From a virus: a DNA stretch of 54,908 nt. Both the position numbers and the translations under genes were made by a program. The DNA is taken from IMG/VR virus record IMGVR_UViG_3300021197_001056, positions 1 through 54,908 of that record; one strand, written 5' to 3'. Each line of letters opens with the position of its first letter. Within the stretch, counting starts at the first letter, position 1. The notes under the pieces are model-generated. The model made no database searches. It worked only from the letters and a program-made list of their open reading frames with translations, and was not told the DNA's origin. Below are positions 1 to 54,908 of this stretch, one piece after another.

Positions 1-98
1 CCGTATCAATTAAAAATCCTTATTATAACAATAAATCTTACACAGACAAAGTTATGAATAAGTCTATAGATGATATGATTAAAGATAAAGATAGATGA
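1..98 (+). CDS. C-terminal end of an upstream gene, cut by the window edge
   Basis: An open frame enters from the left edge (codons in phase with base 3) and ends at the TGA at 96-98. The visible 31 residues are hydrophilic and end in DDMIKDKDR. The stop overlaps the next start as ATGA, the junction type used throughout this region, which supports it as a real coding end. Too little is visible to assign a function. Confidence 0.6.
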   Translation, partial: VSIKNPYYNNKSYTDKVMNKSIDDMIKDKDR

Positions 99-958
99 AT
101 AAAAATACTCCTATACTTAGAAAAAATTTAGATGAAGGTGTGCTAGGTGAAGCTAATATAGATGGAAGTATATTTATAGATAAGTCTGTTAAAAAAGGTA
201 GTCAGCAAGAGAAGGATATAATAGCTCATGAAAGTTTCCACACTAAGCAAATGAAAAGCGGGTTGTTGTCTTATGACGACAACAGTATTACATATAAGGG
301 TAAAAAGTACGAAAGAAAAGATGGTGCCATAAAGTACAATGGTAAGTTTTATAAAGAGGGTAGCGAAATGTTTCCTTGGGAGCAAGACGCGAATGAAGCT
401 ATAACCAGTGATTACTTTAAAGATTACGATTATTCGGAGCTTAAAAAAGTTAAACCACCTAATAGTAATTCTTATGATTGCATGTTAGAGGTTAAAGCTT
501 TAAATAAAATACCTTTAAACAAAGACTTCGTTAAGAAGCATGATGACATTGAGCAAGCGTTCAAAGATTTAATTAGCAAGAAAAAAATAAAGGACTACGA
601 TGAGACTATAGCTGCTGAATTAATAAAGAAATCCGCGCCTATAATATTAGATTTGAAAAATTACTTCAATAGGTCTAGACCAAAGGATATGGCTGTTAAA
701 ATGAATATCTCTATGCAAGATATAGAAATGGATTCTATGAAAACTATGTCTTACCCGTCTGGCCACTCAGCTCAAGCTTTCTTAATAGCTGGTGTGTTAG
801 GTGATCAATATCCTAGTAAAAAAAAAGATTTTAAAAGATTAGCTAAAAAAATATCTTATAGCAGGAGGGTTGCTCACGCTCACTATAAGAGTGATAGTAA
901 GTTTGGTGAGCTTCTAGGGAAATCAATGTACAAGCATATTAAAAACAAACAATCATGA
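95..958 (+). CDS. Zincin-like HExxH domain fused to a PAP2-family phosphatase domain
   Basis: The 287-residue protein has two recognisable parts. Residues 1-105 carry HESFH (45-49) and, about 45 residues later, a WEQDANEA segment whose Glu96 could be a third zinc ligand, as in gluzincin peptidases. Residues 180-270 contain all three PAP2 phosphatase signatures with exact spacing: K188-x6-RP (195-196), PSGH (221-224) and SR-x5-H-x3-D (Ser256 to Asp267). PAP2 enzymes use the two histidines to remove phosphate from lipids or small phosphoesters. No membrane segment or signal peptide is evident, so it looks like a soluble class A-like acid phosphatase. It overlaps both neighbours by ATGA, next to the basic protein and holin. 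The phosphatase fold is well supported; the peptidase activity and the substrate are inference. Confidence 0.75.
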   Translation: MNKNTPILRKNLDEGVLGEANIDGSIFIDKSVKKGSQQEKDIIAHESFHTKQMKSGLLSYDDNSITYKGKKYERKDGAIKYNGKFYKEGSEMFPWEQDANEAITSDYFKDYDYSELKKVKPPNSNSYDCMLEVKALNKIPLNKDFVKKHDDIEQAFKDLISKKKIKDYDETIAAELIKKSAPIILDLKNYFNRSRPKDMAVKMNISMQDIEMDSMKTMSYPSGHSAQAFLIAGVLGDQYPSKKKDFKRLAKKISYSRRVAHAHYKSDSKFGELLGKSMYKHIKNKQS

Positions 959-1296
959 TGAAAAAAACTCCTGCCAAAATGGCAAAAAAGTCTCCAGCAA
1001 AGATGATGAAAAAATCTCCTGCTAAAAAAGCTTTAAAAGGTAAACAAGGTAGTTTACCGAAAGAATTAAAAGATGCTATACTTGCTTCTCCCGGCAAGAT
1101 GTTAAAACCGTCAGCGTTGAAAATGATGAAAAAGTCTCCAGCTAAAATGGTAAAAAAATCTTCTACTAAAGTTAACAACATGAAGAACAAGACCACTGAG
1201 GAAAAGGCTCATAATAAAGCTGCTAGAAAAACTGAAGGATCTAGACTTAGACAAGGCGCTAGAAGACTTGTAAATAAGATTAAGAAAAAGAAATAA
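955..1296 (+). CDS. Lysine-rich KSPAK-repeat basic protein (histone-tail-like)
   Basis: This 113-residue protein is dominated by Lys, Ala, Pro and Met. About five copies of a K-K-[ST]-P-A-K-M unit lie in residues 1-70, followed by an Arg/Lys-rich tail ending KIKKKK. The composition resembles histone H1 tails and bacterial histone-like basic proteins, so nucleic-acid binding or DNA condensation is the natural guess. No folded domain is evident. The start overlaps the PAP2 gene stop (ATGA), with a second in-frame ATG directly after it. The stop overlaps the holin start as TAATG. Packaging into the virion and DNA neutralisation are possible but unproven. Confidence 0.7.
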   Translation: MMKKTPAKMAKKSPAKMMKKSPAKKALKGKQGSLPKELKDAILASPGKMLKPSALKMMKKSPAKMVKKSSTKVNNMKNKTTEEKAHNKAARKTEGSRLRQGARRLVNKIKKKK

Positions 1297-1688
1297 TGGG
1301 GTTCCTGCAGAAAGTGTTATCCTCTGGAGCAGGCAAGCTTATTAAGGACGTTGGCGGAGTCTTAGACGACCTCACCACTTCTAAAGAAGAAAAGTTAGCT
1401 GCACAGCATAAGATAAAAGAATTAATATCTAACCATGAGTTAGAGATGCAAAAGCAGGTGACTAATCGTTGGGAAGCAGACATGAAGTCTGATTCTTGGT
1501 TATCAAAGAACGTTAGACCACTAGTGCTTATGTTTTTAGTTGTATCAACAGTATTAATGATATTCATTGACGCTGGTGTTATAGCTTTTGATGTAGAACA
1601 AAAGTGGACTGATTTATTACAATTAGTATTAATAACAGTGATAGGAGCCTACTTCGGAGGACGTTCACTAGAAAAAACAAAAAAGTAA
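1296..1688 (+). CDS. Holin, GTA-type (3TM holin superfamily)
   Basis: The 130-residue protein has a charged amphipathic N-terminal half with coiled-coil character (residues 25-60), the segment NRWEADMKSDSWLSKNVRP that is typical of GTA-type holins, then two hydrophobic helices (about 74-92 and 105-121) and a basic tail. Holins of this family sit in the inner membrane and time release of the lysis enzyme. The gene starts on the TAATG junction with the basic protein. A second small membrane protein (39912-40124) is another holin candidate, so which one sets lysis timing cannot be decided here. The peptidase that would cross the membrane is probably the M15 protein at 48247-48705. Confidence 0.8.
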   Translation: MGFLQKVLSSGAGKLIKDVGGVLDDLTTSKEEKLAAQHKIKELISNHELEMQKQVTNRWEADMKSDSWLSKNVRPLVLMFLVVSTVLMIFIDAGVIAFDVEQKWTDLLQLVLITVIGAYFGGRSLEKTKK

Positions 1689-1701
1689 ATTAAATTTTAT
1701 T

Positions 1702-1989
1702 ATGGAAGCAACAAAAGAGAAAATTATCGATTTAAAGCCTAAAGCAGAAAAAATAACTGAAGAGGAGTTGGGTAAATTACAGAATGTAGTAAATAGAATA
1801 AATTCAACTCAATTTAGAATAGGTCAGTTAGAATCTCAAAAGCATGAAATGCTACATCAACATTCACAGTTACAAGGTCAAGTAGTAAAACTTCAAAATG
1901 ATTTAAACGAAAGTTATGGAACTTTTGACGTAAACTTAGACGATGGTACTATCAACTATCCAGAGAAAGATGGAGAATCACGTGATTAG
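1702..1989 (+). CDS. Small coiled-coil protein
   Basis: The 95-residue hydrophilic protein is mostly a predicted coiled coil (about residues 20-68: regular Leu/Ile/Val heptads rich in Gln, Glu and Lys) with an acidic C-terminal tail. It starts behind the A/T-only leader TAAATTTTATT, the style used across this window. Proteins of this shape are common in marine phages and are usually left as hypothetical. An assembly-chaperone or scaffold role is possible but nothing specific shows it. The end overlaps the next gene by 20 bases. Confidence 0.7.
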   Translation: MEATKEKIIDLKPKAEKITEEELGKLQNVVNRINSTQFRIGQLESQKHEMLHQHSQLQGQVVKLQNDLNESYGTFDVNLDDGTINYPEKDGESRD

Positions 1990-2194
1990 AAAGATCACTG
2001 TAGGTAAAGACTATAAGAACGATGCCATGCATTATTCTGTTGGTCAAGACGTTTACGGTGGTCATACGATATGTGATATATTAGAGGAAGATACTAAGTA
2101 CTCTATTTACATCAGGAAGAAGGATGTTGTTATTCCTTGGAAGGATTTCAATAAAAACATGGCAATATCAGTTGAATATAATTTAAACTACTGA
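1970..2194 (+). CDS. Small hypothetical protein, beta-rich
   Basis: A 74-residue protein beginning MENHVIRKITVG. The frame is open further upstream to an ATG at 1943, but that start would overlap the preceding gene by 47 bases, so 1970 (20-base overlap) is preferred. The sequence alternates Val/Ile/Tyr with charged residues (GQDVYGGHTICDILEED), as in a small beta-barrel or SH3-like fold. The stop overlaps the next start. No family is recognised. Confidence 0.6.
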   Translation: MENHVIRKITVGKDYKNDAMHYSVGQDVYGGHTICDILEEDTKYSIYIRKKDVVIPWKDFNKNMAISVEYNLNY

Positions 2195-2796
2195 TGAAAC
2201 CGTTATATGACTATATAATAAAACCCTCGGGGGATAGGTATAATAATTCTGTAGAAGTAGAGGATGGTAAAAGCTTAATATTAAATACTGAAATATTCAA
2301 TCATGGATATATTAACCGTAAAGCTATTATTATCTCTACTCCTATTAATAATGTACATAACTTACAGGAAGGCCAAGAAGTCATAGTTCATCATAACATA
2401 TTTAGAAGATGGCACAACGTTAAGGGTGTAGAAAAAAATAGCAAAGGATTTTTAAACGAAAACGAGTACTTAGCTAATCCTGATCAGATATACATGTATA
2501 AAACGCTAGATTGGGAATGCATTAATGGTTACACATTTGTAAAGCCGTTGAAAAATAAAGATAAATTTTCTATAGAAGTAGAAAGACCTTTGGTTGGTAT
2601 AGTTAAGTATTCTGACGGCACGTTTCTCCCTACGCAATTAGTTGGGTTTAGACCTAGTAGTGAATTTGAGTTTACTATAGACGGGGAAAGATTATACAGA
2701 GTTATGAATAATTTTATTACAATTGAATATGAATACCAAGGAGACGAAAAAGAATATAATCCAAGCTGGGCGGAGAGCAGTAGAAGAGTTAATTAA
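2194..2796 (+). CDS. Protein with two GroES-like halves (candidate co-chaperonin)
   Basis: The 200-residue protein can be read as two GroES-like units. Residues 1-105 begin MKPLYDYIIKP, similar to the RPLxDRVIVK opening of GroES, then show LILNTEI, AIIISTP and EGQEVIVHHN at the positions of the GroES mobile loop and beta-barrel strands. Residues 110-185 repeat the scheme with FVKPL, LVGIVKYSDG, VGFRP and IDGERLYRV, like the C-terminal strand of GroES. Phage co-chaperonins such as T4 gp31 help host GroEL fold capsid protein, which fits its place beside the packaging and capsid genes. Similarity was judged by eye and is weak at residue level, so a structural comparison is required for certainty. 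Confidence 0.5.
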   Translation: MKPLYDYIIKPSGDRYNNSVEVEDGKSLILNTEIFNHGYINRKAIIISTPINNVHNLQEGQEVIVHHNIFRRWHNVKGVEKNSKGFLNENEYLANPDQIYMYKTLDWECINGYTFVKPLKNKDKFSIEVERPLVGIVKYSDGTFLPTQLVGFRPSSEFEFTIDGERLYRVMNNFITIEYEYQGDEKEYNPSWAESSRRVN

Positions 2797-3004
2797 AGTA
2801 GCTAAAGAACCTATTGTAGATTCTGATGATGATATATCAGCAGATAGATTAAAGAACGCTGCAGCCACTAAGAAGCTAGCTATATTTGATGCTTTTGAAA
2901 TTTTAACTCGAATAGAGGAAGAAGAAAGAGTGTTGAATGATCTAGATAAACCTAAAGATAGTAAACCTAAATTTCAAGGGTTTGCGGAAGGAAGAAGTAA
3001 ATAA
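2729..3004 (+). CDS. Small terminase subunit candidate
   Basis: The 91-residue, mostly helical, charged protein lies immediately upstream of the large terminase and shares a TAATG junction with it. Position and size are the main reasons for the call; I see no definite helix-turn-helix. Residues 10-70 form two or three amphipathic helices, including ADRLKNAAATKKLAIFDAFE, followed by a disordered basic tail. The first ATG is at 2729. A TTG two codons upstream is possible. There is no later Met, so the 68-base overlap with the preceding gene appears real. Confidence 0.5.
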   Translation: MNTKETKKNIIQAGRRAVEELIKVAKEPIVDSDDDISADRLKNAAATKKLAIFDAFEILTRIEEEERVLNDLDKPKDSKPKFQGFAEGRSK

Positions 3005-5232
3005 TGTACGAACAGTCACTATACAAAGTAATTGAACCAGTAAAGCTAACCACTATTAATAGACTTAATAAGGGTAAGAAATGGAAGTATGGTTACAATA
3101 AGGAAAGTGATGTAATAGTTATATCTAAATCTGGGCAAGTAGGTGAAATACTTGATATACAAGGGTTGAAGATAGCTTTACCTAAAGTACCTAAAGATGT
3201 ATTCAGTTGCTCTAAGAAGAAGAGTGAGCAGAAGTGGAGAAAGTTTAGTACACCGGAAGTTTTCAAGAAAATTAAAACTAGGTTTGACTGGGTAGATTAT
3301 CCTGAAGAATTCAAACAAGCCCACTATGGATATATAGATCAAGAGTTTGATAGAAGAGAGAATGGGTTTTGGTTTATGAACAACGGTATTCCAACATACA
3401 TACCTGGTAGTTACTATATGTACCTACAATGGAGTAAGATTGATGTTGGTGCTCCAGATTTTAGAGAGGCCAATAGATTGTTTTTTATATTTTGGGAAGC
3501 GTGTAAAGCTGATCAGAGATGTTATGGGATGTGTTATTTAAAGAATAGACGTTCTGGTTTCTCATTTATGAGTTCAGCTGAAACCGTTAATTTAGCCACT
3601 CTCGCAGGTGATAGTAGATTTGGAGTGTTATCGAAAAGTGGAGCTGATGCTAAAAAAATGTTTACGGATAAGATAGTACCTATAAGTATTAACTATCCGT
3701 TTTTCTTTAAGCCTATACAAGATGGTATGGATCGCCCGAAGTCAGAGCTAGCTTACCGTGTACCAGCTAAAAAGTTTACTCGTAGAAAAATGGGTCTTCA
3801 TGAAGAGCAGGATGATATGGAAGGTCTTGATACTACTATTGACTGGAAAAACACTGGTGACAACAGTTATGATGGGGAAAAGCTTTCTTTATTAGTTCAC
3901 GATGAAAGTGGTAAATGGGAAAGACCTGATAATATACTACACAACTGGAGAGTTACAAAAACCTGCTTGAGGTTAGGTGGTAGAATAGTTGGTAAATGCA
4001 TGATGGGTTCAACTTCGAATGCGTTAGACAAAGGTGGTGATAACTTTAAAAAATTATTTTATGATTCAGATGTATCAAGACGAAATAGAAATGGTCAGAC
4101 AAAATCTGGTTTATATTCTTTGTTTATCCCAATGGAATGGAACTATGAAGGATTTATTGATGAGTTCGGACTTCCAGTATTTGATACACCAAGCAATGAC
4201 AGGCGAGGACCTCATGGTGCATTAATAGACATTGGTGTTGTTGATTATTGGGAGAACGAGGTCGATGGTTTAAAAGGTGATCAAGATGCGTTAAACGAAT
4301 TTTACAGGCAATTTCCTAGAACAGAAGAACATGCCTTCAGAGATGAGACTAAAAACTCATTATTCAACCTTGTCAAGATTTACGAACAGATCGATTATAA
4401 TGAGGGTAACAGAAACTCTTCCGTGCTAACTACTGGAAACTTTCAATGGGTTAATGGTGTTAAAGATAGTCAAGTTGTTTTTAGCCCTAATCCCAACGGT
4501 AGATTTAAAGTTAGCTGGGTACCAGGTAGTAAGTTGCAGAATAATGTAATAATAAAGAACGGTATTAAGCATCCTGGTAACGAGCATATGGGTGCGTTTG
4601 GTTGTGATAGTTATGATATATCTGGAACGGTAGACGGTAAAGGTTCTAAAGGAGCTTTGCACGGGTTAACTAAATTCAGTATGGAGGATGCTCCTGCTAA
4701 CACTTTCTTTTTAGAATACCTAGCTCGACCACAAACTGCAGAGACATTTTTTGAAGATGTTTTAATGGCTATCGTATTTTATGGTATGCCAATACTAGCA
4801 GAAAACAACAAGCCTAGATTATTATATTATTTACGAAGAAGAGGTTACAGAGGTTTTAGTATGAACCGCCCTGACAAGATATGGAATAAATTATCTGTAG
4901 CTGAAAAAGAAGTTGGTGGTATACCAAACTCTAGTGAAGATATAAAACAGGCTCACGCAGCAGCAATAGAAATGTACATTAACGATCATGTAGGTTTGCT
5001 TCAAGATGGTACTTACGGTACTATGTATTTTAACGAGACGTTAAACGATTGGAGTAGATTTGACATAACTAAAAGAACAAAGCATGATGCTTCCATTAGT
5101 ACTGGTTTAGCTATCATGGCTTGTAACAGGCATTTATATAGACCAAATCCAGAATACAAAAGAGAACCACTTAACATTTCTATATCTAAATATAAAAACG
5201 TAGGTTTTAATTCAACAATAATAAAAAAATAA
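3004..5232 (+). CDS. terL: Large terminase subunit (DNA packaging ATPase-nuclease)
   Basis: The 742-residue protein has the terminase plan. An unusual Walker A-like segment YLKNRRSGFS lies at about 178-187 and a Walker B with catalytic carboxylates (LLVHDE) at 296-301. A segment FYRQFPRTEEHAF near 433-444 resembles the link region of TerL proteins. The RNase H-like nuclease half has an Asp in GCDSYD (533-538) and further acidic residues near 600 and 699. The ATPase drives DNA into the prohead at the portal and the nuclease cuts the concatemer. The Walker A lacks the usual GKT, as in some T4-like and Bacteroidota phage terminases. It is flanked by the candidate small subunit and the portal gene, as expected. 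Confidence 0.88.
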   Translation: MYEQSLYKVIEPVKLTTINRLNKGKKWKYGYNKESDVIVISKSGQVGEILDIQGLKIALPKVPKDVFSCSKKKSEQKWRKFSTPEVFKKIKTRFDWVDYPEEFKQAHYGYIDQEFDRRENGFWFMNNGIPTYIPGSYYMYLQWSKIDVGAPDFREANRLFFIFWEACKADQRCYGMCYLKNRRSGFSFMSSAETVNLATLAGDSRFGVLSKSGADAKKMFTDKIVPISINYPFFFKPIQDGMDRPKSELAYRVPAKKFTRRKMGLHEEQDDMEGLDTTIDWKNTGDNSYDGEKLSLLVHDESGKWERPDNILHNWRVTKTCLRLGGRIVGKCMMGSTSNALDKGGDNFKKLFYDSDVSRRNRNGQTKSGLYSLFIPMEWNYEGFIDEFGLPVFDTPSNDRRGPHGALIDIGVVDYWENEVDGLKGDQDALNEFYRQFPRTEEHAFRDETKNSLFNLVKIYEQIDYNEGNRNSSVLTTGNFQWVNGVKDSQVVFSPNPNGRFKVSWVPGSKLQNNVIIKNGIKHPGNEHMGAFGCDSYDISGTVDGKGSKGALHGLTKFSMEDAPANTFFLEYLARPQTAETFFEDVLMAIVFYGMPILAENNKPRLLYYLRRRGYRGFSMNRPDKIWNKLSVAEKEVGGIPNSSEDIKQAHAAAIEMYINDHVGLLQDGTYGTMYFNETLNDWSRFDITKRTKHDASISTGLAIMACNRHLYRPNPEYKREPLNISISKYKNVGFNSTIIKK

Positions 5233-5235
5233 ATT

Positions 5236-7641
5236 ATGGCAGAGTCTGCGATAAAGAATTTTCCTTCTCAAGCAGTTAGTGACTTAGAGAAGATGACATA
5301 CGAGTATGGTTTGAAGGTTGGTAGAGCTATAGAACACGAGTGGTTCAGTAGTTCAAATGGTAAGTATTTAAACTCTAAAAACAACTTTCACAAACTTAGA
5401 TTGTACGCTAGAGGTGAACAGCCTATACAAAAGTATAAAGATGAGTTGTCTATCAACGGTGACTTAAGCTACTTAAATTTAGATTGGAAACCTGTACCTA
5501 TAATACCTAAGTTTGTAGATATTGTTGTGAATGGTATGGCTCAAAGAGCTTACGACGTTAAAGCTTACTCACAGGACAGCTATGGTATCAGCCAAAGAAC
5601 TGAGTACATGGAGTCTATATTAAAAGATATGAGATCTAAAAGGTTTAATGACACCGTGCAGTCTTCCATGGGTATTGATCTTTATGAAAACAATCCAGAA
5701 GATTTACCTGACACTGAAGAAGAATTAGCTTTACACATGCAGCTAGATTACAAGCAGGCTGTTGAGTTAGCTGAAGAGCAGGCTATAAATGTTTTAATGG
5801 AAGGTAGTAAGTTTGATTTAACTAAAAGAAGATGTCTTTACGACTTAACAACTATAGGTATTGGAGCAGTTAAGACTACGTTTGACTGGAGTGACGGGGC
5901 TAAAGTTGAATACGTTGACCCAGCTAACTTAGTTTACTCTTATACTGAGTCGCCTTACTTTGATGATATATACTACGTTGGTGAAGTTAAAGAAGTTCCA
6001 ATAAATGAGTTGGTAAAGCAGTTTCCTGAACTTACAGAAGAAGACGTTAAGGATTTAGTAGAAGGTCCTAGAAGCTCAATAAAAAGCTACAACAATAACA
6101 ATAGCAATAGAGATAGAAACAAAGTAAACGTACTTTATTTTAATTATAAAACTCATAAAAATAACACTTATAAAGTAAAAGAATTAAGCACTGGTGCTGA
6201 AAGAGTAATAGAGAAAGATGATACTTTTAATCCTCCTGCTGATATGGAAGGAAACTTTATGAAACTTGAAAGAGTGATGGAGTGCTTGTATGAAGGTGTG
6301 TTAATACTAGGTACTGACAAGCTACTTAAATGGGAGATGGCTAAAAACATGATGCGTACTAAGTCTAACTTTGATAAAGTTAAAATGAACTATAGTATAG
6401 TAGCACCTAGAATGTATCAAGGTAAAATAGAATCCACTGTTGGTAGAATAACTGGATTTGCTGATATGATACAGTTGACCCACTTGAAGTTGCAGCAAGT
6501 GTTGTCACGCATGGTACCTGATGGTGTTTATTTAGATGCGGATGGTTTAGCTGAAGTTGATCTTGGTAACGGAACTAACTATAATCCACAGGAAGCTTTA
6601 AACATGTTTTTTCAAACTGGTTCTGTTATAGGTAGATCTTTCACTTCTGAAGGAGATCAAAACCCTGGTAAAATACCTATTCAACAAATACAAAATGGTG
6701 CTGCAGGTGGGAAACTACAGAGTTTAATACAGACTTATAATTACTATTTGCAAATGATTCGAGACGTCACCGGACTAAACGAGTCTAGAGACGCATCTAC
6801 TCCTGATAAAAATTCTTTAGTTGGTATACAGAAAATAGCAGCCGCTAATTCTAACACCGCTACTAGGCATATATTACAATCTATGTTGTTGCTTGCTACT
6901 GAATCAGCTGAAGCTTTATCGTTAAGAATATCTGATATTATAGAGTACTCACCAACAAGAGAAGCTTTTATACAATCTATTGGCGCTCATAACGTAGCAA
7001 CATTAGATGAAATGAGTGATTTGCATCTTTATGATTTTGGTATATTTATAGAGTTAATGCCGGATGATGAGGAAAAACAAATACTTGAAAACAATATACA
7101 GCAAGCTTTATCTCAAAAAATAATAGATCTAGACGATGCTATAGATCTTAGAGAAATTCGTAACGTAAAGCTAGCTAATCAACTGTTAAAAATAAGAAGA
7201 CAGAGAAAGCTAGAAAGAGATCAAGCTATGCAACAACAAAATATTCAAGCTCAATCTCAAGCTAACCAACAAGCACAGCAAGCGGCGGCGCAAGCTGAAA
7301 TACAAAAGAATCAAGCTAAAGCTCAAATAGATATGAAACTAGAGCAGCAGAAGAATGATTTGAAAATGCAATTTTTAGAAAGAGAAGCTGCTGTTAAGAA
7401 AGAGTTAATGGATCACGAGATGCATATAAACATGCAGCTAAATGGTATAGAAAATAAAGTCTTAATGGGTAGAGACGCTATGAAAGAGGCTGGTCAAGAC
7501 CGTAGGCTAGATAAACAAGCAGCTAATAAAGCGCAGGAGATGGCGCAAAAAAATCAGGGTGAATCACTTAAAAGGTTTGAGTCATCAGGTAATGATGTAG
7601 TAGGAGGCGGAATCGGTTTAGAGCGGTTCGATCCTAAATAA
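5236..7641 (+). CDS. Portal protein
   Basis: The 801-residue protein directly follows the large terminase, with three bases between them. It has the look of podovirus portals: an N-terminal Tyr/Trp-rich region with a PVPIIPKFVDIVVNGMA segment (about 87-103), a central mixed alpha/beta core, and a long Gln/Ala-rich helical C-terminus (about 640-780, many QQ and QA pairs) that would form the barrel or crown. Twelve copies would sit at one capsid vertex, dock the terminase and pass DNA. The acidic stretch ENNPEDLPDTEEE (about 151-163) is a likely surface insertion. Called from gene order, length and general character. Confidence 0.85.
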   Translation: MAESAIKNFPSQAVSDLEKMTYEYGLKVGRAIEHEWFSSSNGKYLNSKNNFHKLRLYARGEQPIQKYKDELSINGDLSYLNLDWKPVPIIPKFVDIVVNGMAQRAYDVKAYSQDSYGISQRTEYMESILKDMRSKRFNDTVQSSMGIDLYENNPEDLPDTEEELALHMQLDYKQAVELAEEQAINVLMEGSKFDLTKRRCLYDLTTIGIGAVKTTFDWSDGAKVEYVDPANLVYSYTESPYFDDIYYVGEVKEVPINELVKQFPELTEEDVKDLVEGPRSSIKSYNNNNSNRDRNKVNVLYFNYKTHKNNTYKVKELSTGAERVIEKDDTFNPPADMEGNFMKLERVMECLYEGVLILGTDKLLKWEMAKNMMRTKSNFDKVKMNYSIVAPRMYQGKIESTVGRITGFADMIQLTHLKLQQVLSRMVPDGVYLDADGLAEVDLGNGTNYNPQEALNMFFQTGSVIGRSFTSEGDQNPGKIPIQQIQNGAAGGKLQSLIQTYNYYLQMIRDVTGLNESRDASTPDKNSLVGIQKIAAANSNTATRHILQSMLLLATESAEALSLRISDIIEYSPTREAFIQSIGAHNVATLDEMSDLHLYDFGIFIELMPDDEEKQILENNIQQALSQKIIDLDDAIDLREIRNVKLANQLLKIRRQRKLERDQAMQQQNIQAQSQANQQAQQAAAQAEIQKNQAKAQIDMKLEQQKNDLKMQFLEREAAVKKELMDHEMHINMQLNGIENKVLMGRDAMKEAGQDRRLDKQAANKAQEMAQKNQGESLKRFESSGNDVVGGGIGLERFDPK

Positions 7642-7662
7642 TTAATTATATAATATTTTATT

Positions 7663-8844
7663 ATGGCAGAAGAAAAAAAAGACGCAGTTGAAGAAACTGT
7701 AGAGCAAACCATCGAAAACACTATCGATGAATCAAAATTTGAAAGCGCTGGAGATGATAGCGTTATCAAAGTAGATTTGAATAAACCTCCAACCAATGAA
7801 ACTACAGAAACAGAAGCTAACACAGCAGGAATGGTGGGACGCGATGAAACCATCGACGCCTCACAAGAACAAGAAAAGGTACAACCGCAAGGAGAAGTAC
7901 AAGAAACAGAAACACCAGTATTAGAAGAGGTAGTTGATTCAACGCCTAACACTAAGGAAGCACAAGATTTACAAAATCAAGTAGAACAAGCTGCTGTAGA
8001 TTCTATATCATCTGGAACCCCTTTACCTGAAAATATTCAAAAATTGATACAATTTATGAATGAAACTGGTGGAGATGTAAATGATTACGTAACTTTAAAT
8101 AGAGATTTAACAAAGTTAGATGATTCAGAGATACTAGACGAGTATTATAGTAAGACTAAATCTCATCTTTCACCATCAGAAAGAAGCTTTTTATTAGAAG
8201 ATAAGTTTGGTTTTGATGAAGACATGGAGGATGAGCGTACAATAAAATCAAAAAAAATTGCCTTAAAAGAGCAAGTTGCCGAGGCAAGATCCTACTTAGA
8301 CGGGCAAAAGTCTAAATATTATGAAGAAATTAAAGCTGGAAGTAAACTCACACCCGAGCAACAAAAGGCAGTTGATTTTTTCAATCGTTACAATAAAGAG
8401 TCTGAAAAGACTAAGAGTCGTAACGCTACCGTTAACAAGGATTTTTTACATAAAACTAATAACTTATTTAACGACGAATTCAAAGGTTTTGATTATGACG
8501 TCGGAGATAAGAAATACAGGTTTAATGTTAAGAATGTAGACAACGTCAAGCAAAGCCAAAGCGATTTAAATAATTTTCTTGGGGAGCACCTAAAGGATGA
8601 TGGTTTTGAAAACGCTAAAGGTTATCACAAATCTATATTTACAGCAATGAATGCAGACGCTATAGCTCAACATTTTTATGAGCAAGGAAAAGCAGACGCA
8701 ATTAAAGATGCTGTAGCTAAAGGTAAGAATATTGACGTTAATCCTAGAGGAACTCACGGAAGTGAGCAAACTGGTGGGATGAAAGTTAGAGTACTAGGTG
8801 AGGATTCTAATGATTTCAAATTCAAAATTAGAAAAAGAAAATAA
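7663..8844 (+). CDS. Probable scaffolding or head-assembly protein
   Basis: The 393-residue protein lies between the portal and the capsid genes. Its first 110 residues are very acidic and low-complexity (Glu, Thr, Asp, Gln), the middle is helical and charged, and it ends with a basic tail (KFKIRKRK). An acidic disordered head plus a basic C-terminal helix is typical of phage scaffolds, which use the basic end to bind capsid subunits. No protease signature is visible. The start follows the A/T leader AATATTTTATT. A role as a minor virion protein instead cannot be excluded. Confidence 0.65.
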   Translation: MAEEKKDAVEETVEQTIENTIDESKFESAGDDSVIKVDLNKPPTNETTETEANTAGMVGRDETIDASQEQEKVQPQGEVQETETPVLEEVVDSTPNTKEAQDLQNQVEQAAVDSISSGTPLPENIQKLIQFMNETGGDVNDYVTLNRDLTKLDDSEILDEYYSKTKSHLSPSERSFLLEDKFGFDEDMEDERTIKSKKIALKEQVAEARSYLDGQKSKYYEEIKAGSKLTPEQQKAVDFFNRYNKESEKTKSRNATVNKDFLHKTNNLFNDEFKGFDYDVGDKKYRFNVKNVDNVKQSQSDLNNFLGEHLKDDGFENAKGYHKSIFTAMNADAIAQHFYEQGKADAIKDAVAKGKNIDVNPRGTHGSEQTGGMKVRVLGEDSNDFKFKIRKRK

Positions 8845-8866
8845 TTAATCTTTAAATTAAAAAATT

Positions 8867-10372
8867 ATGGCAATTACAAATGGTGCGTTGTTAAATAAAG
8901 TTCCTTCTGCTCAGCAGCAAACTTTAGCTAGCAACTACATTGACTTCGCAGGCGGTTCAACCGGTTGGGAGCAACAATATTTACCAGACCTAATGGAAAA
9001 AGAAGCTGAGGTTTTCGGACAGAGAACTATTTCAGGTTTCTTAGCTCAAGTAGGTGCTGAAGAGGCAATGACAGCTGATCAAGTTGTATGGTCTGAACAA
9101 GGTAGATTACATTTATCTTACGTTGGTACAGTAGCTACTGCTGGTGATACTAACGGAACTTTTACTGTAGTAACTGATATTGATGGTTCTGCTAATGGGG
9201 AAAATGGTTTTGCTGTAGCGAATCACGGTGTTCGTGTTAACGACGTAGTGCTTATAGCTACCGCTGGTATAGTTACTAAATGTTTAGTAGTTGAAACTCC
9301 AGCTTCAGCAGTTATAACTGTTGAGCCTTACGATAAAGCTGATTTAACTGGTCATGCTACAACTGGTAGTGGATCTGTTTTATTAGTAGTAGGTTCTGAA
9401 TATGGTAAAGGTCAATCTTACAGTGATATTACTGGTACTGCTGCTGCAGACAAAAGAACCGCTTTACAGCCGACTTTTAAGTCTTACAGTAACAAGCCAA
9501 TCATCATGAAAGATTACTACGAAGTATCTGGATCTGATGCATCTCAAATTGGTTGGGTTGAAGTTACTGGTGAAGAAGGTCAAAACGGTTACTTATGGTA
9601 TTTGAAAGCTGAAGGTGATACTCGCGCTAGATTCACGGACTATTTAGAAATGTCTATGCTTGAAGCTGAGAAAACAGCAGCTGATTCTATTGTTGGTTTT
9701 GCGGACGGACAAATCCGTGGTGCTGCTGATGGTGGTGCTGGTTCTGCTGGTTCTGAAGGCTTGTTTGCTGCTATCGAATCTAGAGGTAATGTTACTTCTG
9801 GTATTTCTGGTGTTAACGCTGCTACTGACTTAGCTGAGTTTGATGCTATACTAGCAGAGTTTGACAAGCAAGGTGCTATTGAAGAAAACATGTTATTCTT
9901 AAATAGAGCTTCGTCTCTAGCTATTGATGATATGTTAGCTTCTATGAATTCTTACGGAGCTGGTGGTACTTCTTACGGAGTGTTTGACAACGACGAAGAT
10001 ATGGCTTTAAACTTAGGTTTTTCTGGTTTCAGAAGAGGTTCTTACGACTTCTACAAATCTGACTTTAGATATTTAAACGACAAGGCTACTCGTGGTGAAA
10101 TAAACAGAGTTGCTGGATCTGCAGCTATTCGTGGTGTTATTATTCCTGCAGGTACTTCAAGTGTTTATGATCAAAGTTTAGGTAAAAACCTTAAACGTCC
10201 GTTCTTACACGTGAGATATAGAGCTTCACAAACTGATGACCGAAGAATGAAAACTTGGGTTACTGGTTCTGTTGGTGCTGCTACATCTGCTTTAGATGCA
10301 ATGCAATTACACTTCTTATCTGAAAGATGTTTAGTTACTCAAGGTGCTAACAACTTTATGTTAATGAAGTAG
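8867..10372 (+). CDS. Major capsid protein
   Basis: The 501-residue protein follows portal and scaffold and is closed by a strong terminator, as expected for the most highly expressed structural gene. The N-terminus shows an oligomerising helix then FGQRTISGFLAQVGAEEAMTADQ (split around residues 50-72), a segment I associate with podovirus-like HK97-fold capsid proteins. A Thr/Val/Gly-rich insertion follows (about 85-175, likely a surface domain). The C-terminal half has Ala/Gly-rich strands and ends with a typical P-domain-like LHFLSERCLVTQGANNFMLMK. Codon use is unusually clean (many GCT, GGT and TCT), consistent with high expression. Confidence 0.85.
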   Translation: MAITNGALLNKVPSAQQQTLASNYIDFAGGSTGWEQQYLPDLMEKEAEVFGQRTISGFLAQVGAEEAMTADQVVWSEQGRLHLSYVGTVATAGDTNGTFTVVTDIDGSANGENGFAVANHGVRVNDVVLIATAGIVTKCLVVETPASAVITVEPYDKADLTGHATTGSGSVLLVVGSEYGKGQSYSDITGTAAADKRTALQPTFKSYSNKPIIMKDYYEVSGSDASQIGWVEVTGEEGQNGYLWYLKAEGDTRARFTDYLEMSMLEAEKTAADSIVGFADGQIRGAADGGAGSAGSEGLFAAIESRGNVTSGISGVNAATDLAEFDAILAEFDKQGAIEENMLFLNRASSLAIDDMLASMNSYGAGGTSYGVFDNDEDMALNLGFSGFRRGSYDFYKSDFRYLNDKATRGEINRVAGSAAIRGVIIPAGTSSVYDQSLGKNLKRPFLHVRYRASQTDDRRMKTWVTGSVGAATSALDAMQLHFLSERCLVTQGANNFMLMK

Positions 10373-10384
10373 TATTTATACTTA

Positions 10385-10417
10385 GATCGAGGCTTCGGCC
10401 TCGGTCTTATTTTTTTA
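10385..10417 (+). terminator. Rho-independent terminator after the capsid gene
   Basis: A 9-bp stem (GATCGAGGC pairing with GCCTCGGTC, one T-G wobble) encloses a TTCG tetraloop at 10385-10406 and is followed by TTATTTTTTT. It lies 13 bases after the capsid stop and separates capsid transcription from the genes downstream. Confidence 0.9.
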
Positions 10418-10436
10418 ATTTTTATTATATTATATT

Positions 10437-11288
10437 ATGGCTAAAAAGCAAACAAAAGCAAAAGCAACTGAAGTAGTTGTTGAGCAAGAAGCTGTTGAAG
10501 TATTAGAACAGCAAGTCGAAGTTAAAAAACCTACTAGAGTTGAAAAAACAAATAAAACTTTAAGTGACGGTTGGGAACTAAAAGATAGAATCTATAAACT
10601 AAAAGGAAGTAAAAAACCTTTATCAAGATCTGTTAGATCAGCAAACATACACTGGTTTGACGAAGAGAAAGGTTACGAAAGAGAGTTAAAGTATACTTCT
10701 AATCAAAGAACACCTTTTGTTGATGAAATGGTTGGTGATCAAAGAATGGAGCATATTGTTTTTAGAAACGGTATGTTAATTGTAGAAAAGCAAAAAGTAG
10801 TATTACAAAAGCTTTTATCTTTATATCACCCAGATACAGGTGTCTTATTCTACGAAGAAAAACCAGTTGCTAACGCAGTCAATGAAATTGAATGGTTAGA
10901 GATGGAGATTGAAGCTCTTAACGCTGCTAGAGATATAGATATAGATTTAGCTGAAGCTGTTATGCGTGTAGAAGTTGGATCTAAGGTGTCAGACATGAGT
11001 TCTAAGGAGCTTAGACGAGACTTACTATTATACGCTAAAAGAAACCCTGAACTGTTCTTAGAGTTGGTTAATGACGATAATGTACAGTTGAGAAACTTCG
11101 GTATTAAAGCAACTGAACTAAACATTATAAAGTTATCATCAGATCAAAGAACTTTCACTTGGGGTACTAATGGTAGAAAACTTATGACAGTTCCGTTTGA
11201 CGAACACCCATACTCCGCGCTTGCACAGTGGTTTAAAACTGATGAAGGTATGGAAGTATACACTAATATAGAGAAGCGGTTATCATAA
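10437..11288 (+). CDS. Conserved-looking structural or head-associated protein of unknown role
   Basis: The 283-residue protein starts behind a long T/A-only leader just after the capsid terminator. The N-terminal 45 residues are Lys/Glu/Val-rich and probably disordered. A folded core follows (HWFDEEKGYERELKYTSNQR, then helices around 140-215 with SKELRRDLLLYAKRNPELFLELV) and an aromatic C-terminal piece. Its place after the capsid gene suggests a capsid-linked or head-completion protein, but I recognise no family. Confidence 0.6.
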   Translation: MAKKQTKAKATEVVVEQEAVEVLEQQVEVKKPTRVEKTNKTLSDGWELKDRIYKLKGSKKPLSRSVRSANIHWFDEEKGYERELKYTSNQRTPFVDEMVGDQRMEHIVFRNGMLIVEKQKVVLQKLLSLYHPDTGVLFYEEKPVANAVNEIEWLEMEIEALNAARDIDIDLAEAVMRVEVGSKVSDMSSKELRRDLLLYAKRNPELFLELVNDDNVQLRNFGIKATELNIIKLSSDQRTFTWGTNGRKLMTVPFDEHPYSALAQWFKTDEGMEVYTNIEKRLS

Positions 11289-11385
11289 CCGTTTCTTATA
11301 ATACTAAATAAGCACAAACCCTAATCCTTAAACTTTAGACCTTAATTCATAAACAATTATTTATTAATCATTAAACATTTAAAAA

Positions 11386-11745
11386 ATGGAAAGATACTTA
11401 ATCTTTAACGAGCAAGGCACCGCTGCTTCAGTTGGTGATGCTGCTCATGACACTGCTTGTTGGCCATTGTCTAGGTTTTTAGGTTTTACAAACTTAGATG
11501 GTACTTCAACTGAAGTTTACGCTTTATTCAGAAGTTTATCAGAGCCTGATAACCCAGCTTCCGCGGATCACGTAAAATTTACTATTACCGATAATAAGCA
11601 TATGGATGCTATTAAGGCTATAGTTAGACAAATCAATGCGCATCCGAACTCTGATGGTGCTATTGTTGTGTATGATGAAGCCGCTGGTATTTCGCCTTCT
11701 TCTCTTATTACTGGTATAGAAGTAGAAGTTAGAAACGCATCGTAA
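11386..11745 (+). CDS. Small capsid-region protein, first of a tandem pair
   Basis: The 119-residue protein begins MERYLIFNEQGTAASVGD and is clearly homologous to the next gene: shared N-EQ-TAASVGD, H-D-ACWP-S-FLGFT, a T-ITDN motif and an I-TGI-VEV ending. It is rich in Ala, Thr, Ser and Val, with no signal or membrane segment. Sitting between the capsid and tail genes, these may be small decoration or head-fibre proteins. The 97 bases before it are A/T-rich spacer with no gene or hairpin that I can see. Confidence 0.6.
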   Translation: MERYLIFNEQGTAASVGDAAHDTACWPLSRFLGFTNLDGTSTEVYALFRSLSEPDNPASADHVKFTITDNKHMDAIKAIVRQINAHPNSDGAIVVYDEAAGISPSSLITGIEVEVRNAS

Positions 11746-11779
11746 TTTAGAAATTATTAATATTTAAAAACAAAAAAAA

Positions 11780-12145
11780 ATGGAAAGATTTGTTTTAGTA
11801 AACGAACAAGCAACAGCTGCTAGTGTTGGTGATACGTCACATGATGTTGCATGTTGGCCTGTTAGTAATTTCTTAGGATTTACAGACGAGAGCACAACTT
11901 CAACTGAATTAACATTAATGTTTAAACCAATGGAAGAGTCTATTGGTTCTGATCCAGATGGTAATGATAATGTAGTATTAACTATTACTGATAATCAACA
12001 GGTAAAAGTTATGCAGGATATTATAGCCGTTTTTAATGGTCATAAACATAAAGATGGTGTTATCGTTTTAGGTGATGCCGCAACTGGTGAATATTTAACT
12101 AGTGACATAACTGGTGTTGTTGTAACCGTACAGTCAGCTGCTTAA
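11780..12145 (+). CDS. Small capsid-region protein, second of a tandem pair
   Basis: The 121-residue paralogue of the preceding gene shares NEQ-TAASVGD near residues 8-18, DVACWPVSNFLGFT, LTITDN and a DITGVVVTV end. The two differ mainly in the middle (here EESIGSDPDGNDN), as expected if a surface loop diverged after duplication. It is followed at once by a strong terminator, so both copies lie in the short unit between two terminators, with the protein at 10437. A decoration or head-fibre role is inference. Confidence 0.6.
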   Translation: MERFVLVNEQATAASVGDTSHDVACWPVSNFLGFTDESTTSTELTLMFKPMEESIGSDPDGNDNVVLTITDNQQVKVMQDIIAVFNGHKHKDGVIVLGDAATGEYLTSDITGVVVTVQSAA

Positions 12146-12165
12146 TCACTAAGTAACTTAATATT

Positions 12166-12198
12166 AATAGCCATCCTTTCGGGTGGCTATTTTTTTTA
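12166..12198 (+). terminator. Rho-independent terminator
   Basis: A 10-bp stem (ATAGCCATCC pairing with GGGTGGCTAT, one wobble) closes a TTTC loop at 12167-12190, extended by an A-T pair, and runs into eight or nine T residues. It ends the small-protein unit before the tail genes. The roughly 55 bases after it and before the next start probably hold the promoter for the tail operon, but I cannot point to its boxes. Confidence 0.9.
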
Positions 12199-12254
12199 CC
12201 CTATACTAACTCCTCGCTTTACTATGTAACTATATTAAAGTAAAATAGAATGCT

Positions 12255-12416
12255 ATGAAATCAAAAGGATTAGGAGACTCAATAGAAAAATTCACTAAGT
12301 TTACCGGAATAAAAACTTTAGCTCACTTAGCTACTAGTTTTGTAGGTAAAAAAGATTGTGGATGTAATAAGAGGAAGAACTGGTTGAACAAACAGTTCCC
12401 TTATAAAATAGATTAA
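12255..12416 (+). CDS. 53-residue CxC basic protein
   Basis: A short complete gene with ATG at 12255 and TAA at 12414-12416, one base before the next start. The 53-residue product is helical and basic with a C-terminal cluster KKDCGCNKRKNWLNKQFPY. A CGC-type cysteine pair followed by RK-x-WLN is a pattern I associate with small proteins near the tail genes of Bacteroidota phages. Tight spacing to the next gene and a coherent composition support translation. The role is unknown; the cysteines may bind metal. Confidence 0.6.
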   Translation: MKSKGLGDSIEKFTKFTGIKTLAHLATSFVGKKDCGCNKRKNWLNKQFPYKID

Positions 12417-12417
12417 T

Positions 12418-13182
12418 ATGTCTGTATCAATAGATAACGTTTATCAACAAGTTTTAGTTATAGCAAACAAAGAGCAGAGAGGTTATATAGCACCTCAAGA
12501 GTTTAATCTGTTTGCTAGGAAAGCTCAAAACGAAATATTCGAAAGTACTTTTCAGGATTACAAAGATGCTTACTTAAATTCAGAACAGTTTTTAGGTCAG
12601 CATAACAGTCTTTTCATGCTTAAAGAAAAGATGAATCATTTTAAAGTAGAAGACAATGCTGTATCTGTTTCTTCAGCTGTGGGTACTATCACGTTAACCG
12701 CTGGTCACTCTGTTTACTGGATTGAAAATGTACACGACTTAGATGGTCAACACGTGTTTGAAGAAGTAACAAAGCAAGAGTTTAACTACTTGAAAGACTA
12801 CTTCAGTGACCACGCTTTTCCTTTAAACGTAGATAATATAGTACTTTCAGGTAACTTAAAGTTTGTTTCTAAAAATTCTTTTTATAGAAAGTCTGATGGT
12901 ACTTTGGCCTTCTATCCTTTAGCTAGTTCTGGCATTACTCCACTAGTAGATTTTGTAAGACCAATAACAGATTTTGATGATCCTAAGTGGGGTTATGTAG
13001 TTGTTAATAATAAAGCTTTATATAACTCTAACGCTTCTAAAAACTTTGTATTACATTCTTCAGAGGAAAGTTCTCTTGTTAATAAAATATTAGAACTAGC
13101 TGGAATCTCTATGACGGATCCAGCTCTAATACAATCCGCAGTAACAAACGAACAAATGAATAAAGCTGATAAAAATAATTAA
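12418..13182 (+). CDS. Tail/neck structural protein, first of a paralogous pair
   Basis: The 254-residue protein is homologous to the next gene. Shared landmarks are a start with V-x-NVYQQV, a P-x-EFNLFARKAQNEIFE segment near 26-42 and a closing block with SLVNKILELAGIS (about 220-232). The middle contains beta-rich sequence (VSSAVGTITLTAGHSVYWIENV). Its place between the capsid block and the adaptor and nozzle genes suggests a ring or neck component between portal and tail. No enzyme motif is visible. The start lies two bases after the stop of the CxC gene. Confidence 0.6.
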   Translation: MSVSIDNVYQQVLVIANKEQRGYIAPQEFNLFARKAQNEIFESTFQDYKDAYLNSEQFLGQHNSLFMLKEKMNHFKVEDNAVSVSSAVGTITLTAGHSVYWIENVHDLDGQHVFEEVTKQEFNYLKDYFSDHAFPLNVDNIVLSGNLKFVSKNSFYRKSDGTLAFYPLASSGITPLVDFVRPITDFDDPKWGYVVVNNKALYNSNASKNFVLHSSEESSLVNKILELAGISMTDPALIQSAVTNEQMNKADKNN

Positions 13183-13184
13183 CT

Positions 13185-13925
13185 ATGGCTATAGATGTAA
13201 ATGAAGTATATAAGGAAGTTATAAATGCTGTCAAAAACGACAACATTGAGAAGGCTAGTGCAATGACTAAAGACTCTATTGTAGCTAAGAATACTCCAAG
13301 ACCTTATGTAACACCAGCAGAGTTTAATATATTAGCTAAGAGAGCTCAGGAGGATATATTTGAAAACACTGTTCATGATTTTAAACAAGCTTGGCTTGTT
13401 GGTGACAAAAGAAACGCTGAACTTATAAGGGAAAGGTTAAGCCCGTTTATACTTGAAGACGCTGACGTCAATAAGTCTACTGGGGCTGTGGGTAGTTCAC
13501 CGTATTGGATTATAAAAGTTTATGACGTGGGTAATAGCGTTTACTATGAAGAAGTTGATATAGATTACTTTAACAAAGTGAAAGCCTTCGCTAGTGCGAA
13601 AGCATTCTTCCCTTCGTCATCTCCAAAGCATCACATATACTATAGAAAAGATACTAGTACTGTGATCTTTCATCCAACGCCTACTGTCAACCCTGACGCT
13701 GATATTGTTATTTTCCCATCAACTCCTGCGTGGAACTCTAGTCACTCTGATGGTACTATAACTTACAGCTCAGGCGATAGTACAGATTTTGATTTACACA
13801 AATCAGAAAGAGGGACGTTAGTAAATAAAATATTAGAGTTAGCTGGAATATCATATAGAGATCAAGCTTTAGCTGATCTATCTCTTAGAAATGAATCCAC
13901 AAATACGGAAGATAAAATTCAATAA
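13185..13925 (+). CDS. Tail/neck structural protein, second of a paralogous pair
   Basis: The 246-residue paralogue of the preceding gene shares EVYKEV at the start, AEFNILAKRAQEDIFEN near 43-60, a YWIIKVYDV strand matching YWIENVHDL, and LVNKILELAGIS near the end. The copies have diverged to roughly one third identity by eye, so both are probably kept for distinct ring positions. Two bases separate it from each neighbour, so the group is one transcription unit. Neck or ring function is inferred from position. Confidence 0.6.
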   Translation: MAIDVNEVYKEVINAVKNDNIEKASAMTKDSIVAKNTPRPYVTPAEFNILAKRAQEDIFENTVHDFKQAWLVGDKRNAELIRERLSPFILEDADVNKSTGAVGSSPYWIIKVYDVGNSVYYEEVDIDYFNKVKAFASAKAFFPSSSPKHHIYYRKDTSTVIFHPTPTVNPDADIVIFPSTPAWNSSHSDGTITYSSGDSTDFDLHKSERGTLVNKILELAGISYRDQALADLSLRNESTNTEDKIQ

Positions 13926-13927
13926 TT

Positions 13928-14851
13928 ATGGGGTTATTAGACGGTACAACACAAAAATCATATTACGAAGGGCTTACAAAAAACAAAGGTAATTATCAGT
14001 TTGTATCACTTAGCGATATAATAAACTCCTTTATGTTAATATACACTGGTGATGGTAAGATAATAAATAAAGCCAATATTATGGATGTTCAGTTTCACGG
14101 TATGAGAGCTATACAAGAATTATCATACGATGTTCTAAGATCTCACAAAGCTTATGAGCAAGAAGTTCCCGCGACATTAGTTATGCCTTTACCGCAAGAT
14201 TACGTTAACTATACTAAAATTGTTAGAGTAGATTCTAATGGTATAGAAAAACCTATATATCCTACAGGTAAAACGTCTAATCCGTTCCCTATAAAACAAA
14301 GTGCGGATGGTTCTTACGATTTTGATAGTGGTACTATTTTAGTATCAGCAGTAGGTCAAGGACCTACAACTAGTGAGACCGCTAACAACCCCCACACTTC
14401 AGATACTCGTGATAAGTTTGGTTCTATACCATCTTCTAATTCTAATCAAGATTACGACGCTTTGGACCATAACAGAGTTGACAATAGAGGTAGAAGATAC
14501 GGTTTAGATCCACAGCACGCACAACAGAACGGGACGTTTTATATAGATAAAGCAACTGGCTTTATTCACTTTAGTTCAGACCTCTCGGGAACAAGAGTGA
14601 CATTGAAATATATTAGTGATGGTTTAGGTACCAATGACGAAATGGTAGTGCATAAGTTCTGTGAAGAAGCTGTGTATAAACATATAATGTACGGATTAGT
14701 TTCAAGTAGATCAAATATACCAGAAGGTGTGGTGCAACGATTTAAGAGAGAGAAGTTTGCAGAAACTAGAAAAGCTAAGATTAGACTTTCTAATATTAAG
14801 ATGGAGGAGTTCACACAAGTGTTGAAAGGATTAAGCAAACCTATTAAGTAA
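13928..14851 (+). CDS. Head-tail adaptor / tail-tube protein candidate (P22 gp4-like position)
   Basis: The 307-residue protein comes directly before the nozzle gene, the place of T7 gp11-like and P22 gp4-like adaptors. It has a helical N-terminal half with the segment NIMDVQFHGMRAIQELSYDVL (split about 57-77) followed by VPATLVMPLPQDYVNYTKIV (about 91-110), a helix-then-strand arrangement I associate with such adaptors. A beta-rich insertion (110-235) and a helical C-terminus follow. It would bind below the portal and connect to the tail. The assignment is by context and general pattern. Confidence 0.6.
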   Translation: MGLLDGTTQKSYYEGLTKNKGNYQFVSLSDIINSFMLIYTGDGKIINKANIMDVQFHGMRAIQELSYDVLRSHKAYEQEVPATLVMPLPQDYVNYTKIVRVDSNGIEKPIYPTGKTSNPFPIKQSADGSYDFDSGTILVSAVGQGPTTSETANNPHTSDTRDKFGSIPSSNSNQDYDALDHNRVDNRGRRYGLDPQHAQQNGTFYIDKATGFIHFSSDLSGTRVTLKYISDGLGTNDEMVVHKFCEEAVYKHIMYGLVSSRSNIPEGVVQRFKREKFAETRKAKIRLSNIKMEEFTQVLKGLSKPIK

Positions 14852-14856
14852 TAAGT

Positions 14857-17800
14857 ATGGCTCGATTAACAAAAACTTTCCAAGCAGGAAAGATGAATAA
14901 AGATCTTGATGAAAGATTGCTTCCTCAAGGTCAATATAGAGATGCTATGAACATAGAGGTAACCACGTCAGATGGTAGTGACGTTGGTGTAGTACAATCT
15001 ATACGTGGTAATAAAAAGTTGCCATCTTATAATGAAGTGAGTGACCCTGTAGCTGCCACAGTTAACCACAATGGTGTAACTAGTAAAGTTGTAGGATCTG
15101 TATCTGATGATAAAACTAACTCTTGTTATTTCTTTATAGCATCTCCAGAGTTTGGCTTTAGACCTATGGGTGAAGAGCCAAAGGTTTTTAAGGATATGAT
15201 TGTGAAATATGATAGTGTATCTAAAAAAATACATCCAGTTTTAACTGATATACTTAGATACGAAACTCCTAACGTTTTCTTAATAGAAGAAGGTCAGGGT
15301 TTTGATTTTATATCATTTAATGATGAGAATAAAGAAAATATTAAAGACAATATTAGACCTGGCATGGTCGCTAAAGCGTTTGATGCGGTTACATCTACTA
15401 CCTTTGACTTTAACTTTGCTTTAGATTATCCTACTAGTCAAGAGATGGGTAATGGGCTTGTAGTTATAGAAGTAGATGAATATGCTAATAGAATATATTT
15501 TGATAGAGTAATACCTAACACACCAGCAGAAGACTCGTCTAGTATAACTAATGATAAAATATCTCACTGGATTTTTACTCACCCAGAACCTGTATTACAA
15601 TTTCAAGAGTTTCTTAGTAGTAATGAAACAGCTTATGTTCAGGGTTTTGAATCAAGAATAGAAAACAAACAGATAACGGGTATAAATATAGTAGACAACT
15701 TGTTGCTATGGACTGACGGGCTTTCGGAACCTAAGAAAGTTAATATAGATAGATTAACTAATGGTTTGGGAAAAAATATTCCTAGATTTTCAACACATTC
15801 TAAAAACTTAGCAAGAGACCCTTATAGTGATAATCCTAAACAATTAAAAACGTTATCACAAATAGAAGATCCTGGCAACTATTTAGGATTAGGCGTTATT
15901 GATACTATAACTAGAGATCATATAACGGTAATAAAAAAAGCCCCAAGAAACGCTGTTAAATTAATAATGAGTAATTCATCTACTTCTATAGACGGAACGG
16001 CTACTACTGCTAATTGTACTCATGACTTTGTTAATGTATACCCTGGTTCAGAAGCTCAAGGTGTCGCTATTTCAGAAAATTTTGTAGAGGGTTCCGAGCT
16101 AGTTTTTACAGCTATGAATAATGCTTATGCTTCAGTTAGGGCTTCTGTTACTTCTGTAAACAACAATGTATACACGTTAGACGTGCACAGTGTTAACAAC
16201 AACATAACATACTCTCAAGTTGGTGAATATGTTAGTTGGCATGTTAGCTTAATACAAACAGACCCAATGTTTAGCGATAAAATAGGTAGATTTTCGTATA
16301 GATATAAATATTACGATAACGAGTGCTCAACATTTGCGCCATGGTCTGAGTTGGCTTTTTTACCTTCAAAATACGATTATACACCTATTAAAGGTTATAA
16401 TCTTGGTATGACTAATAACCTAAGAAAACTTAGAGTTGTTGATTTTGTAAATGAGTACGTGTCTAGACCTGACGACGTTAAAGAAATAGATATATTATTT
16501 AAAGATACTACCTCTCCAAATGTATACGTTGTAAAAACTATAAAAAGAGGTAAAGACTTTGAGTGGCACAATATGTTAGGTACGTCTACTGGATTTGATG
16601 GTAGCGGTGCTAAAGGTGTTCTTGATATAACAACTGAGATGATTCATAGAACACTTGAGTCTTCTCAAATATTAAGAGCTTGGGACAATGTACCTATAAC
16701 AGCTAAGGCTCAAGAAGTTACTGGAAATAGATTAGTGTACGCTAACTACGAGCAAGGTTATGATGTTATAAACGATATAGTTGTAGATAGTCAAGTAATC
16801 ACTACTCACCATCCGGGAATAGACAATGAAGACCTTTCTTTAAGTCCGTTCAAGTCTTTAAAGTCCATGAGAAAGTATAAGCTAGGAGTTGTATTTGGTG
16901 ATAAGTACGGTAGAGAAACGCCTGTAATTGGAGTCGGTGGTTCTTACAATGAAGAGTTTGAAGTTGATCCTGAAACTTTAGAACCTAACTCTAGTTCAGA
17001 AAACTATGTGCACGAAAGTTTTACTGTAAAGAAAGATAAGTGCGCTAGATTAAATAAAATAAAAGCAAAGTTAAAATGGGGCGGTGGTAATAGTAATGCT
17101 GAGCCAGAGCCCTGGATGGATTACTACAAGTTTTATATAAAAGAGACTTCCAACGAGTATTATAATTTAGTTATGGATCGTTGGTACAATAATGACGATG
17201 GTACTATATGGATTTCTTTTTCTTCTGCTGACAGAAACAAGGTTGATGAGGATACATATTTAATATTAAAGAAAGCTCATGACTCACAAACACCAGTACT
17301 AAACGACGATGCCAAGTATAAGGTGTTATCTATAAGCAACGAAGCCCCTGATTATATTAAAAAGGTCGATAAAATCATAGGGGTTACACCTTTAGATATG
17401 ACTGCTAATGTAAACTTAAGCGAATTACTTAGCGCTCAAATCGTTGGTGAAAGCTGGCTTGGTAGCGGAATTGGTGCGATAGCGAGTGGTGCTAGGTCGT
17501 TTGAAGGTGTAGGATGGGCTAGAATAAAAGGAGTCTCAGCTGGAGCTACACCATCAGAAGTGTTATACTCGGAATGGAGAAGAGTGTCTAATATAAACGC
17601 TCAATCTTACTCTGTGTCAGTAACAGAACCTTGGGGACTAAGAGCTGATATGGAAACGGATTATGGGTTTGGTGATGGTGCAAGTGTTGATTATTTTGTT
17701 GAAGTAAAAGATTCTGTAATTGAAAACAAACCAGAATTTGATGGTAAGTTTTTTGTAAAAATACACAAAGATAGTACATTAGAACAACAGGTAACTATAC

Positions 17801-20800
17801 AGTCAGGTAGTGACATAACTTATTCAGCGGAATTAATAGCTGATGTTGGTTATATATACACTGGTGGTAATTTCGGGTTTTTACAAAACCCAGCTGATCA
17901 AGGTGCTATATACAGAGGTGACTACTCTACTATCGCAACACCAGTACCTAACAATGGTGTTAATGACTATACGGATTATAGCTGGGGTTATACTGGGTTT
18001 TCCGAACCTTTAAACAACTCGGAAACTGGCGTGCCTGGTATGTATGCCCAAGCACATTACGGCTGTGACTTGATAACTAGTTCTAATACGAATATGTATC
18101 AGTATGGGTTAATTAGAGATTACTGGGAAGACTACTGGACAGGTTCAACATATGGGGTTGACACTGCTAATAGATGGTTTATTGACCATGCTGGATTTAC
18201 AAAGCCAAACTTCCAAGACCCATCAGCTGAATGGGAACACGCTTACAATCAAGGTATATTCCATACTAACATAGAAGAAATTGGGACGTTGATTGTTTTA
18301 ACTGCTTTTGCTGGTGTTTTAAACAGTAACTTTCAAATTGATCTTGGAGCAAGTGGAAATATAGCCGCTGGCATAATTCCGCAAAATAAAAACACCATAA
18401 TGTTTAGTCACGTTGGTACTGGTTATGGTACTCCTGATGCTGAATTTAAACAGAAGATGACAACTATAGGTCAAAGGTTTAGATTTAAAGCAGACCCTGG
18501 TATGCAAGGTGATCCTATAATATATGAAGTTTGGGCAGTTATTCATAACAACACGAGATCTAGTTACAAAGGTGTTGGGACTTTTAACGGTACCCCAGAG
18601 GGCGTTGGTCCTTACTGTCAAGGTTGTCAAGAAGAAGGTACAGTTGGATCTAGTTGGGCTTGTAAAAGAAAAAGTTTTGTTATATTCTTTAAGCAAACCA
18701 ATAACGATTATCAAGGGCTTGATACTAGTGTTTGGGATCCTAGAAGTGCTGTTAAGCATGATGGTAGTAGTAGTCTTAAAATAGAGTTAGTATCAGCAGC
18801 TGACACTAGTCAATACATTACAACTGTTAACAATATTGATAATGCTATATTTGAAACCGAACCTAAAGAAGATGTAGGTTTAGATTTATATTATGAGGCT
18901 TCAGATGCTATACCATTAAACTTAAATACTAGTACTATAGAAAGCTATATACCTTTGTTTTCTAAAGTTAAAGCTATACAGTCACCAAGCAACACTGCAA
19001 ACATGTATGCTGGTCATTCTTACAATAAAGTGCCTGCTGATGGGATGAACGTTAGTAGTATAGCAAGAGATGTGGTTGGGATCGGAGATGGCGGAATTGA
19101 AGCGATTCCTATACCACTACGTTTAGGCGATAAGTTAGAATTTGAAAGACCTGACGGTACAATAAACTGTGCGTATATTACTGACTATTGGCAACCTATA
19201 CGAAAATCATCCAACTCTAATACTAATAAAAGTAGATATGAAAAATCTACCGTCTATGAGGATGTAGAGTTTCATTTAACCGCAGGGCCTCAGGAAGAAA
19301 GAAAACTTATAATACCGCTAACAACTCTAGGTGGTGTAGATCAATCACGTATTGTAGGTGATATTGATCTTGGTTTTAACCCAGACAGTAATGTAAATTA
19401 TATATGGAAACTAGAAGGCCCAGCGGCTATATCATTAATGGGATTACCTAGTGATAGTCATTTCATTACCGGTAAAGATAACAATATAAACTCTGTAAGT
19501 TTTAATGGAATAGCATTATTTTCAAATTGGGTTTTACCTGAGTCTATAGTTATTCACAATAACACTCTGGATGAGAACGGTAATTTAACTCCATTTTCCT
19601 CTTTCTTTCTTACTTCAGAATCAAGTAGCGCTCAAGTATTTAAAGCTAAAATAACAAGGATAACAGGGTATTATAGACTGGATGACAAGGTGTATGATAC
19701 TACAACTGTGTTACCTTGGTTTAACTGCTATTCTTTTGGAAATGGATTAGAGTCCAATAGAATAAAAGATGATTACAACGCACCGTTTATAAATAATGGT
19801 TTTAAAGTTTCAACTACTTTAGATTCTTATGGTAAAGAGTTTAGAAGTAATGGATTGATACATTCTGGTATATATAATTCAACAAGCGGTGTGAACATGC
19901 TTAATCAATTTAATATGGCAGAGCCTATAACTAAGGATGTTAACCCTTCTTATGGTCCTATACAAGTATTAAAAAGTAGAGATACTAATTTAGTTACTTT
20001 CTGCGAAGACAAAGTGCTACAAATACTAGCTAACAAAGATGCATTATTTAACGCTGACGGTAGTTCTAATTTAGTTTCAACTAATACAGTTCTTGGTAAC
20101 ACCAAAGCTTTTGTTGGAGATTACGGTATATCAAACAATCCTGAGTCACTAGCTGTTGATGGGTATAGAATGTACTTTGTTGATAAACACAGAAATAAAG
20201 TGTTGAGATTGTCACAAGACGGATTAACTGTTATATCAGACTTAGGCATGAAGAGTTGGTTTAGGGACAACTTGCTAAACTCTACTACTATACTTGGTAC
20301 TTTTGATACTGTAAAAGGAAATTACAATATATCAAACTATAGAAATAACTGGACTGTATCGTTCAACGAAAGAAATAAAGGTTGGACTAGTTTTAAGAGT
20401 TTTGTAGCAGATAACGGTTTATCTATAAACGCAGATTACTTAACGTCCAAGGACGGTGACTTATATTTACACCATGTTATAAACAATGGTGATGGACCAG
20501 CGTCAGGGGAGTTTTACGATGAAAAGCAGAATGCTAGTGTGACTATGATATTTAATGATCAACCTAGTATAATAAAAAGTTTCAAAGCTATAAGTTACGA
20601 AGGTACTCAAGCTAGGGTTAAAGAGTTTGTTACTAACATAGCTGTAGATGTTAATGGAAACTTTATATCTAGTGATGGTTTAAATAACGAGGTTAGTGAC
20701 GGTAACTATTACAACTTAGGAAATAAAAACGGTTGGTTTGTTGATCTTATGGAAACCGATGTTGAAGAAATAGAAGTTATAGATTTTCAAAACAAAGAAG

Positions 20801-21774
20801 GTAAATGGTTTACAAACATAGTCGGTAAACCATCGGTTAATGAAGATGAATTAGATTTAAGTGGTCTTCCAACTTCTAACTTTTCTATACAAGGTATCGG
20901 TATAGCATCTAGTATTGAGTCAAGTCCAATACCAGGTTGTATGAGTCCATGTGCTAGTAATTATAATCCTTTAGCTACCACTGATAACGGTAGTTGCGTT
21001 GATAATAATGTCTATGATTGTATGGATCCTTTGTATCAAAACTATAACCCTAATGCAACTATAGATCAAACGAGCTGTGAAGATGTAACTAGCAAATGCT
21101 CAGATCTACATGTCTTAGGTTGTAATGTAGCTTTAAATCTTGCCGGTACTAGAGCAGATGGTGTTAGCCAGTATACTTTTACAACAGCTATAAACGATAA
21201 TCCTCTTGTTACTAAAGATAATGGTGACTGTATAGAGCAAATTGATGGATGTACGAACCCATGGTCTTCTAATTACAATGCGTCTGCTAATTTTGATGAT
21301 GGTACGTGTGTAGAGGTTATTTATGGATGTAAAGATCCAGATGCTTCTAACTACAACCCAGACGCTCAACACAACGCGGTTAATGTTAATGCAAATGGTG
21401 ATCTTTATGGCAATCCTTGCGTATTCGTAGGTTGTATGTTAGAAAATTCTACTAATTACATAGGTATACAGGAGGACGGAACATATCTTTCTTGGGATAG
21501 CTTTACTAGTAGTAAAATAGTACAACACTTTAGTAGCGCTTCAAACCAGTATGTTGATTGGCCTGCTTTTTATAAACCTTGTGATTACGCTGTGGGTGTA
21601 GAATATGATAGTGGTGAAGTGCAATTCCTTGATGAAGCTGACCATAGTTGCTGTGATCTTATTGTTGAAGGTTGTATGGATCCAACAGCTGTAAATTATA
21701 ATCCTGGTGCAAATGTTGATGATGGTACTTGTTCATACTCAGGTCCAACAAATATATTTATTGATGAAATTTAA
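14857..21774 (+). CDS. Giant tail nozzle protein with C-terminal GCTDP-type cysteine repeats
   Basis: The 2305-residue protein begins with FQAGKMNKDLDERLLPQG then YRDAMNIEV (about 9-36), the recognisable opening of podovirus tail-tube B / nozzle proteins (T7 gp12-like). Such proteins form a hexameric beta-propeller nozzle below the adaptor. The protein is far longer than T7 gp12 (about 800 residues), with large beta-rich insertions. From residue 2027 to 2296 come about seven cysteine modules, four or five in the canonical form GC-x-DP-x-A-x-NYNP-x-A-x-x-DDGTC, then a short end. These repeats would project from the tail tip. A virion role is strongly suggested by context; the function of the repeats is open. 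Confidence 0.78.
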   Translation: MARLTKTFQAGKMNKDLDERLLPQGQYRDAMNIEVTTSDGSDVGVVQSIRGNKKLPSYNEVSDPVAATVNHNGVTSKVVGSVSDDKTNSCYFFIASPEFGFRPMGEEPKVFKDMIVKYDSVSKKIHPVLTDILRYETPNVFLIEEGQGFDFISFNDENKENIKDNIRPGMVAKAFDAVTSTTFDFNFALDYPTSQEMGNGLVVIEVDEYANRIYFDRVIPNTPAEDSSSITNDKISHWIFTHPEPVLQFQEFLSSNETAYVQGFESRIENKQITGINIVDNLLLWTDGLSEPKKVNIDRLTNGLGKNIPRFSTHSKNLARDPYSDNPKQLKTLSQIEDPGNYLGLGVIDTITRDHITVIKKAPRNAVKLIMSNSSTSIDGTATTANCTHDFVNVYPGSEAQGVAISENFVEGSELVFTAMNNAYASVRASVTSVNNNVYTLDVHSVNNNITYSQVGEYVSWHVSLIQTDPMFSDKIGRFSYRYKYYDNECSTFAPWSELAFLPSKYDYTPIKGYNLGMTNNLRKLRVVDFVNEYVSRPDDVKEIDILFKDTTSPNVYVVKTIKRGKDFEWHNMLGTSTGFDGSGAKGVLDITTEMIHRTLESSQILRAWDNVPITAKAQEVTGNRLVYANYEQGYDVINDIVVDSQVITTHHPGIDNEDLSLSPFKSLKSMRKYKLGVVFGDKYGRETPVIGVGGSYNEEFEVDPETLEPNSSSENYVHESFTVKKDKCARLNKIKAKLKWGGGNSNAEPEPWMDYYKFYIKETSNEYYNLVMDRWYNNDDGTIWISFSSADRNKVDEDTYLILKKAHDSQTPVLNDDAKYKVLSISNEAPDYIKKVDKIIGVTPLDMTANVNLSELLSAQIVGESWLGSGIGAIASGARSFEGVGWARIKGVSAGATPSEVLYSEWRRVSNINAQSYSVSVTEPWGLRADMETDYGFGDGASVDYFVEVKDSVIENKPEFDGKFFVKIHKDSTLEQQVTIQSGSDITYSAELIADVGYIYTGGNFGFLQNPADQGAIYRGDYSTIATPVPNNGVNDYTDYSWGYTGFSEPLNNSETGVPGMYAQAHYGCDLITSSNTNMYQYGLIRDYWEDYWTGSTYGVDTANRWFIDHAGFTKPNFQDPSAEWEHAYNQGIFHTNIEEIGTLIVLTAFAGVLNSNFQIDLGASGNIAAGIIPQNKNTIMFSHVGTGYGTPDAEFKQKMTTIGQRFRFKADPGMQGDPIIYEVWAVIHNNTRSSYKGVGTFNGTPEGVGPYCQGCQEEGTVGSSWACKRKSFVIFFKQTNNDYQGLDTSVWDPRSAVKHDGSSSLKIELVSAADTSQYITTVNNIDNAIFETEPKEDVGLDLYYEASDAIPLNLNTSTIESYIPLFSKVKAIQSPSNTANMYAGHSYNKVPADGMNVSSIARDVVGIGDGGIEAIPIPLRLGDKLEFERPDGTINCAYITDYWQPIRKSSNSNTNKSRYEKSTVYEDVEFHLTAGPQEERKLIIPLTTLGGVDQSRIVGDIDLGFNPDSNVNYIWKLEGPAAISLMGLPSDSHFITGKDNNINSVSFNGIALFSNWVLPESIVIHNNTLDENGNLTPFSSFFLTSESSSAQVFKAKITRITGYYRLDDKVYDTTTVLPWFNCYSFGNGLESNRIKDDYNAPFINNGFKVSTTLDSYGKEFRSNGLIHSGIYNSTSGVNMLNQFNMAEPITKDVNPSYGPIQVLKSRDTNLVTFCEDKVLQILANKDALFNADGSSNLVSTNTVLGNTKAFVGDYGISNNPESLAVDGYRMYFVDKHRNKVLRLSQDGLTVISDLGMKSWFRDNLLNSTTILGTFDTVKGNYNISNYRNNWTVSFNERNKGWTSFKSFVADNGLSINADYLTSKDGDLYLHHVINNGDGPASGEFYDEKQNASVTMIFNDQPSIIKSFKAISYEGTQARVKEFVTNIAVDVNGNFISSDGLNNEVSDGNYYNLGNKNGWFVDLMETDVEEIEVIDFQNKEGKWFTNIVGKPSVNEDELDLSGLPTSNFSIQGIGIASSIESSPIPGCMSPCASNYNPLATTDNGSCVDNNVYDCMDPLYQNYNPNATIDQTSCEDVTSKCSDLHVLGCNVALNLAGTRADGVSQYTFTTAINDNPLVTKDNGDCIEQIDGCTNPWSSNYNASANFDDGTCVEVIYGCKDPDASNYNPDAQHNAVNVNANGDLYGNPCVFVGCMLENSTNYIGIQEDGTYLSWDSFTSSKIVQHFSSASNQYVDWPAFYKPCDYAVGVEYDSGEVQFLDEADHSCCDLIVEGCMDPTAVNYNPGANVDDGTCSYSGPTNIFIDEI
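20935..21753 (+). repeat. Cysteine repeat array inside the nozzle gene
   Basis: About seven protein-level modules each start with Gly/Asp-Cys and end with Ser/Thr/Asp-Cys. The clearest lie near 20935, 21013, 21247, 21325 and 21670. DNA identity between copies is low, so these are old or selected-apart repeats. The same module type recurs in the exported protein at 40638-42884. Confidence 0.8.
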
Positions 21775-21785
21775 AATAAAAATAT

Positions 21786-24700
21786 ATGTCTAATATTTTA
21801 AACGCTAAAATTGTAGATAGTTTCAAAGTAGATGGAACTGCTTCAAACCCAGACTTTAGTACTTTTTCTTCTGAAACCGTGGCGGCTGATTCTACAACCG
21901 AAAATCCTGATTATGATTTTACGGGTATGTATCAAAGCGCTGAAACTGGAGTGTTAATTAAAGTAAACTTTGGAGATTACAACGATGTTGCAGCTGGGTT
22001 TGGTACGACATATTTTCACGGGCAAAATGACACTTTTGGTGATGGTGCAATAGAAAGTTTTGGTGGCGCTTTTTTTATAAAAGCAAACGACGGTTATACT
22101 GTAGCAGCGGCAAATTATAAATGGAACTCGGGCAATGTAGAAGCTATAACGTCTGATGGTACACTTTCTAGTAATGTTATTGATGATATAGAGTTTTATG
22201 ATACAACACAAGGTGGGGCAGAAGGCAATAGAGTAGGAATTATTGTAAGGTGGAAAGATACTTTTAAAATACCAACTGGTACTGGTAACTACGTTGTAAT
22301 GATAGACATCATGGACGATCCTGGCGCTCAGTTAGCAGGCACTATGTTTACAACCTTAGCTATAGTTAACGATTTTGCAGACTGTTTTGCTCAGCAATAC
22401 AACTCTGAAGCTGGAACATTTGGAACAATACCTTCCGGGATAGATGGTGATAATTTTCCACTAAATGTCAAGGAGTTTGATCAAAGTCAATGGGATGAAG
22501 CTTTTCATAGGAGAAAACCTTTAAAATATCGTGGTGTGGTTAGCAATCCTCACGGTAGCGATATAAATATTGAAAGCGTTACATTCACTCCAGCCACAGA
22601 TATTGCAACAGGAAATGATGTTTTCTTTTTTGACACTAGAGAGTTCCACACTGGTGGTGAAGCGCGCCCTAGTGCGGTTATTAACTCAGAAGCGTATGGA
22701 GTCAATGCTGCAGGCTCAGGTACTGTTAATGGTAGTCATTTCACCGACCATCCTTTATTTAATGGTACTAGAAAAGATGTTATATACGTAGGTGCTACTG
22801 TACAGGAGGGTGTGTCTGTAAAGTTAGGTACTATAAAGCTAAAGCTACAACAAGATATTTATAGTGTAAAAGATAAATCTAATGGCGAGCTGGCGATGAT
22901 GGGCCCTGGTACGGCTCTTAGTGTTGGTGCATTTGCTCCTGAAGATGAAGGTTGGTATAGTGGTCAAGTAGAGTACAATGGTAGAACTAATGGGTGGCAT
23001 AGCAAGTATAATGTTAACTCAGATGTTGAAAACTTTATGACGTATGCTGGTGCTGGTATAGGTAATTTTGAGTGGCGTCCGGGTGGATACACTGGACTTG
23101 TACCTTCAGGTAGAGTTGACCCTAGTAACACGGATTCAAGTGACGATAATGACTACTTACTTGGCGCAGAGGATTACACACCTGGTGAGACCCTTCCTAG
23201 TCAAAGTAGAGCAATATTACCTGATCTTGGTTATTGGCACACTCTTAAAGAATTCTTAACAAGCCAAGATGAAATGCTACCTCTGTACGAATCGCCTTAT
23301 ACATACACTCCTTTTGGGCACCCTGGTTATGACTTAACGGGGATGGCTGGACCTTTACTAGATACAGGTAGTACTGTTCTTGCCGCTATGGATAATGATG
23401 ACACGTACATAGACTTAGAGCAAGATATAAACGAGTACCTGGCTAATCATGAAATATTGGATTTTGTCAACGGTAGCCCAACACCATTTATTCTTAACAA
23501 AATGTATCGTTCTTTAAGTTATTGGACTAAAGCTCTCTATATAGGAGCGGATTTACATCCTTGGGCTTTCTTCCCCAACTTTGGTAATGGCTCTTTAGCA
23601 TACGATAGTAGCTCAACACCTACTAGTGGTTCTCAGATTATAAACATGATATCTCCTGGCGTGCAGTACGGTGGTACGGTAGTGAATAGATTTACACTTG
23701 ATAATTTTGTGCTTAGGCCGTGGGCTCATACTCACGACACCCTTAATGCTGGGGAAGGTTATCCAAGTGTAATAGGCCTTATTGAATCAGCGTCAGCTCC
23801 AGATAGTCTTACTTTAGATGGTTCTGAAGGGTGGGCCTTTATACAGGCGTGGCACTCAACATTTAGTTATCTTGAGAATTACTACAGAGAAGTAAGTTTT
23901 GATATTTATTATACACACACAGTTGGAGCTAGTGAAGATCTTGGTGGATCCCCGGGTGTAGACGTAGGGTTCAATGTTGATGGTACACAGGGTGCAAATA
24001 TGAGTATGGTTGATCCATTTGGTTATGAGACTGATAATAATTCATCCAACGCCGCCTATACCCAATATGCAGGCCCATGGTCATTTAGCGGTTCTGAGCA
24101 AATGGTTGGGTTGAGTTGTAATATAAAATGGGATTACATACCTTGGAAAACTGCTATTGATCTTGGAGCACCATTTTTTTCAGAAAACTTACTTTCAGAA
24201 GGTGGTAGATCATTAAGAAAATCTACTAGTGTATCCGCACCAAGTGCAAACACACTGAGTGTAAATTCTGCAAAAGAAATTAGAGAAGTTAATCTCAGCC
24301 TTGGATCAACTCTTGGGTCTGCTGAAGAAGAAATTATTGGACCTGGAGGTATAAGTCACGACGCTGATGCCACAGTACAAGTAGTTGGCGACAAGGGAGC
24401 TAAATTTGAAATTTCGTTTCTAAAGAAAAATGAGGTTGCTTATAGTGCCGGCGATGACGAAGATACTGATCTGTCAAACCCAAGATCTGCGGGTGGCGAA
24501 TCATTGGTTGATAAAATTCTTGATGGAGGAGAATATGAATTTTTAGATGAAAAAACTCTTTATACTATACCAAAAGATGGAAGCGTTACATTAAAAATAC
24601 CAACTATTGAACCTTTTACTAAAGATAAGGGTTGGGTAGAGTTTGCGTTGTCAGTAAGGCCAAGACCAACAAACCATGTAGAAGAATCTGATACTGATAT

Positions 24701-25679
24701 AGGTGTTGATGATACTCCATCGGAAGATTTAAAAACAGATTTAGTTTGTTATAGTGAGTTAGATACTTTGCCTCTTGGTTCCATATATCACCAAACATTG
24801 GATCACGGTTCACTACCAGGCTGCGATAGAACCGAAGTATATATGGTTTATCCACCTGGATATTTTAGTCTAAATGAAAATGATGTAAGCATGCTTGATG
24901 GGATTGTCACAGGACAAATTGGAAACAATACAACTACTGTTATAAGAAGCACGGCTAAAAAAGTAGGTGACACGCTGTTAAGCCCAAATAGCTCAAATGC
25001 AATACTAACCAAGCGCATTTTTCAACTACCTTATGTTAGCATAGGCTTTACAGCTACTAAAGATTCAGATTGGATCTATGAGTCAGGTAAAAATATAAGC
25101 GACATATCAACATTTGGTTTTAAGACCAAAAACGTAGGTAAGCCTTTTGGGTTTGTTAAAGATATAACCTTTATACCGGATAGTGAAAAAAGTGTTTCGT
25201 TTGATATAAGAGTTAAGAAGACTGGTACCTTCTCTTTGAAAGAAGATATTCTTGACGAGTTTATAGAATTACAGCAAGCGTCTTATAATAATAGCACTAA
25301 CATAGATCACCCACGAAGATTTGATGTTGCCGTGGGTATGATTGTTATTGGTGATGGTATTCCAGTTGGGGCCACTGTAACTAGTGTAACAAGCAGTACA
25401 AGATTTGTTATCAGCTCCAGCACTACAGGTGGCGAGTTAAAAGGTAAAACACTTAGCTTGAAAGTGCCGGGACTTACAGAAACTTTATTTGAGCCATTAG
25501 TAAAAGGTAATAACGAAGTGGTTCAATTCACAAAGCTAACCGCTCATGTTGGGAACGGTCTATCTAACACAGACAATGATTATGCTACTTTTACTGGTAG
25601 AATAACTTACATTAAGTTCGGTAGACAATCTCAAACTTTCAATGTAGATTTAACTAAAATATTCGAACATACAGTATAA
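21786..25679 (+). CDS. Large tail-associated protein of unknown function
   Basis: The 1297-residue acidic protein is rich in Gly, Asp, Ser and aromatic residues and is predicted mainly beta. It lies 11 bases after the nozzle gene and just before small virion genes, so a tail or receptor-binding role is likely. There is no signal peptide, membrane segment or enzyme motif that I can recognise. The first 470 residues look like strings of beta-sandwich domains, and residues about 790-1297 (from LRKSTSVSAPSANT on) contain further repetitive beta sequence. It may serve as the main adsorption structure beside the nozzle. Function is not assigned. Confidence 0.6.
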   Translation: MSNILNAKIVDSFKVDGTASNPDFSTFSSETVAADSTTENPDYDFTGMYQSAETGVLIKVNFGDYNDVAAGFGTTYFHGQNDTFGDGAIESFGGAFFIKANDGYTVAAANYKWNSGNVEAITSDGTLSSNVIDDIEFYDTTQGGAEGNRVGIIVRWKDTFKIPTGTGNYVVMIDIMDDPGAQLAGTMFTTLAIVNDFADCFAQQYNSEAGTFGTIPSGIDGDNFPLNVKEFDQSQWDEAFHRRKPLKYRGVVSNPHGSDINIESVTFTPATDIATGNDVFFFDTREFHTGGEARPSAVINSEAYGVNAAGSGTVNGSHFTDHPLFNGTRKDVIYVGATVQEGVSVKLGTIKLKLQQDIYSVKDKSNGELAMMGPGTALSVGAFAPEDEGWYSGQVEYNGRTNGWHSKYNVNSDVENFMTYAGAGIGNFEWRPGGYTGLVPSGRVDPSNTDSSDDNDYLLGAEDYTPGETLPSQSRAILPDLGYWHTLKEFLTSQDEMLPLYESPYTYTPFGHPGYDLTGMAGPLLDTGSTVLAAMDNDDTYIDLEQDINEYLANHEILDFVNGSPTPFILNKMYRSLSYWTKALYIGADLHPWAFFPNFGNGSLAYDSSSTPTSGSQIINMISPGVQYGGTVVNRFTLDNFVLRPWAHTHDTLNAGEGYPSVIGLIESASAPDSLTLDGSEGWAFIQAWHSTFSYLENYYREVSFDIYYTHTVGASEDLGGSPGVDVGFNVDGTQGANMSMVDPFGYETDNNSSNAAYTQYAGPWSFSGSEQMVGLSCNIKWDYIPWKTAIDLGAPFFSENLLSEGGRSLRKSTSVSAPSANTLSVNSAKEIREVNLSLGSTLGSAEEEIIGPGGISHDADATVQVVGDKGAKFEISFLKKNEVAYSAGDDEDTDLSNPRSAGGESLVDKILDGGEYEFLDEKTLYTIPKDGSVTLKIPTIEPFTKDKGWVEFALSVRPRPTNHVEESDTDIGVDDTPSEDLKTDLVCYSELDTLPLGSIYHQTLDHGSLPGCDRTEVYMVYPPGYFSLNENDVSMLDGIVTGQIGNNTTTVIRSTAKKVGDTLLSPNSSNAILTKRIFQLPYVSIGFTATKDSDWIYESGKNISDISTFGFKTKNVGKPFGFVKDITFIPDSEKSVSFDIRVKKTGTFSLKEDILDEFIELQQASYNNSTNIDHPRRFDVAVGMIVIGDGIPVGATVTSVTSSTRFVISSSTTGGELKGKTLSLKVPGLTETLFEPLVKGNNEVVQFTKLTAHVGNGLSNTDNDYATFTGRITYIKFGRQSQTFNVDLTKIFEHTV

Positions 25680-25684
25680 AAGAT

Positions 25685-26050
25685 ATGCCAAATTTAGATT
25701 TATTTTTCGACAACGACATAAACATATCAGCTCAAGTAGGTGATATAGCGTATTTCGCTTCAACCTCTTCTGTTAGTGAATTTAAGACTAGTGAAATTAT
25801 TAATAACCTGGGTAGTATAGTATCAATTACTTACGATACAACATCAGAAAAATATAAAGTAGTGGTGCAAGTAGCTACTGGCACAGTGTACCCAAATACT
25901 AGCACTGATTTTATAATGTTTAGTAAAAGTAATGTAGTTAATTCATCATCAGCTTTAGGTTACTACTCTGAGGTTAAGTTTGAAAACGATTCTGATGAAG
26001 AGTTTGAATTATATTCTGTAAGTCTTGAAGTTGCTGAGAGTAGTAAATAA
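25685..26050 (+). CDS. Small beta-rich virion protein candidate
   Basis: The 121-residue protein begins MPNLDLFFDNDINISAQVGD and alternates polar and hydrophobic residues throughout, with many Ser, Val and Thr, as in a single beta-sandwich. It follows the 1297-residue protein by five bases and may be its partner. No family is recognised. Confidence 0.55.
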   Translation: MPNLDLFFDNDINISAQVGDIAYFASTSSVSEFKTSEIINNLGSIVSITYDTTSEKYKVVVQVATGTVYPNTSTDFIMFSKSNVVNSSSALGYYSEVKFENDSDEEFELYSVSLEVAESSK

Positions 26051-26102
26051 AACGCTACAACTGTGATTATATTAATGAATTAATAATTTTAAATAAAACA
26101 AT

Positions 26103-27416
26103 ATGGGGTTTTTAGGTGACGTAAAAGATTTTCTTCTTGGAACAGATCCTGGTATGGAGATGTATGATCAGGCTAATCAAGCCGCTTCAGATTTAAGTAA
26201 TATAAGTTTTAGTAATCCATTTGCTAATATGCAAAATACCTACTCTGGTATGTCTAATCCTTATGCTGGTCTAACTAATCAATATGAAGGTTTAACCAAT
26301 ACGATGTCTGGACTAGAAAGTCAGTACAGCGGGTTAACAAATCAGTATTCTGGTCTGACTAACACAATGTCTGGTTTGACCAACACTATGTCTGGTTTGA
26401 CTAACACAATGTCTAACCTACCAAATCAATATGAAGGTATGGAAAATACCATGGAAGACTTAACGGTAGACACTAAGCAGGCAGAGTTTGAAGCGCAGCA
26501 AGGTCAGCAGCAAAGAGCAAACATAATGGCTAACATGAAGCAGTCCGCTGGTGGTAGTGGTGTTGCAGCTTTAGCTCAACAGATGGCTGAGTCAGGTCAG
26601 TTAGCCTCTCAAAAAGCTTCAGCTAGTATAGGTCAACAAGAGTCTGCTAATGAAAGATTAAAAGCACAAGAAGCTGGTAGAATACAAGGATTAAAAAGAG
26701 GTGAGCAAAGCAGGTTAGATACCGCATCCGCTCAACAAGCTGGACAACTACAAATGTCTGAAGCACAGATGGCTGGTAATTTACAAATGTCTGAAGCCCA
26801 ACAAGCGAATGCTTTACAGATGGCTCAAGCGCAGGGTGGTACTCAGTTGCAGATGGCTCAAGCAGGCGATTTAGCTTCTCTACAAATGGCTGGAGCGCAA
26901 CAGGGAAATCAACTACAAATGGCACAAGCACAAGGAGCGACTGGTTTAGATATGGCTCAAGCAGGTTTTGGCGGTCAAGCTTTAATGGCTGAGGCTGGAG
27001 CTGGTATGGATATACAAAACATGCAAGCGCAAGGTAATCAATGGCAACAAGGAATGGAATTTAACCAAGCAAACGCAGTCATGCAAAATGCTGCAGGCAT
27101 AGCAGGATCACAGGCTGCCGCGGGTGTAGGAGGAACAACAGGGTTTTTAGAATCCGCTGCTCAAATCGCTGGTGCCTTTGTAACTGGTGGAGGAAGTGAC
27201 AGAAGAATGAAAGAGAACATAAGCATTGTAGGTAAATCACCTAACGGAATAAATATATACACATTCGAATATAAAGATAAAAATTGGGGTGATGGATTAT
27301 TCCAAGGAGTAATGTCTGATGATATACCTAAGGAAGCTGTCATCAAAGCCTATGTTGGTGGTTATGATTTTGTTGATTACTCTAAGTTAGATGTAGAATT
27401 TAAAAGAATTAAATAA
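26103..27416 (+). CDS. Repeat-rich internal virion protein with an S74-like C-terminal domain
   Basis: The 437-residue protein has four parts: a short start (1-42), an array of about ten heptad-like units GLTN-x-[YM]-x (43-117), a long Gln/Ala/Met-rich helical region with about six LQM-x-x-AQ units (215-300), and residues 365-437. That last part starts SDRRMKENI, continues with NGINIYTFEYKD and LFQGVMSDDIP, and ends in DYSKLDVEFKRI. It matches the intramolecular chaperone (peptidase S74) pattern, which normally trims itself from trimeric fibres; the usual Ser/Lys catalytic pair could be within SDRRMK. Such repeat-rich proteins in marine podoviruses are usually internal or ejected virion parts. 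The stop overlaps the next start (TAATG). Confidence 0.65.
   Translation: MGFLGDVKDFLLGTDPGMEMYDQANQAASDLSNISFSNPFANMQNTYSGMSNPYAGLTNQYEGLTNTMSGLESQYSGLTNQYSGLTNTMSGLTNTMSGLTNTMSNLPNQYEGMENTMEDLTVDTKQAEFEAQQGQQQRANIMANMKQSAGGSGVAALAQQMAESGQLASQKASASIGQQESANERLKAQEAGRIQGLKRGEQSRLDTASAQQAGQLQMSEAQMAGNLQMSEAQQANALQMAQAQGGTQLQMAQAGDLASLQMAGAQQGNQLQMAQAQGATGLDMAQAGFGGQALMAEAGAGMDIQNMQAQGNQWQQGMEFNQANAVMQNAAGIAGSQAAAGVGGTTGFLESAAQIAGAFVTGGGSDRRMKENISIVGKSPNGINIYTFEYKDKNWGDGLFQGVMSDDIPKEAVIKAYVGGYDFVDYSKLDVEFKRIK
26229..26453 (+). repeat. Seven-codon tandem repeat
   Basis: About ten units of 21 bases encode GLTN followed by QY or TM and a Ser/Glu plus Gly. Adjacent units near 26360-26410 are almost identical at the DNA level (ctggtttgac then caacactatgt), suggesting recent slippage or unit gain. 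Confidence 0.8.
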
Positions 27417-28420
27417 TGGAGTATTCCGTAGATCAAAGCATTAATGAAGGTGCTGATGAAATATTACAACCTCAAGGTGAGTTATCTAACAACGATTCTG
27501 CTTTAGTAAGATCTGTTTTAGAAACAGACCCTAGCTTTCAACCGTTATTTTTAGATGGCGATAAGGGTCAACAGTCAGAATCATTAAATAATGTCACTAA
27601 ACTTAGCAATCAAGTAAATAATTATAAAACTCATCGAAAGACTAATGCTAATTTATGGGCTAACCAAAATACGCCAAATAAAACGTTAAAAGCAAATGGG
27701 TATTCTATAGGTCTACAGGATGATGACGAAGCCAGATTGATCCTTGGAAGTCACAATAGTAACGCGGCAATGGGATTTGCTAGTAGAGTTGATGAGAACG
27801 GTGAATACTTAGGTTTTGATATTGGTTTTAGTAATCCAGACGGTTCTACTATGTCTTCAAAAGAAGCTAGCGAGTTGTCTAAAAAGTTTTTAGTTGACAC
27901 TGGTAGTGCTAAAAAAATAAATGAATTAAGAAATATGGCGAGTGATTTAGCTAGAAACGGATCGCACGAAAGTTCTTTTGATGACACTATGATCAGAATG
28001 GCTGTTAGCAATGTAGTTAAAGCAGGTAATCAAATATCTCTTATTTACGATCCACTGGTAAAAGATTCTTCGCTTAGAGAAGATTTAATAACATCTGGTT
28101 ATTTATCTAATATTGACTACAGCTCTCTAGGTCTTACAGAGGAACAAATAGAAGTTTTAGACGCTGATGGTGATGGGAAGATCACAGTAAATGATGGGTT
28201 AAGTGAGGCTGATCAAATGTCTATAATAGACAACTTTATAAAAAATCCAGATTTAGAAAGAGAAAGAAATGAATTGATAACAGATTACTACACTCAGTTT
28301 ATTAGACAAGGTTGGGATTCACAACATCAACGGCATGTTAATAAATACAACGCTGCTCTGCAAAGAGTATCAGAGCAAAACAAACCTCAACCAGTAGTAC
28401 AAAAAAGAAGAATAGGGTAA
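27416..28420 (+). CDS. Virion-associated protein with one EF-hand/dockerin-type loop
   Basis: The 334-residue hydrophilic protein has one perfect calcium-loop pattern, D249-x-D251-x-D253-G-x-I256-x-x-x-D260 (DADGDGKITVND), as in EF-hands and dockerins. The rest is polar and helical, with a basic end (QKRRIG). It lies between the repeat-rich protein and the 3213-residue protein and is coupled to the former by TAATG, so it may belong to the set of proteins carried in the virion and ejected. Calcium-dependent folding outside the cell is a sensible guess. No further domain is recognised. Confidence 0.6.
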   Translation: MEYSVDQSINEGADEILQPQGELSNNDSALVRSVLETDPSFQPLFLDGDKGQQSESLNNVTKLSNQVNNYKTHRKTNANLWANQNTPNKTLKANGYSIGLQDDDEARLILGSHNSNAAMGFASRVDENGEYLGFDIGFSNPDGSTMSSKEASELSKKFLVDTGSAKKINELRNMASDLARNGSHESSFDDTMIRMAVSNVVKAGNQISLIYDPLVKDSSLREDLITSGYLSNIDYSSLGLTEEQIEVLDADGDGKITVNDGLSEADQMSIIDNFIKNPDLERERNELITDYYTQFIRQGWDSQHQRHVNKYNAALQRVSEQNKPQPVVQKRRIG

Positions 28421-28458
28421 ACAAATAAAAATAACGGGTAACTAACGAAACAGTAAAC

Positions 28459-31400
28459 ATGCTTGACATTATAAAGGAATACCAGTGGACTAATCCTGAA
28501 ACTGGATTAAAAGAGTTAATTGATGTAAATGTTAACTCAATAGAAGGTAAAAAGTGGTTAGAAAATGAAGGTGTAAATGCCATATTAACAAGCGCAGACA
28601 CTCCTGAAACGGGAAATCAAAGCGGCGATGCAACGGTAGATGCGAGTGCAACGTCAACAACTCCAGCATCAAATCAAGAGGTGGTTCAACCTCAAAACAA
28701 TCAACAAGAAAATACGGGATCAGCATCGGTAGATACTTCTTTGGATTCACAAAATCTAACTGAGGTAGTTAAACCTACTACAAAAGAAATGGATGAGTCG
28801 ACTAGACTCATGACAACTTATAAAAATGAAGATGAAAACTCTGAAGATTTTTATAATAGGATAACACCCCAGGTTACAACTAAAAAACAAAGTGTTGGTG
28901 GCGGACATGGAGCCGCTTATGACATGGAGGTTACTAATACCACTATTAATGGTATAACAAAGACAGATAATAGCTTAGGTGGATCTGCTTCATATTTGGA
29001 TATTAATGGTAATGAAGCTACTGATGATCAAATTAAAACATTTGAAGAGTTGTTTTTACTTAATCAGATACACAGCGAAGCTAACGAAATAAGATCTACA
29101 AAAGCTGGTGACTACTCAGAACTTTCAGATTCTGAAATAATAAATCAGCAAGGTGGAAAGTGGGATATATATAATAAAGAGCAAGAGGTTAGTGATAAAG
29201 TTCAATCAGAAATGAGAACTAACAAGCTAGATTCTAGTTTTGATTATGATTACCAATCTCATTTAGAGTGGGAACAACAGCAGTACGTAGATGGGCTTAC
29301 TAAACATTCAGCAGCTGAAAATGCTAAATTAAACACTCAGTACAATAAAGAGCGTCAAGCTGTAGCAAATGAAATACTACCAGTTATACAAGATCAAATA
29401 CAGCAAAAATATTCTGGACAATTAAAAGAGATTGAAACAGGGTTAGTAGATACTTATAATAAAAGGTTTGACGTTTATCAAAAATCTACCTTAGCTAGTT
29501 ATGAAAAGTTGGCAAAGAAAGCTAAAACTCAAAAAGAGATTGATAAAATAAATAGTGATTACCAAAGAGATTTAAAAGCATGGTGGGATGGGGAGCAACC
29601 AAAGCTTCAAGATGAATATAGCCGTTTAGTAAATGAGACTTATGGCGATGCAATGAAAAAAGATCTTAACTCTGCTCTAAATAATAATGAACAGATTGTA
29701 GCGTTAGACGAGTCTTGGCAAAGTGAGTTTGAGGAAGCTCAAAATAATATTTACGAAAATTACAAAAACAATTACAAACCAGAATCTAAACATTTTTCAG
29801 AAGAAGATTTTGAACGTATTAGCAGAGACTTAGATAAAGCAGGATTTGACGTAGCTAATAGCTCTGAAAAGAAATACATGCTTCAAAAGTACTTATCTAA
29901 TTTAGAAAAAGTTCAAGGTGGTACACCTGAAGATATAGAAGAAATAAAAAACGAGTTCTACGCACATTATTATGACAAGTTGGAAAGTCAACCAATTGTG
30001 GATGCTTCAGGTAAAGTAGTTATTGATGAGAAAACTGGTGAGCCTAAGACTGAGTTGACTCAGTTTGTAATGAAAGACATAGCCACAGCTACGCTGAACA
30101 ACGCTCAAGAGCTTTACGATAAGGAAATAAAGAAGTATAAGGAGATTAGATATGTTGACAAGCGATTAAGAGATGAGCCTGAAATTGTTATAACACCTGA
30201 ACAACAACTGTTTAAAGATAATCCAGGTTTAGAGCAGGCTATGAGATACTCTAGACAAATATTAGACAATCCAGAGAGTGCTCACCCAGCTGGGGCAGTC
30301 AACTTCTTTAGAGGTATGGGTTCTTTAGAGGGACACAAATACATACCGTTTGCTGGAGGTTTAATAGATCTTGGTAATTCGCTAGAAATAAAAGCGTTAG
30401 CTGATAAAGCCGCCGCTGGAGAAACAACTCCTATGGAGGATTCTGCTTTACAAATGTATTTGCTTAAAAATCAATCCGACGCTCAAGTTAGAAAATTATC
30501 TACAGCTTACAACGCTGGTGCTATGTTTGCTGAGTCTGCGCCATTTATGGCTGAAATGGTTATAACTAGTGGAGCTTTTAATACAACCAAACAGGTTGTT
30601 CAACAAGGTGTTAAAAAAGCTTTAACTAAGAGTATAGATAAAGTTGCTGGAACTCAAGTGGCGAAATCCTTACGGTTTAAAAAAGGCACTGGTAAAATGT
30701 TATTTGCCCCAAAAAATAATGCATATAAAGTTGTTGATAACGTTGGTGATGCTATTGGAGGTATATTAGCAACTGTAGCTCAGACAACCGCTAATCCTCA
30801 AAGATATTTGGCTGGTGCTATAGATAATATGACACCAGAAATGGCTTGGGCTTACACCAATAATGCTGATGATTTAATAAGTAAACTAGATCTTGACATC
30901 GCAGTAAAAGGTGAGGGTGACAGCTTTCCTAAAGCGTTTGCTAAATCTTTTGGTACTGCATGGTCTGAGTACGCTACGGAAAGAATGGGTTGGTTAGTAC
31001 CTGGTTTGGGTAAAGCAGGTTTAAAAAAGCTAGGTGTAACTCAAAGTCCTGAGTGGTTAAAAAGAGCTTCTTTAGGTAGATACTTAAGAAAGAATGGGCT
31101 TCATAAAACTGAGGCGATAAAACATTTCATCCAAACCCGTTCGGGTTGGAACGGCGTACTTGGGGAAATGTCTGAAGAATTTATGAACATACCATTATCC
31201 AACCTGATAAACGGTCATGATCTGACTGAGGGATTAGATTGGCCGAGCATTAAAGAGATGGGTATATCTATCTCTGCGGGTGGGCTTGCTTTTGGTGGTG
31301 GTACTATGTTGTATAATAAAGCCGCTGGAAACAAAGCGCCAGGTTATTATATAGACCTTCAAAGGTTCGAAAATGAAAAAGCCGCTATAGCCCATCTTAA

Positions 31401-34400
31401 AAAGATGAAGAAAAACGGCACGTTAAACGAAAATACTGACATAGAAATTACCAATGATTTTCAAGCTTATGACAACGTGTCTAAAGTACTTGAAGAGGCT
31501 GGGTTATCTAATGATATTATAAAAACAGGTGGTAGTGGAGTTAATGCTGGACATATTGCAGCCGCTGAAGTAGAGTTTATGAACGAGCTATCTCAAGAAG
31601 ATCGTAATGAACTTGAATCTATTGATGGTGAAATAAAAAAGTTAGAAGCTGATAAAGGAGATGTTAACCAAAGAGACAACACAGATCATAAAGAAGTACA
31701 TGCTATAAATGAGAATATAAAGAAATTAAACCGTAGAAGAGAATCTATACTAGAACCAGTAAAGGCAAAAGTTAAACAATTTAAAACTGATATTTACGAA
31801 AAGAAGTTAAATAATCTTAGAAAAATATTAGGTGAAGATAAGTATGACGAAGTAGTTACTGAAGCTAATAGTCAAGATGAAGTTAACGCAATGTTAGAGC
31901 AAGCTGTAGCTGAATCTAATGGTTTAACAAAGCAAGGTGATCAATGGGTTAACAATAAAGGTGAAGTAGTTGATATATCAGAAGCAGTTAAAAGCGGTCA
32001 AAATAAGCATGGTGGTTTTTATGTAGATGAGAACACTGGAAAGAAAAAGATATTCATAAATAGAGAAGCTTCATTAGGTGAGTCTGGAAATGTAGATGTT
32101 GGAAGTCACGAGTTTCTTCATTACTTCTTGTCGGAAACTTTACACCATCACCCAGAATTAAAACTAGCTTTTGGTAAAGCTCTACAAAGCCATGTGTTTA
32201 ATATAGACCCTAGACAAATACGTGATACTGGATTTAGAAATAGACTTATTGGTTACCAGAAAAGAGGTGATGTTGTGTCAATGGAAGAAACTCTAAACAT
32301 TCTTTCTGATGCTATGGCTAATGGTACTTATCAACATAACGAAACAGCTTTAACTAAGCTTGGCGATATAATAAGAAGAACCATGTCTAGCTTTGGAGTA
32401 CGCGTTAATTTTGGTAATGGTAGAGATGTATTCAACTTTATAAAAGATTACAATAAAGAATTTGAAAGTGGTAAGCTTAGTAAAGGTATGAAAGCTACCA
32501 TGAAGAAAGGTGTTAAGGTTAGTGGACAGATACAAGATCTAGCTGAGTCGGAACAGAAAAGATTAAAGACAGACGTAAAGGCTTTAAATAAAGGAATTAG
32601 AAAAGTAATTCCTGATTGGCAAGATTTATCTGTCCAAGAAGCTGTTGATGCAAGGATGGTATTCTCGGAGAGTGCGACAAAGAAAACACCTAAAGAATCT
32701 CCGTTGGAAGCTATAAATAAACTTTTACCGAAGAATATAAAAACAAATCAAGACTACCAAGACTTTACTCAAGACCAAAGAGAGTTTCCTAAACTGTACT
32801 CAGAGTTAATGCAACCAGGTGGAGTTATAAATAATTATATTCGATCTAGACAGACTAGCAAAGAAGAGGGCGATAAGATGCTTGATGAAGCTATGATGAG
32901 GTTAATAAATTTCAAACCTGAGAATAAAAGAAAAGATGGATCACCAGTTGGTATAGAAGGTTTTGGAGAGTTTATATTTGCTAATACTAGATTCGCTAAA
33001 CTAGTAGCTAAGAAAAAGCTATTTGAAGAATCTGAAGAGCTTAAAAGAAAAGTTTCTACAGACACCGAGCAAGCTAAACAAATTGCAGATACACCAACAC
33101 CTACTGATCAGGCACCAGCTAAAGGTGATAAAGCCCCGGTTAGAACTAATGTTCTTAAAGTAAGTGGAGTAGAGAGTAAAGCTGAAGATATAAAGAAGAT
33201 GGTTGACATCAAGGAAGGAGAGGACATTGACTTCAAAGGTGTGACTAGTAAGTATAGTGGTAAAGCCGCGGAAATGATATTTGGAGTTCCTGCTAGTAAA
33301 ATAACAGATCCTAAGAAAAACTTAACGTATGCTAAGAAGATAGTTGACGGTATACCAGAGCCTTCCGAAGCTGGTAATATACAAAAGTTTTACACTAGTA
33401 AAGATAACGTAAGAAAGCTTTTGAGAATACTTAAAAATAGTAACGTAACAAGTGAGCAAGCTTATGTTAATAAGATCGGAGAAAGTATTGATGTAGCTAG
33501 GGGTGTTACTGGTAGATCTATAGGTCTTAAAGGTGTTCCATTAAAATACTTTTTTGAACCCGTACTTACAGAGAAAGGTACAAGAGCTAGATCAAAAGGT
33601 TTAACTTCTCAAACACCTTTATGGAGATTGAAACCTAAGTTTAGAGGAAACGTGAGTAACGAGGTTGTCGCTGAGGTACAAAGAGATTTTGGTATAACAC
33701 CTACTGGTCAATTAAATAAATACGATAGAGGTATAGGGCAATTACTAAAAGGTATAGCCAACTACCAGGCTGATCAAACAGTTTTATCGGCTGCTCAAAG
33801 AAACTTAGAAGAAGCAAGAAGTAAAGCTGACGTTGAAGGTAAGAAAGCTATAGGTGAACAAATAGCAAATATAACGGCAGCTCAAAGTAAGTTAGCGTTT
33901 AGTGAGAACTTCTCGGAAGAGCAAGTTAAAGCTGCTGTAATGAATCAGAACGCTGTTGTAAGTACAAGTAAGCTACTTAAAATAGCAGGTTTACCAAATT
34001 ACTTAGCTGATAGAGCGGCTAAGGCAATCATAAAAAGATCTGATGGTAAAGAAGTAAAACACGTTGACTACAACTATATAGTAGCAAGAGAGGCTGGTAA
34101 AGAAGCTAGATCAGATAAAACTATAGGGGAAGAAGTTACTAGAATAACTCAAGCTCTACACAAAATGGATCCAGTATATTCTACCTTATTTAAAATAGGT
34201 ATGTCTAACGGTTGGGGTAAAAGCTTTTTTGGTGTTAACAGTAAGTTTGATGAGCTATCTAAAATACCTAAAGAAGAGTTGGAAGCATTACCTCCATTTC
34301 TTACTAGGTTTATGTATCATGAAAAAGAACTCTTAAACCCTAAGAGGGTAGTGGAAGAGAATGGTGAGATCTATTATATTGTTGGTAATTTAAAAAAGAA

Positions 34401-37400
34401 AGGCGAAAGTAAAAAACTTACTGCGAAAGAATTTTTAGAACTAGATAAACAAAAGTTAGATTTTCTAGAAAAAATGTTCGAAGATATTAAAAAGCATTTA
34501 AAGAAAAATCCTAACGACGCTTGGTTTTTTGCTAGGTGGGTTACTGACGCTAGTAGTAATCAAAGCTCTATATTTAGAACGTCAGCTCCAGTAATTGGAT
34601 TCTACTATAAAGATGGTAAACTACACTACAATGTTAAGTTAAGAGAAGAACATAGTACACCTCAAAATAATATTGGTACAATGTTCTTAGGCGCTGCGAT
34701 AAACGGTGAGTCAATATCGGATGTCGGCAAAGTGGCTAGAGCTTCTTTTGTTCAACTTTCTCTTACTCATGAACATGATGATATGCTTAAAGCCATTAAA
34801 GATAAGGATGGTAATATTATAAGGCAAAGCTTGGAGGCTAATATGCCTGATGAATATTGGAGCGAAGTTGTACCAAATATTCTTAATGGTAACTTGGATT
34901 GGTTAGATCTTGGTATGGCTGCTATGATTAGATATGCTAGAGCTGGGGTTAACTTAAATGAGTATATCGTACCTGGTTTAGGTAAGACTATAACGGAGTA
35001 TTTTGGGGTTGGAGTTGATATGTCTAAGTTAAACCCTAAGCAAGTTGAAGCTTTAGTTGAGATTCAAAATGATTTAATATCAGATATATTAACAGGTAAG
35101 ATAACTAGAAAAGTAGCTTCAGATCATATAGAAGCTTCAAGAAAATTAGATTTCAAGTCTAGTAAAGATGATATTAAAGCTTTAAAGAATTACAAGGTAG
35201 CTAAAGATAAGATAAGCGCTAGCATGAACGGTAAAACTAGAGGTATGTCTACGTTTGACTTTGACGAAACTCTTATTATAGGTGGTGATAATTTTGTGAT
35301 TGCTACCGATCCAGATACTGGACACGAAGTTAAAATAAGCTCTGAGCAATGGCCGGTTCAAGGACCTGAATTAGCCGCAGCAGGGTATAAGTTTGATTTC
35401 TCTGATTTTGCTAATGTGCGTGGTGGAAAGGAAGGACCATTACTTCAAAAGATGAAGAATCAAATAGAGAAGTATGGACCTAACAACGTATTTATATTAA
35501 CAGCTAGACAGCAAGCTTCGGCTGTGCCTATCCATAGATGGTTAAAGTCTAAAGGTATAAATATACCCTTGAGAAATATAACAGGTCTAGGTAAGAGCGA
35601 AGGATCTGCTAAAGCAGATTGGATGTTACAAAAGTATGCTGAAGGATATAACGACATGTACTTTGTTGATGATGCAATGTCTAACGTTAAAGCTGTTAAA
35701 GATGTACTAGATCAATTAGATATTAAATCTAAGGTTGTACAAGCTAAGATTAATTTTAGTGAAAGTGGTAGTGATACGTTTAACGAAATGTTAGATAGAA
35801 ATACTGGCGTACCTAAAGAGAAGATATTTTCTGATGCTCAAGCTAGATTAAGAGGTAAGAAAGCTGGAGGATTTAGATTTTTTGTTCCACCATCTGCTGA
35901 GGATTTTAAAGGTTTACTATACAACTTTTTAGGTAAAGGCAAACAAGGAGACGCTGACATGGCTTTCTTTAAAGAGCATTTGTTAGATCCATTTGCTAAA
36001 GGAATTCGTGATATAAATTCCACTAAGCAAAGAACATCTGAAGAGTATAAGGAACTTAGAAAGAAGATGCCTGAAGTAGCTAAGCGTTTAAATAAAAAAA
36101 TACCTAACTCTGACTACAGTGTTGGTGACGCTATGAGGGTGTATCTCTGGAGTAATAATGGAATAGAAATACCAGGTATCTCAGAGCAAGAGGTTTCATT
36201 TTTATCTGATCACATCAATGGAGATGGTAAACTAAAATCTTTTGCAGACGCTTTAGGTAAAATATCTAGATCTAAAAACGGTTATGTTAAGCCTGGTGAA
36301 AATTGGGTTGTTGGTAGTATAGCCTCTGATCTACATGAACAGACTAGCGAGGTGAATAGAGCTGAGTTATTATCTGAGTGGAAAGCTAATAGAGATATTA
36401 TATTCTCTCCTGAGAATATGAATAAAATAGAAGCCGTTTACGGTACAGACTTTAGAGATGCTCTAGAGAACATGCTAGAGCGTATGGAGACTGGTAGTAA
36501 CAGGACTACTGGTAAAAAAGATAAAGTTGTTAATAGTTTTATGGACTGGATAAATGGATCTGTAGGTGCTGTTATGTTCTTCAATACTAGGTCAGCAGTA
36601 CTACAAACTTTATCCATGGTTAACTTTATAAACTGGGGAGATAATAATATATTTCAAGCTGGTAAGGCTTTTGCTAACCAACCTCAATATTGGAAAGACT
36701 TTCTAACTCTGTTCAACTCAGATATGTTAAAGCAACGTAGAGCTGGTATGGCTATTGATGTTAACTTAGCTGAACTTAGTAACGCTGTTTCCAAGGCTAG
36801 TGGTAAAGAAAAAGCTAAAGCAGCTATTAGGTATTTACTTCAAATTGGTTTTACACCTACACAGATTGCGGATAGTTTTGCTATAGCAGCTGGTGGTTCT
36901 ACGTTTTATAGAAATAGAACAAACAAGTATATTAAAGAGGGATTGAGTCAAAAGGAAGCTGAAACTAAAGCTTTTGATGACTTTCAAGAGATAGCAGAGG
37001 AAACACAACAATCTTCTAGGCCTGATCTCATATCTCAACAACAGGCTGGTGCATTAGGTAGATTAGTGTTAGCATGGCAAAATACTCCAATGCAGTATAC
37101 TAGATTAACTAAGAAAGCAATATCAGATTTAGTTAACGGTAGAGGTGACTGGAAGCAAAACGTTTCAAGAATACTATACTACGGTGCAGCGCAAAATATT
37201 ATATTCGGTAGTTTGCAAACTGGCTTAGCTTTCTTAATGTTCGGTGGAGATGAAGATGAAGAGAAGACTAAAACTAAGACAACTCGTGTAGCTAATGGAG
37301 CTTTAGATACCTTACTAAGAGGTACGGGTGTTTATGGTGCTATGGCTTCTACTCTTAAGAACGTGATTATGAAATACGCTGACGAGAGAAAAAAGCCTTA

Positions 37401-38100
37401 CGGTAAAAGAGAGTTATCTAAAGTAGGCATCGAGGCTATGCAGTTATCTCCACCTATTGGTAGTAAAATTAGAAAGATTATGTCAGCTATCTATAGCTAT
37501 GAGTATAATTTGGGTGTACCAGAAAAAATAGGATGGAATATAAATAACCCTATACTAAATGTTATTAGTAGTGCTGTTGAAGCCGTAACTAACGTCCCAC
37601 TAGATAGAGGTGTTAGGAAAGCTCAAAATTTAGACGAAGCTATAAATGGTAATCACGAAATGTGGAAACGTGTAGCTTTGTTCTTAGGTTGGGATAAGTG
37701 GGGTTTAAGTATTAAAAATGAAGAGTTAGAAGAAGCAAAAGCAGAGGTTAAAGAAGAGAGAGCTGAAAAGAAAAAGAAAGAGAATGAAGCTAAGAAAGAA
37801 GAAAAGAAGAGGTTAAAAGAAGAAGAAAACGAAAAAGAAAAGAAAGAGAAGGAAGCTCAAGGTATCAAAGAGGTAAGATGTTCTGGTATTAAATCAAATG
37901 GTAAAAGATGTAGTATAAAAATAGAGACTAAAGAAAAAAAAGTTTTATGTGGTTATCATAAAACATATAAAGAAGGTGAAGCTAGTGATAGAGACGGTGA
38001 TGGGGTTAAAGAATATAGATGTACTGGCACAACTGGATCAGGTAAAAGGTGTAAGAATAGAACAGAAAGAACAAACAAGAAATGTTACGCACACCAGTAA
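28459..38100 (+). CDS. Giant multidomain virion (ejection) protein with zincin, HAD-like and zinc-knuckle motifs
   Basis: The 3213-residue protein runs, in order: an acidic low-complexity head; coiled coils (about 250-560); Gly/Ala-rich hydrophobic stretches (about 690-790 and 934-955); HEFLH at 1217-1221 after VDVGS, as in zinc peptidases; and a HAD-fold region with DFDET (2267-2271), ILTAR (Thr2348), a Lys in GSAKADW and FVDDAMSN (2402-2409). A helical region with hydrophobic parts lies at about 2695-2930. The end is a Lys/Glu-rich stretch followed by two copies of C-x9-C-x(10-12)-C-x2-H (from Cys3141 and Cys3188). Size and position match the giant proteins that podoviruses eject with their DNA. 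I saw no RNA-polymerase signature. The HAD and HExxH motifs are clear; the biochemical roles are inference. Confidence 0.75.
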   Translation: MLDIIKEYQWTNPETGLKELIDVNVNSIEGKKWLENEGVNAILTSADTPETGNQSGDATVDASATSTTPASNQEVVQPQNNQQENTGSASVDTSLDSQNLTEVVKPTTKEMDESTRLMTTYKNEDENSEDFYNRITPQVTTKKQSVGGGHGAAYDMEVTNTTINGITKTDNSLGGSASYLDINGNEATDDQIKTFEELFLLNQIHSEANEIRSTKAGDYSELSDSEIINQQGGKWDIYNKEQEVSDKVQSEMRTNKLDSSFDYDYQSHLEWEQQQYVDGLTKHSAAENAKLNTQYNKERQAVANEILPVIQDQIQQKYSGQLKEIETGLVDTYNKRFDVYQKSTLASYEKLAKKAKTQKEIDKINSDYQRDLKAWWDGEQPKLQDEYSRLVNETYGDAMKKDLNSALNNNEQIVALDESWQSEFEEAQNNIYENYKNNYKPESKHFSEEDFERISRDLDKAGFDVANSSEKKYMLQKYLSNLEKVQGGTPEDIEEIKNEFYAHYYDKLESQPIVDASGKVVIDEKTGEPKTELTQFVMKDIATATLNNAQELYDKEIKKYKEIRYVDKRLRDEPEIVITPEQQLFKDNPGLEQAMRYSRQILDNPESAHPAGAVNFFRGMGSLEGHKYIPFAGGLIDLGNSLEIKALADKAAAGETTPMEDSALQMYLLKNQSDAQVRKLSTAYNAGAMFAESAPFMAEMVITSGAFNTTKQVVQQGVKKALTKSIDKVAGTQVAKSLRFKKGTGKMLFAPKNNAYKVVDNVGDAIGGILATVAQTTANPQRYLAGAIDNMTPEMAWAYTNNADDLISKLDLDIAVKGEGDSFPKAFAKSFGTAWSEYATERMGWLVPGLGKAGLKKLGVTQSPEWLKRASLGRYLRKNGLHKTEAIKHFIQTRSGWNGVLGEMSEEFMNIPLSNLINGHDLTEGLDWPSIKEMGISISAGGLAFGGGTMLYNKAAGNKAPGYYIDLQRFENEKAAIAHLKKMKKNGTLNENTDIEITNDFQAYDNVSKVLEEAGLSNDIIKTGGSGVNAGHIAAAEVEFMNELSQEDRNELESIDGEIKKLEADKGDVNQRDNTDHKEVHAINENIKKLNRRRESILEPVKAKVKQFKTDIYEKKLNNLRKILGEDKYDEVVTEANSQDEVNAMLEQAVAESNGLTKQGDQWVNNKGEVVDISEAVKSGQNKHGGFYVDENTGKKKIFINREASLGESGNVDVGSHEFLHYFLSETLHHHPELKLAFGKALQSHVFNIDPRQIRDTGFRNRLIGYQKRGDVVSMEETLNILSDAMANGTYQHNETALTKLGDIIRRTMSSFGVRVNFGNGRDVFNFIKDYNKEFESGKLSKGMKATMKKGVKVSGQIQDLAESEQKRLKTDVKALNKGIRKVIPDWQDLSVQEAVDARMVFSESATKKTPKESPLEAINKLLPKNIKTNQDYQDFTQDQREFPKLYSELMQPGGVINNYIRSRQTSKEEGDKMLDEAMMRLINFKPENKRKDGSPVGIEGFGEFIFANTRFAKLVAKKKLFEESEELKRKVSTDTEQAKQIADTPTPTDQAPAKGDKAPVRTNVLKVSGVESKAEDIKKMVDIKEGEDIDFKGVTSKYSGKAAEMIFGVPASKITDPKKNLTYAKKIVDGIPEPSEAGNIQKFYTSKDNVRKLLRILKNSNVTSEQAYVNKIGESIDVARGVTGRSIGLKGVPLKYFFEPVLTEKGTRARSKGLTSQTPLWRLKPKFRGNVSNEVVAEVQRDFGITPTGQLNKYDRGIGQLLKGIANYQADQTVLSAAQRNLEEARSKADVEGKKAIGEQIANITAAQSKLAFSENFSEEQVKAAVMNQNAVVSTSKLLKIAGLPNYLADRAAKAIIKRSDGKEVKHVDYNYIVAREAGKEARSDKTIGEEVTRITQALHKMDPVYSTLFKIGMSNGWGKSFFGVNSKFDELSKIPKEELEALPPFLTRFMYHEKELLNPKRVVEENGEIYYIVGNLKKKGESKKLTAKEFLELDKQKLDFLEKMFEDIKKHLKKNPNDAWFFARWVTDASSNQSSIFRTSAPVIGFYYKDGKLHYNVKLREEHSTPQNNIGTMFLGAAINGESISDVGKVARASFVQLSLTHEHDDMLKAIKDKDGNIIRQSLEANMPDEYWSEVVPNILNGNLDWLDLGMAAMIRYARAGVNLNEYIVPGLGKTITEYFGVGVDMSKLNPKQVEALVEIQNDLISDILTGKITRKVASDHIEASRKLDFKSSKDDIKALKNYKVAKDKISASMNGKTRGMSTFDFDETLIIGGDNFVIATDPDTGHEVKISSEQWPVQGPELAAAGYKFDFSDFANVRGGKEGPLLQKMKNQIEKYGPNNVFILTARQQASAVPIHRWLKSKGINIPLRNITGLGKSEGSAKADWMLQKYAEGYNDMYFVDDAMSNVKAVKDVLDQLDIKSKVVQAKINFSESGSDTFNEMLDRNTGVPKEKIFSDAQARLRGKKAGGFRFFVPPSAEDFKGLLYNFLGKGKQGDADMAFFKEHLLDPFAKGIRDINSTKQRTSEEYKELRKKMPEVAKRLNKKIPNSDYSVGDAMRVYLWSNNGIEIPGISEQEVSFLSDHINGDGKLKSFADALGKISRSKNGYVKPGENWVVGSIASDLHEQTSEVNRAELLSEWKANRDIIFSPENMNKIEAVYGTDFRDALENMLERMETGSNRTTGKKDKVVNSFMDWINGSVGAVMFFNTRSAVLQTLSMVNFINWGDNNIFQAGKAFANQPQYWKDFLTLFNSDMLKQRRAGMAIDVNLAELSNAVSKASGKEKAKAAIRYLLQIGFTPTQIADSFAIAAGGSTFYRNRTNKYIKEGLSQKEAETKAFDDFQEIAEETQQSSRPDLISQQQAGALGRLVLAWQNTPMQYTRLTKKAISDLVNGRGDWKQNVSRILYYGAAQNIIFGSLQTGLAFLMFGGDEDEEKTKTKTTRVANGALDTLLRGTGVYGAMASTLKNVIMKYADERKKPYGKRELSKVGIEAMQLSPPIGSKIRKIMSAIYSYEYNLGVPEKIGWNINNPILNVISSAVEAVTNVPLDRGVRKAQNLDEAINGNHEMWKRVALFLGWDKWGLSIKNEELEEAKAEVKEERAEKKKKENEAKKEEKKRLKEEENEKEKKEKEAQGIKEVRCSGIKSNGKRCSIKIETKEKKVLCGYHKTYKEGEASDRDGDGVKEYRCTGTTGSGKRCKNRTERTNKKCYAHQ

Positions 38101-38153
38101 ACTGTTTGTGTAGTGTGTAATATTATAATATAGACAATTAATAAATAAATATT

Positions 38154-38498
38154 ATGGGAATAAATTCAACAGAAGTCGCTTATAGCTTTGGACAAATGGG
38201 TAGTATACTTACGGTTCCAGCTGAAGATATTGTAACTTCAAACGATGTCGCAGGTAATGAAAACGCTGTTTTTGTAGCAATAACATTTCTCGAAGATACA
38301 GTTTTTGCTGATGCAGGGCTAATTGCTGAAGACCAAAAAAAGTACTTTGGTTCACAAGCAACATCCAGTAGTGGTATTGATATTAACGGTGGTATAGTTA
38401 CTGATGGTATTGTTTTTCCAAAAGGTATAACAGTTTATGGTAGATGGACTACAATAGATTTAACTTCTGGTAAAGTAATAGCTTATTTAGGTTACTAA
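38154..38498 (+). CDS. Small virion protein candidate
   Basis: The 114-residue protein is Gly/Ile/Val/Thr-rich and beta-like, ending in GRWTTIDLTSGKVIAYLGY. That ending suggests a jelly-roll decoration protein of the type found beside phage fibres. It opens the host-contact block and is followed by the LamG-type protein after one base. The 53 bases before it are A/T-rich leader. No family assigned. Confidence 0.55.
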   Translation: MGINSTEVAYSFGQMGSILTVPAEDIVTSNDVAGNENAVFVAITFLEDTVFADAGLIAEDQKKYFGSQATSSSGIDINGGIVTDGIVFPKGITVYGRWTTIDLTSGKVIAYLGY

Positions 38499-38499
38499 T

Positions 38500-39687
38500 A
38501 TGCTAGGGTTAGGTGGTTCATTAACATCTGGAGTTCCAGAGTCTAAGTATAGTATTGATTTTGATGGCAGTAACGATTACGTAGAGTTTCGTGACTGCGG
38601 TGCGGTTAAATCTATGTCGATGTGGTTTAATCCAGATACGAGTTTTAATAGTAGTAGTAGTGTTAAAAGGCTTTGTGGGTTTAGAGGTACGCTTGCAGAG
38701 AGTACAGACTATTTTGGCATATCATTAGGTTCTTCTACTGGTAATTTGACAGGAGAGGTTTTATGCGTTATGCCAGATGGTGCTTCAAGGACTGGAACTA
38801 CTAGAAATTTTACCGCTGGAGAGTGGTACCACTTAGTTATCTCTTGGAATGCTAGTAATAGTTACTTTGATATATACATAAACGGAGTTGCGGAAACTGA
38901 TTTAGACCATTCAACTCATACTTTAGCAGATTGGACTAACTTTAGATTAGCAAGAGTAGGTCAAAACAGCTCTCAATTTGCTGGTAAAATAACTGAGGTT
39001 GCTTTGTGGGATGTTACCTTGGATTCACAAGCTGTTACAGCTTTATATAATAATGGTTCGCCCGTAAACCCAACTATAGATAGAGGTGATTACGATAATA
39101 GTTCTAGTCTTTTAAGATACTTTAAGTGTGGTAATGGTGTGCTTGATGATATTAGTAATTCTCAATCAACAAGCTTTGAACAAGGAATTATAGTTGATCA
39201 GTCTGGGACTGTTAGTATAGACGCTGATCAGTCTGTAGCTATTAATACTACTAATTGGGAGACTGTACAAACTGGATCTACACCAGCTAATTTAAACGGG
39301 TTAACACCTGTTGGGGATGGTGTTATTACATTTGACGGTACTCAAACAGGGTTTTGTGGCGTTAGACCTAAATCTGGAGCTTGGAACAAAACAGTTGCAA
39401 CAGAGTTTTACAGAGTAGAAATGCACTATACTAGATCTGCTGGAGCAGTTCAGTTTAAAGCTTCTGGTGATGAAAGCACTGAGTCTGGATTATCTTTATC
39501 GAATGGAGCTGATGTATCGGTACAACAGATTGGTATAGGTTATATTAGAGCTAATCATACTAACTGGCAACTTACTTTTAGTTCAGAATTTGTTGGGACT
39601 ATTACTAAAGTTATTTTGCAAAAGATAACTCCAAACACTTCTGGAATAGTAAAAAACGGAGCACTTAAATCTTCATCAACACCTTAA
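38500..39687 (+). CDS. LamG / concanavalin-like domain protein (probable receptor-binding protein)
   Basis: The 395-residue protein has a LamG-type jelly roll at residues 15-190: YSIDFDGSNDYVEF, then MSMWFNP, GEWYHLVISWN, FDIYINGV and ITEVALWDVTLD, ending in ALYNNGSPVNP. All are standard strands of the LamG_3 fold. LamG domains bind carbohydrate or protein ligands, and phages use them in fibres and adsorption proteins. The remaining 200 residues are beta-rich and unassigned. There is no signal peptide, so a virion location is more likely than host export. Location between small virion and holin genes fits a host-recognition module. Confidence 0.75.
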   Translation: MLGLGGSLTSGVPESKYSIDFDGSNDYVEFRDCGAVKSMSMWFNPDTSFNSSSSVKRLCGFRGTLAESTDYFGISLGSSTGNLTGEVLCVMPDGASRTGTTRNFTAGEWYHLVISWNASNSYFDIYINGVAETDLDHSTHTLADWTNFRLARVGQNSSQFAGKITEVALWDVTLDSQAVTALYNNGSPVNPTIDRGDYDNSSSLLRYFKCGNGVLDDISNSQSTSFEQGIIVDQSGTVSIDADQSVAINTTNWETVQTGSTPANLNGLTPVGDGVITFDGTQTGFCGVRPKSGAWNKTVATEFYRVEMHYTRSAGAVQFKASGDESTESGLSLSNGADVSVQQIGIGYIRANHTNWQLTFSSEFVGTITKVILQKITPNTSGIVKNGALKSSSTP

Positions 39688-39688
39688 T

Positions 39689-39925
39689 ATGAGAAAATAC
39701 GTTATAATAGATAAAGAGGATGTAGACGATATTAATTTTTCTTACGTATTAGAGAATGGTAAAGATTCTTTAGTATACAATATTGATGGCACTAAAACTT
39801 TTGTGAAGTTTATTGGTGATACTCCATCTTTCTTAGAAGGAAAGGCTACTCTTACAAATGAAGAAATATTAACTATACTCAATAACCCTTCTAACGGTTG
39901 GGTAGAACAGAATGGAAATATTTAA
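39689..39925 (+). CDS. Small hypothetical protein
   Basis: The 78-residue acidic protein begins MRKYVIIDKEDVDDINFSYV and contains TLTNEEILTILNNPSNGWVEQ. It starts one base after the LamG gene stop and overlaps the next gene by 14 bases. Proteins of this size after fibre genes sometimes assist fibre assembly, but nothing specific shows that here. Confidence 0.55.
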   Translation: MRKYVIIDKEDVDDINFSYVLENGKDSLVYNIDGTKTFVKFIGDTPSFLEGKATLTNEEILTILNNPSNGWVEQNGNI

Positions 39926-40124
39926 GAACGATAACAATTGGAATGAGAAAGCTATAGTAGGATTTATAGCTTTTGCTATAATGTGTCTTATAATGATAGC
40001 TGACCTCGTTACAGGCTGGGTAGGAAGTGATTTAGTAATAAACGAATACGTCTACAACTCATTTGTATGGGTTGTTCTTGGTTCATTTGGAATCTCAGGC
40101 GTAGAAAAATTTGCAAAAAAATAA
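39912..40124 (+). CDS. Two-helix membrane protein, second holin candidate
   Basis: The 70-residue protein has two hydrophobic helices (about 15-36 and 47-63), separated by a short polar turn, and a Lys-rich C-terminus (EKFAKK). That is the size and shape of class II holins. It overlaps the preceding gene by 14 bases. Together with the GTA-type holin at 1296-1688 the phage would have two candidates; one may be an antiholin or act at a different step. It could also be a small unrelated membrane protein. Confidence 0.6.
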   Translation: MEIFKNDNNWNEKAIVGFIAFAIMCLIMIADLVTGWVGSDLVINEYVYNSFVWVVLGSFGISGVEKFAKK

Positions 40125-40127
40125 GTT

Positions 40128-40259
40128 ATGGCATATAAAATGAAATCACCTTTAAAGTGCTGGGCAACACATAAAAAAGTAGGTATGAAAAAGTCTCCGT
40201 CTGGTAGAAAAAATAAAGATGGGAGTGTAAAAATGGTTAATGACTGTAAACCTAAGTAG
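40128..40259 (+). CDS. 43-residue basic protein with KKVGMKKSPSG motif
   Basis: A short complete gene with ATG at 40128 and TAG at 40257-40259, three bases after the previous stop and three before the next start. The product contains two cysteines (CWATHKKVGMKKSPSGRKN and a C-terminal VNDCKPK). I associate a CW-x-x-x-KKVGMKK core followed by NC-x-P with short proteins of marine phages. The function is unknown. Its KKSP motif echoes the KSPAK protein at 955-1296. Confidence 0.65.
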   Translation: MAYKMKSPLKCWATHKKVGMKKSPSGRKNKDGSVKMVNDCKPK

Positions 40260-40262
40260 ACT

Positions 40263-40622
40263 ATGGCTTACTTACAAAAAAACAACCCGTACAAAGTAAC
40301 CAGCTGTGGTAGGCGTAGAACGTTTATGCAGGGTGGAGATCCTGGAGATGACCGCACTAAAGATAACCCTTTCAAAAAGCTTAGAAAAACAACTAAGGGT
40401 AAAGGTAGAAATTTTAGAACCGCGGAAGAGGGTGCTGGTATGACAACTAAAGGCGTAGCTGCTTATAAAAGAGCTAACCCTGGTAGCAAACTTAAAACTG
40501 CTGTAACAGGCAAGGTTAAACCTGGTAGTAAAGCTGCAGGGCGTAGAAAGTCTTTCTGCGCTAGATCAAAGGGTTGGACCGGTGAAAGAGGTAAGGCCGC
40601 AAGAAGAAGATGGAAATGTTAA
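40263..40622 (+). CDS. Basic DUF6321-like protein
   Basis: The 119-residue, very basic protein has the block GMTTKGVAAYKRANPGSKL (about 59-77), then KTAVTGKVKPGSKAAGRRKSFCAR, and ends GKAARRRWKC. The NPGSKLKTAVT plus RRKSFCAR pattern is the one I know from a small conserved family in marine cyanophages (DUF6321). The role is not established; the charge suggests nucleic-acid binding, possibly within the particle. It belongs to the run of small basic genes before the exported-protein block. Confidence 0.7.
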   Translation: MAYLQKNNPYKVTSCGRRRTFMQGGDPGDDRTKDNPFKKLRKTTKGKGRNFRTAEEGAGMTTKGVAAYKRANPGSKLKTAVTGKVKPGSKAAGRRKSFCARSKGWTGERGKAARRRWKC

Positions 40623-40637
40623 ATTAAATATATATAT

Positions 40638-42884
40638 ATGAGAAAAATACTTTTACTATTACTAATTGTGTCTGGTAGCTTAAACGCTCAAGACACTTTA
40701 TATGACTGCTTAGGATCTGATGTTACAGAAGTATCAGGTTGGTTGGGAGACGGATGGTGCGATGATGGAGCGTATACTTATAACGGTGTGCCAGTTTACT
40801 TCGACTGTGAAGAATTTAATTATGATGAAGGGGATTGTGAAGCGCCTATAGATACAGTACCTGGTTGTACTGATGTATTAGCTTTAAACTTCGTTCCTGA
40901 AGCAAACTTTAACGACGGTAGTTGTGAGTATCCTATATTCGGTTGCATCGACCCTGAAGCACCGAACTATAACCCTTGGGCAGAAGCAGATGATGGCAGC
41001 TGTGTTGGAATAAGTTGTTCTGACGGAGAGGCCAAAATTATTTTACAGCTAACACTAGATCAGTACCCGGGTGAGACTGGTTGGATTATAACTGGCCTAT
41101 CAAATGGTCAAGCTGTAGATAACGTAGTAGCTGGTGAGTACACATACGAGCAGGCTAATCAAACTATCGTATACGATATATGTATACCAGAAACTGGAGT
41201 TGAAATAATACTTAGCGACATATATGGAGATGGTATGGCTGGTTCACAGTGGGGTGGAACAGATGGTAATATAGTTGTACTTGGTGATGCGGAGCCTTGT
41301 GGTAGTTTAGATACTTTATGGGCTTTAGATTCTGCTGACTTTGGTAATGCAGCTTACTCTGGTCCTATATGGTTAGAGCAATGTGATGTTCCCTTAGTTG
41401 AGGGTTGCACAAATAATACTTATGTAGAGTTTAGCCCACAGGCTAACCTTGACGATGGTAGTTGTGAGACGTTGCATGCTTTAGGATGTGTAAACCCTAG
41501 TGCTTTCAACTATGATTCACTTGCTACATTGAATGCTATAATACCTACTTGTAACTACACTTTAATTATTGAAGATGATGGTGGTGACGGTTGGGGTGAT
41601 TGCTATATAGGTGTTGTGCAAGAAGATTCTATTCTTGGTACTTATACAATGGGACCTGGTCCTTACTCTCAAGAGTTTAACTTAGTATTAGAAACAGATA
41701 AACCAGTTAAGGTTTATTACTTTGAAATAGCTAACCCACAAACTCCTCCCGCTGAGGTTGCGTTTCAAACAATGCACAACTCGTTTAGATTAATAAATTC
41801 AGCTGGTGATATTACCCTACAAGGTGGTACGTATCCTTTTGCTGACAATGGTGGCGGGGCTTTACAATCTTATTCTCCTCCTTTCTGGCATATATATCAT
41901 GCACTACCTTTCTGTGGTGATTACTGTATACCTAAAGTGTATGGTTGTTTAGATGAGTCAGCTTTAAACTATAACGACTTAGCTAATACAGATGACGGTA
42001 GTTGTGTTGATGTAATTGTAGGATGTACAAATGAGTTAGCTTTCAACTATGATTCACTTGCTAACGTTGACAGTGGTGGATGTGTAGCTATAACTGTTGG
42101 GTGTATGGATGACTTTGCTTGGAACTACAACGCTTTAGCAAACGTGGCTGACGAGTCTTGTATATACTTTGGTTGTATGGATCCGGTTGCTGACAACTAC
42201 GATCCGCAAGCAAATGTAGACAACGGTAGTTGTTTTATAACTATATTAGGCTGTACAGATCCAGATGCGTTTAATTATAATGATCAGGCTAACACAGATG
42301 ACTTCTCTTGTATCCCAGTTGTTTATGGATGTCTTGATCCATTAGCATTCAATTGGGACTCTCTAGCTAACACAGATAACAATTCATGTATTGAGGTTGT
42401 AGAAGGATGTATGGATGGTGAAGCTTTTAATTATGATGTGTTCGCTAACACTGAGGATGGTGGATGTTTGTATGACGCTGGTTGTGTAGGTGAACCTGGT
42501 GATCCTTACTGGTTAAATGATTCTTGTTATGCTTGGGTTATTACTGTTGATCCATATTGTTGTAACAACGAGTGGGATCAGAAATGCCAACAACTATATT
42601 GGAGGTGTTATGAAGATAATGACATGGATGTTAGAGATTTAATGAGGTCTAACAGTGTTGCTATATGGCCTGTACCCGCTAAAGACATACTTAACATATT
42701 AACAAAGGAACCTGTAGATATTAAAGTTCATGATCTAACTGGTAAACTTGTTATACATGTTAAAGAAAAGTATACCAGCGAAGGGTTAAACCAACTAAAC
42801 GTATCTAACCTATCTAGTGGGGTATACAACTTTAGTATAACGTGTAATAATAATACTATAACTAGACAAGTTATTAAGCAATGA
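40638..42884 (+). CDS. Exported protein with cysteine repeats and a type IX secretion sorting domain
   Basis: The 748-residue protein reads like a host secreted protein. Residues 1-17 form a Sec signal peptide (KILLLLLIVSGSLNA then Q). Residues 24-70 resemble a Lin12/Notch repeat (GDGWCDDG and a FNYDEGDC end). About eleven modules GC-x-[DN]-x-x-A-x-NY-x-x-x-A-x-x-DDGSC follow, with two larger beta insertions. A Cys cluster DPYCCNNEWDQKC then leads to a C-terminal domain (about 672-748): AIWPVPAKDILNI, IKVHDLTGKLV, LNVSNLSSGVYNFSI and VIKQ. That is the type A sorting domain that sends proteins through T9SS to the Bacteroidota cell surface. The stop overlaps the next start (ATGA). It is probably surface-exposed in the infected host. 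Confidence 0.85.
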   Translation: MRKILLLLLIVSGSLNAQDTLYDCLGSDVTEVSGWLGDGWCDDGAYTYNGVPVYFDCEEFNYDEGDCEAPIDTVPGCTDVLALNFVPEANFNDGSCEYPIFGCIDPEAPNYNPWAEADDGSCVGISCSDGEAKIILQLTLDQYPGETGWIITGLSNGQAVDNVVAGEYTYEQANQTIVYDICIPETGVEIILSDIYGDGMAGSQWGGTDGNIVVLGDAEPCGSLDTLWALDSADFGNAAYSGPIWLEQCDVPLVEGCTNNTYVEFSPQANLDDGSCETLHALGCVNPSAFNYDSLATLNAIIPTCNYTLIIEDDGGDGWGDCYIGVVQEDSILGTYTMGPGPYSQEFNLVLETDKPVKVYYFEIANPQTPPAEVAFQTMHNSFRLINSAGDITLQGGTYPFADNGGGALQSYSPPFWHIYHALPFCGDYCIPKVYGCLDESALNYNDLANTDDGSCVDVIVGCTNELAFNYDSLANVDSGGCVAITVGCMDDFAWNYNALANVADESCIYFGCMDPVADNYDPQANVDNGSCFITILGCTDPDAFNYNDQANTDDFSCIPVVYGCLDPLAFNWDSLANTDNNSCIEVVEGCMDGEAFNYDVFANTEDGGCLYDAGCVGEPGDPYWLNDSCYAWVITVDPYCCNNEWDQKCQQLYWRCYEDNDMDVRDLMRSNSVAIWPVPAKDILNILTKEPVDIKVHDLTGKLVIHVKEKYTSEGLNQLNVSNLSSGVYNFSITCNNNTITRQVIKQ
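40861..42475 (+). repeat. Eleven-module GCTDP-type cysteine repeat array
   Basis: Modules of about 35-40 codons each begin Gly-Cys and end Cys, with a central N-[YF]-x-x-x-A motif. Most modules end in a DDGSC-like tail. Two are separated by beta-rich insertions (about 41010-41400 and 41550-41940). The run 41940-42475 is seven modules in direct succession. Confidence 0.85.
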
Positions 42885-43963
42885 TAGAAAAAAATAAAGC
42901 TTTACTGTATCAATTGTTAAGTGCAGTAGGATTAGTAGTAGTATTTAGTTTTTTATTTATAGCTTTGACTCAAAGCTGTAATGCTCAAGGTAGAATACTA
43001 AAATACTCAACGTTTTATACCGCTATAAACGGTGGTACATCATTATCAGACGATCAAGTATGGTCGATAACATCAGGTCAGCTAGAAGAGGATGTCATTG
43101 AAACTCCATTTGATTATACCTTATCTATAGGTTTAAGAAAAATTAAGAGATTCGGATACGAGAACAGGGCAAATACATTTTATAATGGTACTGAAAATTC
43201 ATACTCAGACGCAGCGACATTAGGTCGGTTAGATGGTTTCGAATATTTATTTGAAACTGATCTTGTGAGGAGGTTAGGCGTTCATTATGTAAACCATAAT
43301 CACTTTGTAAGATATGTTGCAGATAAGTGGGTAGCTAAAGTAGCGTACTTAGAAGATGGCTTTGCTGATATTAAATACTTTGAGGCATCTCAGAGATACA
43401 GAAAACAAATTGGTGAGGGTAAGTTATCTTTTAATATAGGTACTGTTCAGAGATTAGCTGAGCCTTACGGGTTTGATCCGCTAGCTGATTGGGTGTTAGA
43501 TAATGGTACACTACATTACACGTACTTAGCATTACAAGAAGGTTACAACATAACACTTGACGGAATGTATTACTCACCTGACGGCACATTAGTGGCTGAT
43601 AACCAAGCTGTGTGGGAGGAAGTTGTTATACCTGGAGTTATAGACGACTACGTTGAGAGCCAAAGAAGCAATTTGTCTAGTATCGTTGAATACTCTACAG
43701 TTATAGGTTTAGACTACTACCACTTTACAAAAGACTTTTGGTTTCACACTTGGGGAAACTTACTACCTTATCATTTAGATACAGATAATAAATACTCTTA
43801 CCACAAACTTAATAATGGACAGTGGGTTGATTACTCAGCTGGTTTAATATTTGGTTACAGATTTAACAAGAGCTTAGGATGTTTTGTTGAGGGGAAGTAT
43901 AATAAGTATTGGAATAGAAAATGGCACAACTTTAGTGTTGGAATTAATTACGTAATATTTTAG
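42881..43963 (+). CDS. Outer-membrane beta-barrel-like exported protein
   Basis: The 360-residue protein has a signal sequence with a long n-region (hydrophobic core about 12-30, then SCNAQG). The SC lies near the cut site but is a poor lipobox. The mature part alternates polar and aromatic residues in many strands, and the end GVNYVIF-like (GINYVIF) with a terminal Phe matches the BAM recognition signal of outer-membrane proteins. It is coupled by ATGA to the T9SS protein gene, so the two are probably made together; the barrel might anchor or display its partner, or block phage receptors. No enzymatic motif is visible. Membrane topology is inferred from pattern only. Confidence 0.65.
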   Translation: MIEKNKALLYQLLSAVGLVVVFSFLFIALTQSCNAQGRILKYSTFYTAINGGTSLSDDQVWSITSGQLEEDVIETPFDYTLSIGLRKIKRFGYENRANTFYNGTENSYSDAATLGRLDGFEYLFETDLVRRLGVHYVNHNHFVRYVADKWVAKVAYLEDGFADIKYFEASQRYRKQIGEGKLSFNIGTVQRLAEPYGFDPLADWVLDNGTLHYTYLALQEGYNITLDGMYYSPDGTLVADNQAVWEEVVIPGVIDDYVESQRSNLSSIVEYSTVIGLDYYHFTKDFWFHTWGNLLPYHLDTDNKYSYHKLNNGQWVDYSAGLIFGYRFNKSLGCFVEGKYNKYWNRKWHNFSVGINYVIF

Positions 43964-43965
43964 AC

Positions 43966-44334
43966 ATGTATAAACAAAAAGGAATTGATTTTGGTGTTGG
44001 TACTGGAAGCTCACCATTAAACAAAAACGGTGACCCAAAGAAAAAGAAAAGCTTTGACTTAAAAGGTTATGTTAAAGGAGAGCAAGGTTACATCCCTGAT
44101 TACAAAGGTAAACCTACTAGGCAAGCAGCTAATGAAAGTACACTTTTAAATCCTAAGAGTTCTGACGAACGTCTTTCTGACCAAATGGATACAAAAGAAA
44201 CAGTTAGATTAAGAGGTGAGCAAATAGCAAGAGATAAAGCTGGTAAGAAAACTTCAAAAGCAGAAGCTGCTCATTTAAAATCCTATTTAGATAAGGATAA
44301 AAAAGTAAGACCGAATCGAAAAGATAGATACTAA
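43966..44334 (+). CDS. Hydrophilic basic protein, unknown
   Basis: The 122-residue protein is rich in Lys, Gly, Asp and Ser and has no hydrophobic segment. An internal KGYVKGEQGYIPDYKGKPT stretch and a basic tail (KKVRPNRKDRY) are the main features, and much of it is likely disordered. It starts two bases after the barrel gene and its stop overlaps the next start by one base (TAATG). No family recognised. Confidence 0.55.
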   Translation: MYKQKGIDFGVGTGSSPLNKNGDPKKKKSFDLKGYVKGEQGYIPDYKGKPTRQAANESTLLNPKSSDERLSDQMDTKETVRLRGEQIARDKAGKKTSKAEAAHLKSYLDKDKKVRPNRKDRY

Positions 44335-44618
44335 TGACAAAAGAATTAAACGAAGATACATCAGTACAGGTAAGCATAAAAACTTTAGCTGGTATAGGTG
44401 TTGTTATGGCAGCTGTAATTAGTGGTTGGTTCGTACTACAAGGAGATATAGCAGAGGCTAAGAAATTACCTTTACCTCCAGACCCTGAAATAACACGCAT
44501 GGAGTATGACATGAAAGATCAACTGATAAGGCAAACTATAATGTCGACACAAGAAGACGTTACTGATATTAAAAATCAGATGATAAGAATGGAAGATAAG
44601 ATAGACAAACTAAAATAG
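44334..44618 (+). CDS. Single-pass membrane protein with C-terminal coiled coil
   Basis: The 94-residue protein has one hydrophobic helix (about 17-36), a Pro-rich hinge (LPLPPDPE) and a C-terminal coiled coil (about 55-94). This layout resembles an inner-membrane spanin or another periplasmic lysis aid, and it lies among exported and lysis genes. No outer-membrane spanin partner with a clear lipobox is seen beside it, so the spanin idea remains a guess. Confidence 0.5.
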   Translation: MTKELNEDTSVQVSIKTLAGIGVVMAAVISGWFVLQGDIAEAKKLPLPPDPEITRMEYDMKDQLIRQTIMSTQEDVTDIKNQMIRMEDKIDKLK

Positions 44619-44623
44619 TATGT

Positions 44624-44986
44624 ATGATAAAATTACTTACGTTGTTAGCTTTTATAACGCTAGATGCATACGCACAGTATGTACCTGAGCGTAATGCTAA
44701 AAATGTAAGTAGAGTTTTATCCGCAGCCTCTGAATTTGCTTTAGCGCAAGACAAGCAACTACATATGGGAGCTTGTTACTTTTTAAGTTCTATCACCTCA
44801 GCTGTGGTGTATAATAAGACTAGAAATAAAAAAAAGGCTAGCGTATATGGGTTTGGTATAGCTATGTTAGCCGGTATCGCAAAAGAAGTATACGACATTA
44901 ACCACGGTCACTCAGATATAAATGATATACTAGCAAATACTATAGGATCTAGTTTAGGTGTTGTAACAATTAGAATAACATTATGA
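44624..44986 (+). CDS. Exported YfiM/DUF2279-like membrane protein
   Basis: The 120-residue protein has a signal peptide (1-17, ending DAYA then Q) and two or three hydrophobic helices. The motif DKQLHMGACYFLSS (43-56) and, 40 residues on, KEVYDINHGHSDINDILAN (87-105) match the pattern of YfiM-like small envelope proteins, where DK-x-x-H and KE-x-x-D are conserved. The molecular role of that family is unclear. The stop overlaps the next gene by four bases. In the phage it may alter the envelope or assist lysis. Confidence 0.6.
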   Translation: MIKLLTLLAFITLDAYAQYVPERNAKNVSRVLSAASEFALAQDKQLHMGACYFLSSITSAVVYNKTRNKKKASVYGFGIAMLAGIAKEVYDINHGHSDINDILANTIGSSLGVVTIRITL

Positions 44987-45321
44987 GAAAATTAATTTTA
45001 CTATTATCAATATTAACTACAACATGTTTTGCACAAGATTTTCCTAGTGGTTTAGTAGTTGTAGAGTTCAACGCTAGCTTTAACAAATCTAACGAGGTAC
45101 AGTGGTTATCTAAACTATCCGACTGTAAAGTTCAAAGAGTGGATATATCAGCAGATTCTAGATGGTCAAGTGAATACAAAATAGTAGTAGTGCCTACGTT
45201 AGTTGTATTTAATAACAACGAAGAAGCAAAAAGATTTCAAGCAAACATCATGATGACAATGGAGGCTACTCGTAGAGAGGTTCAGGAGTCAATTGATGAA
45301 ATTACAATGGAAGCATTTTAA
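44983..45321 (+). CDS. Exported thioredoxin-fold protein lacking the CxxC pair
   Basis: The 112-residue protein has a signal peptide (cut after CFA at about 17). The mature part reads as a shortened thioredoxin: VVVEFNASFNKSNEVQ (25-40) at the place of the VDFWA-CGPC strand and helix, VDISAD as the next strand, and VVVPTLVVFNNN (68-79) with the cis-Pro equivalent at Pro71. The active-site cysteines are absent (Asn-Ala-Ser-Phe-Asn instead), so disulfide exchange is not expected. One Cys remains at 48. It could act as a periplasmic chaperone or binding protein. It overlaps the preceding gene by ATGA. Confidence 0.65.
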   Translation: MRKLILLLSILTTTCFAQDFPSGLVVVEFNASFNKSNEVQWLSKLSDCKVQRVDISADSRWSSEYKIVVVPTLVVFNNNEEAKRFQANIMMTMEATRREVQESIDEITMEAF

Positions 45322-45334
45322 ATTAAATTAAATT

Positions 45335-45592
45335 ATGACAAATAAAAGATTAAACGAAGTAAAAGTAATTGTGCTATGTATTGTCATAGCATTTTTTCTT
45401 ATGTTTAGCGTAAAAGCTGAAGCACAAACAAATCACGTAGTAGATACTGTTAAGTATCAATACTTTGATTTAAAAGAAAGACCTATAAGAAATAGTTTCT
45501 TTGCAGAAAAAAATATGGGTTGGAGGATGTGGATGTTGGCTGATGATGGTATAAGAAAAAGAAAAGTCTGGATAGACACTATAAAAAAATAA
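45335..45592 (+). CDS. Small exported or membrane-anchored protein
   Basis: The 85-residue protein has an N-terminal hydrophobic helix (about 10-26, then VKAEAQ, a good signal peptidase I site). A 55-residue basic, aromatic mature part follows (YQYFDLKERPIRNSF, then MGWRMWMLADDG). It ends the run of five exported proteins and abuts the tail-fibre gene with no gap. No family recognised. Confidence 0.55.
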   Translation: MTNKRLNEVKVIVLCIVIAFFLMFSVKAEAQTNHVVDTVKYQYFDLKERPIRNSFFAEKNMGWRMWMLADDGIRKRKVWIDTIKK

Positions 45593-47554
45593 ATGAAGTG
45601 GATAGGTCAACATATATGGGATTTTATATCTAGGTTTCGTCAAGAAGTTTATTTAGAGGAAGTCAATAACCCAGGCACTGACACTGATAAGTTTTTAGTA
45701 GTTAGCTCTAGTGATGGTAAGGTGGGTTATAGAACTGGTTCAAACGTTTTATCAGATATTGGTGCAGCATCTTCAGCTTCTGATATAACTGGTGTAACAG
45801 CTGGTGATGGTCTTACAGGTGGGGGTGCTAGCGGAGGTGTTACTTTAGCGGTGGGAGCTGGTACGGGTATTGACGTAGCTGCAGACACTATATCAGTAGA
45901 TGTCTCTGACTTTATGACTAACGGTGTTGACAATAGAATAGTTACAGCCACTGGAGCTGATGGTATGAATGCTGAAGCTAAATTTACTTTTGATGGTACA
46001 GATTTACTTTTAGATTCAACCGGTAGTTTGGGTACTTATGGTAGCAATGTTTTACATTTAAAAAATAGTAACGCTAGCATTGGTGGTCCAGGTATAAGAT
46101 TTCAAAAGATTGGTAAAACTGGAGCTGATGCAGATCTTATAGGACAAATAAACTTCCAAGCTTTAAATGACGCAGATGAGTTAACAACATTCGCTCAAGT
46201 GCAAGCTAAGATTGGTGACGCAAGCGATGGAGCAGAGACTGGTCAATTAATATTAGGTGCTAATACTACGTTGGTTGGTAACGTAACGGGTAATGCTTCA
46301 GGCTCTTCTGGGTCATGTACTGGTAATGCTGCAACATCTACTACCGCTACTAATGTTGTTGTTACTGATGATGAAAATACTAACGTTGATCATGCAATAA
46401 CATTTGTCAACGACTTGGATGGTAGTACCAGCGTAGGTCTAGAATCAGACGGTGATTTCCATTACAACCCTTCTACTGGTGGAGTAACAGCCACTTTATT
46501 CTCAGGCGCTTTAACCGGTAATGCAGATACAGCTACAAATTTAACAACAGGGGATAAAACTTTAGCTGGTATTATTACTGCAAAAGCTTACGTTGTTGAG
46601 GGTAATAGAAATATAACACCAAGTGGTAATGGAGTAGGGCTTCATCTTGATACTAATGATTACACAGATACTAGTACTTCTGCTTCAGGTACAGCTAGCC
46701 TGTTTAATTATGCAACAATTGAAAATCCTAGACTACTGGCTACAAACTCATCTGTAACAACTACAACCGCTTCTACAGTTTTTATAAAAGGAGCACCATT
46801 AGCAAGTACAAATCAAACTATTAGTAAGGCTTACGCTCTTTATGTTAATGATGGAGATGCTTATTTTGGAGCAAATATAATTGCTGGAAACAATCGTATT
46901 AAAGATGATGATGGTGTAACCTGCATAACGTTTGACTCTAGTGGTAACACTACTATAGCTAACACACTTAATGCTACATTAACAGGTAATGTAACTGGTA
47001 ATGCTTCTGGTTCATCAGGTTCTTGTACGGGTCAAGCAGCTACTGTAGCTACAATAGCAGGGCTAGCACCTAACACAGCTACAACGGCTGCTGCACAACC
47101 CAATATAACATCTCTTCATTCAAGTATTGCAATAACAAAGCAGGTTAAGGTAACTTTAAGTACAGCAGATTGCAATGCTTTACATACCACGCCAATAGAA
47201 TTAGTAGCAGCTCAAGGAGCTGATACAGTTATAGTTCCTACAGGTGGTATGATAAGAGTTGATAGAGCGTTAACACAAGGTCAATCTTCGGCAGATGTAA
47301 ACTTTCATTATGCAGATAAAGAACCTGGTACTACTGGACAGTCTTCTGTTGCTCATTATAGAAGATTTATGTATAATGAATCTGGAGATAGAGTGTTTCA
47401 TATAAGCCCAGCGTTTTTTTATCAAGAAGTATCTCAGAATTTAACTGATGACGTAAACAAAGCATTAGAGGTTTCTGTTGACTCAGCATTTACAAATAAT
47501 TGTTTTACTAGCATAGATATTTATTTAACATATAACGTATTTGATATTTCATAA
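45593..47554 (+). CDS. Tail-fibre protein
   Basis: The 653-residue protein begins MKWIGQHIWDFISRFRQEVYLE, an opening I associate with tail-fibre or structural proteins of marine phages. It is then a fibrous, Gly/Thr/Ala-rich, beta-helical sequence: TAGDGLTGGGASGGVTLAVG near 75-95, and two copies of LVGNVTGNASGSSGSC or LTGNVTGNASGSSGSC (about 226-241 and 463-478). The last 130 residues (from about 515) are less repetitive, with more charge and aromatics, and could be the receptor-binding tip. Fibre trimers attach the particle to the host surface. There is no signal peptide, consistent with assembly in the cytoplasm. Confidence 0.75.
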   Translation: MKWIGQHIWDFISRFRQEVYLEEVNNPGTDTDKFLVVSSSDGKVGYRTGSNVLSDIGAASSASDITGVTAGDGLTGGGASGGVTLAVGAGTGIDVAADTISVDVSDFMTNGVDNRIVTATGADGMNAEAKFTFDGTDLLLDSTGSLGTYGSNVLHLKNSNASIGGPGIRFQKIGKTGADADLIGQINFQALNDADELTTFAQVQAKIGDASDGAETGQLILGANTTLVGNVTGNASGSSGSCTGNAATSTTATNVVVTDDENTNVDHAITFVNDLDGSTSVGLESDGDFHYNPSTGGVTATLFSGALTGNADTATNLTTGDKTLAGIITAKAYVVEGNRNITPSGNGVGLHLDTNDYTDTSTSASGTASLFNYATIENPRLLATNSSVTTTTASTVFIKGAPLASTNQTISKAYALYVNDGDAYFGANIIAGNNRIKDDDGVTCITFDSSGNTTIANTLNATLTGNVTGNASGSSGSCTGQAATVATIAGLAPNTATTAAAQPNITSLHSSIAITKQVKVTLSTADCNALHTTPIELVAAQGADTVIVPTGGMIRVDRALTQGQSSADVNFHYADKEPGTTGQSSVAHYRRFMYNESGDRVFHISPAFFYQEVSQNLTDDVNKALEVSVDSAFTNNCFTSIDIYLTYNVFDIS

Positions 47555-47556
47555 TT

Positions 47557-47883
47557 ATGGCATTAGCAAATAAAAAACACGAAAGATTTTTTTCAACTAA
47601 AGGTTCTGACGCAGATAAAGTATCTACTTCTAAACTAGCCGAAGTAAAAGACTTATGGGATAAAGATGTGGCTAATGGAGGTAATTTAAACGTATTAAAT
47701 GATCCAAACTTAGGACCTTTACTATATCAAATGCAACAAATGCAAGATGAGTTAGATGAGCTTAGGAGATACATAACAAGTAGCGAAATAGCTCCAGCAA
47801 TAGATGCTTCAGCTTTACCAACATCGGCCCCTAGAACTAGTGGGTTATTATATAATAGTAAAGGAACAGTAAAAGTATCTTAG
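47557..47883 (+). CDS. Small coiled-coil protein beside the fibre gene
   Basis: The 108-residue hydrophilic protein has a helical centre with a coiled coil (about 53-78: LLYQMQQMQDELDELRRYI) and a Ser/Pro/Ala-rich tail. It lies two bases after the fibre gene and may be a fibre-base or assembly partner. No family recognised. Confidence 0.55.
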   Translation: MALANKKHERFFSTKGSDADKVSTSKLAEVKDLWDKDVANGGNLNVLNDPNLGPLLYQMQQMQDELDELRRYITSSEIAPAIDASALPTSAPRTSGLLYNSKGTVKVS

Positions 47884-47884
47884 C

Positions 47885-48247
47885 ATGAGTAAATTTACAA
47901 ATATTTCAACCGCTACCACAACAACAATACTACAAGCTAGCGATCATGCTTTAAGTAGTGCTAACAGTTTAGTGGGTTCAAAGTTCTTTAGTGTAAATAA
48001 AATATCAATAACTAACTATAGCCAGAGAGATGCTAAGGTAGTTTTATATCAACATGGTCAAACTGTTAATAGCGTTACATATGATGATTATTACATTATA
48101 GGTGATGCAAACTTGGACATTGGTATAAAAATACCGGGTGGAGTTACTTTAGTTTTAGACGACCCTTTTACTATAAATTTAATTACTCATATATTAAAAA
48201 TAACAAATTCAGGAACCGATCCTGCTTTAACAATAAGAATAGATTAA
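47885..48247 (+). CDS. Small beta-rich virion protein candidate
   Basis: The 120-residue Ser/Thr/Ile-rich protein alternates strands (ISITNYSQRDAKVVLYQHG, IPGGVTLVLDDPF) in the manner of a single jelly roll, a frequent form for phage decoration or fibre-cap proteins. The protein at 49388-49759 has a similar build (Leu-x-Pro-Gly or Gly-Val strands near the end), so they may be distant relatives. The stop overlaps the next start (TAATG). Confidence 0.55.
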   Translation: MSKFTNISTATTTTILQASDHALSSANSLVGSKFFSVNKISITNYSQRDAKVVLYQHGQTVNSVTYDDYYIIGDANLDIGIKIPGGVTLVLDDPFTINLITHILKITNSGTDPALTIRID

Positions 48248-48705
48248 TGAGACTAAGCAAAAATTTTACGTTATCAGAAATAACAAAAAGTAACACAGCT
48301 AAAAGACTAGGTATAAATAATGCGCCGGATAAAGAACACCTTAAAAATATGCAAATTCTTATTAGAGATCTTATACAGCCTATGCGTGACGATCTTGGTC
48401 CTATCAGGATTACTAGTGGTTACCGTAACCCAACACTCAATCGCACCATTGGTGGATCTACTAAAAGCCAACACTGTAAAGGTCAGGCAGTGGATATACA
48501 ATTCTGGGAGAAGGGTGAAATGTGTAATAAAAAAATCTATGACTGGGTTCTCAAACAAGGGATAGAGTTTGATCAAATGATCAACGAATTTGATTTTGCT
48601 TGGATACATATATCACTTAGACCAGATGATAAAAACCGTAAGGTAGTTTTAGAGGCATACAAAGATAATGACGGAGATACAGCTTACAAGGTAGCTGACG
48701 TTTAA
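48247..48705 (+). CDS. M15-family peptidase, probable endolysin
   Basis: The 152-residue protein has the M15 (D-Ala-D-Ala carboxypeptidase / L-Ala-D-Glu endopeptidase) zinc site: SGYRNPTLN (57-65), SQH with His76, AVDIQ with Asp83, and WIHISL with His121. These are the His/Asp/His ligands in the family order, and a Glu near 114 can serve as the base. It would cut peptide bridges of peptidoglycan. No signal peptide is present, so a holin must let it reach the wall; candidates lie at 1296-1688 and 39912-40124. Length matches phage M15 endolysins. It could also be virion-borne. Confidence 0.85.
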   Translation: MRLSKNFTLSEITKSNTAKRLGINNAPDKEHLKNMQILIRDLIQPMRDDLGPIRITSGYRNPTLNRTIGGSTKSQHCKGQAVDIQFWEKGEMCNKKIYDWVLKQGIEFDQMINEFDFAWIHISLRPDDKNRKVVLEAYKDNDGDTAYKVADV

Positions 48706-48720
48706 TTTTATACTATTATA

Positions 48721-49377
48721 TTGGAGAATAAAAATAAAAAACCACCGAAAGGTAATATCAAGTTTAATATAACTTTATCTGAAGAACAAAAGAGAGCTAA
48801 GGAAAACATAATTAATCATGCTTATAGTTTCGTTGTTGGTAAAGCTGGTAGTGGTAAAACACTATTAGCAGTTCAGATAGGTTTAGATATGTACTTTAAA
48901 AGACAGTACAACAAAATTGTTATTACTAGACCAACTGTTTCAACAGAAGATAATGGATTCTTACCTGGTACAGAAAAAGAAAAGCTAGAGCCTTGGCTTG
49001 TGCCTATTATGTCAAACATGAGAAAGGTTTATAATAAACCTGAAAAAATAAAAACCATGGTAGACAGCGAAGATATAGAGTTAGTATCACTAACTCACTT
49101 TAGAGGTAGAACATTTGACAGCTCCGTGGTTATAGTAGATGAATTTCAGAATCTTACTAAAGCACAATTACGCATGGCATTAGGTAGATTAGGTAAAAAC
49201 TCTGTAATGATATTCTGTGGGGATAACCAACAAGTGGACCTCAAAGATTCATTTAATTCTGCTATAGACGATATAGCTAAAATGGAACAAAGTAAGCATG
49301 TATGTAAGATTGTTTTAGAAGACAATCATAGACATAAAGCGATAGATGAAGTATTAAAATTATTAACTGGCTACTAA
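48721..49377 (+). CDS. phoH: PhoH-like ATPase
   Basis: The 218-residue protein shows Walker A GKAGSGKT (40-47), TRPTV (69-73) and Walker B VVIVDE (136-141) followed by FQN, all typical of the PhoH / RNA-helicase-like ATPase family. PhoH genes are widespread in marine phages; the cellular role is not settled, with RNA metabolism or phosphate stress proposed. The only plausible start is TTG at 48721: there is an in-frame TAA six codons upstream, and the first in-frame ATG comes after the Walker A motif. It follows the endolysin by 15 bases of A/T leader. Confidence 0.88.
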   Translation: MENKNKKPPKGNIKFNITLSEEQKRAKENIINHAYSFVVGKAGSGKTLLAVQIGLDMYFKRQYNKIVITRPTVSTEDNGFLPGTEKEKLEPWLVPIMSNMRKVYNKPEKIKTMVDSEDIELVSLTHFRGRTFDSSVVIVDEFQNLTKAQLRMALGRLGKNSVMIFCGDNQQVDLKDSFNSAIDDIAKMEQSKHVCKIVLEDNHRHKAIDEVLKLLTGY

Positions 49378-49387
49378 ATAAATAAAC

Positions 49388-49759
49388 ATGGCAAATTTAA
49401 CACCTAGACTTACATTAACAGGTACAGCAGCAAGCTTCGGTTCTGCAGTAAACTTATCGGTAGACGATCTACTGGTCGTAGGAGCACCGTTTTCAGGTGT
49501 TTCTAGAATTTCAATAGCAACTAGCATACAAGATATATCTAGTGACTTAACAACATCTCAAGCGGCACACACTTTTGTGTACTTAAAGAACACGGATGGC
49601 ACTAACATTATAACAATATCAACTGGTGGTTCTGTTGGGTTTGCTACGTTGAATCCAGGAGAGTTTATGTTCTTACCATTAAAAGGTACAGTAGGTTTAA
49701 AAGCTACAGCTAACACGGCTCCTTGCATTTTAGAATACGCATACTTTACTAGATCATAA
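49388..49759 (+). CDS. Small beta-rich virion protein candidate
   Basis: The 123-residue protein begins MANLTPRLTLTGTAASFGSAVN and is rich in Thr, Ser, Leu and Gly with alternating strands (TFVYLKNTDGTNIITISTGG, then LNPGEFMFLPLKG). This is the build of small fibre or decoration proteins of marine phages. It is the last plus-strand gene before the convergent terminator. No enzyme motif is visible. Confidence 0.55.
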   Translation: MANLTPRLTLTGTAASFGSAVNLSVDDLLVVGAPFSGVSRISIATSIQDISSDLTTSQAAHTFVYLKNTDGTNIITISTGGSVGFATLNPGEFMFLPLKGTVGLKATANTAPCILEYAYFTRS

Positions 49760-49760
49760 T

Positions 49761-49805
49761 AAAAAAAAAGGGGATAACTATTTAGCTATCCCCTTTATTT
49801 TTTTA
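49761..49805. terminator. Bidirectional terminator between converging gene blocks
   Basis: A hairpin at 49770-49793 pairs GGGGATA with TATCCCC (plus two more pairs across a mismatch, loop ATTT). It has nine A residues on its left and a T-rich run on its right, so it works on both strands. It sits exactly between the plus-strand virion block and the minus-strand reductase gene. Confidence 0.9.
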
Positions 49806-49815
49806 TACGTATTGG

Positions 49816-51681
49816 TTATGCTATTTCACAAGCATTACCAACACAAGCTAACTGATCTTTCAGATCGGTGTTATCATCAAGCTCTACAACTTTAGATAAA
49901 TCTATTTGGTGTAGGGCTTTTACCATTTCCTCATATTTCTCTTTCGTTATATCTTCAAAAGGTGCTTGAGTGTAAGTACCGCCATCATAAGGCAAAACAG
50001 ATAAACCGTTGTAGTTGTTTCTATTTGCCCACATCCATTCGCCAGCCTTTCCCCAGTCAGTATCTTTCAACGACACGGTTGCAGAAACATTATGAGTATT
50101 ACTACCGTGCCTGTGACCTTCTCTCACCCATTCAGTTGCTACTTTCTTTACACGCTCAAGTAAGTCCATAGCAGACTCAGTTCTAATAATAGAGCCTTCA
50201 GGTGCTTTTTGAGGTATACTAATAATAGCTGTATCATGAGGTCTAAAGTAATCATCCTCTAATATCTCAGGATGGCTATTATTTAGATACGAATATATAG
50301 CCTCGTTTTTCCCTACGCGCAGTCTACGGACATAATAATCATTATGCCATGCATGAATACCCGATGACGTTCCGAGGACCAGAGATGTCGTCCCTGCAGG
50401 TTTTACAGTTGTGCATCGCGCTGATTTATTTATACCTATTATCTTGGCTACCCTTGCGTTTTCTGCTTTGACTATATTTGCACCTTCCTTCATATCCATT
50501 TGGAGCACAGCGGCACTCCCTATCCCTGTCATTGACACACCTATAAGAGCGTCTCTTTCTGTTGTCTCTTTCCATACTTCTCTTAAATAATGAAAGTCAG
50601 TGTAACCGGCTTGTAACGTACCAATAAAGGCAGCGGCACACACTCGTGAATTAAAATCTTCTTGTGACTCAACGTCCGACACGTTAACTTCACATAGATT
50701 ACAAAACTGAAAAGGTCGTAGTGCTATTTCGCAGCAAGGGTTAGTACCCCAAGATTTATCGTTGTTAAGGTATATACCAGGTTCACCACAGCCTGATAGC
50801 TCTACACGTTTCCATAGATCAAAGAAAAACTCTTCAGTTATTTTATGTCTCATTAATACAGCAGAGTTATTAGCTCTACCTCGTTGAGGGTTTGTTTCCC
50901 ACCAGTCGCCAGACTTACAAGCTATCATCTCTTCATCATCAGCAGAGAATAAAGATATAAGAGCTGCTCTACGTATACCGCCAGCTAGTACAGCATCGGC
51001 AATGTGACACACAACGTCATGAGCCTGTATTGAGGTTAGCTTAGTACCTTCGTCACAAGCATCAAGTATACCTTGAACCTTGGTTAAGCACTCTTTTAAT
51101 GGTTGTGGACCAGGCGCTTTACCACCAGATGTCACAAGTCTTGCACCTTTAGGTCGTATGTCAGAGTAATCAAACTCTATTTTAGATGATCGCTTATCAC
51201 CCATATAAGACTTAGCTAGTACTTTTACTGCATCGGCCCAACCTTCAATTGAATCACCAATAACAAAACGTCTAGTACGTTTTACGTGCGGTTTTATAAT
51301 GTCAGGTAGTTGTTTGATATTGTGTTTCTGTACTGAATAACCTACACCACAACCTGATAATAATAAGAACATTGTTTCAGAGAAACTATCGATATGATCG
51401 ATCGGTAAGAACGAACAGTTATATAGTCTATTTGGTGATATTTCAATTGGCTTACCACCGAATTGTAGACTACGCATTGAAGGTAAAACCTTTTTAGCAT
51501 AAACAAATTCGTAGTTTGTTTTTATTTCATCTTCTAGTTTAGGGTACTTCTTGATGTGCATATTCATGTTACGCGTTACAAGCTCTTCCCAAGTTTCCCT
51601 TCTGTTTAGCTCTGGGATATACTTAGCATATTTCATGTGTACTGTAATGTCGGATAGTATATCCTTACTCGTGTGTGTCAT
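49816..51681 (-). CDS. nrdJ: Monomeric class II (adenosylcobalamin-dependent) ribonucleotide reductase
   Basis: The 621-residue enzyme makes deoxyribonucleotides with vitamin B12 as radical source. Landmarks correspond to the Lactobacillus leichmannii enzyme. NPCCE at 314-318 supplies the Asn, radical Cys316 and Glu318 of the active site. Cys327, eleven residues on, pairs with Cys89 (in NCSF) for reduction. KPAGTTSLVLGTSSGIH follows near 427-443. The C-terminal CVGNAC is the usual dithiol that recharges the site. It is shorter than the bacterial enzyme (739 residues). It overlaps the 52-residue gene at its start and heads toward the shared terminator. No thioredoxin suited to recharge it is seen in the window, so a host one is probably used. 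Confidence 0.9.
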   Translation of the reverse strand: MTHTSKDILSDITVHMKYAKYIPELNRRETWEELVTRNMNMHIKKYPKLEDEIKTNYEFVYAKKVLPSMRSLQFGGKPIEISPNRLYNCSFLPIDHIDSFSETMFLLLSGCGVGYSVQKHNIKQLPDIIKPHVKRTRRFVIGDSIEGWADAVKVLAKSYMGDKRSSKIEFDYSDIRPKGARLVTSGGKAPGPQPLKECLTKVQGILDACDEGTKLTSIQAHDVVCHIADAVLAGGIRRAALISLFSADDEEMIACKSGDWWETNPQRGRANNSAVLMRHKITEEFFFDLWKRVELSGCGEPGIYLNNDKSWGTNPCCEIALRPFQFCNLCEVNVSDVESQEDFNSRVCAAAFIGTLQAGYTDFHYLREVWKETTERDALIGVSMTGIGSAAVLQMDMKEGANIVKAENARVAKIIGINKSARCTTVKPAGTTSLVLGTSSGIHAWHNDYYVRRLRVGKNEAIYSYLNNSHPEILEDDYFRPHDTAIISIPQKAPEGSIIRTESAMDLLERVKKVATEWVREGHRHGSNTHNVSATVSLKDTDWGKAGEWMWANRNNYNGLSVLPYDGGTYTQAPFEDITKEKYEEMVKALHQIDLSKVVELDDNTDLKDQLACVGNACEIA

Positions 51682-51823
51682 CGATTTCTCTTTCTATTGT
51701 TAAACATATATCTATAAACGGTAAATATAAAACGTGATTTTCTATAGTTTTCTCTATATAGGATCTAAACCCAAGTAGTACACCTGGATATAATCCTAAA
51801 CTTATTTCCCAACCTGTTATCAT
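51665..51823 (-). CDS. 52-residue conserved phage protein
   Basis: A short complete gene (ATG at 51823-51821, TAA at 51667-51665). It begins MITGWEISLGLYPGVLLGF, continues RSYIEKTIENHVLYLPFIDICLTIE and ends IDDTHE. I associate this opening (W-E-[IL]-S-x-G-x-YPGVL-x-GFR and FIDICLTI) with a small family frequent in marine phages, next to nucleotide-metabolism genes. It fills the gap between endonuclease and reductase, overlapping the first by four bases and the second by 17. Function unknown. Confidence 0.75.
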   Translation of the reverse strand: MITGWEISLGLYPGVLLGFRSYIEKTIENHVLYLPFIDICLTIEREIDDTHE

Positions 51824-52281
51824 TTATTTCTTTTTTCTAAAATTATTTGAATTACTTTATCACACTCTTTTTGATTTTGAGGCTTATATAAGGTTACATT
51901 AGGAAATTGATTCATAACTAATCTCTTGAATAATTTCCACCGCATAGGAAAACTTTCGTTTGCTCTACCCTTTGTTTCTATTATAAAATCTGTACCAATA
52001 AAATCAGGAGTGTATTTAATAGGTAGTATACGCTTACAACCTCTGTTGACTAATTCACCCTTTCCGTTAGATTGTCTTTCGTACACTTCGTTTTCAAAAT
52101 AAAAACCATCTAGTAAAACAAAAGTCTCTCCTTCGTACTTAACTTTAACATTAGCCTCTTTAAGAGCTTTATACATATACTTCTCAAGCCCGGAGGCGAA
52201 GGTGATCCCATCATAGGTCACCTTCTTTGATCTCACCGGACCTCTGTGTTTAGTTTTCCGACGTGTTGTCATAAGTATCAT
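51820..52281 (-). CDS. PD-(D/E)xK endonuclease (T7 endonuclease I / DUF1064-like)
   Basis: The 153-residue protein has the motifs of Holliday-junction-type phage nucleases: SGLEKYMYKAL with Glu33, YTPDF with Asp93, and IETKG with Glu102 and Lys104, which together form the PD-(D/E)xK metal site. Basic N-terminal residues (TTRRKTKHRGPVRSKK) would contact DNA. Such enzymes resolve branched DNA before packaging or break down host DNA. An in-frame ATG three codons downstream (52272) may be the true start; both overlap the upstream MazG-like gene. Gene order places it in the replication operon. Confidence 0.75.
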   Translation of the reverse strand: MILMTTRRKTKHRGPVRSKKVTYDGITFASGLEKYMYKALKEANVKVKYEGETFVLLDGFYFENEVYERQSNGKGELVNRGCKRILPIKYTPDFIGTDFIIETKGRANESFPMRWKLFKRLVMNQFPNVTLYKPQNQKECDKVIQIILEKRNK

Positions 52282-52567
52282 CGTATTTAATGTTATCTAC
52301 ACGTTGCATCTGATCTTGCATTTGTTCACGTGCAGCTTGAATATACAAGATTGCATCCATTAATTCCTCTTGTACATCGTTTAGATAACCTAACAAGTCT
52401 TTATGACCGCCAGTACGTTCGTCGTGTAGTGTACGACCATACTTTTCATAACCTACGTCTGATCTACGTAAAAACTTGTCACAAACATTTTCTACTACAG
52501 GGTCTCTAAACTTCATTGTTCTAGTTGTTTTACCACTCATTGAATCCATAATTTCTCTACTGCTCAT
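52250..52567 (-). CDS. MazG-like nucleotide pyrophosphohydrolase candidate
   Basis: The 105-residue helical protein has a central region DVGYEKYGRTLHDERTGG followed by YLNDVQEELMDAILYIQAARE, which fits the EE-x-x-D helix of small MazG-like NTP pyrophosphatases. The family hydrolyses nucleoside triphosphates to monophosphates. It starts directly after the larger MazG-fusion gene, so the phage may carry two members with different substrates. The acidic tail (DDTYDNTSEN) is non-conserved. The MazG link rests on one helix, so confidence is moderate. Confidence 0.55.
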   Translation of the reverse strand: MSSREIMDSMSGKTTRTMKFRDPVVENVCDKFLRRSDVGYEKYGRTLHDERTGGHKDLLGYLNDVQEELMDAILYIQAAREQMQDQMQRVDNIKYDDTYDNTSEN

Positions 52568-53368
52568 TTATAATGTGTTTTTTACAAAAGTTCCATTCAT
52601 CATTTTACCTGTACGTTTTGATATAGTTTCATAAGCGTTTTCTATACAGTCTTCTATATCTAACTTTTCTAGTTTAGCTAGATTAGTTAATACAACAACC
52701 ATATCGCCAATTGCATCTATAATCTCTGGTTTATCATTCTTAAGTAATGCCTCAGCTAATTCACCAGCTTCTTCCATTAATTTAACGTATTGAGTTTTAG
52801 AATCACCGTGATCATATATACCACGTTCGTATGCCCAACGTCTAATCTTCGTAAACATAGCACTATTTGATAATTGCTTGTCTATATTTTCCTCAGTTAT
52901 ACCGCTAAAGCGTGTACTAGCTGATTTAAAGTTAGACATTGCTTTGTTGTATACATAACAACGATCTTCATTAAACTGAGATGTAACAGCATGCTTCATT
53001 ATCCAGTTTACTAAATCATTATCCAACTCGTGGCGAGTAAAGCCAGTTTGTATAATCATACCTATGTTATCCATAAGTCGACCTTTTAACTTATTTAAAG
53101 GTACTGGAAATGTTGTAGTCTGCTCTGTTATATTTATTCTCATATGATCTTTATTAGGGTTTAATTGTTTATAAAGGGTTTCGTCTACACGATAACCGTG
53201 ACTTCTCTGTAATTCAATCTCACGATGCGATATATAATCTATATCGTCAGATTCTTCTAGTATTTCATATTCACTAGGACCATAACCCTGCTGAGTTTCT
53301 ACCCTATGCTTAGGATCGAGGGTTACACCGATCTTTTTACCGGGTATGTGGTATAATTTATACTTCAT
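52568..53368 (-). CDS. GIY-YIG-like domain fused to a MazG pyrophosphohydrolase
   Basis: The 266-residue protein has two halves. Residues 1-70 resemble a degenerate GIY-YIG endonuclease: KLYHIPGKKIG (4-14) replaces GIY and YIG, HRV gives Arg22, and SHREIELQRSHGY gives Glu50. Residues 190-262 are MazG: EEAGELAEAL (Glu199, Glu200, Glu203) then EIIDAIGDMVVVLTNLA with Asp218 and Asp222, and a C-terminal helix to KMMNG. MazG enzymes clear unwanted NTPs or (p)ppGpp. The start overlaps the ThyA stop (ATGA). The MazG half is clear; the nuclease half may bind DNA only. Confidence 0.7.
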   Translation of the reverse strand: MKYKLYHIPGKKIGVTLDPKHRVETQQGYGPSEYEILEESDDIDYISHREIELQRSHGYRVDETLYKQLNPNKDHMRINITEQTTTFPVPLNKLKGRLMDNIGMIIQTGFTRHELDNDLVNWIMKHAVTSQFNEDRCYVYNKAMSNFKSASTRFSGITEENIDKQLSNSAMFTKIRRWAYERGIYDHGDSKTQYVKLMEEAGELAEALLKNDKPEIIDAIGDMVVVLTNLAKLEKLDIEDCIENAYETISKRTGKMMNGTFVKNTL

Positions 53369-54006
53369 ATTTTATCGTTATATAAGTGCATGTTGTGTGC
53401 GTGGTGATAATACCAACCAATCTCAATACCTAGCATTGATGCCACTAACTCTTGTAGCAACGAAAACTGGTATTGATCATTGCAAAAACCATACCATAGA
53501 TCGTTAGATCGCATATACACTGACATACATAGTAAGCCATCAATTATAGTAAACTGTACCGCATAAGTACAAGGTGTATCATGCTCATACATATGCATTT
53601 CTTTACCGTCGTATATACTTATAGCGGCTTGCCTTGTGTCTTTTTCATCGCGAAGTATGTTTATGACTTTAGCTAGTTGATCTTCACGCATCCATTGCCA
53701 ACCGTAGTTAGAGTTTACGCAACCATCTTCATTAGCCATACGTTTCCATATTTCAGGTATCTTACCGTATATTTCACCTAGTTTTTCAATACTGCGATCG
53801 CCAGACAAATACCATTGCCATTCAGCTTCAGCATAATCAAAACTCCATTTACGCTCTGGGTTTGTTATCTGCCTTAAAGACGGGTTTTCTAAATAAAACC
53901 CTACGTTGAAGAGGGCTTTAGTATCACCAAATGGTATGCCATGTTGTAGTATACGATCATGGAGGTATTCGTAAGCTTCATCTGCATGTTCAAATCTATT
54001 TCTCAT
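53365..54006 (-). CDS. ThyA-family enzyme with Asp at the Asn177 position (dCMP hydroxymethylase or methylase candidate)
   Basis: From the ATG at 54006 the 213-residue protein keeps exact E. coli ThyA numbering: Cys146 nucleophile (DTPCTY), Arg166-Ser167, Asp169, His207 and Tyr209 (HLY-type ending). Position 177, Asn in dUMP-using ThyA, is Asp here (GFCNDQY), and 165 is Met instead of Gln. In T4 dCMP hydroxymethylase the same site is Asp (D179), and the engineered Asn-to-Asp change in ThyA favours dCMP. So dCMP hydroxymethylation or methylation is the likelier reaction, using methylene-tetrahydrofolate. A longer ATG start at 54045 exists but overlaps the upstream gene by 50 bases. It is next to MazG-type genes that could act on dCTP. 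Confidence 0.8.
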   Translation of the reverse strand: MRNRFEHADEAYEYLHDRILQHGIPFGDTKALFNVGFYLENPSLRQITNPERKWSFDYAEAEWQWYLSGDRSIEKLGEIYGKIPEIWKRMANEDGCVNSNYGWQWMREDQLAKVINILRDEKDTRQAAISIYDGKEMHMYEHDTPCTYAVQFTIIDGLLCMSVYMRSNDLWYGFCNDQYQFSLLQELVASMLGIEIGWYYHHAHNMHLYNDKI

Positions 54007-54265
54007 TATTTTTGTTCTTATCATAGTAATATTTACAGTACTCATACATTTTAGTTAATGCCTCAACACCTTCATAAGTATTAGGGTCTACCGTAACTTT
54101 TTCATTCATAGTTATTTCAACTAACCATTTACCAGAATTACTCCAGTCAGGTAATACACATATACCTATACTATTATTTACACACCAAGCCCAAGCGTTG
54201 TATTGCTCTTTACTTGGATGTAGATACGGTGCTTTGCGGGAGGGTGCTTTCTTCTTCTTAAACAT
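53996..54265 (-). CDS. Small hypothetical protein in the replication operon
   Basis: The 89-residue protein starts at the ATG at 54265, which overlaps the helicase stop by one base. A TTG four codons upstream is less likely. It begins MFKKKKAPSRKAPYLHPSKEQY and contains WAWCVNNSIGICVLPDWSNSGKW, then a helix with KMYEYCKYYYDK. The basic start and aromatic residues suggest nucleic-acid or protein binding. No family recognised. Confidence 0.6.
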   Translation of the reverse strand: MFKKKKAPSRKAPYLHPSKEQYNAWAWCVNNSIGICVLPDWSNSGKWLVEITMNEKVTVDPNTYEGVEALTKMYEYCKYYYDKNKNNEK

Positions 54266-54908
54266 TATTTCTCCCAAGGCATTGGCTCGTTCTGCATTGT
54301 ATCAGTAGCTAAAGGTATATAACTACCAGACTTGGGCTCCCAATTGAAATGCGCTTCAGCACCATTTTCACCTAAGTTCTGGAACTTAACCTTTAACACT
54401 TTTGCTTTTACAGTCTTAGCCTCGTAATCTCTATGAACTAGAAGACCGTGATAACTAGCATCGTACCATTCACCACCACCTTTAATGTTATACATAGTTG
54501 GTTCTTCAATCTTACCATCTTTGTCTTTATACATCTTAGTAGGGTGAGCTACTACGATAACTAATACATCGAACTTTTTAGCGAATACTTCGATCTTAGT
54601 TAAATATTCCATTGTATATCTGTTAACGTCTTCTGTTTTACAGTTTGTATCTCTAACTTTATTATAAGGATCGATAACAAGACATTTAATACCTTTACGT
54701 TTAACTAGCTCGCCGCCTTTAGTTAAGACTTCGTCTAGTGTGTATCTATCCATATCTATAAAGAAGTAGTTGTCATTAACGTGATCAGTAACCTGTTTCC
54801 ATTTACTAGTACCGACATCAGCTTTTGTAGGCATACCTTCCCAAGTTTTACGCATTAATTTATGCGCATGTAAATAGTTAGGTTTGTTCTCAGGAGATGC
54901 ATAAGCTG
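54265..54908 (-). CDS. Replicative DNA helicase (DnaB / T7 gp4-like), C-terminal part, cut by the window edge
   Basis: The open frame continues past the first visible Met to the window end (it reads AYASPENKPNYLHAHKL just upstream), so this is the C-terminal part of a larger protein. Visible RecA-like helicase motifs are CLVIDPYNKV (Walker B), VLVIVVAHPTKM (motif with the sensor His) and GGGEWYDASYHGLLVHRD (motif 4 region), then a beta-rich end. These match T7 gp4-like and twinkle-type hexameric helicases; Walker A and any primase domain lie outside. It heads the visible minus-strand operon. Confidence 0.8.
   Translation of the reverse strand, partial: AYASPENKPNYLHAHKLMRKTWEGMPTKADVGTSKWKQVTDHVNDNYFFIDMDRYTLDEVLTKGGELVKRKGIKCLVIDPYNKVRDTNCKTEDVNRYTMEYLTKIEVFAKKFDVLVIVVAHPTKMYKDKDGKIEEPTMYNIKGGGEWYDASYHGLLVHRDYEAKTVKAKVLKVKFQNLGENGAEAHFNWEPKSGSYIPLATDTMQNEPMPWEK

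Follow-up and report, generated by a model that had tools for sequence, protein, structure and literature searches.

A candidate type IX secretion cargo gene and its neighbouring gene for a predicted outer-membrane barrel in a probable crAss-like phage of marine Flavobacteriia

Can a bacteriophage send a protein of its own through the type IX secretion system (T9SS) of its host? This question is raised by a gene in the viral record IMGVR_UViG_3300021197_001056. The window, that is the whole stretch of DNA analysed here, comprises 54,908 bases, and the gene product, called P0001 in the following, had been described in the initial annotation as a phage-encoded T9SS cargo protein with a Sec signal peptide, a Notch-like domain, eleven cysteine modules and a C-terminal sorting domain. 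The reading frame translates into the 748 residues claimed; the positions of this and all other features are given in Table 1.

The same record carries genes for TerL and portal, a crAss-type muzzle protein (PF25731, E 2.5e-16) and, also among the hallmark genes, an M15 endolysin and a holin. Contamination by a host contig was considered and rejected, because phage hallmarks flank the cargo gene on both sides and the synteny of the cassette recurs across dozens of viral contigs. With TerL, portal and crAss-type muzzle on the record and homologues in 55 other viral loci, the description as a phage-encoded cargo is supported. In the annotated phage collection, the TerL relatives with a named host belong exclusively to Flavobacteriia (Flavobacterium, Cellulophaga, Tenacibaculum and Maribacter), which fits the earlier label of a flavophage; the closest terminase relative there (65%) is an uncultured spring-water phage. 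SprA was found in both MAGs searched whole into which related phage contigs had been binned, and only there. We read the record as that of a probable crAss-like phage infecting marine Flavobacteriia. No T9SS components encoded by the phage were found, and the machinery must therefore come from the host.

The signal peptide of P0001 (MRKILLLLLIVSGSLNA, followed by QDT after the predicted cut) has n, h and c regions. It was called by a heuristic together with an alignment of homologues and is evident, as annotated, with Gln18 invariant in 39 of 39 full-length homologues. In Bacteroidota, glutamine is the exposed N-terminus of most signal peptidase I substrates (PMC5837995). The following segment (residues 18–77) resembles a Lin12/Notch repeat by eye, but a Pfam Notch match was not obtained even at E<=1, and the domain name given initially is thus weakly founded. 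The number of cysteine modules, in contrast, is borne out: a direct count yields eleven GC-x(about 18)-C modules with the glycines at residues 76, 102, 256, 283, 436, 462, 488, 512, 538, 564 and 590. Two beta-rich segments (about 125–250 and 305–425) are interleaved with them. No Pfam domain was found for the module array, the family profile gave no convincing match to PDB sequences for the structure of the modules, and Pfam did not match an enzymatic or membrane-active domain anywhere in the cargo. The AlphaFold model of P0001 (39 homologues) is modest overall, with a mean pLDDT of 69 and a pTM of 0.34.

Table 1. Features of the cargo gene and its surroundings, with positions in the window
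Feature	Position	Strand	Basis
P0001, candidate phage T9SS cargo gene, 748 aa	40638..42884	+	ORF; homologues in 55 viral loci
Predicted Sec signal peptide, residues 1-17, cut before Gln18 (Bacteroidota Q-rule)	40638..40688	+	sequence; Q18 invariant 39/39
Lin12/Notch-repeat-like Cys segment (WLGDGWCDD...CEEFNYDEGDC), residues 18-77	40689..40868	+	by eye
Eleven GC..C modules (residues 76-122, 256-305, 436-610)	40863..42473	+	sequence; model strands; same modules in Flavobacteriales proteins
Helical Cys cap (CYAWV..D.YCCNNEWD..C), residues 613-662	42474..42623	+	near-invariant columns; helices in model
T9SS type A C-terminal sorting domain, residues 676-748	42663..42881	+	HMMs, fold, conservation
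g29, signal peptide and predicted outer-membrane beta-barrel, 360 aa	42881..43963	+	model, fold matches, linkage to cargo
g26, small two-TM protein, holin-like (hydrophobic profile only), conserved upstream neighbour	39912..40124	+	sequence, synteny
g31, one TM segment then charged coiled coil, predicted inner-membrane anchored	44334..44618	+	sequences, synteny
g32, Q-rule signal peptide, weak DUF2279/VanZ-like match	44624..44986	+	domain search, heuristic
g33, Q-rule signal peptide, thioredoxin-like without CxxC motif	44983..45321	+	domain search, synteny
g34, Q-rule signal peptide, 85 aa	45335..45592	+	heuristic
g38, M15 peptidase endolysin	48247..48705	+	PF08291 E 4.4e-18; phrog_894 endolysin E 5.5e-37
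Muzzle (tail-tip) C-terminus with cargo-type Cys modules	20929..21741	+	39% and 30% identity to P0001 modules; PF25731

At the extreme C-terminus, the type A sorting domain was confirmed, as two profiles score above their curated cut-offs: Por_Secre_tail (PF18962) matches residues 676–748 with E 2.1e-12 and 47.6 bits (gathering score 27), and TIGR04183 (NCBIfam) matches with E 3.2e-11 and 43 bits (cut-off 23) and reaches the last model position. Searched against PDB sequences, the family profile matches the solved T9SS sorting domains 8glk (NucA), 8glj and RgpB 5hfs/7pq4. In the AlphaFold model, seven strands are formed at residues 674–747 with pLDDT mostly between 72 and 87, and Foldseek relates the modelled domain to RemA (8gl6_D, TMt 0.78), NucA (8glk_D, 0.80) and mirolase (8qb1, 0.69). 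A chance HMM match is rejected by the curated cut-offs, the PDB profile matches and these fold matches. Gly702, located in the loop that connects strands 3 and 4, and Gly728 are both invariant in 39 full-length homologues, of which 36 also keep the C-terminal Lys. A Gly-to-Arg change at this loop glycine blocks the secretion of RgpB, for which the C-terminal residues constitute the other functional motif; sorting domains are, furthermore, not always interchangeable among species (PMC11285876). As modelled, the C-terminus of P0001 forms an Ig-like sorting domain of seven strands, in which both the conserved loop glycine and the C-terminal motif are present.

A scan of viral contigs yielded 55 loci with cargo relatives, 34–93% identical over the best segment. 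Homologues, which were to be looked for in other flavophages as an initial check, are seen among viral contigs but not among cultured phages: neither the cargo nor the adjacent g29 has a homologue in the annotated phage collection, and both are absent from seven cultured relatives searched whole. TIGR04183 was matched in 35 of the 39 full-length cargo homologues. Four homologues (L044:9602-11806, L048:9593-11986, L049:9662-11812 and L054:9923-11980) end in an alternative short tail, ITDxLGRP...NKLLxYIYSDGSVxRK, in which the sorting-domain core DxLGR is retained and which could serve as a minimal signal of the T9SS type. Tails similar to it (e.g. MLGQEV..TPLIYLYNDASVEKK) also end module proteins of Flavobacteriales hosts in L291 and L295.

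Measured against the two closest complete homologues (L004 and L005), dN/dS is 0.07–0.09 for the whole protein and 0.07–0.15 for the sorting domain, figures which are only rough, many of the comparisons having nearly saturated synonymous sites. By these estimates the cargo family is under purifying selection. Between the closest sequences, most of the body shows higher conservation than the sorting domain, a point against the explanation favoured below. Distant members replace the Notch-like N-terminal segment, with a MAM domain in L039 and a CBM48-like one in L055; varying N-terminal domains of this kind are expected for what would be surface ligand binders.

Directly downstream of the cargo gene lies g29, with a 4-nt overlap between its ATG and the stop codon of the cargo. 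The model of its product is barrel-like and all-strand (mean pLDDT 71), and Phe is the last residue in 43 of 50 homologues. Having a signal peptide, a barrel and an aromatic C-terminus, g29 is predicted to form an outer-membrane beta-barrel of 12–14 strands. The nearest folds are the porins NanC (VIA Z 13.7) and KdgM (VIA Z 13.6), with autotransporter and OmpT-type barrels close behind; since these are nearly as close as the porins, only the barrel fold is claimed. Deriving a function from the closest folds was rejected, as generic 12-strand porins, autotransporter and OmpT-type barrels share the fold alone. The assignment of g29 as a PorP/SprF protein was also rejected, since neither Pfam nor NCBIfam gave a match to that family at E<=1. 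In 84,980 prokaryote genomes g29 had four matches, on MAG contigs including one Flavobacteriales and one Sphingobacteriales MAG, and because of this near absence it is taken as a phage gene. A leader peptide ending in APKKCCSQ is common to cargo and g29 genes of different phages (L041:9890, L047:7508, L265:2710-3756, L269:11803), suggesting that signal peptides are swapped; this leader also holds a possible lipobox (LVSC/LVAC/IISC).

The linkage of the two genes was assessed in 78 loci on 77 contigs (L059-L136) picked via g29 alone. A sorting-domain cargo is present within about 300 bp of g29 in 72 of the 78 and within 2.7 kb in four more (76/78), in a sample that leans to near relatives and includes near-duplicates; the remaining two loci begin at a contig end. 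Among 46 records picked by g29 or cargo, 42 have TIGR04183 above the cut-off, with one match each and two in a single record. Records picked by terminase give a different picture: of 23 such records, 8 have g29 and 1 has a sorting domain. Of these loci as read, one has the pair, in one the cargo is cut by the contig end, and several are cut before the site. Two of them, L268 and L270, possess a divergent g29 (31–33%) and no cargo. A universal linkage of cargo and barrel is therefore not upheld, and the pair is not obligatory, since divergent g29 relatives occur without cargo. It is typical of one clade, and g29, being more widespread than the cargo, is probably the older element.

Other neighbours are conserved as well. 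The cargo is accompanied across loci by g29, g31 and g33 and usually by g26 and g38. When Q-rule signal peptides were scored by a simple heuristic, 5 of 45 window proteins were positive, all of them within 40638–45592, compared with about 1% in shuffles. The g31 protein looks like an inner-membrane spanin (possibly), is kept in nearly all loci and matches no family; g33 is found near the Cys-rich cargo throughout. Upstream of the cassette, a 3213-aa protein (28459–38100) conserved in related phages has a weak LPD14 match (large polyvalent protein, E 3e-4) and is probably an ejected virion protein. Just upstream, a 395-aa protein (38500–39687) contains a LamG/concanavalin-type lectin domain (PF13385, E 1e-14) and is a possible fibre or surface lectin.

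The cysteine modules are not confined to the cargo. Those of the muzzles of this phage and of two relatives (L152, L140) number 3–9 and form the end of the protein. The muzzles of L138, L139 and L141, read to the end of the frame, are without cargo-type modules, so that shared muzzle modules were not upheld as proof of a receptor decoy. Matches to the cargo were also found in 87 of 119 genomes from the order to which the Flavobacteriales MAG belongs; nearly all of them fall in the modules, over short stretches with at most 66% identity. Several of the host proteins read combine a signal peptide, many modules and a type A sorting domain. Since T9SS proteins of Flavobacteriales use the same modules, these appear to be a host surface currency taken up by the phage. 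Very long GC..C-module ORFs, with up to 62 counted modules (L296), were noted in Flavobacteriales genomes (L290-L305), many of which are 1–2 Mb in size.

How could these parts work together? Sec would export P0001 and signal peptidase I would cut before Gln18, the host T9SS translocon would recognise the C-terminal Ig-like domain, and the cysteine-module body would end on the surface of the infected cell or be shed from there. Export by the T9SS, which we infer from the signals and the modelled fold, is highly probable. The best explanation as a whole, and in our judgement a probable one, is that a secreted modular adhesin-like protein is made during infection and sent through the host T9SS. 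Cargo and g29 are probably co-produced, given the overlapping stop and start codons, and g29 would most likely act beside the cargo in the outer membrane. As to its purpose, the host-mimicking protein would most likely cover or alter surface structures that serve the phage and its competitors as receptors. A lasting position of P0001 at the surface next to g29, where it would mask or alter receptors, is put forward tentatively; we infer this role from the adhesin-like build, the swapped N-terminal domains (MAM, CBM48-like) and the precedent of phage T5 Llp, a small lipoprotein which brings about superinfection exclusion by acting on FhuA (PMC9586334). What P0001 would share with Llp is the proposed role, in which a protein of the phage reaches the envelope of the host and blocks receptors there (PMC9586334), whereas sequence and export route are unrelated. 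The position of the cargo gene among late-looking genes for virion and lysis counts against an exclusion role, as exclusion proteins are usually early. Also to be weighed against the favoured explanation are the four homologues with another tail, the lack of both genes in cultured relatives, the limits to exchanging sorting domains among species and the finding of SprA in two MAGs only. The roles suggested in the initial annotation, superinfection exclusion, clumping or lysogen-free host modification, stand as proposals.

The same gene neighbourhood could be read as a programme for lysis or envelope disruption, formed by cargo, g29, g31, g32-g34 and the M15 endolysin, in which the cargo would destabilise the surface instead of masking receptors. 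Endolysin and holin-type genes do adjoin the cassette, g31 looks like a membrane-anchored coiled coil, and the gene order suggests late expression. However, the cargo is without an enzymatic or membrane-active domain, its modules are adhesin-like and its N-terminal domains variable, and the divergent L268 and L270 retain g29, g31 and g33 without any cargo; we regard this explanation as unlikely. An adhesin could also act as an extracellular public good or attachment factor, binding cells to particles or to one another (clumping), so that the phage would reach new hosts more easily, and leaving receptors unblocked. The adhesin-type build, the MAM and CBM-like N-termini of relatives and the host proteins of the same make would suit such a function, from which a host-lysing phage would have little time to benefit, and it seems improbable.

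Were P0001 instead a fibre or decoration protein of the virion, its signal-like termini would be left over from the host surface protein from which it was captured. The modules shared with the muzzle of this phage and two relatives, as well as the LamG-type lectin gene nearby, point in this direction. Yet nearly all homologues retain both signal peptide and sorting domain, the functional residues are invariant and selection is purifying, disulfide-rich modules suit an extracytoplasmic site, and export would make it difficult for the protein to join a particle assembled in the cytoplasm, all of which makes a virion component very unlikely. There is, finally, the chance, which we judge to be small, that an abundant phage cargo merely fills the translocon and thereby lowers the display of host adhesins. 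The type A sorting domain resembles that of host substrates, and SprB and RemA, gliding adhesins exported by the T9SS, have been proposed as phage receptors in Cellulophaga (PMC13288928), which counts for such a competition; a conserved body of 670 residues under strong purifying selection would not be needed for it.

The statement in the initial annotation that no phage use of the T9SS had been described is wrong, as reports date from 2019 (PMC6949934) and 2020 (PMC7468147); in our literature search, phage T9SS cargo was described only in these two. Cryophage has variable genes with type A sorting domains which were described as hijacking the host system (Nat Commun 2020, PMC7468147). The likeness to P0001 lies in the type A sorting domain of phage genes and the proposed hijack of host secretion. 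The Cryophage genes vary between phage variants. In this phage from cryoconite they encode an endoglucanase, a GH39 and a PA14-domain protein (PMC7468147), whereas P0001 belongs to an adhesin-like family with cysteine modules that occurs in marine crAss-like phages and is coupled to a phage gene for a predicted outer-membrane barrel. In crAss-like contigs, T9SS sorting-domain ORFs were noted as a passing observation (Viruses 2019, PMC6949934). These, in crAss-BACON cluster 2, likewise lie near structural genes of crAss-like phages, but have BACON domains and stem from gut lineages, and a paired barrel gene is not described in the part of that report considered here (PMC6949934).

Among bacterial counterparts, the Flavobacteriales surface proteins share with P0001 the GC[TM]DPxAxNYNP..DDGSC modules (<=66% identity in the aligned stretch), the signal peptide and the type A sorting domain. 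They differ in often having tens of modules and, in the examples read, in being without the Cys cap; the phage-type middle segments of the cargo are matched almost only in the phage contig. SprB and SprF of Bacteroidota offer a comparable arrangement, in which the genes for a T9SS cargo and for an outer-membrane barrel are neighbours. The sorting domain of SprB-type cargo is of type B, and SprF belongs to the PorP/SprF family. The P0001 cargo, unlike SprB, is of type A, and its partner g29 is, unlike SprF, without a PorP/SprF match in Pfam or NCBIfam. The literature found does not describe the cargo family itself, its wide conservation in marine crAss-like phages, the coupling to a barrel gene within an export cassette or the host-like modules.

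Few cases are known in which a virus decorates the infected cell by means of a dedicated bacterial machine for protein secretion. The use of the T9SS suggested here does not come from a stray gene: the cargo family is conserved and evolves under purifying selection, and many marine phages with Flavobacteria-type hosts have it coupled to a barrel gene. It is conceivable, if still speculative, that a cargo adhesin with host-mimicking modules and a phage-specific barrel anchoring or aiding it constitute a surface-display unit, by which a large uncultured group of marine crAss-like phages would re-coat the infected cell via the host T9SS. If display proves true, it would provide a handle on receptor management, exclusion and cell contact by crAss-like and related phages and, in addition, a tool for surface display in Bacteroidota.
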